NCBI RefSeq assembly: GCF_000745835.1
Contig: NZ_JQKB01000039.1
Coordinates: 1-48,915, forward strand
DNA length: 48,915 nt
Direction of reading: 5' to 3'
DNA from: Belnapia moabensis DSM 16746
GTDB lineage: Bacteria > Pseudomonadota > Alphaproteobacteria > Acetobacterales > Acetobacteraceae
Part shown: piece after piece, positions 1 to 48,915 of the stretch
Layout: each line of letters starts with the position of its first letter
How positions within the stretch are numbered: the stretch's first letter is position 1
The notes under the pieces: generated by a model
Told to the model about the DNA's origin: nothing
Seen by the model: only the letters and a program-made list of their open reading frames with translations
Database searches by the model: none
Translations under genes and position numbers: made by a program

Positions 1-315
1 GGTCCTGCACCGCATGTGGTCCGACGGAACCACGTTCCAACCGCTCGGGAGGGCCGCCGCGTAATCGGACCAGCCGCTCCAACGAGATCCGCGCGCGTCG
101 CGGAGTGGTGTCCCCGTGGGGACGAGGGTGAGGCGAGGACGAAGCCGTTCCTGCTCCGGGCATCCCTGGGTGCCGAGGGCGCGTAAGGGAGATTGGTCCC
201 GCCCCCCCTTTTAGAACCCCATCCTGGGGCGGCCGATGCGCCGACCCCGAAGAGAAGCGTGAAACCCACGCGGGACAGCACCACTGCTTGACGCACGTGC
301 CCACGATTAGAGAAG
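1..315 (+). mobile_element. Right end of an IS110-like insertion sequence
   Basis: The first 64 bases finish a transposase frame and the next ~230 bases have no convincing gene. They contain short GC palindromes, for example a 6-bp stem at 110-115/118-123. The coding frame of a methyltransferase emerges only after about position 292, and its expected N-terminus is missing, so the element boundary should lie near 290-320. IS110-type elements lack clear terminal inverted repeats, so the exact edge cannot be read from this sequence. The left part lies outside the window. Confidence 0.5.
2..64 (+). CDS. IS110-family transposase, C-terminal 20 residues (partial)
   Basis: The frame is open from the window edge and stops at the TAA at 62-64. 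The visible tail reads VLHRMWSDGTTF followed by a short alanine-rich end. The 'LHRMW.DGT.F' pattern is, from memory of the family, typical of the extreme C-terminus of IS110/IS116/IS902 transposases, which use a RuvC-like DEDD catalytic domain plus a C-terminal serine-containing domain. None of the catalytic residues is in view. The family assignment rests on this short motif and on the non-coding stretch that follows, so it is tentative. The gene continues to the left of the window. Confidence 0.55.
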   Translation, partial: VLHRMWSDGTTFQPLGRAAA

Positions 316-1035
316 GACGGCTGCCTCATCCCCGGCGGGCCGGGGGAGATCGAACGTCTTTCCAGCCTGCTGCCTCTGTCGCCCGCGACGACGCTGCTGC
401 TGGTCGGCCGCGATGCCGGGGGGGCGGCCGGCACCATTATCAGCGGCTGCGGCGCCTGGGTCGCCGCGCATCAGCACGATCCGCTGCTGGCCGAGCGGAT
501 GTCGCTCCGCCTCCGCCCCTTCGGCCGCCGCGCCACGGTGCTGCCCTGGCAGCCGGAGGCGCCGGCCTTCCGCGCCCGTTACCATCACCATGCCTTGGCG
601 CTGGAGCCGCTGGCCGGCGGCGGCTCCTTCGACAGCATCGCCCATGCCCTGGCCGCGGCGCTGAAGCCGCAGGCGCAGCTCGTCATGCTCGAGGTCGTCC
701 GCGGCGACGGCCCCGCCTCCCGCCCGAGCCTCGACCGCTGGCTCGCCCTCGAGGGCCGCCCGGCCCCGCCACCCGAGTGCCGCGAGGCCGAGAATGCGCT
801 CGAGGCTGCTGGCTTTCAGATCCATGTCGGGGAGGATGCTGCGCCCCGCCAATGCGCCGCCATCACCGAAAGCTGGGTTCGGCTGATCGAGGAGCTGCGC
901 CTCGCCGGGGCCGGGCAGCTGCGCGGCGCCGCCGCCGGCCTGATCGAGGAGGCGGAGCTCTGGCTGTTGCGCCACCGGCTGCTGAGCGGCGGCGCCATCG
1001 GCCTTCGCCGCTGGCATGCGACGCTGCGGCGATGA
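292..1035 (+). pseudogene. 5'-truncated SAM-dependent methyltransferase-like gene
   Basis: The frame opens after a stop at 289-291 and runs to the TGA at 1033-1035, with typical high-GC3 codon use from about position 310. The translated part begins near a 'GCLIPGG' motif. In related methyltransferases a similar motif (LWGEG.L.PGG) sits about 60 residues from the start and is followed by the SAM-binding strand, seen here as TTLLLVGRDAGG. No good start codon or ribosome site precedes it, and the N-terminal part is replaced by IS110-like DNA. An internal ATG at 499 would begin after the SAM motif and is unlikely to give a working enzyme. I read this as a gene broken by the insertion. The substrate is unknown. 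Confidence 0.6.
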
Positions 1036-1134
1036 GCAGCGCAATCGCCGCATGGCTGGGGGGATATCCCGCCGCTGCTCGCTGGCGCCTGCAAACCCCA
1101 GATACGGTCACGGAAGATACGAAAGGGGAAAGTG

Positions 1135-1284
1135 ATGTTGTCCGCAGTCTTCGGCGTCCTCGGTCTCGGCGCCGGTGTGGTGCTGGTGCTTTGGGGCGTC
1201 GCGGTTCGCCGCGGCATGGAGCGGGACGGCGTCCTGCACGGGGCCGGGCTGATGCCGGCCGGTGCGGCGCTGGACGTGGTCTGA
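1135..1284 (+). CDS. Small single-pass membrane protein, unknown function
   Basis: This is a 49-residue frame beginning at the ATG at 1135, preceded by a purine-rich ribosome site (GAAAGGGGAAAG) at good spacing. Residues 2-24 form one hydrophobic glycine/valine/leucine helix (FGVLGLGAGVVLVLWGVAV), followed by an RR pair and a short polar tail, suggesting an N-out/C-in inner-membrane miniprotein. It follows the truncated methyltransferase by about 100 nt and ends just before a GC hairpin (1295-1316). I recognise no family. The ribosome site and the clean hydrophobic segment are the case for it being real. Confidence 0.5.
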   Translation: MLSAVFGVLGLGAGVVLVLWGVAVRRGMERDGVLHGAGLMPAGAALDVV

Positions 1285-1499
1285 CAAGATTTGACCAGGG
1301 GCTGCGAAACCCCTGGCCGCCTGCCCGGTTGGTCCTGGACGCGATCCGGGCGGCGCTTCATACCATCCGGCATCCGCGGGGGTGAGCCCCGCCGCGTGGT
1401 GGGGGCGTATCCCCCACCCGGCCGGACGCCGGGCCGACACGTCAAGGCATAGAGCCGCCCGCCGGGGGATTGCTCCCTCCCGGCGGGCGGCTTGCCGTT
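1285..1499. other. Hairpin-rich intergenic segment
   Basis: No gene is seen. The stretch holds several perfect GC stem-loops: 1295-1301/1310-1316 (7 bp), 1398-1405/1411-1418 (8 bp, 5-nt loop) and 1453-1466/1479-1492 (14 bp). It lies between the ends of two convergent genes, so transcription termination from both sides is the simplest role. No long T-run follows any stem. Confidence 0.5.
1453..1492 (-). terminator. Strong 14-bp stem-loop after the CDF transporter gene
   Basis: A perfect 14-bp GC stem (1453-1466 with 1479-1492) and a 12-nt loop lie 8 nt past the stop codon of the leftward transporter gene. The U-tract expected of a classical intrinsic terminator is weak on either strand, so it may act as a terminator or as an mRNA 3'-end stabiliser, and could serve both strands. 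Confidence 0.45.
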
Positions 1500-2411
1500 T
1501 CAGGCAGCCATTCGCTTCGGCCGCAGGAAGATGCGCGTCACCTCCGGGTGCCGGTCCTCGATGCGGCGGGTCAGCTCCCGCGCCGCCTGCTCCACGCCTG
1601 CGCCCGGCAGCTCGTCGGCCAGGTCAATGGTCACCGCCATCAGCACCTCGGCCGGGCCAAGATGCATGGTCAGCAGTTCCTCCACCGTCTTCACCCGTGG
1701 GTCGGCGACGAGCATCGCCCGCACATCGGCGATGAGCCGCGGCGAGGCGGCCTCGCCGGTCAGCAGGCTCCGCGTCTCGTTGGCGAGGAAGACGGCGGTG
1801 AGGACCAGCAACAGGCCGATGCCAATGGAGGCCGCGCCGTCCAGCTCCGGGATGTCGAGCCAGGCCGCGAGGCCGAGGCCGGCGAGCGCGATGGACAGCC
1901 CAGCCAGCGCCGCCGCATCCTCCAGCAACACGGCGAAGACGCCCGGGTCCTTGCTGGCGCGGATCGCCTGCCAGAAGGGCTCGCCCGCGTGGCTGCGGCG
2001 GAACTCGCGGAATGCGACGCGGAAGGACAGTCCTTCGAAGACGACCGAGGCGCCGAGCACGAGGAAATTGACCCAGGCGCTCTCCACCGGCTCCGGCGCC
2101 ACGATCTTCCGCCAACCCTCATAGACCGACACGGCGCCGCCGAGCGCAAAGATCATCAGCGCGACGACGAAGGCCCAGAAATACAGCTCCATCCCATGGC
2201 CGAGCGGATGCCGTGGCGTTGGCGGCCGCGCCGCACGCCGCAGCCCGATCAGCAGCAGCCCCTGGTTGCCGGTATCGACGGCCGAATGGATCGCCTCGCT
2301 CAGCATGGCGCTGGAGCCGGTGTAGAGCGCGGCGGCCAGCTTGGTGGCGGCGATGGCGAGGTTGCCCGCCAGCGCCGCCAGGATCACCCGGCGGGAGCCG
2401 CCATGGGCCAC
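1500..2411 (-). CDS. Cation diffusion facilitator family transporter, SLC30A9/ZnT9-like subgroup
   Basis: This is a 303-residue inner-membrane protein starting at a GTG at 2409-2411. It has about six hydrophobic segments and a soluble C-terminal domain ending in a basic tail. Helix 2 carries SEAIHSAVDTGNQ, with the H-x3-D metal pair at residues 42 and 46. The loop HPLGHGMELYFW and the later SKDP..F.VLLEDAAAL segment are characteristic of the ZnT9-like branch rather than classical ZitB/FieF. CDF proteins export divalent metals (Zn, Mn, Fe or Co) in exchange for protons; the metal cannot be chosen from sequence. The gene begins 3 nt after the hpf stop, so both are probably read from one leftward transcript. 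Confidence 0.85.
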   Translation of the reverse strand: MAHGGSRRVILAALAGNLAIAATKLAAALYTGSSAMLSEAIHSAVDTGNQGLLLIGLRRAARPPTPRHPLGHGMELYFWAFVVALMIFALGGAVSVYEGWRKIVAPEPVESAWVNFLVLGASVVFEGLSFRVAFREFRRSHAGEPFWQAIRASKDPGVFAVLLEDAAALAGLSIALAGLGLAAWLDIPELDGAASIGIGLLLVLTAVFLANETRSLLTGEAASPRLIADVRAMLVADPRVKTVEELLTMHLGPAEVLMAVTIDLADELPGAGVEQAARELTRRIEDRHPEVTRIFLRPKRMAA

Positions 2412-2414
2412 GAG

Positions 2415-2774
2415 TTAGATGAGGCCTTCCTTGTCCGGGTTGACCGGCTTGTCCTCGCGCAGCTCCCGCTTCCGCCGCCGCAGCTGCTTCGCCACATGCT
2501 CCAGCGCCTCGTTGAAGGCAATCGGCGCTTCCGCTGCCTCGGCGGAGCCGTCGAAGAAGAGGCCCTTGCCGGCATGGATCCGCACCGAGCAGGAAAACCC
2601 GCCATGGCCGGTGCGGGAGAAGCGGGCTGTCATGTCCTCGGCGCCGAGATACTTCTGCGCCACTGCCGTCAGCTTGTCGGTCACATGGGTGCGCAGCGCC
2701 TCCCCCACATCCATCTGGTGGCCATGGATGGCGATGGCCGGGCTGTCCGCCGCATTGTTCTCGTCGGGGCGCAT
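2415..2774 (-). CDS. hpf: Ribosome hibernation promoting factor, short form
   Basis: This 119-residue protein carries one HPF/RaiA (S30AE) domain over residues ~13-105: IAIHGHQMDVGEALRTHV at the start, a GHGGFSCSV strand, and a basic RRRKRELRE end. It has a good ribosome site (GGGAG, 6 nt before the ATG). Family members bind the 30S decoding centre in stationary phase and silence or dimerise ribosomes. Alphaproteobacteria usually carry a long HPF of about 190 residues; this one ends soon after the RaiA domain, so it lacks the dimerisation domain and may work as a short HPF or YfiA-like factor. The metal transporter gene follows 3 nt later. Confidence 0.8.
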   Translation of the reverse strand: MRPDENNAADSPAIAIHGHQMDVGEALRTHVTDKLTAVAQKYLGAEDMTARFSRTGHGGFSCSVRIHAGKGLFFDGSAEAAEAPIAFNEALEHVAKQLRRRKRELREDKPVNPDKEGLI

Positions 2775-2836
2775 CGATCTCCCTCTCGTCTCTGTCGTGC
2801 CGTGGGCGAACGCCGGGCGAGCGGGCCCGTTGCACC

Positions 2837-4660
2837 ATGGCGCGGAACCGAAGCGGCCTTCGGACTGTCGGTGCCCCCGTGACCCTCGACCAAGCCCTCG
2901 CCTTCGACATCCTCGGTGTGACCGTAGGCCTCTTCGCCTGGGGCCGGCTGCCCTATGACCTGGTGGCGATGCTGGCCCTGCTCGCCGGCCTCGCCACCGG
3001 CATCGTGCCGGCCGAGGCGACCTTCACCAGCTTCAGCGACGACATCGTCATCATCGTCGCCTCCGCGCTGCTGGTCAGCGCTGCCGTCGCCCGGTCCGGC
3101 GCGGTGGAATGCCTGATGCGGCCGCTGCTACCGCACCTCACCAGCGTCAGGACGCAGGTGCCGGCGCTGGTCGCCGCCGTCATGGCCGCCTCGGTGGTGA
3201 CGAAGAATATCGGCGCGCTCGCCATCTTCATGCCGGTTGCGCTGCAACTTGCGCGGCGTACCGGCTCCTCGCCTTCCAGCCTGCTGATGCCGATGGCCTT
3301 CGCCTCGCTGCTCGGCGGGCTCATGACGCTGATTGGCACCTCGCCCAACATCATGGTCTCCCGCGTCAGGGAGTAGGTGACAGGCGGACCCTTCCGAATG
3401 TTCGATTACGCACCGGTCGGCGCGGCAATCGCGGTGGCTGGGCTCGTCTTCCTCGGCATCGGGTGGCGGCTGCTGCCGCGCGGGCGGCAGGGCAGCGCCG
3501 GCCAGGCGACGATGGCGATCGAATCCTACATGACGGAAACACGCATCCCCGCCAAGAGCCCGCTCATCGGCCGGACCATCGCCGATCTCGTGGCGACGGG
3601 CGAAGGGCGCATCACCATCGGCACCATGCTGCGCTACAGCTTCCGTCGCGAGGCGCTGCCGGGCGAGGTCGTCTTGAAGGCCGGCGACCTGCTGATCCTC
3701 GATGGCGACCCGGAGGAGCTGGGATCCCTCGTCGCCCAGGCCGGACCCACCCTGGTCGGCGAGAAGCCGACCGGCGGCGAGGAGGTGCCGGAGGACGAGA
3801 AGACGGTGGTGGAGGGCGTCATCACCGCCGAATCCCCATTGGTCGGTGCGACGCCTGCCGGCGCCTCGCTGGCCGGGCGCTTCGGCGTCAACCTGCTCGC
3901 CGTCAGCCGCCGTGGGTCGCGTATCGCCGAGCGCCTGAACACGCTGAAGCTCCGCCGTGGCGATGTCGCCATCCTGAAGGGCGAGGCGGCACGGCTGCCC
4001 GACACGCTGGCCGCGCTGCGCATCCTGCCGCTGGCGGAGCGTGGCATCGCGCTTGGCCGCAGCCGGCGGAGCTGGCTGCCGGCGATCATCCTGGCCGTGG
4101 CGATGGCCGCCGTGGCGCTGAACCTTCTGCCGGTGGCCGTCGCCTTCTTCGCCGCCTCGGTCCTGCTGCTGCTGATCCGCGCGCTGACGCCGCAGGAGGC
4201 CTACAACGCTGTCGAGTGGTCGGTGATCGTACTGCTCGGCGCGCTGATCCCCGTTTCCGAGGCAGTGCGCAGCACGGGTGGGACGGAGCTGATCGCCGGC
4301 TGGCTCTCCGGCGCCGTCGAGCACCTGCCGCCGATGGACGCGCTCGCGCTCATCATGGTGGCGGCGATGGCGGTGACGCCCTTCCTCAACAACGCGGCGG
4401 CGGTGCTGATGCTCGGCCCCATCGCCGGCAGCCTGGCGCAGCGGCTGGGGATGAGCCCGGATGCCTTCCTGATGGCGGTCGCGCTCGGCGCCGCCTGCGA
4501 CGTCCTCACCCCCATCGGGCACCATTGCAACACGCTGGTGATGGGGCCTGGCGGGTACCGGTTCGGCGATTACTGGCGGCTCGGTCTGCCGCTCTCGCTC
4601 ATCGTGCTGCTCGTCGGGGTGCCGATGATCGCTCTCGTCTGGCCTCTGCGCGGGCCTTGA
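2837..4660 (+). pseudogene. SLC13/DASS-type anion transporter with TrkA-C domains, split by an in-frame amber codon
   Basis: Two consecutive open frames, 2837-3376 and 3377-4660, lie in the same reading phase and are separated only by one TAG at 3374-3376. Read through, they give a 607-codon protein of normal length for SodIT1/SLC13-like carriers. The N-terminal helices end with MTLIGTSPNIMVSRVRE, then come cytosolic TrkA-C-like repeats (~residues 230-300 and 315-390), then the C-terminal helix bundle with TPFLNNAAAVLM and TPIGHHCN re-entrant motifs. A GAG to TAG change explains the break. GTG at 2879 is an alternative start and fits family N-termini better. The product would import dicarboxylates, sulfate or similar anions if restored. 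The 3' end overlaps mfd by 62 nt, tail to tail. Confidence 0.8.
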
Positions 4661-7600
4661 CGAGGGAGGCGAGCAGCGCCTCCGCCGTCGCCAGCCGCTC
4701 CTCGGGTGTTGCGCTCGCGCGGCGCAGCAGCAGCCGGCCCGTCTCCTGCCCGCGCCGCGTCGCCGCCGCGGCATTCGGGCCCACTTCAAGCTTCTCGATG
4801 CCGAGCCGCCGGCAGCGCGCCGCGATCCGTGCCAGGGCCAAGAGGTTGGCGAGCGGCGCCGGGGCGGGGCCGAAGCGGTCCTCCATCTCATCCTCCAGCG
4901 CCTCCACCCCGGCGGTGTCCCCGGCGCGGAGCAGGCCCGCGAGGCGCCCATGGAGGGAGACGCGCAACGCCTCCTCCGGCACGTGCTCCTCCGGCACATA
5001 GGCATCGACGCCGATGGCGAGGCCCGGGCTCCAGGCCTCCGGCGGCGCCTCGTTCCGTGCCTCGGCCAGCGCCCAGTCGAGCAGGTGGCGGTAGAGCTCC
5101 AGCCCGACGAGCTTCAGATGCCCGGCCTGCTCCTCGCCCAGCAGATCGCCCGCGCCGCGCAGGTCGAGGTCGCGCGCGCTAATGGCAAAGCCGGCGCCGA
5201 CGCGGTCGAGCGCCTCCAGCATCGCCAGTCGCCGCTCCGTCGCCGGGCCGATCCGCGCCTTCGCGTCGGTCAGCAGGTAGGCGACGCCCCGCACCCGCCC
5301 GCGCCCGACCCGGCCGCGCAGCTGGTGCAGCTGCGCCAGGCCGAAGCGGTCCGCCCGGCAGACCAGCATGGTATTCGCCCGCGGCACGTCGAGGCCGGCC
5401 TCGACGATGTTGGTCGAGAGCAGCACATCGCCCTCGCCGCCGGCGAAGCGCACCATGGCGGCATCGACATCCGCCGCCGGCATGCCGCCATGCGCCTCGA
5501 TCAGGTCGAGGTCCGGCACCAACCCGGCCAGGCGCTCGCGCATCGGCGCGATGTCCTCGATGCGCGGGCAGACGCAGAAGCTCTGCCCGCCGCGCCCAGC
5601 CTCGCGCCGCAGCGCGCCGGCCAGCAGCGCATCCTCGATCGGCGCGCGGATGGTGCGCACCGGCTGCCGCCGCGCGGGCGGCGTGGCGATGACGCTCAGC
5701 TCGCGCAGCCCGACCAGCGTCGCCTGCAAGGTGCGCGGGATGGGCGTCGCCGTCAGCGTCAGCACGTGCAGGCCGTCGCCGCGGCGGAGGCGCCGCAGCT
5801 GCTCCTTCTGCGCCGCGCCGAAGCGCTGCTCCTCATCGACGATCATCAGGGCGAGGTCGCGGAAGCGGATGCCGCGGGCCGCCAGCGCCTGGGTGCCGAT
5901 GACGATCGCCACCTCGCCCCGCGCCACGGCCGCCTTGATCTCGCGCGCCTCGGCGGGTGGCGTCAGCCGCGACAGCGCCTCGATGCGGAGGCCGAAGCCC
6001 TCGAAGCGCCGGCGGAAGCTCTCCAGATGCTGGCGCACCAGCACCGTGGTCGGCGCCAGCAGCGCCACCTGGTGCCCGCCGAGCGCCGCCACCGCCGCGG
6101 CGCGGATGGCAATCTCCGTCTTGCCGAAGCCGACATCGCCGCAGACCAGCCGGTCCATTGGGCGGCCGGAGGCGAGGTCGCCCAATACGGCGTTGATCGC
6201 CGCCGCCTGGTCCTCCGTCAGCTCGTGCGGGAAGCGCGCGGCGAGCCGGGCATACTCCTCCGCCGGTGGCCGCAGCGCCGGGGCGCGGGCCTGCTCACGG
6301 GCCCGTACCAGTTCGAGCAGCGCCCGCGCGCTCTCGGCCACCGCGGCTTCCGCCTCCGCGCGCCGCTTCGGCCAGGCCTCGCCGCCGAGCCGGTCGAGGG
6401 AGAGACCCTCCGCCTCCGCGCCGTAGCGCCAGATGCGGTCCAGCTCGTCGAAGGGCACAAGTTGCGTCGCGTCGGCATAGCGCAGGCGCAGGCAATCGAC
6501 GCGGGCCTCGCCGGTATCCACCTGCTCCACGCCCTCGAGCGCGCCGAGCCCGTGGTCGAGATGGATCACCGCATCGCCCGGCTGCAATCGCGCGCTGGCG
6601 GCGAAGAGCGCCTCCGCGCCGCGGTCCCGCCCTGCCCCGCTGACGGCGCGGATCGAGGCATAGGGCACCACCACCGCCGCCTCGGCCTCGAAGCCCGGGA
6701 CATCGGCGGCGAGCAGGGCGACGCTGCCCGGTGGCAGGGCGAGCAGCGCCGGCCAGTCGGCGACCGTCATGGCCTCGTCGAGCCGCCGGGCGAGCCTGCG
6801 CGCCCCGCGTCCCCGCCCGCCGGCGATGGCGATGCGGCGCCCGGCCGCGCGCTGCACCTCGGCATAGTCGAGGAAGGCGGCCTCCGAGTCCTCCGCCTCG
6901 GCGAAGCGCGGCGGGGCGGTGCCCTTCTCCGGCGAGACGCGTTCTAGCTGGCGGCCGTCGAGCAGATCCTCGCCGCCATAGAGCGCCTCTGGTGGCGACC
7001 CCGCTGGGCCGAGCGCGATGCGGGTGCGGAAGGCCTCCGCCACCTCCGCCCGGCGCTGCGCCAGGGTCGCCTCGGCCCCGGCATCCAGCAGCACCATGGC
7101 CCGCGGCAGCAGGTCGAGCGGTGCGATCAGCGATGCGGCATGCTCGGGCAGCGCATGCTCCAGCCCCGGCGGGCGGGCTTCGAGCAGCGGGTCGTCCGCC
7201 GCCAGCACCACTTCGGAGGCGGGGCCGAATTCCAGCGCCCCGACCTCCTCCTCGAGGCTGCGCTGGCTCAGGATGTCGAGCCGGTGGATGCCGGCGATGC
7301 GCCCCTCCTCCAGGCGCAGCCGCCAGGCCGTCTCGCCAGCGGCTGGCCAGAGGTCGATCACCTCGCCATGCAGCGCCGCCTCGCCCGGCTCGTCGACGCG
7401 CTGGTCGAGCGCATAGCCGAGGCGGAGCAGATCACGGCGCAGGGCGTCCGTATCCAGCGCATCGTCACAGGCAAGCCGCAGCCGCTCCGTCACCCGCGGC
7501 AGGCGCTGCCCGATCGTCTCCGCCGAGGCGATCAGCAGCCCCGGCGGCAGCCCGGCGACGAGCGCCATCCGCTGCCCCATCACCGCCCGCGAGGGCGAGA

Positions 7601-7835
7601 CCCGGTCATAGGGCAGGCAGTCCCAGCCGGGCAGCAGCGACACCGCCGCATCCGCCGGCGCCAGCGCCTGCACCGCACGATGCAGCCGCGCCGCCCGTCC
7701 CTCGCTCCGCGCCACGAAGACGAGTCCCGCCTCGCCCGCCGCCAGCATGCGCTCGACGAGGCAGACGGCCAGCAACCCTTCCGGTTCCACGATCACCTGG
7801 TAGTCCCCCACACGGATGCGCAGAACGCCACGCAT
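4599..7835 (-). CDS. mfd: Transcription-repair coupling factor Mfd (or Mfd-like paralogue)
   Basis: The protein has 1078 residues if begun at the ATG at 7833-7835; upstream in-frame residues look non-coding. The N-terminal UvrB-like module contains GWDCLPYDRVSPS. The RNA-polymerase-interacting domain has HLDHGLG. The superfamily 2 motor shows Walker A GDVGFGKTE (~residue 563), DEEQRFG (~664), TLTATPIPRTL and STNIVEAGLDVPRANT, plus Q.RGRVGRG. Mfd removes RNA polymerase stalled at lesions and recruits UvrA. E. coli Mfd is 1148 residues, so this one is slightly short, and some alphaproteobacteria carry a second Mfd-like protein; I cannot exclude that. The tail overlaps the transporter gene by 62 nt on the opposite strand. 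Confidence 0.85.
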   Translation of the reverse strand: MRGVLRIRVGDYQVIVEPEGLLAVCLVERMLAAGEAGLVFVARSEGRAARLHRAVQALAPADAAVSLLPGWDCLPYDRVSPSRAVMGQRMALVAGLPPGLLIASAETIGQRLPRVTERLRLACDDALDTDALRRDLLRLGYALDQRVDEPGEAALHGEVIDLWPAAGETAWRLRLEEGRIAGIHRLDILSQRSLEEEVGALEFGPASEVVLAADDPLLEARPPGLEHALPEHAASLIAPLDLLPRAMVLLDAGAEATLAQRRAEVAEAFRTRIALGPAGSPPEALYGGEDLLDGRQLERVSPEKGTAPPRFAEAEDSEAAFLDYAEVQRAAGRRIAIAGGRGRGARRLARRLDEAMTVADWPALLALPPGSVALLAADVPGFEAEAAVVVPYASIRAVSGAGRDRGAEALFAASARLQPGDAVIHLDHGLGALEGVEQVDTGEARVDCLRLRYADATQLVPFDELDRIWRYGAEAEGLSLDRLGGEAWPKRRAEAEAAVAESARALLELVRAREQARAPALRPPAEEYARLAARFPHELTEDQAAAINAVLGDLASGRPMDRLVCGDVGFGKTEIAIRAAAVAALGGHQVALLAPTTVLVRQHLESFRRRFEGFGLRIEALSRLTPPAEAREIKAAVARGEVAIVIGTQALAARGIRFRDLALMIVDEEQRFGAAQKEQLRRLRRGDGLHVLTLTATPIPRTLQATLVGLRELSVIATPPARRQPVRTIRAPIEDALLAGALRREAGRGGQSFCVCPRIEDIAPMRERLAGLVPDLDLIEAHGGMPAADVDAAMVRFAGGEGDVLLSTNIVEAGLDVPRANTMLVCRADRFGLAQLHQLRGRVGRGRVRGVAYLLTDAKARIGPATERRLAMLEALDRVGAGFAISARDLDLRGAGDLLGEEQAGHLKLVGLELYRHLLDWALAEARNEAPPEAWSPGLAIGVDAYVPEEHVPEEALRVSLHGRLAGLLRAGDTAGVEALEDEMEDRFGPAPAPLANLLALARIAARCRRLGIEKLEVGPNAAAATRRGQETGRLLLRRASATPEERLATAEALLASLVKARAEARRERSSAPRRAAR

Positions 7836-7968
7836 CGAGGAAGGCTGCCGACCCGCAGCCGCAACGCTCGGCCGGGCAATCGCGGCCTGTTCATGTGGTC
7901 CCGCGCCACCGCCCGCGTTACCGGCCTGACCCGGCGTCGAAGGACACCGCTCACCATGGAGATGCCGC

Positions 7969-9282
7969 ATGTCCGCCAGCACGCCATTGCGCGTCGTCAT
8001 CATCGGTGCCGGCTTCGGCGGGTTGGAGGCGGCGCGCGCCCTGGCCCGGGCCCCGGCCGAGATCACCCTGATCGACCGGCACAACCACCATCTCTTCCAG
8101 CCGCTGCTCTATCAAGTGGCGACGGCGGCGCTGTCGCCGGGCGACATCGCCTGGCCGGTCCGCACGATCTTCCGCCGCCAGCGCAATGTGCGGGTGATGA
8201 TGGCGGAGGTGACCGGCATCGACACCGCGGCGCGCGAGGTTGCGGCCGGCCCCGGCCTCCGCATCCCCTACGATGCGCTGGTGCTGGCGACGGGCGCGAC
8301 CCATTCCTATTTCGGGCGTGACGACTGGGCGCCCGTCGCGCCTGGCCTCAAGACCATCGAGGATGCGACGGATATCCGTCGCCGCCTGCTGCTCGCCTTC
8401 GAGCGGGCCGAGCTTACGGAGGACGAGGCGGAGCGGCGGCGCCTGCTGACCTTCACCGTCATCGGCGGCGGGCCGACGGGGGTGGAGCTCGCCGGCGCCA
8501 TGGCGGAGCTCGCCCGCCACGCCATGCCGCGCGAATTCCGCCGCATCGACCCGGCCATGGCGCGCATCGTGCTGATCGAGGCGGGGCCGCGCCTGCTGCC
8601 CAGCTTCCCGGAGGAGCTCGGCGCCAAGGCTCGGCAATCACTGGAGCGGATGGGGGTGCAGGTACTGACGGGCCTCCGCGTCACCGGCTGCGATGCGACG
8701 GGCATCGATTGCGGCGAGGAGCGGATCGCCGCCAGCACCATCGTCTGGGCGGCGGGCGTCGTCGCCTCGCCGGTCGGGGCCTGGATCGGGGCAGAGCGGG
8801 ACCGCGCGGGCCGCATCAAGGTCGGGCCGGACCTGTCGGTGCCCGGCCGGGCGGACATCTTCGCGCTCGGCGACACGGCCGCGGTCACGGATGGCAAGGG
8901 CAAGCCGGTGCCGGGCAATGCGCCGGCGGCGAAGCAGATGGGGCGCCATGTCGGCCGGCTGCTGGCGGCCCGCGCGGCGGGCCAGGCGGAGCCGCCGCCC
9001 TTCCGCTACCGGCACCATGGCGACCTCGCCACCATCGGCCGCCGCTCCGCCGTGGTGGAGCTGGGGCGCATCCGCCTCACCGGCCTGGTCGGCTGGTGGT
9101 TCTGGGGCCTCGCCCATGTCTGGTACCTGATCGGCTTCCGCAGCCGGATCGTCGTCTCCTTCGAGTGGCTTTGGAGCTACCTGACCTTCCAACGCGGTGC
9201 CCGGCTCATCACCGGGCGCGAGCCGAAGGGCGGCAACGCGACGCCCGTGCCTGGGCAGGCACGGGCGCTGGAGCGGGCATAG
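7969..9282 (+). CDS. ndh: Type II NADH:quinone oxidoreductase (NDH-2)
   Basis: This 437-residue flavoprotein has two dinucleotide folds: the FAD motif IIGAGFGGLEAARAL near the start and the NAD motif VIGGGPTGVELAGAM around residue 165. ATGATHSYF, TIVWAAGV and DIFALGDTAAV are signatures of the family. The C-terminal WWFWGLAHVWYLIGF segment is the amphipathic/membrane anchor of NDH-2. The enzyme oxidises NADH and reduces quinone without pumping protons. A GGAG ribosome site lies about 9 nt before the ATG. It diverges from mfd across a 133-nt gap and its stop is 7 nt from the converging DUF892 gene. Confidence 0.9.
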   Translation: MSASTPLRVVIIGAGFGGLEAARALARAPAEITLIDRHNHHLFQPLLYQVATAALSPGDIAWPVRTIFRRQRNVRVMMAEVTGIDTAAREVAAGPGLRIPYDALVLATGATHSYFGRDDWAPVAPGLKTIEDATDIRRRLLLAFERAELTEDEAERRRLLTFTVIGGGPTGVELAGAMAELARHAMPREFRRIDPAMARIVLIEAGPRLLPSFPEELGAKARQSLERMGVQVLTGLRVTGCDATGIDCGEERIAASTIVWAAGVVASPVGAWIGAERDRAGRIKVGPDLSVPGRADIFALGDTAAVTDGKGKPVPGNAPAAKQMGRHVGRLLAARAAGQAEPPPFRYRHHGDLATIGRRSAVVELGRIRLTGLVGWWFWGLAHVWYLIGFRSRIVVSFEWLWSYLTFQRGARLITGREPKGGNATPVPGQARALERA

Positions 9283-9289
9283 CGGCCGT

Positions 9290-9823
9290 TCAGGCCGCGC
9301 CGCGCGAGCCGCCCGATTGCTCGTTGGCCGGCAGGGTCTGCATCGCGGCCGGATTGACCTCCTGCTCGGCGATCCGGGTCAGCAGTTCGTCGGTATCCTT
9401 CTCCTCCTTCAGCGTCTGGGCGAGGAGGTCGACGGCCTTGGTCTGGCCCATGGATCTCAGCAGGGAGCAGAGCGTGCCATAGGCGGCCATCTCGTAATGC
9501 TCGATCTTCTGGGCAGCGCCGATCAGCGCAGCGTCGAGCACCGGGCCTTCCTCCAGCTCCTCCATCAGGTCGTCGGCTTCCTCGACCAAGCCTTCCATGG
9601 CGGCGCAGCTCTCGCCGTCGGGCTCGATGCCGAGCATCTCGCAGACCTCCTCGAGCCGTTCCACCTGGCGCTCGGTCTGCTCAATATGCTCGCGGAAGGC
9701 CTGCTTCAGCTTGGGCGAACTGGCTACATCCTCCAATTCGGGGAGGGCCGCGAGGATCTGATTCTCGGCGCTGTAGGTGTCCTGTAGGGAGAGTTCGAGC
9801 AGATCCTTGATGGTCTCGGCCAT
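9290..9823 (-). CDS. YciE/YciF-like ferritin-fold protein (DUF892)
   Basis: This 177-residue, strongly acidic, all-helical protein begins MAETIKDLLELSLQDTYSAENQILAALPEL, the hallmark N-terminus of the DUF892 (YciE/YciF) family. Helices carry the expected acidic metal-ligand residues (YSAE.Q, EHIEQTERQ, IEHYEMAAYG). Members form a four-helix bundle related to ferritins and rubrerythrins and are induced by stress; their reaction is not firmly established, though di-iron binding is likely. It is convergent with ndh and upstream of no obvious partner on its strand. Confidence 0.85.
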   Translation of the reverse strand: MAETIKDLLELSLQDTYSAENQILAALPELEDVASSPKLKQAFREHIEQTERQVERLEEVCEMLGIEPDGESCAAMEGLVEEADDLMEELEEGPVLDAALIGAAQKIEHYEMAAYGTLCSLLRSMGQTKAVDLLAQTLKEEKDTDELLTRIAEQEVNPAAMQTLPANEQSGGSRGAA

Positions 9824-9905
9824 GGCGGCGTTCCCCTGGGTATGGTCTCGCCTGGAGGAACGGGGCCAGGGAGGGGCCAGTTGCCCATCCCCGGCGGAAC
9901 ATCAT

Positions 9906-10283
9906 TCACCCGACGCCCACCACCCTGAAGCCGTAATCGCGGCCGTTCGGCTCACGTATGGTGACGTACTCCCCGGGCCGGAGCTGCCCCGCCTGACCGA
10001 TCAGCACATGCGGCGCGGCATCCGCGGCCTCGCCCTCGGCCGGCGAGAACGCGAGCGACCAGCCGGTCTGCTCATTCCACTGTACCGTGCCGGGTTGCGG
10101 CGGCCCGTCCGGCCGGAAGCGCACGGCCGGCCAGGGCGCCGGGTCCGCGAGCCAGGCGCCGGGGTCGAGATGCCCGCCCTGGGTCAGCGTCACCGACATT
10201 TCGTAGCGGCGATCCGCGCTGCCCTGTGGGAAGCCGGGGCCATTGGCCAGCACCAGGGTCACCAGGGGCATCGGCGGCATCAT
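9906..10283 (-). CDS. Hypothetical protein, 125 residues
   Basis: This leftward frame has typical codon use and no signal peptide. The sequence opens PLVTLVLANGPGFPQGSADRRYEM and ends TIREPNGRDYGFRVVGVG, suggesting a small mixed beta protein with an SH3- or OB-like close. Starts at 10283, 10280 and 10271 are all possible; a GAAGG sits just before the first two and 13 nt before the third. I recognise no family. It lies between the DUF892 gene and a stretch without genes. Confidence 0.5.
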   Translation of the reverse strand: MMPPMPLVTLVLANGPGFPQGSADRRYEMSVTLTQGGHLDPGAWLADPAPWPAVRFRPDGPPQPGTVQWNEQTGWSLAFSPAEGEAADAAPHVLIGQAGQLRPGEYVTIREPNGRDYGFRVVGVG

Positions 10284-10517
10284 CCTTCAACGCTGCGGCG
10301 CGGATGACGTAACGTCCGGGCATCGGACTGGTTCGGGCCGGACCATCGGCAAGTTCGGCGTCCGGGCCGAAAGGCGGAGGAGGACGGCCGAGCGGATTGC
10401 CATGCGGAATCGCAGGGGGTCAGGCCGTTTGGAGGCGTAAGCCCAGCCTGCTGGCCATGATCCGAGGCGGCTCAGTCCGGAGTCGCCCTGTCTCCCCCAC
10501 CCAAGGCAATCCCAGGC
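10284..10517. other. Intergenic stretch without a recognised gene
   Basis: Open frames here are short, have unnatural composition on both strands and lack ribosome sites. The stretch separates two small leftward genes and should contain the promoter of the 125-residue protein gene. No repeat or clear hairpin stands out. Confidence 0.4.
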
Positions 10518-10748
10518 TTAATGGAGACGGGCGTTGCGTGGGCGGACGGGGGCTGGCGGATGCGAGGCGGCAGCGGTGGCAACCGGCTCCGGGAGGTTGG
10601 AGACGGCGAGGGCGACATGGCGTGCGGCCTCCGTCGCGCCGAGCCGCAGGCATTCGGCCTCCACATAGGAGAGCATGAGGCGGAGGGCGGATTGGTCAGG
10701 AGATTCGGGCTCGGCCTCGGTTTCAAGAGGCTTAAACGCGGCACGCAT
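10518..10748 (-). CDS. Small hypothetical protein, 76 residues
   Basis: The ATG at 10746-10748 is preceded by a GGAG ribosome site about 9 nt upstream, which decides this start over the longer frame to 10784. The product is a soluble helical protein: an acidic N-terminal part, a core helix ALRLMLSYVEAECLRLGATEAARHVALAV, and a proline/alanine-rich basic tail. I do not recognise a named family. It is transcribed leftward from an AT-rich region that probably holds its promoter. Confidence 0.5.
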   Translation of the reverse strand: MRAAFKPLETEAEPESPDQSALRLMLSYVEAECLRLGATEAARHVALAVSNLPEPVATAAASHPPAPVRPRNARLH

Positions 10749-10977
10749 CCAGCACGCTCCGGCTAAAGTGATTGCATAGCACACATACTATTGACCGTGC
10801 GGGACAGCAACATGGAAATCGTTTCAGGGTTGTGTAGGCTCGCCTGTACACCGATGAGAAAGCGCATGCGGCGCATTCTGCGGCGATATCGCGCCGCCTT
10901 AATTCTACTTATTGATTTAACGTGGCCGGTATATTTGTAATCAACACTTTACAAATCTCGTAATATTCGGAAGCATT
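10749..10977. other. AT-rich intergenic region with an inverted repeat
   Basis: About 230 nt between the SDR gene end and the 76-residue protein gene. Positions ~10895-10980 are far richer in A/T than anything else in the window (runs such as TTAATTCTACTTATTGATTTAA). No gene is seen. It should contain the promoter of the small leftward gene. Confidence 0.6.
10933..10956. repeat. Perfect 8-bp inverted repeat, ATTTGTAA-N8-TTACAAAT
   Basis: The arms are at 10933-10940 and 10949-10956, separated by 8 nt. The repeat lies 22 nt beyond the stop of the leftward SDR gene in AT-rich DNA. The dyad spacing and AT content suit a regulator binding site; as a terminator the stem would be weak. Confidence 0.5.
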
Positions 10978-11646
10978 TCAAAAGCTCTCAACCCAGGGAC
11001 GAATTTCCAGCTCCCAGCTCCACGCACTTCGTGATTGGCGAATGAGCTGAAGGTAGCTTGCTGCGATGGCATCGGGGTCGAGCAGGCTGTCTTGCCCGCT
11101 ATCCTTGCGGGGTGTGCTCCGGATGCCACCATCGATGACAATGTGAGCCACATGCACGCCCTGCGGATGCAGCTCCCGTGCGGCGGACTGGGCGAGGCCG
11201 CGGAGGGCGAATTTCCCCATCGCAAACGGAGCGCTCAGCGGATAGCCCTTCACCCCGGCCGAGGCGCCGGTCAGCAGGATGGTGCCGCGCCCGGTGGCCA
11301 GCATGCGCCGGGCCGCTTCGCGCACCGCGAGGAAGGCGCCGAAGGCGCAGACCTGGAGGCTCTTCTGCACCTCGGCCGGGTCCAGCTCGGCGATCGGGCC
11401 GCGGGTGCGGTAGCTCGGGTTGTAGACGACGACCTCGGCATCGCCCTCGGCCTCGAACAGCGCGGCGACCTGGGCGGCGTCGGCGGCGTCGCACGTATGG
11501 GTGGTGGCATTGGCCTCGGCGGCGAGCGCGGCAAGCTTCGCGGTGTTGCGGGCGGCCAGCGCCACGGCATAGCCCTCCCGCGCGAGGAGCCGGGCGAGGG
11601 AAGCGGAGAGCCCGTCCCCGGCGCCGATGATCAGGGCTTTCGGCAT
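10978..11646 (-). CDS. Short-chain dehydrogenase/reductase with Phe in place of catalytic Tyr
   Basis: This 222-residue Rossmann protein starts MPKALIIGAGDGLSASLARLL, a glycine-rich cofactor motif, and has the strand-4 VVVYNPS (in place of NNAG) and the LLTGASAG strand with Ser129. The usual YxxxK is FAMGK (Phe141, Lys145), so the acid-base tyrosine is absent; a similar FAMGK block occurs in a subgroup of SDRs, as I recall. The substrate is unknown and catalysis may be altered or absent. An AAGGAG ribosome site lies 8 nt before the ATG. The gene begins 12 nt after the M20 peptidase stop, so the two form an operon. The last ~25 codons are less GC-rich than the rest. Confidence 0.75.
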   Translation of the reverse strand: MPKALIIGAGDGLSASLARLLAREGYAVALAARNTAKLAALAAEANATTHTCDAADAAQVAALFEAEGDAEVVVYNPSYRTRGPIAELDPAEVQKSLQVCAFGAFLAVREAARRMLATGRGTILLTGASAGVKGYPLSAPFAMGKFALRGLAQSAARELHPQGVHVAHIVIDGGIRSTPRKDSGQDSLLDPDAIAASYLQLIRQSRSAWSWELEIRPWVESF

Positions 11647-11658
11647 TTGTTTCGCTCC

Positions 11659-12789
11659 TTATCCCAGGGTTTCCAGCAGCTCGCAGAGCACGGCACAGCG
11701 CGGCGCCAGGTCGGGCCAGCGGATATGCTCCTCCGGCGCATGAGCGCCGGCGCCGGTGCAGCCGAGGCCGTCCAGTGTCGGGATGCCCATGGCGGCGGTG
11801 AAATTGCCGTCCGACCCGCCGCCGCGATGCTGCTTCGGCAAGTCATAGCCCTGGCGGGCGGCGATGGCGCGGGCCGTCTCGTAGAGGGCGAGGTTGGCCG
11901 GGCTCTCCTCCAGCGGCGGGCGGTTCAGGCCGCCCTCCACGGTGATACGGATACCGTCCGCCTCGCCGGCGAGCGCCCGGATGGCAGCAACCATGCGCTC
12001 CGCCTCGGCGAGGCTCGGAGCGCGGAAGTCGATGCGGCAACCGGCCTCGGGCGGGATGACATTCGGCCGGGTGCCGCCCCAGATCGGCGCGACATTGGTG
12101 GTGACGCCGCGCTCCAGGTCGGTCAGGGCATGGACCTTGAGGATTGCCTGGGCGAGGGCAACGACGGCGCTCCGTCCCTCGGACCAATTGCCGCCGGCAT
12201 GGGCGCTGCGACCCTCGACGGTGAGCGTGAAGCCGCCGGTGCCCTTGCGGCCGGTGACGCAGGCGCCCTGGTTGCCGCCGGCGGGCTCCGGGATCAGCAC
12301 GGCGCAGGCGCCGCGGGCGGCGGCCTCGATGGGAGCGCGGCTGGTCGGGCTGCCGACCTCCTCGTCCGGCGTCAGCAGCAGGGTGATGGGGCGACGGGTC
12401 TCCACCCCCTGGCGCAGGATCTCGCGCACCGAGTGGAAGGCGAAGAAGCTGCCGGCCTTCATGTCGTAGATGCCGGGACCATGGGCACGCTCGCCCTCGA
12501 CGCGCCAAGGCATCGATTTCGCCAGGGTGCCGTGGTCCCAGACCGTGTCGAGATGGCCGGCGACGACCACCGGCGCGCCCTCGCCCGGGGTGCGGGCGAT
12601 CAGCGTGTCGCCGAAGCCGTCGCGACCGGGCAGGCGCTCGATGGCAGCGCCGGCGCCCGCCAGGTCGGCCTGGCAGCGGTCGAGCAAGGCGTTGACGGCT
12701 GCGGCGTCGGTGGTGGGCGTCTCGTGCTCCACCCAGGTCCTGAGCTCGGCGAGAAGGCGGTCGGAGCTGCCGATATCGGTCTGGGGCAT
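11659..12789 (-). CDS. M20 family metallopeptidase (carboxypeptidase G2/ArgE-like)
   Basis: The ATG at 12787-12789 gives 376 residues; the longer upstream frame looks non-coding. Zinc-site motifs of the M20 family are all present: GHLDTVWD (His79, Asp81), GPGIYDMKAG (bridging Asp109) and TPDEEVGS (catalytic Glu143 and ligand Glu144). Near the end come a GGGSDGN motif and the final histidine region AHAPEEH. A dimerisation domain (GRSAHAG..) lies between. The order fits glutamate carboxypeptidase/CPG2-like enzymes, which remove a C-terminal amino acid from small peptides or conjugates. It lacks a signal peptide and is first in a two-gene leftward operon with the SDR. Confidence 0.85.
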   Translation of the reverse strand: MPQTDIGSSDRLLAELRTWVEHETPTTDAAAVNALLDRCQADLAGAGAAIERLPGRDGFGDTLIARTPGEGAPVVVAGHLDTVWDHGTLAKSMPWRVEGERAHGPGIYDMKAGSFFAFHSVREILRQGVETRRPITLLLTPDEEVGSPTSRAPIEAAARGACAVLIPEPAGGNQGACVTGRKGTGGFTLTVEGRSAHAGGNWSEGRSAVVALAQAILKVHALTDLERGVTTNVAPIWGGTRPNVIPPEAGCRIDFRAPSLAEAERMVAAIRALAGEADGIRITVEGGLNRPPLEESPANLALYETARAIAARQGYDLPKQHRGGGSDGNFTAAMGIPTLDGLGCTGAGAHAPEEHIRWPDLAPRCAVLCELLETLG

Positions 12790-12875
12790 GGGGTCGGTCC
12801 TGCTGCGGTCTCGATCCACTCTGGCGATGGCGTGGCGCTTGTCCACCCGCCCTGGCCTCGCTAGACCGCCGAGGC

Positions 12876-13814
12876 ATGACCCAGCCCCTCGTCCTATCCG
12901 ACTGGCGTGACCTGCCGCCCGGGCTGCGCGGGGCGACCGTCGCACTCGGCAACATGGACGGGGTGCATATCGGCCACCGGGCAGTGCTGGCGGCGGCGCA
13001 TGCGGCGCGGCCCTCGGCGCCGCTCGCGGTGCTGACCTTCGAGCCGCATCCGCGCGAGCATTTCCGCCCGGAGGACCCTCCCTTCCGCCTGACCCTCCTG
13101 CCCGCTAAGGCGGAGGCGCTGGGGGCGGCCGGCGCGGCGCTTGTGGTGGCGCTGCCCTTCGATGCGGCGCTGGCCACCATGTCGGCGGAGCGCTTCTTCA
13201 CTGAGGTGCTGCGGGACGGGCTCGGCGCCGTGCATCTGGCCTGCGGGCAGGATTTCGCCTTCGGCCACCGGCGCGGTGGGGATGCCGGCACGCTCACCGG
13301 CCTGGCCGAGGCGGCGGGCATCGGGCTGACCATCGTGCCGCCCGTCACGGACGCGCAGGGGCCGATCTCCTCCACCCGCATCCGCCGCGCCTTGCAGGAC
13401 GGCTATCCGGAGCGGGCGACGGCCATGCTCGGCCGCCCCTGGGAGATTCGCGGCGAGGTGGTGCATGGCGACAAGCTCGGCCGGGTGCTGGGCTGGCCGA
13501 CGGCCAATCTCTGGCTCGGCCGGCACCTGGAGCCAGCGCGCGGGGTGTATGCGGTGACGGCGATGCTGCCGGACGGGCGGGAGGTGAAGGGCGTCTCCAA
13601 CATCGGCCGGCGGCCAACCCTCGGCGGCGACCCGGAAACCAGGCTCGAGACCTATCTCTTCGACTTCTCGGGCGATCTCTACGGGCAGGAGATCGGCGTG
13701 CGGCTGCGGCATTTCCTGCGGGCGGATGCCAAATTCGATGGGCTGGAGGCGCTGAAGACGGCCATCGCCCGGGATGCCGAGGATGCGCGGGCGGTGCTGG
13801 CCCAGGATACTTGA
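12876..13814 (+). CDS. ribF: Bifunctional riboflavin kinase/FAD synthetase
   Basis: This 312-residue protein has the nucleotidyltransferase domain first (GNMDGVHIGH, TFEPHPREHF, FGHRRGGD, ISSTRIR) and the riboflavin kinase domain second (GEVVHGDKLGRVLGWPTANL, GVYAV, GVSNIGRRPT, ETYLFDF). It turns riboflavin into FMN and then FAD. The usual NFDGVH motif is NMDGVH here, a conservative change at the Phe. It diverges from the M20 peptidase gene and lies just upstream of ileS, the arrangement seen in many proteobacteria. Confidence 0.93.
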   Translation: MTQPLVLSDWRDLPPGLRGATVALGNMDGVHIGHRAVLAAAHAARPSAPLAVLTFEPHPREHFRPEDPPFRLTLLPAKAEALGAAGAALVVALPFDAALATMSAERFFTEVLRDGLGAVHLACGQDFAFGHRRGGDAGTLTGLAEAAGIGLTIVPPVTDAQGPISSTRIRRALQDGYPERATAMLGRPWEIRGEVVHGDKLGRVLGWPTANLWLGRHLEPARGVYAVTAMLPDGREVKGVSNIGRRPTLGGDPETRLETYLFDFSGDLYGQEIGVRLRHFLRADAKFDGLEALKTAIARDAEDARAVLAQDT

Positions 13815-13881
13815 CCCCTTAGCCCTCCGATCCCCATAAGCCCCTCATGCATCGCCCGGTGGCCCATCCGCGAATTAGCCG

Positions 13882-13905
13882 CCCGGCCCTCGCCTGAGGG
13901 CCGGG
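13882..13905. terminator. 10-bp stem-loop between ribF and ileS
   Basis: A perfect stem (13882-13891 with 13896-13905) with a GCCT tetraloop, 68 nt after ribF and 63 nt before ileS. No T-run follows, so it could terminate or attenuate, or it may shape the ileS leader. Confidence 0.4.
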
Positions 13906-13967
13906 ACCGCCGCGCACCCGCCACCGCTGACCCGCCGCCGCGCCGCCGGCGGCCGGAGACCGCCCCG

Positions 13968-16775
13968 ATGAACGACACCGAAGCCCCCGCGCCCCGAGAC
14001 TACCGCGGCACCGTCTTCCTGCCGCAGACCGCCTTCCCGATGAAGGGCGACCTGCCGAAGCGCGAGCCGGACTGGCTGAAGCGCTGGGAGGGGCTCGGCC
14101 TCTGGTCCCGCCTGCGCGAGCAGTCGAAGGGGCGGACGCCTTTCATCCTGCATGACGGCCCGCCCTACGCGAACGGCCCGCTGCATATCGGCCACGCGCT
14201 GAACAAGATCCTGAAGGACGTCATCAACCGCGCCGCCCAGATGGCGGGGCATGACGCGGACTACGTTCCCGGCTGGGACTGCCACGGCCTGCCGATCGAG
14301 TGGAAGGTCGAGGAGGAGTACCGCGACCCCAAGGGCAAGTACCAGGGCGGCCGCAAGAAGGACGATGTGCCCGTACTCGAATTCCGCGCCGAGTGCCGCG
14401 CCTATGCCACGCGCTGGCTCGACGTGCAGCGGGAGGAGTTCAAGCGCCTCGGCGTCTTCGGCGACTGGGCCGGGCGCTATGCGACGATGGACTTCCCTTC
14501 GGAAGCGACCATCGTCGCCGAGATCGGCAAGTTCCTGATGAACGGCTCGCTCTATCGCGGCCTGCGCCCGGTAATGTGGAGTCCGGTCGAGAAGACGGCG
14601 CTGGCCGAGGCGGAGATCGAGTATCACGACCATGTCTCGCCGACGCTCTGGGCGCGCTTCCGCCTGGTGAAGGCCGGCGCCGAGGACCTGGCCGGCGCCA
14701 GCGTCGTGATCTGGACGACGACGCCCTGGACCATCCCCGGCAACCGCGCCGTCGCCTATGGCGCCGAGATCGACTACGCGCTGGTGCATGTCGATGGCGT
14801 CGCCGAGGGCAGCCACCTTGTCCCCGGCGAAAGGCTCCTCGTCGCCCTCGCCCTGCTGCCGCAGTTCAGCAAGGATGCGGGGCTCGGCGCGCATAGTGTC
14901 GTGCGGGTGCTGAAGGGCGAGGAGCTGACGGGCGCCATCGCTGCGCATCCGCTGCGCGGCGCCGGCTACGACTTCGACGTGCCGCTGCTGCCGGGCGATT
15001 TCGTCACCACCGAGGCCGGCACCGGCTTCGTCCACATCGCCCCGAGCCATGGCGAGGACGACTTCAACCTCGGGCGGGAGAACGGCCTGCCGGTGCCGGA
15101 GACGGTCAACGACGACGGCACCTTCACCCTGCAGGCGCCGGGCTTCACCGGCCTGCATGTCTTCAAGGCGCATGACGCCGTTTACGCCGCCTGCGAGGCG
15201 GCGGGCACGCTGGTCGCCAAGGGGAAGCTCACGCACAGCTATCCGCATAGCTGGCGCTCGAAGAAGCCGGTGATCTTCCGCGCCACGCCGCAATGGTTCA
15301 TCGCCATGGACGATGCCAATGCGATCCGCGAGAAGTCGCTCGCCGCCATCGACGCCACGCAGTTCGTCCCCGACCAGGGGCGCAACCGCATCGGCAGCAT
15401 GGTCGCGGCGCGGCCCGACTGGTGCATCAGCCGCCAGCGGGCGTGGGGCGTGCCCATCGCCGTCTTCGTCGACCGCCGCACCGGCGAGCCGCTGCGCGAC
15501 ACGGCGGTGATGGAGCGCATTGTGGAGGCCTTCCGCGTGGAGGGCGCGGATGCCTGGTACCAGCCGGGCGCCGCCGCGCGCTTCCTCGGAGAAGGACGCG
15601 ATCCGGCGGACTACGAGCAGGTGATGGACATCGTCGATGTGTGGTTCGAGAGCGGCTCGACCCATGCCTTCGTCCTGCGCGACCGCGGCATGCCCTTCCC
15701 GGCCGATCTCTACCTAGAGGGCTCCGACCAGCATCGCGGCTGGTTCCATTCATCGCTGCTGGAGAGCGTCGGCACCAACGGCGTCGCGCCTTTCAAGGCG
15801 GTGCTGACGCATGGCTTCGTGCTCGATGAGTCGGGCCGGAAGATGTCGAAGTCGCTCGGCAACGTCACCGCCCCGCAGGAGGTGATGCAGCAATACGGCG
15901 CCGACATCCTGCGCCTCTGGGTAATGAACTCGGACACCGCCGAGGACCTCCGCATCGGCAAGGAGATCCTGAAGCAGCAGGCGGAGCTCTACCGGCGCCT
16001 GCGCAACACGCTGCGCTGGCTGCTCGGCAACCTCGCCGGCTTCGATGAGGCCGAGCGCGTTCCCCATAGCGAGTTGCCGGAGCTGGAGCGCTGGGTGCTG
16101 CACCGGCTGACCGAGTTGGATGCGAAGCTGCGCAAGGCGGCGAATGATTACGACTGGACGGGCGTCTATCCCGAGATCCACGCCTTCTGCTCGACCGACC
16201 TCTCGGCCTTCTACTTCGACATTCGCAAGGACAGCCTCTACTGCGATGCCGCGGACAGCCACCGGCGGCGCAGCGCGCGTACGGTGCTCGACATGCTGCA
16301 TCGCTGCCTCTGCGCCTGGCTGGCGCCGGTGCTGGTCTTCACCGCGGAGGAGGCCTGGCTCGCCCGCTTCCCCGACGAGAATGACAGCATCCACCTGCAC
16401 GACTTCCCGGAGCTGCCCGGCGAGTGGCGGGACGAGGCGCTGGGCGAGCGCTGGGCGGCGCTGCGCGCCCGCCGCGCCCTGGCGACCAACCTGCTGGAAC
16501 GTCTCAGGAGGGATGGGGAGATCGGCTCATCGCTGCAGGCCAAGGTGACCGTCAACCCTATGGGCGATGAGTCGTTCGACTCATCGTTTTGGGAAGAATT
16601 CCTGATCGTTTCCAAGGTCGAAGCTGAGCCCGAGCCGTTCGAAGCGGGCTTCCGTGTCGTAAAGGCCCCCGGCGCCAAATGTGAGCGCTGCTGGCGCGTG
16701 CTGGAGGAAGTCGGCCAATCCGCCGCCCATCCGACCCTTTGCCGCCGCTGCGAGGCCGTGGTGGCAGGCCAGTGA
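13968..16775 (+). CDS. ileS: Isoleucyl-tRNA synthetase
   Basis: This 935-residue class I synthetase has the HIGH motif in GPLHIGHALNK, PGWDCHGLPIEWKVE, the CP1 editing domain (WTTTPWTIPGNRAV, GTGFVHIAPSHGEDD), KMSKSLGN, the anticodon-binding helical domain and a C-terminal zinc-binding knuckle, CERCWRV...CRRC. Length and order are those of bacterial IleS. It charges tRNA-Ile in the cytoplasm. The stop TGA overlaps the lspA ATG (TGATG), so the two are translationally coupled. A perfect 10-bp palindrome lies in the region coding for the C-terminal part. Confidence 0.95.
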   Translation: MNDTEAPAPRDYRGTVFLPQTAFPMKGDLPKREPDWLKRWEGLGLWSRLREQSKGRTPFILHDGPPYANGPLHIGHALNKILKDVINRAAQMAGHDADYVPGWDCHGLPIEWKVEEEYRDPKGKYQGGRKKDDVPVLEFRAECRAYATRWLDVQREEFKRLGVFGDWAGRYATMDFPSEATIVAEIGKFLMNGSLYRGLRPVMWSPVEKTALAEAEIEYHDHVSPTLWARFRLVKAGAEDLAGASVVIWTTTPWTIPGNRAVAYGAEIDYALVHVDGVAEGSHLVPGERLLVALALLPQFSKDAGLGAHSVVRVLKGEELTGAIAAHPLRGAGYDFDVPLLPGDFVTTEAGTGFVHIAPSHGEDDFNLGRENGLPVPETVNDDGTFTLQAPGFTGLHVFKAHDAVYAACEAAGTLVAKGKLTHSYPHSWRSKKPVIFRATPQWFIAMDDANAIREKSLAAIDATQFVPDQGRNRIGSMVAARPDWCISRQRAWGVPIAVFVDRRTGEPLRDTAVMERIVEAFRVEGADAWYQPGAAARFLGEGRDPADYEQVMDIVDVWFESGSTHAFVLRDRGMPFPADLYLEGSDQHRGWFHSSLLESVGTNGVAPFKAVLTHGFVLDESGRKMSKSLGNVTAPQEVMQQYGADILRLWVMNSDTAEDLRIGKEILKQQAELYRRLRNTLRWLLGNLAGFDEAERVPHSELPELERWVLHRLTELDAKLRKAANDYDWTGVYPEIHAFCSTDLSAFYFDIRKDSLYCDAADSHRRRSARTVLDMLHRCLCAWLAPVLVFTAEEAWLARFPDENDSIHLHDFPELPGEWRDEALGERWAALRARRALATNLLERLRRDGEIGSSLQAKVTVNPMGDESFDSSFWEEFLIVSKVEAEPEPFEAGFRVVKAPGAKCERCWRVLEEVGQSAAHPTLCRRCEAVVAGQ
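16565..16586. repeat. Perfect palindrome inside ileS
   Basis: CGATGAGTCG at 16565-16574 and its exact complement at 16577-16586 are separated by TT and followed by TTTT. It encodes the low-complexity patch GDESFDSS between the anticodon-binding domain and the zinc knuckle, in a locally AT-richer stretch (16556-16670). It looks like an intrinsic-terminator shape, or a small palindromic insertion accommodated by the protein. Confidence 0.6.
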
Positions 16776-17266
16776 TGCGCCTCGGCCTCGCCATGGCGGC
16801 GCTGCTGCTCGTGGCGGACCAGCTCAGCAAGTGGTGGGTGCTGGAGGTGCTGGACCTCCCCAACCGCCGCACGGTGCCGCTGGTCGAGGCGGGGCCGCTC
16901 GGCCTCGACCTCACCATGGTCTGGAACCGCGGCGTCACCTTCGGCCTGCTCTCGGGCGAGGGGTCGCTGAACCACATCATCCTCGCCGTCCTCGCCGCCG
17001 TCATCGCCGCCTTTCTGCTGCGCTGGATGGCACGGGCGGAGAACCGCACGGTTGCAACCGCGCTGGGTGCGGTGGTCGGCGGTGCGATCGGCAATGTCAT
17101 TGACCGGCTGCGCTTCGGCGCGGTGGTCGATTTCGTCGATGCCCATGGCTGGGGCTGGCACTGGTACGTGTTCAACATCGCGGATGCGGGGATCGTATGC
17201 GGGGTTTTCGTCCTTCTCGCGGATGCCTTGTTCCGCAAGCCGCCGGCGAGTAGAGAGGCGGCATGA
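16775..17266 (+). CDS. lspA: Lipoprotein signal peptidase
   Basis: This 163-residue protein has four membrane helices and the conserved aspartyl-protease patches: LLVADQLSKWW, VWNRGVTFGLLS, GGAIGNVIDRLRFGAVVDFVD (first catalytic Asp) and FNIADAGIVCGV (second Asp). It cleaves the signal peptide of diacylglyceryl-modified prolipoproteins in the inner membrane. The start ATG overlaps the ileS stop by one base and the 3' end overlaps the next gene by 4 nt. Several lipoproteins in this window are candidate substrates. Confidence 0.95.
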   Translation: MRLGLAMAALLLVADQLSKWWVLEVLDLPNRRTVPLVEAGPLGLDLTMVWNRGVTFGLLSGEGSLNHIILAVLAAVIAAFLLRWMARAENRTVATALGAVVGGAIGNVIDRLRFGAVVDFVDAHGWGWHWYVFNIADAGIVCGVFVLLADALFRKPPASREAA

Positions 17267-17853
17267 GGATGCGCCGCCCCGCGGGCCAGGCTATGGCCCT
17301 GTCCATTCTGCTTGCCACCGCCCTCGCTGGCTGCGGCGGCGACACCGCGCGCACCTTTGGCTTGACCCGGGATGCGCCGGATGAGTTCCAGGTCACGACC
17401 CGGGCGCCGCTCTCGATGCCGCCCTCGCTCGGCGGCCCGCTGCCGGCGCCCCGCCCCGGCGCCGACCGGCCGCAGGAGGTCTCGACCCGCCAGGCGGCGG
17501 AGGCGACGCTGGTGCCGGGTGCGGTGCTCAGTGGCCCGGTCGCCGCCAGCGCCCCAAGCACCGCCGAGAGCGCGCTGCTGAGCCAGGCCGGCCGCCCGGT
17601 CGGCGACGACATCCGCCGCCGGGTGGACGAGGAGAGCCTGAAGCTCGACCAGCCGCAGCGAACGCTGGTGGACCGGCTGATGTTCTGGCGCGGGCCGGAG
17701 CCGGCCGGCACCGCCCTCGACCCGCGGCGCGAGGCGCAGCGGCTGCGCGAGAATGCGGCGCTAGGCCGCGATGTGACGGATGGCGAGACGCCGGTGATCC
17801 AGCGCACCCGCAGCAGCAACCCGGTCACGGCGCTGTTCGAGAGCATCTTCTGA
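17263..17853 (+). CDS. DUF3035-type lipoprotein
   Basis: This 196-residue protein has a type II signal peptide and lipobox LATALAGC (Cys24). The mature start carries the DUF3035 hallmark TFGLTRDAPDEFQVTTRAPLS, followed by proline-rich and charged regions and a C-terminal VTALFESIF. Genes of this family commonly sit directly behind lspA in alphaproteobacteria. The function is unknown; an outer-membrane lipoprotein is expected. The ATG overlaps the lspA stop (ATGA), and a stem-loop begins three bases after its stop. Confidence 0.8.
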   Translation: MRMRRPAGQAMALSILLATALAGCGGDTARTFGLTRDAPDEFQVTTRAPLSMPPSLGGPLPAPRPGADRPQEVSTRQAAEATLVPGAVLSGPVAASAPSTAESALLSQAGRPVGDDIRRRVDEESLKLDQPQRTLVDRLMFWRGPEPAGTALDPRREAQRLRENAALGRDVTDGETPVIQRTRSSNPVTALFESIF

Positions 17854-17855
17854 AC

Positions 17856-17883
17856 ACGGCTTGGCCCTCGGGGGCCGAGCCGT
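17856..17883 (+). terminator. 12-bp stem-loop directly after the DUF3035 gene
   Basis: ACGGCTTGGCCC at 17856-17867 pairs with GGGCCGAGCCGT-type sequence at 17872-17883, with one G-U pair and a 4-nt loop. It starts 2 nt after the stop codon. No U-tract follows. It may end the ribF-ileS-lspA transcript or damp readthrough into the M16 genes. Confidence 0.45.
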
Positions 17884-17967
17884 CATGATTGGCCTCCCTG
17901 CCCCCATGGGCCCCGTGCGATGCTGGCGGAACGCCACCGGCATCCCCACATCGGAGGCATGCCCAGC

Positions 17968-19353
17968 GTGACACGCCGTACCGCCCTCCGCTCCGCCGCC
18001 GCCCTGCCGGTGGCCGCCACCGCCACTCCCCCCGCCCTTGCCCAGCCTGCCATCGCCCCGCCGACCGAACAGCTCGCCGAGCGCCCGCTCTTCGGCGCGG
18101 TGAGCTGGACCATGGCGAACGGGCTGCGCGTGGTGCTGGCCGAGAGCCGGCGGGTGCCGGTCGTCTCGCATTACCTCTTCTATGGCGCGGGCGCGGGGGA
18201 GGACCCGGCGGGCCGGTCCGGCACCGCGCATTTCCTCGAGCACATGATGTTCAAGGGCAGCCGCAACGTGGCGCCGGGCGCGCTGTCGCTGGCCGTGGCG
18301 CGGGAGGGCGGGCAGGACAACGCCTTCACCTCGCGCGATGTCACCGCCTACTACCAGACGGTCGAGGCCTCGCGCCTGCCGCTGGTCATGCGGATGGAGG
18401 CGGACCGCTTCGCCTATCCGCTGCTGCCCGAGGGCACGATCGAGCCGGAGCGGGCGGTGATCCTGGAGGAGCGCAACCAGCGCACCAGCAGCAACCCTCG
18501 CGGCCGCTTCTGGGAAGGGTTTGAGGCCGCCATGTGGGGGCCGCAGCACTGGCACGGCCGCCCGCTGATCGGGTGGGAGGAGGAGATCCGCGCCATCACG
18601 CTCGGGGATCTCCGCAACTTTCATGAGCGGCGCTATGCCCCGGGCAATGCCGTGCTCGTCGTCACCGGCGATGCGCGGGAAGCGGAGGTTCGGAAGCTGG
18701 CCGAAGAGTTCTACGGCGTGGTGCCGGCCCGGCCCTTCACGCCGCGGCAGCGGGCGGAGCCGGTGCCGGCCGCGGCCGAGCCGCGCTTCGTCCAGCACGA
18801 CCCGGCGGTGCGCGAGGCGAGCTTCATGCGTAGCGCTATGGCACCGAGCCTCACCTGGGGCGAGACGCGCCATGCCTGGCCGCTCGAGCTGCTGGCGCAT
18901 CTGCTCGGCAGCGGCGCCGGCAGCCGGCTGCACAAGGCGCTGGTGGAGACCGGGCTGGCGACAAGTGCCAGTGCCTCCTACGACAGCGAGACGGTGGGGC
19001 CGGGTAGCTTCAGCATCTCCGCCACGGCGCGGCAGGGCGTGCCGCCGGAGCGGCTGGAGGCGGCGGTGGATGCCGCCATCGCCGCGCTGTTGCAGGACGG
19101 GCCGAGCGAGGCGGAGGTGACGCGCTCGATCCGCCAGCTCACGGCGGGGGCGATGCTGTCGCTCGACGGCATCGGCGCCGCGCCGCGCATGCTCGGCGGC
19201 GTGCTGGCGATCGGCCTGCCGCTGGAGATGGTGGAATTCTGGCCGCGCTACCTGAAGGCGGTGACGCGAGAGCAGGTGGCAGCGGCGGCGCGGGCGGTGC
19301 TCGGCCAACCGGTCGGCACCACGGGCTGGCTGCTGCCGGGGGCGCCGGCATGA
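17968..19353 (+). CDS. M16 family zinc metallopeptidase, catalytic subunit (periplasmic)
   Basis: I chose the GTG at 17968 because a GGAGG lies 10 nt upstream; the ATG at 17959 is only 1 nt from it. The protein begins with a twin-arginine-like signal (TRRTALRSAAALP, then ...ALAQP). The inverted zinc motif HxxEH is present in GTAHFLEHMMFKG, and the downstream zinc-ligand glutamate lies in EPERAVILEERNQ. The second half is the peptidase M16 C-terminal domain. Pitrilysin-type bacterial pairs degrade peptides in the periplasm. It overlaps the next gene, its probable partner subunit, by 4 nt. Confidence 0.88.
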   Translation: MTRRTALRSAAALPVAATATPPALAQPAIAPPTEQLAERPLFGAVSWTMANGLRVVLAESRRVPVVSHYLFYGAGAGEDPAGRSGTAHFLEHMMFKGSRNVAPGALSLAVAREGGQDNAFTSRDVTAYYQTVEASRLPLVMRMEADRFAYPLLPEGTIEPERAVILEERNQRTSSNPRGRFWEGFEAAMWGPQHWHGRPLIGWEEEIRAITLGDLRNFHERRYAPGNAVLVVTGDAREAEVRKLAEEFYGVVPARPFTPRQRAEPVPAAAEPRFVQHDPAVREASFMRSAMAPSLTWGETRHAWPLELLAHLLGSGAGSRLHKALVETGLATSASASYDSETVGPGSFSISATARQGVPPERLEAAVDAAIAALLQDGPSEAEVTRSIRQLTAGAMLSLDGIGAAPRMLGGVLAIGLPLEMVEFWPRYLKAVTREQVAAAARAVLGQPVGTTGWLLPGAPA

Positions 19354-20609
19354 CCGGCGAGCAGGGCTTTTCGCTCCCCATTCAGGTGGTCGAGGCGGGC
19401 GGCATCTCCACCTGGCTGGTCGAGGACCAGTCGGTGCCGGTGGTCTCGGTCGCCTGGTCCTGGGCCGGCGGGGCGGCGCTCGATCCAGCGGGGCAGGAGG
19501 GGGTGGCGGCGCTTGCGGCCTCCCTGCTGACCGAAGGGGCGGGTTCACTGCGGGCCGTCGAGTTCGGCGATGCACTGCGCGACCAGGCGATCAGCCTCAA
19601 TTTTTCCGCCGACCGGGACAGTTTCGAGGGTGGCTTCCGGGCGCTCACCACCGCTCTGCCGGAAGCGGTGCGCCTTGCCCGCCTCGCCATGCAGGAGCCA
19701 CGGCTCGATGCGGATGCGGTGGAGCGGGTACGGGCGCGCTCCATCGCCGCCGCCCGTCGCGCGCTGGAGACGCCGCGCGGCCAGGCGGTGCGGGCCTTCT
19801 GGGCGAATGCCTATCCCGAGCATTCCGCGGGGCGGCCGAGCGGCGGCACGGCAGAGAGCCTGGCTGCCCTGCCGGTGGAGGCGCTGCGGGCGGCGCTTGC
19901 CCGGCAGATCCACCATGAAGGGCTGCTGGTGACGGCGAGCGGCGCCATCACGGCGGCCGAGTTGCGCGGCCTGCTGCCGGCGCTGTTCGGCGGGTTGCCA
20001 AGCGGGGCGCCGCAGGCCATCGCGCCGCTGCCGGCTTTCCGTGGCTTCGGCCAGCAGGTGCTGCCCGTCGCCTCGCCGCAATCGGCGGTGATTTTCGGCC
20101 AGGACGGGCTGGCCTCGTCCGACCCGGATTGGGAGGCGGCGCAGGTCGTGCTGCGCATCCTGGCCGGGGGCGGCTTCTCCTCCCGGCTGATGCAGTCGGT
20201 GCGGGAGCAGCGCGGCCTCTCCTATGGCATCGGCGCCGGGCTCGACCTGCTGTTCCGGCATGGCGTCGTTATCGGCTCGGTGGCGACGGAGAATGCCCGC
20301 GTCGCCGAAACCCTGGCGGTGACGCGGGAGGAGTGGGCGCGCATGGCGGCGGAGGGGCCGAGCGAGACGGAGCTGGCCGATGCGGTCGCCTTCCTCACCG
20401 GCTCCATGCCGTTGCAATTCACCGACAGCCGGCGGATCGCGGAGACGCTGCTGATGCTGCGGCAGAACGGTCGGCCGACCGACTGGCTTTCCGGCCGGCC
20501 GGCGCGGCTCCGGGCGCTGACGCGGGAGCGGCTGGTCCAGGTGGCGGCGCGGATGCTGACGCCGGATGGGCTCTCGGTCGTGGTGGCGGGGCAGCCGGCG
20601 GGGTTGTGA
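19350..20609 (+). CDS. M16 family peptidase-like protein, non-catalytic partner
   Basis: This 419-residue protein has the same fold as its neighbour. The HxxEH site is replaced by GQEGVAALAASLLTEGAG, so it cannot bind the catalytic zinc. The C-terminal half contains the conserved SRLMQSVREQRGLSYGIGA substrate-binding stretch of M16 subunits. Such alpha/beta pairs act as heterodimers, as in mitochondrial processing peptidase and bacterial YmxG-like pairs. No clear signal peptide is visible from the ATG at 19350, which is odd if the partner is exported; the start overlaps the preceding stop (ATGA). Confidence 0.85.
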   Translation: MTGEQGFSLPIQVVEAGGISTWLVEDQSVPVVSVAWSWAGGAALDPAGQEGVAALAASLLTEGAGSLRAVEFGDALRDQAISLNFSADRDSFEGGFRALTTALPEAVRLARLAMQEPRLDADAVERVRARSIAAARRALETPRGQAVRAFWANAYPEHSAGRPSGGTAESLAALPVEALRAALARQIHHEGLLVTASGAITAAELRGLLPALFGGLPSGAPQAIAPLPAFRGFGQQVLPVASPQSAVIFGQDGLASSDPDWEAAQVVLRILAGGGFSSRLMQSVREQRGLSYGIGAGLDLLFRHGVVIGSVATENARVAETLAVTREEWARMAAEGPSETELADAVAFLTGSMPLQFTDSRRIAETLLMLRQNGRPTDWLSGRPARLRALTRERLVQVAARMLTPDGLSVVVAGQPAGL

Positions 20610-20677
20610 GCCGGCGACGATTTCCCCGCCCGGCCGCTTTGCGTTAAGCCAGAACGGTCGAAGCGGGGGAGAGGCGC

Positions 20678-22312
20678 ATGGCGCAGGAACTGGCGGCCGC
20701 CTGGGCGGCGGTGATGGCTCTGGCCCGGACGCCGCGGCCGGATGGCAGCACCCCTGCCTCGATCCGCCCGCTCTTCGCCGCCGATCCGGAGCGGTTCCGC
20801 CGCTTCTCCCATGCCGCTGACGGGCTGCTGCTCGACCTCTCCAAGACCGCGATGAGCGATGCGGTGCGGACGGCGCTGCTCGGCCTCGCCCGCGCCGCCG
20901 ACCTGCCCGGGCGGCGCGATGCCATGGCGCGGGGCGAGGCGGTGAATGTCACCGAGCGGCGGGCGGCGCTGCACATGGCGCTGCGCGGCGAAGGCGGCTT
21001 CCGCGCCGGAGGGGAGGATGCCTCGGCCGAGGTGGCGGGCGTGCTCGGGCGGATGCGGGACTTCGCCCAGGCCGTGACCGAGGGCCGGCTGCGCGGGGCG
21101 ACGGGCGAGCGCTTCACCGATGTGCTGAATATCGGCATCGGCGGCTCCGATCTCGGCCCGGCCATGGTGGCGCGGGCGCTGTGGACACCGGCCTCGCCGC
21201 TCAGGCCGCACTATCTCGGCAATGTCGATGCCCATGCCTGGGAGGAAATCCGCCCCCGGCTCGACCCGCGGCGGACGCTGGTGCTGGTGGCGAGCAAGAC
21301 CTTCACCACCCAGGAGACCATGACCAATGCCGCTCTGGTCCGCGCCTGGCTGGCCGAGGGCGTGGGCGAGGCGGCGGTCGGCGGGCATCTGGCGGCGCTC
21401 TCCACCAATTTGAAGGCCACGGCCGGCTTCGGCATCGCCGAGGACCGGGTCTTCCCCTTCCGCGACTGGGTGGGCGGGCGCTTCTCGCTCTGGTCGTCGA
21501 TCGGGCTGTCGCTGGCGGTCGCGCTGGGCTGGGAGGCCTTCGACCGGCTGCTGGCCGGGGCGCGGGCGATGGATGCGCATTTCCTGTCGGCGCCGCTCGA
21601 GGCCAATCTCCCGGTGCTGCTGGCGCTGGCGGAGGTCTGGCACGTCAACGGCCTCGGCTATGCCACGCGGGCGGTGCTGCCCTATGACGAGCGCCTCGCC
21701 CGGCTGCCGGCGCATCTGCAACAGCTGGAGATGGAGAGCCTCGGCAAGCGGGTGACGCTGGCCGGCAAGCCGGTCGGGCATGACACGGGGGCGGTGGTCT
21801 TCGGCGAGCCGGGGACCAATGCGCAGCACAGCTTCATGCAGCTGATTCACCAGGGCACGCGGCCGGTGCCGGCCGACATCATCCTGGTGAAGCGGCCAGA
21901 TCACGCGCACCCGGACAGCCACCGGAAGCTGCTGGCCAATGGCCTCGCCCAGTCGGCGGCGCTGATGCGGGGCAAGACCGAGGCGGAGGTGCGGGCCGAG
22001 ATGACGGCGGCCGGCACCGAGCCGGCGGAGATCGAGCGGCTGCTGCCGCATCGCGTCTTCCCGGGCGACCGGCCGACCGCGACGCTGCTGCTGCCGCATC
22101 TCGATGCCTTCACCCTCGGACAGGTGGTGGCGCTCTACGAGCACAAGGTCGCCTCGCTCGGCATCCTCTGGGACATCAACGCCTTCGACCAATGGGGGGT
22201 GGAGCTCGGCAAGCAGCTGACCGGACCGATTCTCAAGGCGCTGGAGGGCGACACGGCCGAAGGACAGGACGGCTCGACCCTCGGCCTGCTGGCGGCGCTG
22301 CGCGAGGGTTGA
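20678..22312 (+). CDS. pgi: Glucose-6-phosphate isomerase
   Basis: This 544-residue protein has the full PGI pattern: VLNIGIGGSDLGP, ASKTFTTQETMTNA, GGRFSLWSSIGLS, the catalytic Glu region GEPGTNAQHSFMQLIHQG and the C-terminal signature YEHKVASLGILWDINAFDQWGVELGK. It interconverts glucose-6-phosphate and fructose-6-phosphate. The ribosome site GGGGGAGAG lies just upstream. It follows the M16 pair by 68 nt and is followed after one base by a phosphoesterase gene. Confidence 0.95.
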   Translation: MAQELAAAWAAVMALARTPRPDGSTPASIRPLFAADPERFRRFSHAADGLLLDLSKTAMSDAVRTALLGLARAADLPGRRDAMARGEAVNVTERRAALHMALRGEGGFRAGGEDASAEVAGVLGRMRDFAQAVTEGRLRGATGERFTDVLNIGIGGSDLGPAMVARALWTPASPLRPHYLGNVDAHAWEEIRPRLDPRRTLVLVASKTFTTQETMTNAALVRAWLAEGVGEAAVGGHLAALSTNLKATAGFGIAEDRVFPFRDWVGGRFSLWSSIGLSLAVALGWEAFDRLLAGARAMDAHFLSAPLEANLPVLLALAEVWHVNGLGYATRAVLPYDERLARLPAHLQQLEMESLGKRVTLAGKPVGHDTGAVVFGEPGTNAQHSFMQLIHQGTRPVPADIILVKRPDHAHPDSHRKLLANGLAQSAALMRGKTEAEVRAEMTAAGTEPAEIERLLPHRVFPGDRPTATLLLPHLDAFTLGQVVALYEHKVASLGILWDINAFDQWGVELGKQLTGPILKALEGDTAEGQDGSTLGLLAALREG

Positions 22313-22313
22313 G

Positions 22314-23063
22314 ATGCGGATCGCCGTCATCGCCGACATCCACGGCAATCTCCGTGCGCTGGATGCGGTGCTGGCGGACCTGCCGCGGCACGGGGCCGAT
22401 TTGGTCATCAATCTCGGCGACTGCCTCTCCGGGCCGTTGCAGCCGGCGGAGGTGGCGGACCTGCTGATGGCGCTCGGCTGGCCGACCGTGCGCGGCAACC
22501 ATGACCGGCAGCTGCTCGACCGGCCGGTCGAGGCGATGATCCCCTCCGATACCTTCAGCGCCGCGCGGCTGACGCCGGCGCATCGGGACTGGCTGGGCGG
22601 CTTGCCGGCGGTGCTGCGTCCGGCGGAAGGAGTGCTGGCCTGCCATGGCACGCCGTCCGACGACCTGACCTATGCGCTGGAAGTGGTGGCCGGGCCGCAT
22701 CATTTGCGCCCGGCGACGGCGGCAGAGGCCGCTCAGCGGATCGGAGCGACGCCGGGGGCGGGGTTGGTCCTCTGCGGCCATTCGCATCTGGCGCGGATGG
22801 CGCGGCTGCCGGATGGGCGGCTGGTGGTCAATCCGGGCAGCGTCGGCCAGCCGGGCTACTGGGATACCGAGCCGCATCCGCATGTCGTCTTCGCCGGCAC
22901 GCCGCATGCGCGCTATGCGGTGGTGGAGCGCGGGCCGGCGGGGTGGAGCGCCGAATTCCATGCCATCCCCTACGACTGGGATGCCGCAGCCGCGGATGCC
23001 CGCGCGGCGGGGCGGGCGGACTGGGCGCGGGCGCTTGCGACGGGGCAGCTCGACTATCCCTGA
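22314..23063 (+). CDS. Calcineurin-like metallophosphoesterase (YfcE/DUF2436-like)
   Basis: This 249-residue protein has the dimetal motifs in order: IADIHGNLRAL (residues 6-16), NLGDCLSG, VRGNHDRQL, and the late LVLCGHSHLARM and VVNPGSVGQP. These are the signatures of small cytosolic phosphodiesterases acting on nucleotides or phospho-sugars; the substrate is not predictable. It starts one base after the pgi stop, indicating co-transcription. Confidence 0.88.
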   Translation: MRIAVIADIHGNLRALDAVLADLPRHGADLVINLGDCLSGPLQPAEVADLLMALGWPTVRGNHDRQLLDRPVEAMIPSDTFSAARLTPAHRDWLGGLPAVLRPAEGVLACHGTPSDDLTYALEVVAGPHHLRPATAAEAAQRIGATPGAGLVLCGHSHLARMARLPDGRLVVNPGSVGQPGYWDTEPHPHVVFAGTPHARYAVVERGPAGWSAEFHAIPYDWDAAAADARAAGRADWARALATGQLDYP

Positions 23064-23156
23064 GCCGCGCCCTGGCGGGCGGTGCGGCGGCGCCTTATCT
23101 TTCGGGGTGGAGGTTCGCTTCGCCCCCATGACCGCTCCCGTGCCGAGCCCCCGCTG

Positions 23157-24953
23157 ATGCCCATCCGCCTCCTCTCCGAGACCACCGCCAACCGCATTGC
23201 CGCCGGCGAGGTGGTGGAGCGGCCGGCCGCCGTGGTGAAGGAGCTGGTGGAGAATGCCCTCGATGCCGGGGCGCGGCGCGTCGTCGTCACGCTCGAGGGC
23301 GGGGGGATCGAGCGCGTCGTCGTCGAGGATGACGGGCATGGAATGGGGCCGGAGGATCTCGGCCTCGCCGTCGAGCGACACGCCACCTCCAAGCTGCCGG
23401 AGGAGGCGATGCTCTTCCGCATCGCCACGCTCGGCTTCCGTGGTGAGGCGCTGCCCTCGATCGGTGCCGTGGCGCGGCTCTCCATCACCTCGCGGCCACA
23501 GGGCGGGGATGCGCATGCGCTGATCGTCGAGGGCGGGCGGAAGGGCGCGGTGGTGCCGGCCTCCGGCGCGCCGGGCACGCGGATCGAGGTGCGGGACCTG
23601 TTCTATGCCGTCCCGGCCCGGCGGAAATTCCTGAAATCCCCCCGTACCGAGGCCGACCAGGCGGTGGAGGCGGTGCGGCGCCTGGCCCTCGCCTGGCCGG
23701 AGGTCGGCTTCCGGGTGACGCAGGATGGGCGGGAAGTGCTGGCCCTCGCCCCTGCGGAGCGGGATGCACGCATCGCCGACCTGCTCGGGGTGGATTTCGC
23801 CGGGGCCAGCCTGCCGGTGGCAGCGGAGGGGAGCGGCCTCGCCCTTTCCGGCTTGGCCGCCCAGCCGGCCTATACGCGGGCGACGGGCATGGAGCAGCAC
23901 CTCGTCGTCAACCGGCGGCCGGTGCGGGACCAGCTGCTGCGGACGGCGCTGCGGGTGGCCTATCGCGACCTGATCGCGGCGGGGCGGCATCCGGTGGCGG
24001 CACTCTTCCTCGACCTGCCGCATGAGGCGGTGGATGTGAATGTCCATCCGATGAAGACCGAGCTGCGCTTCCGCGACGAGGCGGGGGTGCGCGGCCTGCT
24101 GATCGGCGCGCTGCGGCGGACGCTCTCGGCCGGCGCGGGGGTGGCGGCGCCGGCCCCGGCGCTCACCGCCTATGCGCCGCGCAGCGGCTGGTCGGGCGGC
24201 TGGCGGCGGCCGGAACCGGCGCCGCTGCCGGACCGGATCGGCCTCGCCGAGATGCAGCTCGCCCTGACGCCGCCGCCGCCCGAGCCGGCGCCTGAGCCAG
24301 CGCTCGCCTTGCCGCTTGGCTTCGCTCCGCCGCGGCCTCCTGCCCCGGCGCCGGCGCCCGCCCCCGCCGCACATCCCCTCGGGCGGGCGCTGGCGCAGAT
24401 CATGGAGACCTACATCCTCGCCGAGGCGCCGGACGGGGCGCTGGTGCTGGTCGACCAGCATGCGGCGCATGAGCGGCTGACGCATGAGGCATTGCGGGCC
24501 CAGCTCATCGAGGGCGGGGTGCGCGCGCAGCCGCTCCTGCTGCCCTCGGTCGTGGACCTGCCGCCGGCGGATGCGGCGCGGCTGCTCGGCTTCGCCGCGG
24601 AGCTGGCGCGGCTCGGCCTGGAGGTCGAGGGATTCGGACCGGGCGCGGTGCTGGTCCGCGCCTTGCCGGCGCTGCTCGGCCCGGCCGATCCCGGGCCGCT
24701 GCTGCACGACCTCGCCGAGGAACTCGCCGCCTATGACGAGGCGACGGCGCTCGACCGCAAGCTGGATGCCGCCGTGGCGCGGCTCGCCTGCCACGGCTCG
24801 GTGCGGGCCGGGCGGCGGCTCACCCCGCCCGAGATGGATGCGTTGCTGCGGCAGATGGAGGCGACGCCGCGCGCCGCCACCTGCTCGCATGGGCGGCCGA
24901 CCTTCCTCCGCCTCGGCAATGCCGATCTGGAGAAGCTGTTCGGCCGGCGTTGA
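23157..24953 (+). CDS. mutL: DNA mismatch repair protein MutL, endonuclease-type
   Basis: The ATG at 23157 gives 598 residues starting MPIRLLSETTANRIAAGEVVERPA, the classical MutL start. GHKL ATPase motifs are ENALDAGA, VEDDGHGM and LGFRGEALPSI. A proline/alanine-rich linker (~residues 365-405) joins the C-terminal domain, which contains the metal-dependent nicking motif DQHAAHERLTHE (from residue 433) and CSHGRP near the end. It therefore nicks DNA itself, as expected where MutH is absent. It lies downstream of the phosphoesterase gene with a 93-nt gap. Confidence 0.95.
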   Translation: MPIRLLSETTANRIAAGEVVERPAAVVKELVENALDAGARRVVVTLEGGGIERVVVEDDGHGMGPEDLGLAVERHATSKLPEEAMLFRIATLGFRGEALPSIGAVARLSITSRPQGGDAHALIVEGGRKGAVVPASGAPGTRIEVRDLFYAVPARRKFLKSPRTEADQAVEAVRRLALAWPEVGFRVTQDGREVLALAPAERDARIADLLGVDFAGASLPVAAEGSGLALSGLAAQPAYTRATGMEQHLVVNRRPVRDQLLRTALRVAYRDLIAAGRHPVAALFLDLPHEAVDVNVHPMKTELRFRDEAGVRGLLIGALRRTLSAGAGVAAPAPALTAYAPRSGWSGGWRRPEPAPLPDRIGLAEMQLALTPPPPEPAPEPALALPLGFAPPRPPAPAPAPAPAAHPLGRALAQIMETYILAEAPDGALVLVDQHAAHERLTHEALRAQLIEGGVRAQPLLLPSVVDLPPADAARLLGFAAELARLGLEVEGFGPGAVLVRALPALLGPADPGPLLHDLAEELAAYDEATALDRKLDAAVARLACHGSVRAGRRLTPPEMDALLRQMEATPRAATCSHGRPTFLRLGNADLEKLFGRR

Positions 24954-25078
24954 GGGACAGTCGCGACGGGGTGTCCTTCTTTGACCGATGCGTCACCCGG
25001 CGTGGATGATGGCTTCATCCGCGTGATCGCAAGCTCCCGGCAGGCGCTCGGCGCCTACAAGCAACAGGGAGAGCGACC

Positions 25079-25597
25079 ATGCGTTTCGCGTCCATGGCCT
25101 CGATCGGCGCGGCGGCCCTGCTCGCCGCCATGCCGCCCGGCGGCAAGGCCCTTGCGGATGACAGCGACATCCCGGGCATCAACCGGCGCTCCGCCACCTT
25201 CGAGCGGCCGATGCACGAGAACCCGGAGATGCGGCCCTTCATGAACCGGGCTGCTCCGGCCTCCACGCCGCGCGTCGCCGACGCCCCGGCGCCGGCGATG
25301 CCCGCTGCCCCGCCGGCACCCACCCCGGTTTCGACCCGCATGAACGTACTGCACGATGCGGATTTGCTGATCCAGGAGGCGGAGGCCCGCATCCGCGCCC
25401 AAGATGCGCGCCAGGCCGAGGCCGCGCTGGAACGGGCCGAAACGGCGTTGCTGAACGGCAAGGCCGCGGGCGAGGCGGTGCCGGAGGATGCGATGAAGCC
25501 CCTCGGCCAGGCCCGCAACGCCCTTCAGCGCCACCGGATGGCCGCCTCGGAACGCCAGGCAGAGGCTGCACGGCAAATCATCGCCTCGGCGCGATAG
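25079..25597 (+). CDS. Exported alanine-rich protein, unknown function
   Basis: This 172-residue protein has an N-terminal signal peptide (MRFASMASIGAAALLAAM...ALA, predicted cleavage near residue 26). A proline/alanine linker (~residues 58-85) precedes a helical C-terminal part rich in Ala, Glu, Arg and Gln (LIQEAEARIRAQDARQAEAALERAETALL), resembling a helical hairpin or coiled coil. The ribosome site AGGGAGA lies 9 nt upstream. A TTGACC at 24981 with a weak GATGAT 18 nt later could be its promoter. I know no function. Confidence 0.65.
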   Translation: MRFASMASIGAAALLAAMPPGGKALADDSDIPGINRRSATFERPMHENPEMRPFMNRAAPASTPRVADAPAPAMPAAPPAPTPVSTRMNVLHDADLLIQEAEARIRAQDARQAEAALERAETALLNGKAAGEAVPEDAMKPLGQARNALQRHRMAASERQAEAARQIIASAR

Positions 25598-25658
25598 GGC
25601 TTCGAGTCCGAAACGTCACGGCTTGAGCGCGGGCGGCATCCGTGGGAGAGGTTCCGCG

Positions 25659-26564
25659 ATGCCGCCCTTCCATCTCGCCGCGGCGGGCCGGTGGCGTGGC
25701 CTGTTCGCCTGGTCGCCGAGCCCCGCGATTCGAGCCTCGCTCGGGCTGCATGCCGGCGGGCTGCTTGCCATGGCCGCCGAGCCGGGCTGCTGGCCGGAGA
25801 CGCTCTCGGCCATCGCCGCCAATCATCTGGCGCTTACCGGCTGCATGCATCCACGCTGCGGCCTGCTCGGGCCGGTGCTGACGCGCCTTGACGGGGCGGA
25901 GCCGCGCATCGCCCTCACCTTCGATGATGGGCCGGACCCGGAGGTAACGCCACGCGTCCTCGACCTGCTCGATGCCTGGGGGGCCAAGGCCAGCTTCTTC
26001 GTCATTGGCGAGCGGGCGGCGCGACACCCGGCCCTGCTGCGGGAGATGCTGCGGCGCGGCCATGGCGTCGAGAACCATACCCATCGCCACCCGCTCGGCT
26101 TCGCCGCTTTCGGCCCGGGAGCGATGCTGCGCGAGATCGAGACCGCGCAGGCCGCCATCGCCGATGCCTGCGGCCAAGCGCCGTGCCTCTTTCGCCCTCC
26201 GGCGGGGCTGCGCAGCCCGCTGCTCGACCCGGTGCTGTCGCTGACAGGGCTTTCCCTCGCGGCTTGGACGCGGCGCGGCTATGACGCGGTTTCGCCGCAT
26301 CCCGGGCGGGTGCTGGCCCGGCTGAGCCGCGGCCTCGGGCCGGGCGACGTGCTGCTGCTGCATGACGGGCGCTCGGCCCGGGGCTATCCGGGCCGGGCCG
26401 TGGTGCTCGAGGTGCTGCCGGCGCTGCTGGACCGGATCGCGGCTGCCGGCCTCAGCGCCGTCGCACTGCCGCCACCGGAGGAGGCGCCACGCGATGCCGC
26501 CGCCACAGCAGGGTCGGCAGGCGCGGCAGCATCCCGAGCACCAGCCGCGTATGCATCCAGGTGA
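25659..26564 (+). CDS. Polysaccharide deacetylase family protein (NodB domain)
   Basis: The ATG at 25659 gives 301 residues; a TTG at 25623 is the only longer choice. The NodB motifs are in order: ALTFDDGPDPEVTPRVL (catalytic Asp pair), ENHTHRHPLGF (metal histidines), FRPPAGLRSP and LLLHDGRS. No clear signal peptide is seen, so it may act in the cytoplasm. Substrates in the family are N-acetylated or formylated sugars. The last ~38 residues are alanine/proline-rich and overlap the converging glycosyltransferase gene by 113 nt. It adjoins the polyene cluster and might trim the sugar of its product; that is only a guess. Confidence 0.82.
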   Translation: MPPFHLAAAGRWRGLFAWSPSPAIRASLGLHAGGLLAMAAEPGCWPETLSAIAANHLALTGCMHPRCGLLGPVLTRLDGAEPRIALTFDDGPDPEVTPRVLDLLDAWGAKASFFVIGERAARHPALLREMLRRGHGVENHTHRHPLGFAAFGPGAMLREIETAQAAIADACGQAPCLFRPPAGLRSPLLDPVLSLTGLSLAAWTRRGYDAVSPHPGRVLARLSRGLGPGDVLLLHDGRSARGYPGRAVVLEVLPALLDRIAAAGLSAVALPPPEEAPRDAAATAGSAGAAASRAPAAYASR

Positions 26565-27237
26565 GCAGCAGGTTGTCCCGCGCATAGTGGAAATGCGAGA
26601 CACCGCCTTCTTCCTTCGACAGGTAGCGGCAGGGCACCGGCAGGTTCACCACCGGCAGGCCGTGCCAGCTGAGGCGGACGGCGGCCTCCGGGTCGAAGTC
26701 GAAGCGACGCATCCAGCGATGCCGCTCCATCACCGCGACCAGCGGCGCCACCGGATAGAGGCGGAAGCCGAAGAGGCAGTCGCCGATGCCGCCGCCCAGT
26801 GTCTGCACATTGGCAAGCCAGTTGGAGATGCGCCGCCCCTGCACACGGAGCGGAGGCGCCTCCGGCCCGAAGACCGGACGGCCGAGGATCATCGCCTCCG
26901 GCGCGGCGCGGGAGGCGGCCATCATCGCGCCGATGCGGTCGGCCGGGTGCTGGCCATCGGCATCCATGGTCAGCGCATGGGTGAAGCCGCGCCGCGCCGC
27001 CTCGCGGAGGCCGTGCAGCACCGCCCCGCCCTTGCCGCCGTTGCGCGGCAGGACCATCACCTCGAGGCCGGGATCGCGCTCGGCCTCGGCCAGCAGCAGG
27101 GCATCGGTGCCGTCCGTGCTGCCATCGACGACGACCCAGACCGGGGTCCAGGCGGCGCGGGCCTCGCGCACGGTCTGCAGCACGCGCGGCCCGGTGTTGT
27201 AGCTGGGGATCAGGACCAGCCGCGTCTCCCGCGGCAT
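26452..27237 (-). CDS. Family 2 glycosyltransferase of the polyene cluster
   Basis: This 261-residue cytosolic GT-A protein opens MPRETRLVLIPSYNTG, followed by VVVDGSTDGTD and the metal/nucleotide motif MDADGQHPAD (Asp92, Asp94), as in dolichyl-phosphate-mannose synthase-like enzymes. No transmembrane helix is obvious. APE clusters usually carry a glycosyltransferase/acyltransferase protein that decorates the polyene lipid; here the functions appear as separate genes. The ATG overlaps the stop of the upstream acyltransferase by one base. The 3' end overlaps the converging deacetylase gene by 113 nt. Confidence 0.85.
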   Translation of the reverse strand: MPRETRLVLIPSYNTGPRVLQTVREARAAWTPVWVVVDGSTDGTDALLLAEAERDPGLEVMVLPRNGGKGGAVLHGLREAARRGFTHALTMDADGQHPADRIGAMMAASRAAPEAMILGRPVFGPEAPPLRVQGRRISNWLANVQTLGGGIGDCLFGFRLYPVAPLVAVMERHRWMRRFDFDPEAAVRLSWHGLPVVNLPVPCRYLSKEEGGVSHFHYARDNLLLTWMHTRLVLGMLPRLPTLLWRRHRVAPPPVAAVRRR

Positions 27238-28028
27238 CAGCGCGAGGCCTGCACCGGCAATTCCTCGCGGAAATAGGCCTCGAGCCCGGTGACGAAGCCC
27301 TGCGGGTCCTCCCCTACCTCGAAGCGACGGCCGAGGCGGATGCGGTAGACCAGCGGCAGCTGCGGCCGGCGGAAGAGCGGCCAGCCCTTGCGCAGATATG
27401 GGCTGTCCGCCTCGATCAGCAGCGTCTGCACCGGGGCGCCGGCGGCCTTGGCCATCACGGCGAAGCTGCGGTGGAAGGCATCGATCGGCGGCGATGACGT
27501 GCGCGAGCCCTCGGGAAAGATGACGAGCTGGGCGCCGTCGCGGATGGCCTGGGCGGCACGGCGAATCATCGGCAGCGGCGCATCGTTGCGGATATAGGCC
27601 GCCAGCCGCACGCTGCCGCCATAGAAGATGTTGTCCCAGAGCGCCGCCTTGGTGATGCAGACGACGCGCGGCAGGCGGGAGGTGAGCAGCACCGCATCCA
27701 GCATCGTCGGGTGGTTGGGGGCGATGACCAGAGCACGCTCCCGGCTCAGCCGGTCGAGTTCGGAGAAGTCGATGCGCAGCACGCCGCTCAGCCGCATCAC
27801 GCCGATGAACCAGCGGAAGCCGAGCATGATCATGAATTGGCCGAAGGCCTCGCCGGAGCGCTTCGGCAGGACGCGATAGAGAAGTCCCGCCGGCATGCTC
27901 CACAAGAAGCAGCTCAGGCCGAACAGCATCACGCAAAAATAGAAAGCGACCGGATAGTAGATCGCGGCCAGCCAATCGAGAGGCGAGAGGCTCTCGCGCG
28001 GGTGCCGCAGACTCGTTGTCGGCTGCAT
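27237..28028 (-). CDS. PlsC-type lysophospholipid acyltransferase
   Basis: The ATG at 28026-28028 gives 263 residues. Hydrophobic N-terminal helices (residues ~18-50) precede the acyltransferase motifs NHPTMLD (HX4D, His106/Asp111), the FYGG region and FPEGSRTS. PlsC-like enzymes move an acyl chain onto a glycerol- or sugar-lipid at the inner membrane. The gene diverges from the methyltransferase operon and is coupled to the GT2 gene by a one-base overlap, suggesting both build the lipid or sugar part of the polyene product. A plausible promoter lies 26 nt upstream. Confidence 0.85.
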   Translation of the reverse strand: MQPTTSLRHPRESLSPLDWLAAIYYPVAFYFCVMLFGLSCFLWSMPAGLLYRVLPKRSGEAFGQFMIMLGFRWFIGVMRLSGVLRIDFSELDRLSRERALVIAPNHPTMLDAVLLTSRLPRVVCITKAALWDNIFYGGSVRLAAYIRNDAPLPMIRRAAQAIRDGAQLVIFPEGSRTSSPPIDAFHRSFAVMAKAAGAPVQTLLIEADSPYLRKGWPLFRRPQLPLVYRIRLGRRFEVGEDPQGFVTGLEAYFREELPVQASR

Positions 28029-28053
28029 CTTTTCCGGGCCTTCCTGTTCGCGT

Positions 28054-28083
28054 AATATAGTCTTGCGTGATGCTTGACGTCCA
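28054..28083 (-). promoter_or_regulatory. Candidate promoter for the PlsC-GT2 pair
   Basis: On the minus strand TGGACG (28078-28083, 4 of 6 to the -35 consensus) and TATATT (28054-28059, 5 of 6 to the -10 consensus) are separated by 18 nt. The -10 lies 25 nt before the acyltransferase ATG. It is one of the few AT-rich spots in the cluster, in the only divergent gap. Confidence 0.4.
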
Positions 28084-28098
28084 GGAGCCGGCCGGACC

Positions 28099-28914
28099 GT
28101 GACAGGGAAACAGGGGTTGCAGGCTGCGGTTCGGCCGCCTGCGGAGATTAGCACGCCAAGCGGCCGGGAGGACGAGGCCCGCCCCGTACCGCATCCGACT
28201 TTAACCGAATATTACCAGAACGCCGACGCCCGCGATGGCTTCGTCCGGCAATTGTTCGACCAGGCGGCGGGCTCCTACGACCGGATCAACACCGCCTTCT
28301 CCCTCGGCTCCGGAGCCTGGTACCGGCGGCGGGCGCTGTGGCAGGCCGGGTTGCGGCCGGGGCAGCGCATGCTGGATGTCGCCATCGGCACCGGGCTCGT
28401 GGCGCGGGAGGGGGTGCGCATCCTCGGCCGGCCGGAGGCGGTGACGGGCATCGACCTCAGCGCCGGGATGCTGGCCGAGGCGCGGCGGAGCCTCGCCATC
28501 CCGCTCATCCGCGGGCGGGCGGAGGCGCTGCCCTTCGCCGATGCGAGCTTCGACTTCCTCAGCATGGGCTATGCGCTGCGGCATGTGCCCGACCTCGTCA
28601 CCGCCTTCGCCGAGTACCGCCGGGTGCTGCGGCCGGGTGGCAGGCTGCTGCTGCTCGAGATCGGCCGGCCGGAAGGGCCGCTCGCCTACCGGGCGGCCCG
28701 CTTCTATCTCGGCCGGGTGGTGCCGGCGCTCAGCCGCTTGACCGGCGACGGGGCGCGGGCCGGGCTGATGATGCAGTACTACTGGGACACCATCGATGCC
28801 TGCGTGCCGCCCGCGACCATCCTCCAGGCACTGCGGACGGCCGGGCTCGACGGGACGCGTTGCGAGACGCAGCTCGGCCTGTTCCGCGCCTACATGGCCG
28901 GGAGTCCGGCATGA
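28099..28914 (+). CDS. UbiE-like class I methyltransferase
   Basis: This 271-residue protein resembles UbiE/COQ5: FVRQLFDQAAGSYDRINTAFSLGSGAWYRRRAL, motif I MLDVAIGTGL (residues 91-100), GIDLSAGML, and MGYALRHVPDLVTAF followed by LRPGGRLLLLEIGRP. The N-terminal ~35 residues from the GTG at 28099 are poorly conserved-looking, so the true start may be later. UbiE C-methylates a quinone ring, so an aromatic substrate is plausible. Placed at the head of the APE-like cluster it could methylate the aryl head group, as known APEs carry methyl groups. It overlaps the next methyltransferase gene by 4 nt. Confidence 0.82.
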   Translation: MTGKQGLQAAVRPPAEISTPSGREDEARPVPHPTLTEYYQNADARDGFVRQLFDQAAGSYDRINTAFSLGSGAWYRRRALWQAGLRPGQRMLDVAIGTGLVAREGVRILGRPEAVTGIDLSAGMLAEARRSLAIPLIRGRAEALPFADASFDFLSMGYALRHVPDLVTAFAEYRRVLRPGGRLLLLEIGRPEGPLAYRAARFYLGRVVPALSRLTGDGARAGLMMQYYWDTIDACVPPATILQALRTAGLDGTRCETQLGLFRAYMAGSPA

Positions 28915-29552
28915 GCGCGGCGCTGGCGCGTGAGGTGGCGGGGCTCTATGCCGGCGCCTCGCGCTTCGCCCAGGGCTATGTTGGTGGCAAATTGCGTACC
29001 GATCCGGCGAGCCGGGCGGTGTTGGAGCGGGCGGCGGCCAGGCCATTCGGGATGGTGGCCGATCTCGGCTGCGGCCGGGGGCAGCTCGGTCTCGCCCTGC
29101 TGATGGCGGGGCGGGCGCGGGAGGTGATCGGCCTCGACCGCGATGCGCGGAAGATCGCCGAGGCCCAGGCGGCGGCGGCAGGGCTGCCGGCGCGCTTCAC
29201 GGCGGGTGACCTCACCGCGGACAGCGTGCCGGATTGTGACACCGCGCTGCTGATCGACGTGCTCTACCAGCTCCCCGCCGAGGTACAGCGGCCGGTGCTG
29301 GCGGCGGTGGCGGCGCGGGCGCGGCAGCGCGTGCTGATCCGTGCCTTCGACCCGGCGCGCGGCTGGCGCAGCGCCTTCGGCCTCGCCATGGAGCGGGCTG
29401 GACGCCTCGTCCGGGGCGACGGCAATGCCATCGCCCCGCTGCCGATGGAAGAGCTGGCGGCGCCCTTTCGGGCGGCGGGCTTCGCCGTCGCCGTCACGCC
29501 CTGCTGGGAAGGGACACCCCTGCCGAACGTGCTGCTGGTTGCGGAGCGGTAA
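28911..29552 (+). CDS. Second class I SAM-dependent methyltransferase
   Basis: The ATG at 28911 overlaps the preceding stop (ATGA) and gives 213 residues; the same frame is open far upstream, which hides this start. Motif I is VADLGCGRGQLG (~residues 49-60), followed by GLDRDARKI, AGDLT and TALLIDVLYQLP. The last motif and fold resemble enzymes described in APE and flexirubin clusters. Together with its neighbour it suggests two methylations, for example a ring C-methyl and a phenol O-methyl, as in arcuflavin- or xanthomonadin-like pigments. Which one does which cannot be told from sequence. Confidence 0.8.
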   Translation: MSAALAREVAGLYAGASRFAQGYVGGKLRTDPASRAVLERAAARPFGMVADLGCGRGQLGLALLMAGRAREVIGLDRDARKIAEAQAAAAGLPARFTAGDLTADSVPDCDTALLIDVLYQLPAEVQRPVLAAVAARARQRVLIRAFDPARGWRSAFGLAMERAGRLVRGDGNAIAPLPMEELAAPFRAAGFAVAVTPCWEGTPLPNVLLVAER

Positions 29553-29688
29553 GGCAGGCGGCCTCGCTTCGAATGTTCCGCGAACTGTGTCGCCCGGTTC
29601 CTTGCCTCGGCGGGCAACCGTCTGATATCGAGAGTCAGGTTGAGCAACACCCGTTAACACCAGCGCCACAACAAGGTTTCACGGCTCC
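29553..29688 (+). promoter_or_regulatory. Leader region of the polyene synthase operon
   Basis: This is the only sizeable gap (136 nt) inside the rightward cluster, so it likely contains the promoter of the ACP-to-KR block. A TTGCCT at 29602 and TGATAT at 29623 have poor spacing (15 nt), so no promoter is firmly called. AAGG about 12 nt before the ACP ATG may be the ribosome site. Confidence 0.3.
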
Positions 29689-29988
29689 ATGCCTGACGGC
29701 ACCATGACTCCCACTTTCACTGCGCCCGGCCTTACCGCGCAGGAACTCGAAGTGGCGCGGCTGATCGTGAGCGCGCTGTCGCTCGAGGTCGCGCCCGAAG
29801 CGATCGAGCCGGAGGCCCCGCTCTTCAACGAGGGGCTTGGCCTCGACTCGATCGATGCGCTGGAGATGGCCCTGGCCGTCTCCAAGGCCTATGACGTGAA
29901 GCTCCGCTCCGATGACGAGCGCAACCACCGCATCTTCGCCTCCCTGCGAAGCCTCACGGCGCATATCGAAAAGCACCGGACGCGTTGA
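29689..29988 (+). CDS. Acyl carrier protein of the polyene cluster
   Basis: This 99-residue protein has the phosphopantetheine site GLGLDSIDALEM (Ser54) and the helices of an ACP, but it is longer and less acidic than AcpP. The type, with an 'LF.EGLGLDSID' block and a 'SDDERNHRIFASLRSL' end, matches APE-cluster carriers (ApeE/ApeF class). It carries the growing polyene chain as a thioester. The alternative start at 29704 would remove five residues. Described APE clusters generally have two ACPs; only this one is found here. Confidence 0.9.
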   Translation: MPDGTMTPTFTAPGLTAQELEVARLIVSALSLEVAPEAIEPEAPLFNEGLGLDSIDALEMALAVSKAYDVKLRSDDERNHRIFASLRSLTAHIEKHRTR

Positions 29989-29992
29989 GCGC

Positions 29993-30448
29993 ATGCCGCG
30001 CGGACGCAGCCTCCTCCGGTTGCTGCTGCTGATCGCCGCCTCGGTCGTGCTGGCGGTGCTGCTGGTTGGCAACCCGGTGGCGGCGGCGCTCGGGAATGCG
30101 GCGGTGGCGCTGCGCTTCGGCCTGACGCTGCTGCCGGGGCGGGAGCCGCTGATCGCCCATTACAGCCGCTTCGACTGGGCGGGGCCGCCGGAGGGCGGGT
30201 ATACGCGGGCGCTGACGCTCGCCTGGGCGCTGCTGCTCGGCGGCTTCGCGCTGGCTCATGGCGCCCTCGCCGCCACCGGGCGGAATGACGTGCCGCTCGC
30301 CATCGTCGAGCCGCTGGTCTGCGCCTTGTTCTTCCTCGGTGAGCATGGGCTGCGCAACCGCCGCTTCCCGCAGCACGGGCGGGCGACGCCGCTGCGGACG
30401 CTGCGGGCGATCGGGCTCGCGCATGGGCTAGTCCGGCATGCGGGCTGA
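29993..30448 (+). CDS. COG4648-type membrane protein of the polyene cluster
   Basis: The ATG at 29993 gives 151 residues with hydrophobic segments near residues 7-30, 65-85 and 95-112. The reading AHYSRFDWAGPPEGGYTRALTLAWALLL matches the COG4648 proteins that always sit between the ACP genes and the AMP-ligase in aryl polyene loci (ApeG position). Its biochemical role is not established; assembly or membrane tethering of the synthase is possible. It lies 4 nt after the ACP stop and overlaps the ligase gene by 11 nt. Confidence 0.8.
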   Translation: MPRGRSLLRLLLLIAASVVLAVLLVGNPVAAALGNAAVALRFGLTLLPGREPLIAHYSRFDWAGPPEGGYTRALTLAWALLLGGFALAHGALAATGRNDVPLAIVEPLVCALFFLGEHGLRNRRFPQHGRATPLRTLRAIGLAHGLVRHAG

Positions 30449-31763
30449 GGCAGCGTTGCCGCTCGTCGACCGCGAGCTTGCGGAGGTGATCTGCCATCGC
30501 CCGGCCGGACCGGTGACGGTCGGCCGCCTGCTCGGCGAGGCGCGGGCGCTCGCCGCACGGCTGCCGGCGACGGGGCACCCGATCAATCTCTGCGCCGACC
30601 GCTACCGCATGCTGCTCGGCTTCGTCGCCGCGCTGATGCGAGGGCACCCGACGCTGCTCAATGCCGATGCCTCGCCGCACCGGCTGCGGGCGCTGGCCGA
30701 GGCCTATCTGGGGACCTATCTGCTGGCGGACAAGCCGGTCGCCTCCGATATGCCGCTGGTCCTCGTCGAGGATGGCGCGGCGGAGGAGTGGACGGGGCCT
30801 GTGCCGATGCTGCCCGCCCGGCAGCTGGCCGCCATCGCCTTCACCTCCGGCTCCACCGGCCAGCCGACGGCCCATCTCAAGCCCTGGGATGCGCTGGTCG
30901 CCGCGGCGCTGGCCGCCGCCGAGCGCTTCGCCCTCCGCCCCGGCGACGGGCCGGCGAGCAGTGTGCTGGCGACCGTGCCGCCGCAGCATATGTACGGCTT
31001 CGAGACCACAATCATGCTGCCGCTGCAGGCCGCGCTCGCCTGCCATGCGGGCGAGGCCTTCTTCCCCTCCGACGTGTTGGATGCGCTGGACGGGCTGCCC
31101 GAGCGCCGGCTGCTGGTAACGACGCCGCTGCATCTCCGCGCCCTGCTGGCCGAGCGGCGCCGGCCGGCGCCGCTCGCCGCCGTCATCTCGGCGACCGCGC
31201 CACTGGCCATGAGCATGGCCGAGGCGGTAGAGCGCGACTGGGGCGCGCCGATGCTCGAGATCTACGGCGCCAGCGAGGCCGGCTCCATGGCCAGCCGCCG
31301 CACCGCGCTGGAGCCGGATTGGTTGCCTTACTCCGGCATCCGCATGGGGCAAAGCGAGGTCCATGTGCCCGGCCTCGGCGTCGTGCCGCTGGCCGATGCG
31401 GTGGAGCCGGCGCCGGGCGGCCGCTTCCGCCTGCTCGGGCGGCGGGCCGATCTGGTGAAGCTCGGCGGCCGGCGGGCCTCGCTCGCCGAGCTCAACCGCG
31501 TGCTGGCGGAGGTGGCGGGCGTCGAGGACGGCGTCTTCGTTGCGCCGGAGGATATCGAGCGCAATCCGGCCGCCCGGCTCAGCGCCTATGTGGTCGCGCC
31601 GGGGCGGAGCGCGGAGGAGATCCTGGCCGCGCTCCGGCTGCGGCTGGAACCGGTCTTCCTGCCCCGGCCGCTGGTGCTGGTGCCCGCCCTGCCCCGCAAC
31701 GGCCTCGGCAAGCTGACCCGTGCGGCGCTGGACGGGCTGCGCCTGGCCATGGCGGCGCCGTGA
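30438..31763 (+). CDS. AMP-dependent acyl/aryl ligase (ApeH-like)
   Basis: This 441-residue adenylate-forming enzyme has the P-loop FTSGSTGQPTAHLKPW (residues 135-150), the A5 motif IYGASEAGSMASR, GRRADLVKLGGRR and the C-terminal catalytic lysine region PRNGLGKLTRAAL. It is shorter than acetyl-CoA synthetases (~550-650) but normal for APE-type ligases. In characterised APE loci this enzyme activates the aromatic starter, 4-hydroxybenzoate, and loads it on the ACP; the same is inferred here. The gene overlaps both neighbours (11 nt upstream, 4 nt downstream). Confidence 0.85.
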   Translation: MRAEAALPLVDRELAEVICHRPAGPVTVGRLLGEARALAARLPATGHPINLCADRYRMLLGFVAALMRGHPTLLNADASPHRLRALAEAYLGTYLLADKPVASDMPLVLVEDGAAEEWTGPVPMLPARQLAAIAFTSGSTGQPTAHLKPWDALVAAALAAAERFALRPGDGPASSVLATVPPQHMYGFETTIMLPLQAALACHAGEAFFPSDVLDALDGLPERRLLVTTPLHLRALLAERRRPAPLAAVISATAPLAMSMAEAVERDWGAPMLEIYGASEAGSMASRRTALEPDWLPYSGIRMGQSEVHVPGLGVVPLADAVEPAPGGRFRLLGRRADLVKLGGRRASLAELNRVLAEVAGVEDGVFVAPEDIERNPAARLSAYVVAPGRSAEEILAALRLRLEPVFLPRPLVLVPALPRNGLGKLTRAALDGLRLAMAAP

Positions 31764-32041
31764 CCACTCGCTTCGAGGTGCCAGCGGACCATCCGGCCTT
31801 CCCCGGGCATTTCCCTGGCCGGCCGATCCTGCCCGGCGTCGTGCTGCTCGATGCGGTGCTGCAGGCGGCCGGGCTCGGCCAGGCGCATCTGCTGCGGGCG
31901 AAATTCATCGCGCCCGTCCTGCCGGGGGATGCGGTCGAGATCAGCCTCGCCCCGCGCGCCGGCGGACGGGTCGGCTTCACCTGCGTGAGCGGGGGCAGGA
32001 CGGTGCTCTCCGGGGAGTTGGCATGCGCACCGGCGCCCTAG
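31760..32041 (+). CDS. Short hotdog-fold 3-hydroxyacyl-ACP dehydratase (ApeI-like)
   Basis: This 93-residue frame starts at the GTG at 31760, overlapping the ligase stop. It contains HPAFPGHFPGRPILPGVVLLDAVL, the FabZ/FabA-like motif with the active-site His17 and a Asp/Glu-equivalent region in the central helix. ApeI-type proteins dehydrate hydroxyacyl-ACP intermediates to extend the conjugated chain. Its small size is normal for this group. It overlaps the following acyltransferase gene by 19 nt, the largest overlap on this strand in the block. Confidence 0.82.
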   Translation: MTTRFEVPADHPAFPGHFPGRPILPGVVLLDAVLQAAGLGQAHLLRAKFIAPVLPGDAVEISLAPRAGGRVGFTCVSGGRTVLSGELACAPAP

Positions 32042-32934
32042 AATGGGTCGATGCGCCAGAGCGGGGCAGCGTGCGCCTCGCCCGCTTCATGGTCTGGCTG
32101 GTGCATACCATCGGCTGGTGGCCGGGCCATGCGCTGCTCTACCCGATCGCCTTCTACTTCATGCTCTTCTCGCCCCGGCAGCGGCGGGTGGCGCGGCGCT
32201 TTCTCGGCCGGGCGCTGGGGCGCAAGGCGGGGTTCGGCGATGTCTTCCGGCTCTATTTCGCTTTCGCCTCCACCATCCTCGACCGCGCTTTCCTGGTGAC
32301 AGGGCGCACCGCGCACTACCACATCGAGGTGCACGGGCTGGAGGCGCTCAAGGCCCGCATCGCCGAGGGCCGTGGCTGCCTGCTGCTGGGTGCGCATATG
32401 GGCAGCTTCGAGGCGTTGCGGGCCGTCGCCGATGCCGGCAGCCCGGTCGAGGTCGCCGTCCTCATGCATGAGGCGAATGCGGCGCGGCTGAAGGCGGTGT
32501 TCGACGCGCTCGGCGGGGCGAAGCGGCAGGAAGTGGTGATCCCCCTCGGCACCACCGATGCCATGCTCCGCGCGCGCGAGGTGCTGGAGCGCGGCGGGCT
32601 GGTCGGGCTGCTGGCCGACCGGGCGCCGCGGGGCGAGCGGATGCAGCCCGTCCCCTTCCTTGGGCAGGAGGCGCCGCTGCCGACCGGGCCGCATGTGCTG
32701 GCCGCCGTGCTCGGCGCGCCGGTGATGCTCGCCTTCGGCCTCTGGCGCGGACCGAGGCATTACGAGGTGAGGTTCGAGCCCTTCGCTGATGCCACGCCGC
32801 CCGGCCGCGCCGGACGGCAGGCGCTGGTTGAGGAGCGCGTCCGCCGCTACGCCGCAAGGATCGAGGCGGTCTGTCGGCGGCACCCGTACAACTGGTTCAA
32901 CTTCTATGATTTCTGGCAGGAGTGCGGGCGTTGA
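32023..32934 (+). CDS. LpxL/HtrB-like lipid acyltransferase
   Basis: The ATG at 32023, with a GGGGAG site upstream, gives 303 residues. An N-terminal membrane helix (residues ~20-48) precedes the HX4E motif GAHMGSFEA (His125, Glu130), as in the lipid A secondary acyltransferases, then LLADRAPRGER and a C-terminal NWFNFYDFW, a feature of the APE-associated branch. In other APE loci this domain is fused to a glycosyltransferase domain (ApeJ type, as recalled); here it stands alone, with a separate GT2 gene at 26452. It probably acylates the polyene lipid. Confidence 0.82.
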   Translation: MRTGALEWVDAPERGSVRLARFMVWLVHTIGWWPGHALLYPIAFYFMLFSPRQRRVARRFLGRALGRKAGFGDVFRLYFAFASTILDRAFLVTGRTAHYHIEVHGLEALKARIAEGRGCLLLGAHMGSFEALRAVADAGSPVEVAVLMHEANAARLKAVFDALGGAKRQEVVIPLGTTDAMLRAREVLERGGLVGLLADRAPRGERMQPVPFLGQEAPLPTGPHVLAAVLGAPVMLAFGLWRGPRHYEVRFEPFADATPPGRAGRQALVEERVRRYAARIEAVCRRHPYNWFNFYDFWQECGR

Positions 32935-33491
32935 GATGGGCCCTGCTGCTGCTCCTCGCGCTTGCGATGCCGGCGCGGGCGGAGGATCCGGCACTGCTGC
33001 GCCTGATGCAGGGCTTCGCCGCCCAGCCGCGCTCCGAGGCCCGCTTCACTGAGGATAAGGTCATCCCCGAGCTCGACCTGCCATTGCCGAGCCAAGGCCT
33101 GCTGCGCTGGCAGGCGCCGGACCGGCTGGAGAAGCACACCACCTCCCCCATCGACGAGATGCTGCGGGTCGAGGGAGGGCGGCTGCTCTATGAGCGGCCC
33201 GACCGGGGCATCCGCCGCGAATTCGGCCTGGAAGAGCAGCCAGAGATGCGGGCACTGGTCGAGGCGGTGCGCGGCACGCTGGCCGGCGACCTGGCCACGC
33301 TGCACCGCTACTACGAGATCGGCTTCACCCCGGAAGGTGCCGGGACGCCCTGGCGGATGGTGCTGAGCCCACTGTCCATCCGCCTGCGGGCGGCGGTGCA
33401 GCGCATCACCGTCAGCGGCCGCGGCGCGCAGGTGCGGAGCATCGAGACCGAAGGCGGCGGCGGCGTGACGCGTATGCAGATCAGCCCGTGA
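32922..33491 (+). CDS. LolA-like periplasmic carrier protein
   Basis: This 189-residue protein starts at GTG 32922 (TTG 32931 is possible) with a signal peptide MRALRWALLLLLALAMPARA cut before Glu-Asp. The mature part follows the LolA-like outer-membrane carrier pattern of APE loci: a G.LRWQAPDRLEKHT strand, then a GGRLLYERPDRGI strand. It probably ferries the hydrophobic polyene lipid across the periplasm, handing over from the MMPL exporter encoded next. It overlaps the genes on both sides. Confidence 0.82.
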   Translation: MRALRWALLLLLALAMPARAEDPALLRLMQGFAAQPRSEARFTEDKVIPELDLPLPSQGLLRWQAPDRLEKHTTSPIDEMLRVEGGRLLYERPDRGIRREFGLEEQPEMRALVEAVRGTLAGDLATLHRYYEIGFTPEGAGTPWRMVLSPLSIRLRAAVQRITVSGRGAQVRSIETEGGGGVTRMQISP

Positions 33492-35788
33492 GGCGCCTCC
33501 TCGCGGCGCTGCTGCTGCTGGCGGCGCTGGGCGGGGGGCTTGGGGCGCTGGTCGGCGTCAGGGCCGACCTCGCCGAGTTCCTGCCGACCGGCCGCAGCCC
33601 GGCCAGCACCTTCCTGTTCCGCGAGTTGCAGAGTGGCGCGGCGACGACGCTCCTGCTCGCCGGGATGGAGGGCGCCGAGCCGGCGGAGCTTGCGAGGGTT
33701 TCACGGGAAACAGCGGCGGGATTGCGCGCCTCCGGCCTGTTCGATTTCGTCGGCGACGGGACGGTGACACTCGGCGAGGGCGAGCAGGCGCTGCTTTTCC
33801 GCTACCGCTACCTGCTCTCGCCCGAGACGCGGCCCGAAGCCTTCACCGCCGCCGCTCTGCGGCCGAAGCTGGAGGCGCTGCTTGAGGGGCTGCGCAGCGC
33901 CGCCTCGCCGCTGCTGGCGCGCTTCGGCTTCACCGACCCGACCGGGGCCTTCCTCGGCCTGGCCCACGCCTTCCTCGCCGAGAGCCGGCTGGAGGTGCGG
34001 GATGGCGCCTGGTTCGCCGCCGAGGGACCGCCGCGCGCCCTCCTGATTGCCCGCGCCCGCAGCGGGGCGGGGCTGGATGCGGAGGCCCAGAGGCAGGCGA
34101 TCGCCGCCTTCCGCGCCGCTTTCGAGGCCGCGAAGCCTGGCCCGGCGCAGCTGCTGCTGAGCGGGCCGGGCGTCTTCGCCAGCGAGGCAGCGGCATCGAT
34201 CCGGGCCGATGTGCGGCTCATCACCCTGGCCTCGGGTGGGCTGCTCGCGGCCTTCCTGCTCTGGCGCTACCGCTCGCTCATGCTGCTCGGCCTGGTCGCG
34301 GTGCCGCTGGCGGCGGGGACGATCGCCGGCTTCGCGGTGACGGCGCTGGTCTTCGGCGGGAAGGTGCAGGGCATCGCCTTCGGCTTCGGGATGACGATGC
34401 TGGGCGTGACCGTTGATTATCCGATCCTGCTGGCGAGCCTGCGCCGGCCGGAGGAGGGGTTGGCGGCGGCGGCTCGGCGCATCTGGCCGACGCTCCGCCT
34501 TGCCGCCGCCTCGGCCGCGACGGGGCTGGCGGCGATGCTCGGCTCCGGCTTCCCCGGCCTCGTCCAGCTCGGCGTCTTCGCCGGGACGGGGCTGCTGGTG
34601 GCCGCGGCCACGACGCGCTGGGTGTTGCCCTGGCTGCTGCCAGAGGCGCGGATCGCGGCACGGCCGCTGCCCGGGCCCATCCGGGCCGGGCTCGGCATGC
34701 TGCGGGGGCGGAGGCGGCTGGCGGGCGGGGTGGTGCTCGGCGCCGGGCTGCTGCTGCTGGCGCTTGGCGGGCCGGCCTGGCAGCGCGACCTGGCGGCGCT
34801 GAGCCCGGTGCCGCGCGAGGCGCAGGCCCTCGACGGCGAGCTGCGCCGCCAACTCGGTGCGCCGGATGTGCGCGTGCTCTTCGCCCTCGGCCCGGGGACG
34901 GAGGCGGAGGTGCTGGCGGCGTCCGAGCGGCTGGCCGAGGCGGTGGCGCCGCTGCTCGGCCAAGCGCTGCAAGGGATCGACCTGCCGAGCCGCTACCTGC
35001 CGAGCGAGGCGACGCAACGCACCCGGCAGGCCGCCCTCCCTGCCGCCGGGATGGCGCAGGCCGCGCTTGCCGAGGCCATGGCGGGCCTGCCCTTCCGCCC
35101 GACCGCCTTTGCCCCATTTCTCGCCGCTCTCGGCGAGAGCCGTGCCCTGGCGCCACTCACCGCCGCTGCCCTTGCCGCCGAGGCGCCGACCCTCGCGGCC
35201 CGGCTCTCGCCGCTGCTCTTCCGGCGGGGCGAAGCGGCGCAGGGCGTTGCCCTCGCCCAAGGGGTGCGGGATCCGGCCGCCCTGGCCGCGATGGCGCAGC
35301 GGCTCGGTGACCCGCGCATCCTCTTCATCGATGTGAAGGCGGAGACGGAGGGGCTGCTCGATGCCTATAGCCGTGCGACGCTGCTCTGGGCGCTGGCCGG
35401 GGCCGGGCTGGTGCTCGGCCTGCTCGCGCTCGGCCTCGGCGGGGTAAGACGGACCTTCCGCGTGGCCGGGCCGATCGGTGGGGCGCTGCTCGTCACCCTG
35501 GCGGCGCTCACGGCGCTCGGCGAGGCGCTGACGCTCTTCCACCTCGCCTCGCTGCTGTTGCTCGCGGGGCTGGCGATTGACTATTCTCTTTTCCTCGCCG
35601 GTGACGCGACCGACGACACGATGGGAGCCATCTTGAACTGCGCCGTCTCCACCCTGCTCACCTTCGGGCTGCTCGCCTTCTGTGGAACGCCGGTGCTGCA
35701 CGGGATTGGGCTGACGGTCTCGATCGGCGTGGCAAGCGCCTTCCTCCTCGCCTGCGCCATGGCTCCGAGGCCCCTTCTCCATGCCTGA
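33488..35788 (+). CDS. MMPL/RND-family exporter of the polyene cluster
   Basis: This 766-residue inner-membrane protein starts at a GTG at 33488. It has the MMPL layout: one N-terminal helix, a periplasmic domain (~25-235), five to six helices (~238-420), a second helix (~415-432) and periplasmic domain (~435-625), and a second block of helices to the end. Helix-4-like motifs GFGMTMLGVTVDYPILL and LLLAGLAIDYSLFLAGD mark the two halves. Homologues in APE loci are thought to flip or export the finished polyene lipid. The gene ends 8 nt inside the ketosynthase gene. Confidence 0.87.
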   Translation: MRRLLAALLLLAALGGGLGALVGVRADLAEFLPTGRSPASTFLFRELQSGAATTLLLAGMEGAEPAELARVSRETAAGLRASGLFDFVGDGTVTLGEGEQALLFRYRYLLSPETRPEAFTAAALRPKLEALLEGLRSAASPLLARFGFTDPTGAFLGLAHAFLAESRLEVRDGAWFAAEGPPRALLIARARSGAGLDAEAQRQAIAAFRAAFEAAKPGPAQLLLSGPGVFASEAAASIRADVRLITLASGGLLAAFLLWRYRSLMLLGLVAVPLAAGTIAGFAVTALVFGGKVQGIAFGFGMTMLGVTVDYPILLASLRRPEEGLAAAARRIWPTLRLAAASAATGLAAMLGSGFPGLVQLGVFAGTGLLVAAATTRWVLPWLLPEARIAARPLPGPIRAGLGMLRGRRRLAGGVVLGAGLLLLALGGPAWQRDLAALSPVPREAQALDGELRRQLGAPDVRVLFALGPGTEAEVLAASERLAEAVAPLLGQALQGIDLPSRYLPSEATQRTRQAALPAAGMAQAALAEAMAGLPFRPTAFAPFLAALGESRALAPLTAAALAAEAPTLAARLSPLLFRRGEAAQGVALAQGVRDPAALAAMAQRLGDPRILFIDVKAETEGLLDAYSRATLLWALAGAGLVLGLLALGLGGVRRTFRVAGPIGGALLVTLAALTALGEALTLFHLASLLLLAGLAIDYSLFLAGDATDDTMGAILNCAVSTLLTFGLLAFCGTPVLHGIGLTVSIGVASAFLLACAMAPRPLLHA

Positions 35789-36989
35789 CCGCTCCCCCCT
35801 CTGGCCGCTGAGCCTCGCGGCCGCCACCACCGTCACCGCCCTCGGCGCCGGCATCGCGCCGCTGCGGCGGGCGCTGCATGCGCGGGAGGGCGGGCTGCGG
35901 CCGAGCGAATTCCCTGGCGGGCCGGAGGATATCTGGGTCGGACAGGTGCCGGGGGTGGAGGCGGTGGAGCTGCCGCCCGGCCTCGCCCGCTTCGCCTGCC
36001 GCAACAACCGCCTGGCGGAGATGGCGCTCGCCAGCGATGGCTTCGCCGAGGCGGTCGCCGCCGCCGTGGCGCGGCATGGGCCGGAGCGCGTTGCCGTCGT
36101 CCTCGGCACCAGCACGGCGGGGATCGAGGAGACGGAGCAGGCCTACAGCCGCCGAGATGGCGCGGGCGCCCTGCCGGCCAGCTTCGACTATGCCGGGTCG
36201 CATGACCTGCAAAGCCTGCCAGCCTATGTGCGGGCGCGGCTCGGCCTGCGCGGGCCGGCCTTCGCCGTCTCCACCGCCTGCACCTCTGGTGCGCGGTCGA
36301 TGCTGGAGGCGGCCTCGCTGATCGCTTCGGGGCTTGCCGATGCGGTGGTGGCGGGGGGCGTCGACAGCCTCTGCCGCCTGACGCTGCACGGCTTCGCCTC
36401 GCTCGAACTGCTCAGCCGCGGGCGGCCGACGCGGCCCTGCGCCGCCGACCGCGACGGCATCTCCATCGGCGAGGCGGCCGGCCTCGTCCTGTTGACCCGG
36501 CCGGAGCATGCGCCGCCCGGCGCACCGCTGCTGCTCGGCGCCGGCGCCAGCAGCGACGGGCACCACATGTCCTCGCCGCACCCGGAGGGTCTCGGCGCCG
36601 TCAGCGCCATGCGGGCGGCGCTGGACGCGGCGGGGTTGACGCCGGGGGAGGTCGACTATGTCAACCTCCATGGAACCGGCACCCGCGCCAATGACGCCAT
36701 GGAAGACCGCGCCGTCCACCACATGTTCGGCGATGACGTGCCCTGCAGCTCGACCAAAGGCTGGACGGGGCATGCGCTTGGCGCCTCGGGGGCGGTGGAG
36801 GCGGTCATCGCCATGCTCTGCCTCGAGGATGGGCTGGTGCCCGGCTGCCTCGGCGTCGCCGAGCGCGACCCTGAATTCCGCAGCGCCATCGCCATCGCCA
36901 ATCAGGCGCGGCCGGTGCGGCGCATCGCCAGCAACTCCTTCGGCTTCGGGGGCAGCAATTGCTGCCTGCTGATCGGCCAGGCCGCGTGA
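35781..36989 (+). CDS. Beta-ketoacyl synthase (ApeO/FabF-like), active
   Basis: This 402-residue thiolase-fold enzyme has the full triad: Cys167 in VSTACTSGAR, His297 in NLHGTGTRAND and His331 in STKGWTGHALGAS, with Lys326. Glycine-rich SNSFGFGGSN closes the fold. In APE systems a ketosynthase works as a heterodimer with a chain-length-factor protein to add malonyl units; the next gene encodes such a partner. Described APE loci encode a second complete ketosynthase, and none is seen here. It overlaps the MMPL gene by 8 nt and the next gene by 4 nt. Confidence 0.9.
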   Translation: MPDRSPLWPLSLAAATTVTALGAGIAPLRRALHAREGGLRPSEFPGGPEDIWVGQVPGVEAVELPPGLARFACRNNRLAEMALASDGFAEAVAAAVARHGPERVAVVLGTSTAGIEETEQAYSRRDGAGALPASFDYAGSHDLQSLPAYVRARLGLRGPAFAVSTACTSGARSMLEAASLIASGLADAVVAGGVDSLCRLTLHGFASLELLSRGRPTRPCAADRDGISIGEAAGLVLLTRPEHAPPGAPLLLGAGASSDGHHMSSPHPEGLGAVSAMRAALDAAGLTPGEVDYVNLHGTGTRANDAMEDRAVHHMFGDDVPCSSTKGWTGHALGASGAVEAVIAMLCLEDGLVPGCLGVAERDPEFRSAIAIANQARPVRRIASNSFGFGGSNCCLLIGQAA

Positions 36990-37777
36990 AGTGCTGGATA
37001 GCGGGGGTCGCGGTCCTCGGCGCCGGCCTGCCGGGCTGGACGGCGGGCGAGGCGGCCCTGGCCGGCACCGCGCCCTGGTGCATGGGCGACGTGGTGCCGC
37101 CGCCCCCTGCCCTGCTGCCGCCGACCGAGCGGCGCCGGACCAGCCCGGCGGTGCGGCTGGCGCTCGCCGTCGCGGCGGAGGCGACGGCGGGGATCGAGGA
37201 CCGGGCGGCGCTTGAGACCGTCTTCGCTAGCAGCAATGGCGATGGCGCGGTGGTCGGCGGCATCCTGGAGGCGCTGCACGACCCGGCCGGCATCGCGCTC
37301 TCGCCGACGCAGTTCCACAACTCGGTGCATAACTCCGCCGCCGGCTACTGGCATATCGCGGTCGGCTCGACGGCGCCCTCGATCAGCCTCGGCGGGCATG
37401 ACGGCAGCTTCGCCACGGGGCTGCTGGCGGCGGTGATGGCCGTTGCAACGCGCGGAACCTCGGTGCTGCTGTGCGCCTATGACCTGCCGCTGCCGGTGCC
37501 GCTCGCTGCGGTGCGACCGACTGGACCCGGCTTCGCCACTGCGCTGGTGCTGCGGCCGGAGCCTGTCGCGGGAGCAATGGCGCGGCTCTCGCTCCGGCAT
37601 GTGGCGGAGCCGGCACCCGCCGCGCCGCCAAGCGATGCGCTCGACGCACTCGCCGAGGGCAACCCCGCCGCCCGCGCCCTGCCGCTGCTGCGGGCGCTGG
37701 CGGCGCGGCGCCTGGCGCGGATCGGCCTGCCGCTCACTGCCGACACCCATCTCGCCCTGGAGCTGGACCCGTGCTGA
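36986..37777 (+). CDS. Chain-length-factor-like ketosynthase partner (ApeC-like)
   Basis: The GTG at 36986 overlaps the ketosynthase stop and gives 263 residues. It keeps the N-terminal half of a ketosynthase: FASSNGDGAVVGGILEAL and the diagnostic SPTQFHNSVHNSAAGYW block (~residues 106-122), where the active-site cysteine position is occupied by non-nucleophilic residues. Such truncated, inactive proteins pair with ApeO-type enzymes and set chain length. The C-terminal part is alanine-rich and variable. It overlaps the dehydratase gene by 7 nt. Confidence 0.87.
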   Translation: MKCWIAGVAVLGAGLPGWTAGEAALAGTAPWCMGDVVPPPPALLPPTERRRTSPAVRLALAVAAEATAGIEDRAALETVFASSNGDGAVVGGILEALHDPAGIALSPTQFHNSVHNSAAGYWHIAVGSTAPSISLGGHDGSFATGLLAAVMAVATRGTSVLLCAYDLPLPVPLAAVRPTGPGFATALVLRPEPVAGAMARLSLRHVAEPAPAAPPSDALDALAEGNPAARALPLLRALAARRLARIGLPLTADTHLALELDPC

Positions 37778-38190
37778 ACCGCGAGGCGATCGTCGCCCTC
37801 GTGCCGCATCAAGGGGCGATGTGCCTGCTCGACCGCGCGCTGGAATGGGATGCCAGGCGCATCCTCTGCGAGGCGGAGAGCCATGCCGCGCCCGGCAACC
37901 CGCTGCGGCGGGACGGGATGCTGCCGGCGGTCTGCGGCCTCGAATTCGCCCTCCAGGCCATGGCGCTGCACGGCGCGCTCTCGGCCGGCGGGGTTCCGCA
38001 GCGGGCCGGCTTCGTCAGCAGCCTGCGCGATGTGAGGATGACAACCGGGCGGCTCGACACCGTCGCCGGGCCGCTCCGGATCGAGGCGGTGGCGCTGGTC
38101 GCCGAAGAGTCCGGCTTCATCTACCGCTTCGACATCGCCGGCGAGGGGCGGAGCCTGCTCGCCGGACAGGCGGCGGTGATCCTGCCATGA
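37771..38190 (+). CDS. Hotdog-fold 3-hydroxyacyl-ACP dehydratase (ApeP-like)
   Basis: This 139-residue protein starts at GTG 37771 and has the VPHQGAMCLLDRALEWD opening (His13) and a central GLEFALQAMALHGAL helix, as in FabA/FabZ-like proteins of the ApeP group. With the ApeI-like protein it would provide the two dehydratases of an APE synthase. The two proteins share little sequence, so they are probably not redundant; in characterised systems they form a complex. It overlaps the ketoreductase gene by 4 nt. Confidence 0.82.
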   Translation: MLNREAIVALVPHQGAMCLLDRALEWDARRILCEAESHAAPGNPLRRDGMLPAVCGLEFALQAMALHGALSAGGVPQRAGFVSSLRDVRMTTGRLDTVAGPLRIEAVALVAEESGFIYRFDIAGEGRSLLAGQAAVILP

Positions 38191-38912
38191 ACCAGCGGCG
38201 CGCCCTCGTCACCGGTGGAGCGAGCCCGCTCGGCGCCGCCATCTCCCGTCGCCTCGCGGGCGAGGGGCATGAGGTGCTGATCCACGCCCATGCCGGGCTC
38301 GGCCGCGCCGAGGCGCTGGCGGCGGAGCTTGGCGGCGCGGGCCATCGTGCCAGCGCCTTTGCCGCCGACCTCACCGACATGCCGGCGACGGCCGTGGCGG
38401 TGGAGGCGCTGCTGGCGGTTGGGCCGATCCAGATCCTCATCCACAATGCCGGCACCCATGACGACGCGCCGCTCGCCGGCATGAGCGAGCAGCAATGGCG
38501 CAGCGTCGTCGATGTCTCGCTGAACGGCTTCTACGCCGCGCTGCGCCCGCTGATCCTGCCGATGATCGGCACGCGCTGGGGGCGGATCATCGCCATCTCC
38601 TCGATCAGCGGGATCATGGGCAATCGCGGGCAGGCCAACTACGCTGCAGCCAAGGCGGGGCTGATCGGGGCGGTGAAAACGCTCTCGCTCGAATACGCCT
38701 CGCGCGGCGTGACCGCGAATGCGGTAGCACCTGGCATCATCGAGAGTCCGGCCGTGGCGGCGGCCATGCCGCGCGAGCGCATCGCCCAGATCGTGCCGGC
38801 GAAGCGCGCCGGGCGGCCGGAGGAAGTGGCCGATCTCGTCGGCTTCCTTGCATCGGACCAGGCCGGCTACATCACCGGTCAGGCGATCGCCATCTCGGGC
38901 GGGCTTGGTTAA
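38187..38912 (+). CDS. 3-oxoacyl-ACP reductase, FabG-like (ApeQ-like)
   Basis: The ATG at 38187 overlaps the preceding stop and gives 241 residues; the frame is open far upstream, so the overlap decides the start. SDR signatures are intact: TGGASPLGAAIS (residues 9-20), HNAGTHDD, catalytic Ser138/139 in ISSISG, and Tyr152/Lys156 in NYAAAKAGL. The C-terminal GITGQAIAISGG-like segment is typical of FabG. It reduces 3-keto-acyl-ACP before dehydration in each extension cycle and is the last gene of the operon. Confidence 0.9.
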   Translation: MNQRRALVTGGASPLGAAISRRLAGEGHEVLIHAHAGLGRAEALAAELGGAGHRASAFAADLTDMPATAVAVEALLAVGPIQILIHNAGTHDDAPLAGMSEQQWRSVVDVSLNGFYAALRPLILPMIGTRWGRIIAISSISGIMGNRGQANYAAAKAGLIGAVKTLSLEYASRGVTANAVAPGIIESPAVAAAMPRERIAQIVPAKRAGRPEEVADLVGFLASDQAGYITGQAIAISGGLG

Positions 38913-39183
38913 GGCGGCATCGGTTCATACTGGCTCACGGAGCCCGCTCTAACCTGTTGGCCGGTCAAGCGAATGCTTGCGACCGCACGATGTCACCTGC
39001 CTGGAATTCAGACCTAGTTTCGTTTTGATTAAGGAATTAACAATCGCGCGGCGCGAGCCTGTCGGGGTGAGTGCGTCTGCGGCGCAACGCGCCGGGCCAG
39101 GCTCATCCCCTGCCCGTGATTTTGATGGACAGCGCGGCTCTCGATTTGTTGTTGTTATATATGCAAAGGAAGGGAAAATCCCT
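38913..39183 (+). promoter_or_regulatory. Structured intergenic leader upstream of the bactofilin gene
   Basis: A 271-nt gap with no gene. It has AT-rich patches (39020-39043 and 39140-39162, including TTATATATG) that could be promoter elements, and a nested dyad: GAGCCTG at 39055-39061 pairs with CAGGCTC at 39098-39104 and encloses a CGGCGC-AAC-GCGCCG hairpin. AAGGAAGGG at 39166-39174 is the ribosome site of the next gene. No -35/-10 pair with good spacing was found. Confidence 0.4.
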
Positions 39184-39726
39184 GTGTCATTCGGCATTCT
39201 GAACCGCACGAAAGATGCCAACCCCATGCCGGAGCCGGCAGCGAAGCCGCGCGAGGCCGACGCCGCTATCCCGGTCTTCCGCCCGGCCGGCAACAAGCCG
39301 CCGAACGCCTCCGTCCACCCCGACGCGACCACTCCGGCCATCGTGCCGGAACCGATCGACCTGCGAACCCTCGTCGTGGGCCGCGGCATCCGTCTGCAAG
39401 GCACCGTCGCCGATGCGGAGCGCCTGGTCGTCGAGGGCACGGTGGATGCCAGGATGGAAGCGACCGAGTTGATGGTCACCGCCGGCGGCACCTTCCGCGG
39501 CGAGATCACCGTCGACGTCGCGCATGTCGCCGGTCGCTTCGAGGGCTCGATCACCGCGCGCAAGCGCCTCGTCATCCGCGAGACCGGCATCGTCACCGGC
39601 ACCGCGCGCTGCCATCGCCTCTCGGTCGAGGAAGGCGGGCAGCTCACGGCGCAGATGGAGATGATCGGCGAGGCACCGGCCAAGCGCGCCTTCCATCCGG
39701 AGCCGGCGGTTCAGGCCGGCGGCTGA
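39184..39726 (+). CDS. Bactofilin family cytoskeletal protein
   Basis: GTG at 39184 is chosen because AAGGAAGGG lies ~10 nt upstream; residues encoded further upstream look non-coding. The 180-residue product has a disordered N-terminus rich in Pro/Ala, then a bactofilin (DUF583) beta-helix core: VGRGIRLQGTVADAERLVVEGTVDARMEA..., with regular hydrophobic/glycine spacing over residues ~55-150, and a short C-terminal tail. Bactofilins polymerise without nucleotide at the membrane and position cell-wall or envelope machinery. Located between the polyene cluster and a membrane protein gene; a terminator-like hairpin follows. Confidence 0.88.
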   Translation: MSFGILNRTKDANPMPEPAAKPREADAAIPVFRPAGNKPPNASVHPDATTPAIVPEPIDLRTLVVGRGIRLQGTVADAERLVVEGTVDARMEATELMVTAGGTFRGEITVDVAHVAGRFEGSITARKRLVIRETGIVTGTARCHRLSVEEGGQLTAQMEMIGEAPAKRAFHPEPAVQAGG

Positions 39727-39761
39727 ACCACCTGATAGGCGCGTCAAACCCATGCCAGGCA

Positions 39762-39790
39762 AGGTGGGCGCGCTTCCGCCTCGCCCACCT
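39762..39790 (+). terminator. 9-bp stem-loop after the bactofilin gene
   Basis: AGGTGGGCG at 39762-39770 pairs exactly with CGCCCACCT at 39782-39790 around an 11-nt loop. It lies 36 nt after the bactofilin stop and before the next gene. No strong T-run follows. Confidence 0.4.
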
Positions 39791-39873
39791 CCACCGGGCC
39801 GGCGCGTTGCCGCCCCGGCGTTTCCTATCCTTCGGTCATCGCCCCGTTTCCCACGCCGCGACGAGAGCTTCGG

Positions 39874-40716
39874 ATGACCAGCACCACCGGCAAGATGATG
39901 CATGTCGCCGCCTGGGGCGTGACGGTGCTAGCCAGCCTCTTCGTGCCGGCCGCCGGCTTCGTCCTGATGCGGCTGCAGGGGCCGGAGGCCTTCCTCGCCC
40001 TGCCGCCCTTGCACCTCTCGATCATGCTGGCCGCGCTCTTCCTGCCGCCCTGCCTGCTGATGCTGATCTTCACCTGGCTGACGCAGCGCATCGAGCTCGG
40101 AACGCTGACCGACAACCTGCTGCGCCAGACCACCATCTTCTGCAACCAGCGCGCCCTGTCCGAGACGCTGGTGGAGGAAGTGCGGGCGCAATCGGCGCTG
40201 ATGCAGGAGCAGCTGCGCACCGCCGCCGCCGACCGGGTGACGGAGCGGCGCATGACGCAGCTGCTGTTCCAGGAGACGCGGCTGCTGCGGCTGACTGCCG
40301 AGTGGAATCTCGTCGTCAGCGAGTTGGGCGGCATCCTCGTCGCCATGTGGCGGCTGATCCATGGCTGGACGGAGCCGGGGGCGGAGGCGCGCTATTCGTC
40401 CCTGCCGCCGCCGGAGGAATTGCCGCTGCACATCCTCCGCATCCTGCCGGTGACGCCGAAGGAGATGGCGAAATACGACATCGACGAGCGCTTCGTCCGC
40501 CAGGCGGCGCGCTACCGCGCGGTGTTCCAGGCCTTCCTCGAGCAGGTGCCGGAGACCGGTAAGGTGTCGAAGACGGCCTTCCGCCAGCTCATCTACGGCC
40601 AGCTCGATGCGCGGCTGGCTCTGCTGCCGCGCCCCAACCATGGCGAGATCATCGAGCCGGAGACCCTGGCGACCGAGCCCTATACCGGGCAGGACAGCCT
40701 GATCGACCAAGCCTAG
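39874..40716 (+). CDS. Two-helix membrane protein with a coiled-coil region, unknown function
   Basis: This 280-residue protein has two membrane helices (~residues 10-32 and 47-68) followed by a charged helical stretch (~75-150, EEVRAQSALMQEQLRTAAADRVTER) likely to be coiled-coil, and a soluble C-terminal domain with PEELPLHILRILPVTPKEMAKYDIDERF. No recognised domain. It is downstream of the bactofilin gene and may be a membrane partner of the polymer; that is only a suggestion from position. Its TAG stop shares the CTAG palindrome at 40713-40716 with the stop of the convergent lipoprotein gene. Confidence 0.6.
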   Translation: MTSTTGKMMHVAAWGVTVLASLFVPAAGFVLMRLQGPEAFLALPPLHLSIMLAALFLPPCLLMLIFTWLTQRIELGTLTDNLLRQTTIFCNQRALSETLVEEVRAQSALMQEQLRTAAADRVTERRMTQLLFQETRLLRLTAEWNLVVSELGGILVAMWRLIHGWTEPGAEARYSSLPPPEELPLHILRILPVTPKEMAKYDIDERFVRQAARYRAVFQAFLEQVPETGKVSKTAFRQLIYGQLDARLALLPRPNHGEIIEPETLATEPYTGQDSLIDQA

Positions 40717-41090
40717 CTTTGTGCGCCCGACTGCACGACGATGGCGTTCTGCAGGTTGCGCACCCAGTTGTTGTAGTTCCGGTGGATGGTGCCGCCGTTG
40801 TAGTCGAGATTGGTGCTGGTGACGTAGCGGATGCTGAAGCGCCGCGTGTCGTAGGGAATGTCGACCACCGCCTGGTGGCTGCGGACGTTGAGCGTGCCGC
40901 GCATCAGGCCAGGCCCCTGCTCCTGCATCACCCAGCCGAGCCCGGCGCCGGCCCGCCTGATCTCCGCGGCGCGCTGCGAGAGAGTGCCGCGGCCGATGAA
41001 CTCGCCGCTGCCTTCCTGAAGCGGCGCCGGGCGTGCGCAGGCGGCGAGGGCGAGGATGGCGCCGAAGGCCATCAGGCGACGCTGGATCAT
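40713..41090 (-). CDS. Small lipoprotein, unknown function
   Basis: This 125-residue protein starts at the ATG at 41088-41090 with a type II signal peptide MIQRRLMAFGAILALAAC (lipobox Cys18). The mature part has no known domain; it includes Tyr/Asn-rich strands (SIRYVTSTNLDYNGGTIHRNYNNWVRNLQ), suggesting a beta-rich periplasmic protein. The much longer in-frame extension upstream is not coding-like. A GGAG site lies ~10 nt before the start. It diverges from the next lipoprotein gene. Confidence 0.65.
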   Translation of the reverse strand: MIQRRLMAFGAILALAACARPAPLQEGSGEFIGRGTLSQRAAEIRRAGAGLGWVMQEQGPGLMRGTLNVRSHQAVVDIPYDTRRFSIRYVTSTNLDYNGGTIHRNYNNWVRNLQNAIVVQSGAQS

Positions 41091-41208
41091 GGGAGGCTGT
41101 CTCCTGTGTTTCCTACCGTTACAGGAAGCTAGCGCAACCGCAGCGGCCTTGCCACTGGGCGGGGCGCGCCATATCCCATGATCGTTGCCGAACGGAGCCG
41201 CCGAACCG

Positions 41209-41409
41209 ATGTCCGCCCTCCTCCGCACGCTGCTCGCGCTTTGCCTGATCGGCATGGCCGCCTGCCAGAGCCGCCAGCCGGCGACGCGGGCCGGCGAGTC
41301 GATCGACCGCGCCGGCACCCAGACCGGCCGAGCCCTGGGCCGTGCGGCGAATTCCACCGGCAATGCGCTGGAGCGCGCCGGCACCTGGATGCAGCGGCGC
41401 ACGGAGTGA
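41209..41409 (+). CDS. Very small lipoprotein (66 residues)
   Basis: The ATG at 41209 is used; a GGAG site lies ~13 nt upstream, so the true start could also be the TTG at 41185. The signal peptide MSALLRTLLALCLIGMAAC has lipobox Cys19. The mature part is short and polar (RAGESIDRAGTQTGRALGRAANSTGNALERAG), with an amphipathic heptad-like pattern reminiscent of entericidin- or Lpp-like small lipoproteins. It overlaps the hydrolase gene by 4 nt. Confidence 0.6.
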   Translation: MSALLRTLLALCLIGMAACQSRQPATRAGESIDRAGTQTGRALGRAANSTGNALERAGTWMQRRTE

Positions 41410-42395
41410 GCCTCTCCCGCCGACTCTGCCTGCTCGGCCTGCTCGGGGCCGCGGGCTGCACGCCGGTGGTGATGCCGGCCGGCCTGGCCGAGCGCGACCC
41501 CGCCATCGCCGAGAAGACCTTCGTCACCGCCGATGGGGCGCGGCTGCCCTATGCCTCCTGGCTGCCGCCAGGGCGGCCACGGGCGATCCTCCTCGCCCTG
41601 CATGGCTTCGGCGACTATTCCTTCAACTTCTTCGACATCCCGGCGCCGCTCTTCACCGAGATGGACATCGGCGTCTTCGCCTATGACCAGCGCGGCTTCG
41701 GCGCGGCGCCGCATCGCGGCTACTGGCCGGGGACGGCGACGCTGATCGCCGATGCCGCCGCCATCGCCCGGCTGCTGGCGGCGCGCTACCCGGACGTGCC
41801 CGTCTTTCTCACCGGCGAGAGCATGGGCGCAGCCGTCGCGCTGGTGACGATGACCGTCGCCGATCCGCCACCGGTCGCCGGGCTGATCCTGTTGGCGCCC
41901 GGGGTGCGCGGCCGGGCCTCCATGGGTGCCTTCGCGCGGCAGACGCTCGAGGTCGCGGCGCATGCGATCCCTGCGGTCGGCTTCAGCGGCTCCGCCCCCG
42001 GCTTCACGCCAACCGACAACGAGGAGGCGATGCGGCGCTGGGGGCGCGATCCGCTGACGCTCCGCACCTTCCGGGTCGATCTCGTCTATGGTCTCGTCGA
42101 GCTGATGGACCGCGCGCTGGAGGCGGCGCCGCGCCTCCGCACGCCGACGCTGCTGCTCTATGGCGGCGAGGACCGCATCGTGTCCGAAGGCCCGGTGCGG
42201 CGGCTGCTCGCCGCCTTCGGCCCGGCGGCGCCGGTCCGTCTCGGCTTCTATCCGAAGGGGCATCACTTGCTGCTACGCGACAAGGAACGCGCCGTGGTCG
42301 CCCGCGACATCGCCGCCTGGATGGAGGCGCCGGCCGAGCCGTTGCCCTCGGGAGCGGAGACGGCCGGGCGAGCCTGGCTGACGAAAGCGGGCTGA
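41406..42395 (+). CDS. Alpha/beta hydrolase, lysophospholipase/monoacylglycerol-lipase-like, predicted lipoprotein
   Basis: The GTG at 41406 gives 329 residues and a lipobox-like signal (LGLLGAAGC, Cys18), so the enzyme is likely anchored in the envelope. The hydrolase fold shows the oxyanion loop ALHGFGDYS, the YDQRGFGAAPHR strand, nucleophile Ser139 in TGESMGAA, acid in YGGEDRIV and the histidine in PKGHHLLL. The serine-hydrolase pattern resembles PldB-type lysophospholipases. Overlap with the small lipoprotein gene suggests co-transcription. Its stop abuts the converging flavoprotein gene with no spacer. Confidence 0.85.
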   Translation: MSLSRRLCLLGLLGAAGCTPVVMPAGLAERDPAIAEKTFVTADGARLPYASWLPPGRPRAILLALHGFGDYSFNFFDIPAPLFTEMDIGVFAYDQRGFGAAPHRGYWPGTATLIADAAAIARLLAARYPDVPVFLTGESMGAAVALVTMTVADPPPVAGLILLAPGVRGRASMGAFARQTLEVAAHAIPAVGFSGSAPGFTPTDNEEAMRRWGRDPLTLRTFRVDLVYGLVELMDRALEAAPRLRTPTLLLYGGEDRIVSEGPVRRLLAAFGPAAPVRLGFYPKGHHLLLRDKERAVVARDIAAWMEAPAEPLPSGAETAGRAWLTKAG

Positions 42396-43697
42396 CTACT
42401 CCGCCGGGGCGAGGGCGGGCGGCGGGCCCTCTTCCGGCATCCTCGGCCCGAGCCCGACGCGGTGCAGGGCCGAGAACATATGGTAGACGGCCTTGAAGCT
42501 CAGGATCGGCACCGCTGCCCGCCAGGAGCCGCGCAGGTTGCCGGCGAGCATGTTGATGATGCCGTCGCGCATCCAGAGCGTGTTCTTCGGTGCCATGAAG
42601 AGCGAACGCAGCACCGGGTCGTTCACCCGGTAGATCAGCCAGGAGATGCGGTCCATCGCCCGTGCGAGCTCGCGGTTGGTGCGGTCCGCCAGGCGCTGGC
42701 CGCGCACCGGGTCGTCGAGCCAGCAATGGGCGGTCTTCGCGCCGAGCTCGCCGGCGGTCATCGCCATCAGCACGCCGGTCGAGAACATCGGGTCGACGAA
42801 GCCATAGGCGTCACCGATCATCAGGTAACCCTGGCCATTTCCCTGCCGCGCCCGGTAGCTGTAGTTGGCCGTGGCGTAAATCTCGGAAGCGATCTCGGCA
42901 TTGCGCATCCGCGCCGCGACCGTCGGGCTGGAGGCGATACGCTGGAGGAAAAGATCCTGCGCGCTGCCCTGCCGCCCCTTCCAGGCCGACTGGTTGCCGA
43001 CGAAGCCGACGCTCATCACGTCGCCCGGCAGCGGGATCAGCCAGAACCAGCCATCCTCGGCGAGGTGGATGCTGATATAGCCGTCCAGCTCGCCCTCGCG
43101 CCGCTCGACATTGCGGAAGTGTGCGTAGCAGGCGGCGGTGTTGTTGTACTTGTTGCTGGTCTTCACCTTCAGCCGGCCGGCGAGGAAGGTGTCGCGGCCC
43201 GAGGCGTCCAGCAGGTAGCGCGGGCGGAAGGTGAGCGCCTCACCCTCCGGCCCTTCGGCCGTCACCGTTGCCCGCTCGCCGGGGGCGGCGAACTGGATGT
43301 CGGTGACGCGTGTGCGCTCCATCGTCGCAGCACCCAGCCGCGCCGCATTGGCGAAGAGCAGCCGGTCGAATTCCGAGCGCCGCACCTGCCAGGCATGGGT
43401 CCGGTTGCGGTCGAGCGCCTGGGCGAAGGGGAAGGCGCAGCTCCGCCCCGTGCGGTCGGAGACGAATTCGGCGCCCGGCTTGTGGACGCCGATGCCGCGC
43501 ACCTGCTCCAGCACGCCGAGGCGCTCAAGGATGTCGAGGTTCCGCGGCAGCAGGCTCTCGCCGATATGGAAGCGGGGGTGGCTTTCCTTTTCGACCAGCG
43601 TGACCTCGCGGCCTTGCTGGGCGAGCAGCGCGGCGGCGGTGGAGCCGGCGGGGCCGCCGCCGATCACGAGGACATCGGGTTCGAAGGTGTTTTGCAT
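42396..43697 (-). CDS. FAD-dependent oxidoreductase, flavin-dependent-halogenase-like
   Basis: This 433-residue flavoprotein has the FAD motif VIGGGPAGSTAAAL (from residue 11), FHIGESLLPRNLDILERLG and the sequence WFWLIP (residues 217-222), matching the W-x-W-x-I-P motif of flavin-dependent halogenases. Lys73 in VHKPGAEFV is at about the place of their active lysine. GYLMIGDAYGFVDPMFSTGV follows. Halogenase-like flavoproteins of unknown activity are common in APE and xanthomonadin-related loci, so it could act on the polyene. It could equally be a hydroxylase or reductase of the geranylgeranyl-reductase type. It has no promoter-sharing partner here. Confidence 0.75.
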   Translation of the reverse strand: MQNTFEPDVLVIGGGPAGSTAAALLAQQGREVTLVEKESHPRFHIGESLLPRNLDILERLGVLEQVRGIGVHKPGAEFVSDRTGRSCAFPFAQALDRNRTHAWQVRRSEFDRLLFANAARLGAATMERTRVTDIQFAAPGERATVTAEGPEGEALTFRPRYLLDASGRDTFLAGRLKVKTSNKYNNTAACYAHFRNVERREGELDGYISIHLAEDGWFWLIPLPGDVMSVGFVGNQSAWKGRQGSAQDLFLQRIASSPTVAARMRNAEIASEIYATANYSYRARQGNGQGYLMIGDAYGFVDPMFSTGVLMAMTAGELGAKTAHCWLDDPVRGQRLADRTNRELARAMDRISWLIYRVNDPVLRSLFMAPKNTLWMRDGIINMLAGNLRGSWRAAVPILSFKAVYHMFSALHRVGLGPRMPEEGPPPALAPAE

Positions 43698-43764
43698 GCG
43701 GACGAGATTTCCAAAGCCGGGCGGCCAGCGTCAAGCCGCCCGATGATAACGCCTGGCCGGCACG

Positions 43765-45810
43765 CTACCCGGCCGGCACCTTCAACGCTCCGGCCAGCCG
43801 GTGGGCGAGATCGAGCCACAGCCTGTCCTGGGCTGCCGCCTCGGGCGATTCCCGTACGGCGCGGGCGACCACCTCGGGCAGCAACTGCACCAGGACGGTC
43901 AGCATGCGGCGGTCGCGCTCCTGCGGCAGGCGGTCGAGCATCTCGCCGGCGAGATCCGACTCCCGCACCAGCAGATACGGGCCCCAACCATCCGCATCCG
44001 TCCCCGGCCAGGTGGAGAAGAGGCTCGGCCAGCCGTCGCGGTTGCGGAATTCCAGTACCGGCCCATCGCCCCGTTGCGCCAGCTTGAAGCGCAGCACGGG
44101 CCAGCTCCAGGGCCCGTCGCTGGCCTCCTCCAGCCAGATATCGAGGTGGCGATAGCCGCCATCCGGTGTGGCGAAATACTCCTGCAGGCGGACGAGCGCG
44201 GCATGCGGCCCGGCCATCGTCATCAGCGGGGTAGCCTGGGCGGTGGTGGCGGCACGGCGGAGTGGGACGGGCGCGGCCTGCACCGGCTCCACCGGTGGTG
44301 GGGCCGGCAAGGGATTGGCCGGCTCCGGCCGCGGCGCGGCACCGAGGGTGCGGAAGCCAAGCAACTCGGACCACTCCACCCGCAGCGGCTGGCCCGGCGG
44401 CTTGCCGGCATGGCGCAGCACCAGCACCACCGCCGCATTGCGCTGGCCGTCGAGCGGCAGGGCGATGGGCAACAGCAGCGGCCCGCCTTCCAGCGGCGCC
44501 TTCCGCCAGCCGCTCCAGCGCGTCTCGGGCGCATCCAGCACCAAGTCGCTCTCGAGCGCCAGCGGCGCGCCTTCCGGCTGCAGCCAGAGCGCGGCCTCGA
44601 GCAGCCCGGCATCGCCGCGGGCGACCGCGACCTCCGCCTGCAACAGATCGAGCCCGTTCAGTGGCACCGTCGGCAGGACGATGGCCAGCCGCTTGCCCGG
44701 GCCGAAGCTCGCCAGCAGACGCGGCGCCTCGCTGCCGAGCGCCACCCATTCCACCTGCCCGACCGGAAAGCGCGCCGCCTCCCAGACCTGCGCCGGCAGC
44801 CGCATCGGCACGCCGGGCCAGCCGAGGTCGAGCCCGATCGCCTCGGCATCCCAATGCGGCGGCACGGTGAAGCGCCGGCCGAAGGGCGCCGTCCAGAGCC
44901 GCAGCGCAAGGCCGCGCTCCGGCGCCCGCCCGCCCTTCACCGCCAGCGCCTGCTCCGGCGCCGTCACACCGGCATCGAGGGAGAGGGCGAGGTTGTCGCC
45001 TGCCTCCACTTCCACCGCGATGTCGAGGCAGGCAGTCTCCCGCACCGGACCGACAGGGCTTGGCAGGTCGAGCACCAGCCAGCCCGGCTGCAGCGCCTCG
45101 CCCGGGACCAGCCAGGCGCCATGAACGCGTCCGCTCTCCGCCCCGTAGAGCCGCAGGCGGAGCAAGCCGGCCGGGCCGACATGGGCCTCCTGCACGTGCA
45201 GGGCGAGGCTCGCGATCCCCTCCAACCGCAGGCCGAGCACCTGGACGGCTGCCAAGCGTCCCTCCTCGGCCGATGCCGCCTCACCGGCCGGTGCGGGGTC
45301 CAGCGCCAGCACCTGGCTGAGCGGTGCCGGCGCGCCCTGGCGGCTGCCATGCTGGATCAGCGAGACCATGGCCTCGCGGCTTTCCTCGGCCTCCTGCCGG
45401 GCAGCGACGAGGGCGCGATGCAGCACGGCGGTCGCCGTGACCTGCCGGCCCAGCGCGCCGAGGGCAAGGCGGACGAGTTCGGGCATCGCCGTCGTGGCCT
45501 CCGCCGCCTCGATAACCGGCGGCAGATCCGGCCCGGTGGCGGACCACCAGGCGAGCAGCGGCGCGGCCGCCGCCGCATTGGGCGTCAGCAGGGCAAGCAC
45601 CTGGGCCGGCGGCACCGGGACCGGCTGCGTCGCAGCCTCCGCCGCCGCGCCCGGGCGCTGCAGGCGAAGGTCGCCGCCTCGCATTGTCACCTGCCAGGCG
45701 GAGAGGCCGGGCAAAGCGAAAGGGGCGAGCTCCACCCCCTCCAGCGCCAGCAGCAGGGGGCTGCCGTCATAGAGTTCCGTGAGTTCGGCCGGCGCGATCA
45801 GCACTGTCAT
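43765..45810 (-). CDS. Large hypothetical protein, possibly DUF6212
   Basis: This 681-residue protein has no signal peptide or membrane helix. It contains an N-terminal region with a helix-turn pattern (VLHRALVAARQEAEESREAM), several Gly/Leu-rich beta-sandwich-like segments with regular strand spacing and a proline-rich linker (NPLPAPPPVEPVQ) before a C-terminal domain (~540-681). I tentatively associate it with DUF6212, from memory only. Its ATG overlaps the stop of the upstream double glycosyltransferase (ATGA), so the two are coupled and probably work on the same surface glycan or pathway. Function unknown. Confidence 0.6.
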   Translation of the reverse strand: MTVLIAPAELTELYDGSPLLLALEGVELAPFALPGLSAWQVTMRGGDLRLQRPGAAAEAATQPVPVPPAQVLALLTPNAAAAAPLLAWWSATGPDLPPVIEAAEATTAMPELVRLALGALGRQVTATAVLHRALVAARQEAEESREAMVSLIQHGSRQGAPAPLSQVLALDPAPAGEAASAEEGRLAAVQVLGLRLEGIASLALHVQEAHVGPAGLLRLRLYGAESGRVHGAWLVPGEALQPGWLVLDLPSPVGPVRETACLDIAVEVEAGDNLALSLDAGVTAPEQALAVKGGRAPERGLALRLWTAPFGRRFTVPPHWDAEAIGLDLGWPGVPMRLPAQVWEAARFPVGQVEWVALGSEAPRLLASFGPGKRLAIVLPTVPLNGLDLLQAEVAVARGDAGLLEAALWLQPEGAPLALESDLVLDAPETRWSGWRKAPLEGGPLLLPIALPLDGQRNAAVVLVLRHAGKPPGQPLRVEWSELLGFRTLGAAPRPEPANPLPAPPPVEPVQAAPVPLRRAATTAQATPLMTMAGPHAALVRLQEYFATPDGGYRHLDIWLEEASDGPWSWPVLRFKLAQRGDGPVLEFRNRDGWPSLFSTWPGTDADGWGPYLLVRESDLAGEMLDRLPQERDRRMLTVLVQLLPEVVARAVRESPEAAAQDRLWLDLAHRLAGALKVPAG

Positions 45811-48428
45811 CCGGGCAGCCCTTGCACCGGCACCAGCCGGTCGAGATGGTCGAGGAATTCCTGCATCCGCGCCGGCCAGGTGGCCTTGGCCAACCGCGCC
45901 GCGGCGGCGCTGGCGACGCCGGCCAGCAGCGCCCGGTCGGTGGAGAGCAGCGCCAGGGTCTCGATGAAGCCGGTGATGACCGCCTCATCCGTCTGGCGAT
46001 GCGGGATGAGGAAGCCATCCTCCCCATGCCGGATCGCCTCCGGCACGGCGCCGACATCGGTGGCGATGACGGCGCAGCCCATGCGCTGAGCCTCCAGCAC
46101 CACCAGCGGCACGCCCTCGAAGCGCGAGGGCAGGACGAGCACATCGGCCCAAGCATAGAGATCATCCAGCGCCGCCGGCTCGAAGGCCGGCGGCTCGATC
46201 GGCACGCCGAGCTCCGGCTGTGCGGCATCGGCCAGCACCGCCCGCCCCACCACCCGCCAGCGCAGGCCGAGCGGCGCGCTGCGGCCGATGATGGCGGCCA
46301 GCCGGTCCAGCCCCTTCTGCCAGTCCATCCGGCCGAGGAAGAGCACCTGGAGCGGTCGCCGCCGCTGCCGCTGCCGGGCGGCGAGCACGCCGGCAACGCG
46401 CGATCGCCGCGTCGCATAGCCCGGCGCATTCTCCACCAGATGAATCTTCCGGGCCGGGATGCCGGCGCCGATGCACCAGTCGCGCAGCTGGCGGGAGATC
46501 ACCATGATCCCGTCATAGGCATGCTCATAGGCAGCCTGGACATGCGGCGTGCCGCGCGGCTCGCCATGCGGCCCGTGCTCGATCAGGTGCAGCCCGCCGA
46601 AGACGCGGATGCCGAGCCGGCGCAGCGGCGCCATCAGCGCCTGGCCCGCGAGCGAGTGGACATTGACCACCACGTCGAGCCCCGCCAGCACGCCGAGCAC
46701 GTCCCGCGACGCCTGGGAGCCGCCGAAATGCGAGACGCCGGCGCCGAAATAGCCGCCCTCCCAGGCGACCGCCGTCTCGCCCAGGCCTTCGAGCAGCATG
46801 ACGGAATCGAAGGCTCCGGCGAATTCCACGCCATGGTCGATCCGCCCCTGGCCGAGCACGACCAGATGCGTCCGCCAGCCCCGCCGTCGCAGCACGGCGG
46901 CCTGGTTGAGGATCACCTTCTCCAGCCCCGCAAAGGCGAAGAGCGGCAGCAGGAAGCCGATGTCCCGCATCCCCGGCCGCGGCAGGCGCGGCAGGATGCG
47001 GCCGATGCCGATGGTGGCCTCGGCATCCTGGGCGATGCGGCTGCGCGGCGGGCGATACTCCCGCTTCCAGCCGGTGGGCAGGGTGCTCCGCCGGCGACGC
47101 AGGCGGGCGAGCGCCGCCACCTCCAGCAGCAGCAGCCGTAGCGGCAAGGGGCTGGCGAGCGAGCCGGGCACCGGCAGCCGCAGCCGCAGCAGCGCGGTGA
47201 TGGGCTGCGGCGCCGGCCCCAGCAGGCTTTCGATCCAGACCGGAGAAGGATCGCCGGCCGCCGCCCACATCACCTGGCTGCGGACGAAGACCAGCGGCGC
47301 CGTCGCCACCTGCCCGCAGGTCGGGCCCGGGCGCTCCAGGGCCAGCATCGGCTGCTCGGTCGGGACGATCTCGAGCGCGACGACATGCGCGTCGCGCAGC
47401 ATCCGCTCGGCCCACCAGAAGACCATGTGGAGCACGCCGGTCCGCGCCAGCAGGTCGAGTACCGGTGCCTCGGTGAAGCAGAGGATGTCCGGATGGTGGC
47501 AGGCGCTCGGCTGCTCCATCGCCGCCAGCATCCCCTCGCGGGCCTGGTTGGGGGTCAGGCCGATGCCCTCGGCCGCCGGATCGACCACCAAGCGGACTTG
47601 GCCCTCATCCGGCATGTGCAGGGCGAAGCGCGGAGCTTCCTGCGCCTCCGCCGCCAGCAGCCGCTTCGGTGCGAACAGCGCCGCATGCTTGCGCTGCATC
47701 TGGCCGAGCAGCAGCGGTCGCAGCCGCTCGGAGGAGGACAGCATGCTCTCCGGACGGCGCCGGTAGCGGAAGCCGGCATGCGGCAGATGCTGGCCGCGCC
47801 AGCCGCGGGCGGATGCGGAGAGCCAGAAATCCCAGTCCTCGAAGCCGTCCCGCATCGTCTCGTCGAAGCGGAGGCCACCTTCGACCATCTCGCGACGGAT
47901 GACGCTGCCGGCTTCGCAGTAGTTGCAGGTCAGCAATTGCAGCAGCGAGAAGGCGCCGCCTGTCGTCCAGTGCTCATGCCCGCCGAATTCGTCGATATCC
48001 GGGTAGACCCAACCAACCTCCGCCGGCGCCGAGGCCAGTGCCGCCAGCGCACGGGCCAAGTAATGCGGGTGCAGGCGGTTGTCGGCATCGAGGAAGTGCA
48101 GCGCCCGGCAGCCGGGCAGGGCGCCGAGGACGAAGTCGATGCCGGCATTGCGCGCAGCGGACAGCCCGCCATTAGCCCGGCGCAGCAGGAAGACGCGGCC
48201 GGGATGCAGCCTGGCGAAGGCGAGGGCGGTCTCCGAGGTTTCAGGGAATGGGCAGCCGTCATCGACGACGATCACGGCGGCGGGCGGCCCGCCCTGTTGG
48301 TCGAGGACGGAAAGGATGGCTTCCGGCAGCAGGCCCGGCTGGCGATAGGCGGGGATGACGACGGCGACCTCGACGGCGGCGGTCCAGTTCGCCTCGACGG
48401 GTTTCTGGACGGTCCGCATCATCTGCAT
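45807..48428 (-). CDS. Two-domain glycosyltransferase, GT2-type plus GT4-type
   Basis: This 873-residue cytosolic protein has two catalytic folds. The first (~20-240) is GT-A/family 2: VAVVIPAYRQPGLLPEAILSVL, VVDDGCPFPE, ANGGLSAARNAG, the DxD-type FLDADNRL (Asp114/116) and FEDWDFWLS. The second (~490-873) is GT-B/family 4: LFLGRMDWQKGLDRL and SRFEGVPLVVLEA (an E-x7-E motif). A linker domain (~250-480) is unassigned. It probably adds two sugars in sequence to a polysaccharide or glycolipid. The alternative start is a few codons later. It is first in a two-gene leftward operon, 200 nt from an IS5-like element. Confidence 0.85.
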   Translation of the reverse strand: MQMMRTVQKPVEANWTAAVEVAVVIPAYRQPGLLPEAILSVLDQQGGPPAAVIVVDDGCPFPETSETALAFARLHPGRVFLLRRANGGLSAARNAGIDFVLGALPGCRALHFLDADNRLHPHYLARALAALASAPAEVGWVYPDIDEFGGHEHWTTGGAFSLLQLLTCNYCEAGSVIRREMVEGGLRFDETMRDGFEDWDFWLSASARGWRGQHLPHAGFRYRRRPESMLSSSERLRPLLLGQMQRKHAALFAPKRLLAAEAQEAPRFALHMPDEGQVRLVVDPAAEGIGLTPNQAREGMLAAMEQPSACHHPDILCFTEAPVLDLLARTGVLHMVFWWAERMLRDAHVVALEIVPTEQPMLALERPGPTCGQVATAPLVFVRSQVMWAAAGDPSPVWIESLLGPAPQPITALLRLRLPVPGSLASPLPLRLLLLEVAALARLRRRRSTLPTGWKREYRPPRSRIAQDAEATIGIGRILPRLPRPGMRDIGFLLPLFAFAGLEKVILNQAAVLRRRGWRTHLVVLGQGRIDHGVEFAGAFDSVMLLEGLGETAVAWEGGYFGAGVSHFGGSQASRDVLGVLAGLDVVVNVHSLAGQALMAPLRRLGIRVFGGLHLIEHGPHGEPRGTPHVQAAYEHAYDGIMVISRQLRDWCIGAGIPARKIHLVENAPGYATRRSRVAGVLAARQRQRRRPLQVLFLGRMDWQKGLDRLAAIIGRSAPLGLRWRVVGRAVLADAAQPELGVPIEPPAFEPAALDDLYAWADVLVLPSRFEGVPLVVLEAQRMGCAVIATDVGAVPEAIRHGEDGFLIPHRQTDEAVITGFIETLALLSTDRALLAGVASAAAARLAKATWPARMQEFLDHLDRLVPVQGLPG

Positions 48429-48640
48429 CGGTCAGCGTCCGCGTTAAGTCGTTTCAGCTTGAACCGTATCGTCCATGCCTTGCGGGAAGACTACGCAGGA
48501 GCATGAAGTAGCGGCTGAGCATCTGCTGTGTGCCGTAATTCGTTGCACACGCTTCAGCCGCATCGACCCGGAGGGCTAAATTCGTCGCTTTGCTTAATAT
48601 CACGGACGCGTGAGTCGTCAAGCTTAGAGTCCATCCGGGA
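48429..48640. other. Gap between the glycosyltransferase operon and the IS5-like gene
   Basis: No gene is supported; a leftward 83-codon frame (48454-48705) has no ribosome site or domain. It should hold the promoter of the glycosyltransferase operon and, from about 48610 on, the non-coding end of the IS5-family element. Terminal inverted repeats cannot be verified with only one end visible. Confidence 0.4.
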
Positions 48641-48915
48641 TCATTCTGTTCTCTGACATAGCCTTCGAAGCATACGTCGGACGGAGGCCCATTGCAGGAA
48701 GGCAAGCGCGCGACGGTTCAGGCACTCCCAATCCTTGGCCAATCGTCGGCAGCGGTTGAGCCAGGCGATGGTGCGCTCGACGATCCAGCGCTTCGGCAGC
48801 ACGACGAACTTGCGTAACTCGGATCGCTTGACGATCTCCAGGTTGATGTGGCGGCAGGTCGCGCGCAGCCCGGCCTGGAAGTTGGCGCCCTGGTACCCGC
48901 CATCGGCGTAGAGCT
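48641..48915 (-). CDS. IS5-family DDE transposase, C-terminal part (partial)
   Basis: Read leftward from the window edge, the frame gives 90 residues to the TGA at 48641-48643: LYADGGYQGANFQAGL, then HINLEIVKRSELRKFVVLPKRW and WIVERTIAWLNRCRRLAKDWE. YADGGYQG holds the second catalytic Asp and WIVERTIAWL the Glu of the DDE triad in IS5 (IS427-like) elements. The N-terminal part with the first Asp is outside the window. No frameshift is seen. With the IS110-like end at the other side, the window is bounded by two insertion sequences. Confidence 0.85.
   Translation of the reverse strand, partial: LYADGGYQGANFQAGLRATCRHINLEIVKRSELRKFVVLPKRWIVERTIAWLNRCRRLAKDWECLNRRALAFLQWASVRRMLRRLCQRTE

Follow-up and report, generated by a model that had tools for sequence, protein, structure and literature searches.

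Aryl polyene (APE) pigment clusters of the type known from Escherichia coli CFT073, Xenorhabdus and Acinetobacter encode, beside the ketosynthase (KS) ApeO and its chain-length factor (CLF) ApeC, a second KS (ApeR), a second acyl carrier protein (ACP; ApeF), a thioesterase (ApeK) and a DUF3261 lipoprotein (ApeN). E. coli lacking apeF retains partial pigment, and without apeR it retains its main APE lipid, yet accumulates late intermediates; all other APE genes of this organism seemed necessary for full assembly or attachment. A second type, that of xanthomonadin and arcuflavin, is exemplified by Lysobacter enzymogenes OH11, which has a single KS with an adjoining CLF-like protein, one ACP, two dehydratases (DH), a ketoreductase (KR) and no thioesterase (PMC3691225). 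Its ORF17/ORF16 pair is a published case of a KS with an adjoining CLF, and Lysobacter mutants in the ACP, KR, KS or CLF lost their pigment. The arc loci of Azoarcus sp. BH72 combine one ACP, a KS with a CLF resembling an N-terminal KS, two DHs, a reductase, a ligase, a glycosyltransferase and two acyltransferases (PMC3949708, Table 1) with LolA, an exporter, a methyltransferase, a polysaccharide deacetylase and a halogenase, and are devoid of ApeR, thioesterase and DUF3261 (PMC3949708).

Here we analysed a 48,915-nucleotide stretch of the genome of Belnapia moabensis DSM 16746 (contig NZ_JQKB01000039.1; hereafter the window), which contains a comparable set of genes (Table 1). This set begins at the polysaccharide deacetylase and includes every component listed in the original prediction between 26.4 and 38.9 kb: ACP, KS and CLF, two DHs, KR, ligase, LolA, MMPL protein, two acyltransferases, a family 2 glycosyltransferase (GT2) and two methyltransferases. 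The KS and CLF are relatives of ApeO and ApeC, which supports the proposed reading as an aryl-polyene type II polyketide synthase. From its gene families and KS phylogeny we predict with high confidence that this is a complete APE cluster of the xanthomonadin/arcuflavin type, and that it very probably encodes a yellow, membrane-bound antioxidant pigment. The "split acyltransferase/GT2" is indeed present on the minus strand, but it is not a broken gene: two genes in different frames lie within an apparent single ORF of 580 codons. Ten ORFs of the cluster overlap end to end and are unbroken; a promoter scan found a single weak site between the divergent operons, with 0.4 expected by chance.

Table 1. 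Genes of the APE locus in the window, with the evidence for each assignment
Feature	Coordinates	Strand	Evidence
Polysaccharide deacetylase, ArcN-like, cluster edge	25623..26564	+	PF01522 1.4e-29; 55% to homologues within the clusters of Roseomonas haemaphysalidis and Azospirillum ramasamyi
GT2 (GT2 half of E. coli ApeJ; ArcE-like)	26452..27237	-	PF00535; 68% and 66% to L099/L100
Lysophospholipid acyltransferase (LPLAT), ApeD/ArcD-like	27237..28028	-	Start codon inferred; PF01553 1.6e-12; 32% to E. coli ApeD, 53% to L099 (measured on 27237-28013)
UbiE-like SAM methyltransferase	28099..28914	+	Start 28099 or 28117; PF01209 5.9e-30
Second SAM methyltransferase	28911..29552	+	PF13649 1.4e-8
Single ACP, ApeE type	29689..29988	+	NF006617 120.6 bits (cut-off 70); shares 43% with either ApeE-type ACP and 20% or 30% with the ApeF-type ones
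ApeG-like small membrane protein	29993..30448	+	Start inferred; over 29990-30448, shares 51% with the neighbour in L099 and 28% with E. coli ApeG; unmatched in Pfam and NCBIfam
AMP-forming aryl acid:ACP ligase, ApeH/ArcT-like	30438..31763	+	PF00501 5.1e-16; 30% to E. coli ApeH
Hotdog DH, ApeI-like, 93 aa	31760..32041	+	FabA domain 6.1e-9; profile including gamma sequences matches 6qsr_A
LpxL-type acyltransferase (AT half of E. coli ApeJ; ArcR-like)	32023..32934	+	PF03279 2.6e-12
LolA-like carrier	32922..33491	+	PF19574 5.8e-14
MMPL/RND exporter, ApeM-like	33488..35788	+	PF03176 5.1e-12
KS, ApeO	35781..36989	+	NF006618 494 bits (cut-off 407); best PDB 6qsp_A, 7f28_B; trees
CLF, ApeC	36986..37777	+	Ketoacyl-synt_2; sole PDB matches at E 0.001 are two ApeC chains, 7f28_A and 6qsp_B; alignment A1
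Hotdog DH, ApeP-like	37771..38190	+	No Pfam match; alone, noise plus 6qsr_B (E 0.67); profile including gamma sequences, 6qsr_B 7.8e-32, partly by construction
KR, ApeQ	38187..38912	+	NF004200 FabG 314 bits (cut-off 273); 39% to E. coli ApeQ; no PDB match at E 1e-60
Flavin-dependent halogenase, ArcA-like, probable tailoring enzyme	42396..43697	-	WFWLIP motif; PDB matches; family homologues

All the components given above for OH11 and for the two arc loci have counterparts in this locus. It differs from the Azoarcus system, which is distributed over two unlinked arc loci, has XanB2 (arcB), MipA (arcC) and an antiporter among its parts and keeps its dar locus apart (PMC3949708), in being a single locus with two methyltransferases, with no MipA match within the window and no XanB2 found in the genome; OH11 differs in possessing the XanB2-like ORF5 and in lacking a halogenase and a methyltransferase (PMC3691225). 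Compared with the E. coli/Xenorhabdus/Acinetobacter clusters, the window has counterparts to ApeC, D, E, G, H, I, J (split into two genes), L, M, O, P and Q, but no match to ApeF, ApeK, ApeR or ApeN, and its CLF lies beside the KS, whereas theirs is some 9 kb upstream of it. Among 80 named loci a window-type deacetylase is found in three (L200, L227, L228), a halogenase scoring above 300 bits in seven and window-type methyltransferases in none.

The KS retains C167, H297 and H331, which are invariant in a five-sequence alignment, and the CLF follows it directly with a 4-base overlap, the arrangement of an ApeO-family KS and adjoining CLF-like protein that marks the xanthomonadin/arcuflavin type. 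Alignment A1, built without the Lysobacter CLF for which a conserved Gln (Q166) is described, contains no invariant Gln. Residues expected for catalysis are likewise retained in ApeI (H17, D31), ApeP (H13, E58) and the ACP (S54). Trees constructed without the proteins of L. enzymogenes OH11 and Azoarcus BH72 place the KS within a 31-row clade (support 99/99) with those of Xanthomonas (X. arboricola), other Lysobacter species, Stenotrophomonas, Variovorax and Azospirillum, i.e. within the clade of the Lysobacteraceae xanthomonadin-type loci, and the E. coli-type proteins form a separate clade. FabF, FabF1XL and three ApeR sequences lie outside all ApeO rows (100/99, and 99 in the other tree), on long outgroup branches flagged by the tool; the KS thus does not group with fatty-acid KSs, a grouping that the original prediction had named as a refutation. 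This position also bears on the idea that the genes specify a second fatty-acid pathway, making a very-long-chain acyl chain of lipid A and not a polyene. Such a pathway would share the KS, DH, KR, ACP and LpxL-type acyltransferase, but the window additionally has a ligase, a CLF and LolA/MMPL proteins, its nearest structures are ApeO/ApeC, and a lookalike set is located separately on contig C11. There, a KS pair (116962/117960), which we rejected as an APE candidate, adjoins an AcpXL-like ACP, FabZ-like and ADH genes (labels by eye), together presumably the long-chain lipid A set. We consider a lipid A pathway in the window extremely improbable.

A genome-wide search recovered none of the second ACP, ApeR-like KS and thioesterase that had been noted as missing, in keeping with the single-ACP xanthomonadin/arcuflavin type; the combination of ApeR, ApeF and ApeK that defines the E. 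coli/Xenorhabdus type was present in our positives L077, L080, L084 and L094. By the ApeR model the best of six KS places is FabF, with 243 bits as against at least 524 in 46 ApeR-bearing loci; a further weak KS match at C10 (L036) attains 14 bits by the ApeO model. The best ApeF-model score, 34 bits, belongs to the neighbour of FabF, among eight ACP places less three on contig C40. An ACP at C49:31540 was rejected as a second APE carrier: its neighbours, by eye, are HAD/FkbH-like, aminoacyl-ligase-like and hydrolase genes with no APE genes among them, and neither ACP model scores it. The best match to ApeK in the genome has an E-value of 9e-4, whereas four positive genomes gave values of 3e-28 to 1e-33. 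The DUF3261 lipoprotein ApeN had no match in the genome or the window, but neither did any control genome match, and a local ApeN HMM matched just two of the four full-type family loci.

The original prediction had judged the gene set "unusual, reduced", a description that is not supported: it took solely the E. coli/Xenorhabdus type as its standard. With score thresholds fixed after the tables were seen, and ApeR-model scores of 207-236 bits (L155, L166, L167) counted as absence, 47 of the 51 evaluable Acetobacteraceae loci have the gene set of the window and four have the E. coli-type set; a single ACP is present in 46 of the 47, and all six congener loci examined (L038-L043) have this content. 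A CLF directly behind the KS is found in 56/56 ApeR-less loci of the family and 17/21 of the phylum, and in 0/43 ApeR-bearing loci of both sets. Of the 103 loci of family and phylum that could be evaluated, 102 have both or neither of ApeR and the thioesterase; we nevertheless claim no all-or-none rule, since L148 and L228 are exceptions to it and ApeR is present in three loci from the KS clade of the window (L222, L224, L228). Four loci of the E. coli-type KS clade lack ApeR (L142, L144, L145, L155), which, along with the failure to find ApeR, ApeF, ApeK and ApeN in this genome, could be taken to favor a decayed E. coli/Xenorhabdus-type cluster that recently lost these genes. However, the placement of the KS in the other deep clade, the adjoining CLF, the recurrence of the same content in congeners and across the family, and the unbroken overlapping ORFs all speak against decay, which we regard as very unlikely. 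The seemingly stripped-down set is instead the usual form of the known second APE type, which occurs in Xanthomonas, in Lysobacter and in many bacteria related to the host, and the locus is an added example of this type and not a new one. The suggestion that such clusters are little described in Acetobacteraceae holds in part: the sections of a 2021 survey dealing with them report APE clusters in 19/43 acidophilic and 28/96 acetous strains, with a KS-linked adenylate-forming protein, a dehydrogenase, a probable halogenase and transporters, and mention neither a purified product nor a comparison of single genes with those for xanthomonadin (PMC8776678).

The reactions and product that we infer from these gene families are as follows. 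The ApeH-like ligase would adenylate an aryl acid, probably hydroxybenzoate, and load it onto the single ApeE-type ACP. The ApeO-ApeC heterodimer would then add malonyl units from the first round to the last, with the same ACP or the fatty-acid AcpP most likely as malonyl carrier, and ApeQ would reduce and the ApeI/ApeP pair dehydrate each keto group, giving a polyene as there is no enoyl reduction. That one KS/CLF pair might perform initiation and all elongation, as had been proposed, gains support from an in vitro study in which ApeO-ApeC alone yielded a fully elongated polyene (PMC8358021); counting against it, in vitro work cited in PMC8253772 found ApeR to be needed for initiation in Xenorhabdus. 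An ApeK-type thioesterase would be dispensable if the LpxL-type and LPLAT acyltransferases accept the polyene directly from the ACP and attach it to a glycolipid made by the GT2 enzyme, which the deacetylase may trim, with LolA and the MMPL protein moving the product to the outer membrane. The nearest published gene list being that of Azoarcus arc, whose product is an arcuflavin-/flexirubin-like hybrid, the polyene might alternatively form an ester with a dialkylresorcinol whose genes lie elsewhere in the genome; we deem this improbable.

The methyltransferases and the halogenase may decorate the ring of the predicted polyene. Flavin halogenases are marked by GxGxxG and WxWxIP motifs. The predicted halogenase, which lies 3.5 kb downstream and is probably part of the cluster, has both; 11 of its 14 PDB matches are named halogenases, the others being ChlB4, CmlS ("Alkylhalidase") and 3nix ("Flavoprotein/dehydrogenase"). 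The WxWxIP motif also occurs in flavin proteins of L102, L105 and L129 that are less closely related, and a homologue scoring above 300 bits is found in 34 of the 47 reduced Acetobacteraceae loci.

As to the starter, none of the UbiC, XanB2-type and Rv2949c-like families that make hydroxybenzoate from chorismate was matched in the seven genomes of the genus, though divergent enzymes could escape models whose controls were uneven (UbiC matched E. coli and 2/20 genomes, PF01947 three controls and 1/20). XanB2-type PF21168 is found in 0/7 genomes of the genus, 4/4 of the Lysobacteraceae and only 9/20 overall; in those four, which belong to the KS clade of the window, it is encoded 8-13 kb from the KS. 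Its lack here counts against the assignment, since the published xanthomonadin and arcuflavin clusters have one; but because such a gene is not general even within this clade, we treat this as a difference within the type. The only aromatic ammonia-lyase of the genome (PF00221, on C2) was rejected as a source, as it lies between urocanase-like and imidazolonepropionase-like ORFs and was taken, by eye, as histidase. Given that the ligase, halogenase and methyltransferases are kept despite these null results, we tentatively raise the less favored possibility that the starter comes from an unnamed route. The relevant passage of PMC12423496 states the same gap in hydroxybenzoate supply for Hyphomicrobium.

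Thus, the compact set with one KS and one ACP is the prevailing APE system among the Acetobacteraceae sampled and within a deep KS clade that includes Lysobacteraceae as well, which makes the E. coli model unfit for calling such clusters incomplete. Should the starter indeed come from an unnamed route, the cluster would report by its colour on the hydroxybenzoate synthase still to be found in this group, or else another aryl acid would be used. The locus may also offer a visible pigment for tracing the origin of hydroxybenzoate in Alphaproteobacteria with neither UbiC nor XanB2.

Gene calls in the window, which is all of contig C37 in a draft genome of 6.73 Mb (282 contigs, 98.95% complete, 4.24% contaminated), were based on open reading frames and codon-position GC with Pfam and NCBIfam scans, and recovered every gene of the original inventory. 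The acyltransferase and GT2 described there as a split gene are both present; however, since the GT2 occupies only the last part of the "580-aa" minus-strand ORF and the LPLAT lies in its own frame, they are two separate genes with no frameshift. E. coli ApeJ is a fusion, its counterpart in the window being two genes, the GT2 and the LpxL-type acyltransferase.

Features of the window and of one further locus of the genome
Feature	Position	Strand or orientation	Remarks
Polysaccharide deacetylase	25623-26564	oriented towards GT2	
LPLAT and GT2	28028 down to 26452	divergently transcribed	
Ten-gene run	29993-38912		by coordinates, each gene overlaps its neighbour by 4 to 19 bases
LpxL-type acyltransferase	32023-32934		
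Flavin halogenase	42396-43697	opposite to ketoreductase	3.5 kb past ketoreductase; bactofilin and two other genes in between
DUF6212 protein and 873-aa protein with GT2 and GT group 1 domains	43765-48428		adjoining the halogenase
AcpXL-like ACP, FabZ-like dehydratase, two ketosynthases, ADH	C11:116083-118673 (another contig; locus L003)		presumably a long-chain lipid A fatty acid set

The top PDB matches of the KS are two solved ApeO chains, 6qsp_A (257.7 bits) and 7f28_B (248.8 bits), followed by FabF at 181, and the only PDB matches of the CLF at E 0.001 are two ApeC chains, bearing out the assignment to an aryl polyene type II PKS. Across alignments that each comprise 5 to 7 sequences, those of E. 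coli and Pseudoalteromonas among them, C167, H297 and H331 of the KS, S54 of the ACP, H17/D31 of ApeI and H13/E58 of ApeP are invariant; we take these to be the catalytic residues of their folds. By sequence comparison the lone ACP is of the ApeE and not the ApeF kind. We take 7F28 to be an ApeO/ApeC entry of the Xenorhabdus/Acinetobacter pair of structures, and PMC8358021 gives 6QSP as such an entry.

The genome-wide searches found no second, ApeR-like KS, no ApeK-type thioesterase and, among the ACP places fetched, no second APE ACP. Six KS places were found in this genome: a type I PKS-like open frame of 2695 aa, FabF, two neighbouring KSs next to an AcpXL-like ACP, the window's ApeO and a weak match of 42 positions. 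The best score with the ApeR model was 243 bits, obtained by FabF, as against at least 524 bits in 46 ApeR-bearing loci. The eight ACP places comprise three in long frames of contig C40, NRPS-like judging by frame length, FabF's neighbour, the AcpXL-like protein, the type I PKS frame, the window's own ACP and one in an unrelated locus. With E. coli ApeK as query the best match in this genome (E 9e-4) lay inside a 509-aa frame and one congener gave none, while four full-type family genomes gave 3e-28 to 1e-33. DUF3261 had no match in this genome, in a search that lacked a working control.

The ApeO model NF006618 scored above cut-off in 105 of 297 Acetobacteraceae and 96 of 396 Pseudomonadota genomes, sampled evenly from the larger groups. 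Sixty places from each positive set, picked for genus spread and contig room, were scored with HMMs that drew on proteins of the window and of Roseomonas, Azospirillum, Pseudoalteromonas and E. coli; evaluable loci had at least 6 of 7 core matches and room around the KS of 7 kb on its upstream and 3.5 kb on its downstream side, thresholds fixed after the scores were known. The gene set, originally thought unusual, proved to be shared by 47 of 51 evaluable family loci, which lack ApeR, thioesterase and second ACP; the other four have all three, and none of these was seen in the nine non-evaluable loci. Exactly one ACP is present in 46 of the 47 reduced loci (zero in one) and two in each full one. 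Across the phylum, ApeR and thioesterase occur together in 38 of 52 evaluable loci, neither in 13 and thioesterase only in one, and ApeR in one of eight non-evaluable loci; the second ACP was found in 19 of the 38, many stretches stopping near its expected place. The CLF directly follows the KS in 56/56 ApeR-less and 0/4 ApeR-bearing family loci, and in 17/21 and 0/39, respectively, in the phylum set, where 33 of the 39 have no CLF within the fetched stretch. At L051, L054, L090 and L237-L242 the fetched stretch, on contigs that are in part short, holds a KS-CLF pair alone or only with DH/KR; by analogy these are possibly split clusters resembling the two Azoarcus arc loci. The Variovorax locus L101 has a KS with no CLF match in its stretch.

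A quick KS tree with 94 rows places the window in a 38-row clade (SH-aLRT 99) with zero ApeR-bearing loci; the other clade (50 rows, 93) has 46 with ApeR and four without, and locus L148 stands apart from both. A CLF-alignment scan of named genomes yielded at least 586 confirmed places, the best 80 of these being led by Stenotrophomonas, Lysobacter, Xanthomonas and Luteimonas, with Variovorax lower among them. Under a laxer rule (5/6 core matches) 47 of these best 80 are evaluable: in 44 of them ApeR, the thioesterase and the second ACP are all absent, and three (L222, L224 and L228) carry ApeR; none of these parts was seen in the remaining 33. In a careful tree of 53 rows the window's clade (99/99; 31 rows, three with ApeR), whose internal branching order is weak (94/65), unites Xanthomonas, Lysobacter, Stenotrophomonas, Variovorax, Azospirillum, Caballeronia and Roseomonas haemaphysalidis, and the other (100/100; 16 rows, three without ApeR) E. 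coli, Pseudoalteromonas, Cupriavidus and two family loci. FabF, FabF1XL and ApeR lie outside all ApeO proteins in both trees, subject to a long-branch warning; the grouping with fatty-acid KSs that would have refuted the original reading was not recovered. L224, L222 and L228 (Peristeroidobacter and two MAGs) combine a window-clade KS with ApeR in a mixed architecture, L222 and L224 additionally with thioesterase; the contig among them filed under Planktophila may be misbinned. L142, L144 and L145, of one genome group, and L155 have an E. coli-type-clade KS, a distant CLF and neither ApeR nor thioesterase, apparently through separate losses.

As to the aryl starter, UbiC and Rv2949c-like proteins had no match in any of 11 family genomes tested, nor XanB2-type proteins in 9 of the 11; the chorismate lyase originally proposed for checking was unmatched in all three forms in this genome and six congeners (7/7). 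All four Lysobacteraceae genomes tested carry XanB2-type genes at a distance of 8-13 kb from the KS. Despite the missing matches in the genus, a hydroxybenzoate should be required for this pigment and also for ubiquinone, provided that ubiquinone is made. For Hyphomicrobium, PMC12423496 states the same UbiC and XanB2 gap and names p-aminobenzoate as an alternative.

Given its LpxL-type family membership, the acyltransferase would take the chain from the ACP, standing in for the thioesterase; this attachment is the least supported step of the mechanism. The deacetylase exceeds 100 bits in 16/47 reduced and 0/4 full family loci, and this co-occurrence suggests that it may act on the glycolipid. 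Since a homologue of the halogenase occurs within the fetched stretch of 34/47 reduced family loci, and its motif and PDB relatives fit, it probably belongs to the cluster.

The Lysobacter cluster (PMC3691225) has one KS with an adjoining CLF-like protein, one ACP, two DHs, a KR and no TE, and its KS, ACP, KR and CLF mutants lack pigment. The Azoarcus arc table (PMC3949708) lists the same set along with deacetylase, methyltransferase, halogenase and also XanB2. According to PMC8358021, polyene of full length forms in vitro with ApeO-ApeC as the only KS/CLF pair present, and ApeR increases throughput. In PMC8253772, an apeR mutant retains the main APE lipid and also makes late intermediates, an apeF mutant partly retains pigment and an apeK mutant yields free APE acids; full assembly or attachment seemed to need all genes, apeR perhaps excepted. 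Together these papers indicate that a pathway shown to work, that of Lysobacter, likewise does without the parts that the window lacks; what ApeR/ApeF/ApeK-type parts do in the E. coli type is in part disputed. PMC8776678 reports APE clusters in 19/43 and 28/96 Acetobacteraceae strains, and its passages on them give no purified product. The Belnapia cluster is an intact-looking, ordinary pigment cluster of the known second APE type.
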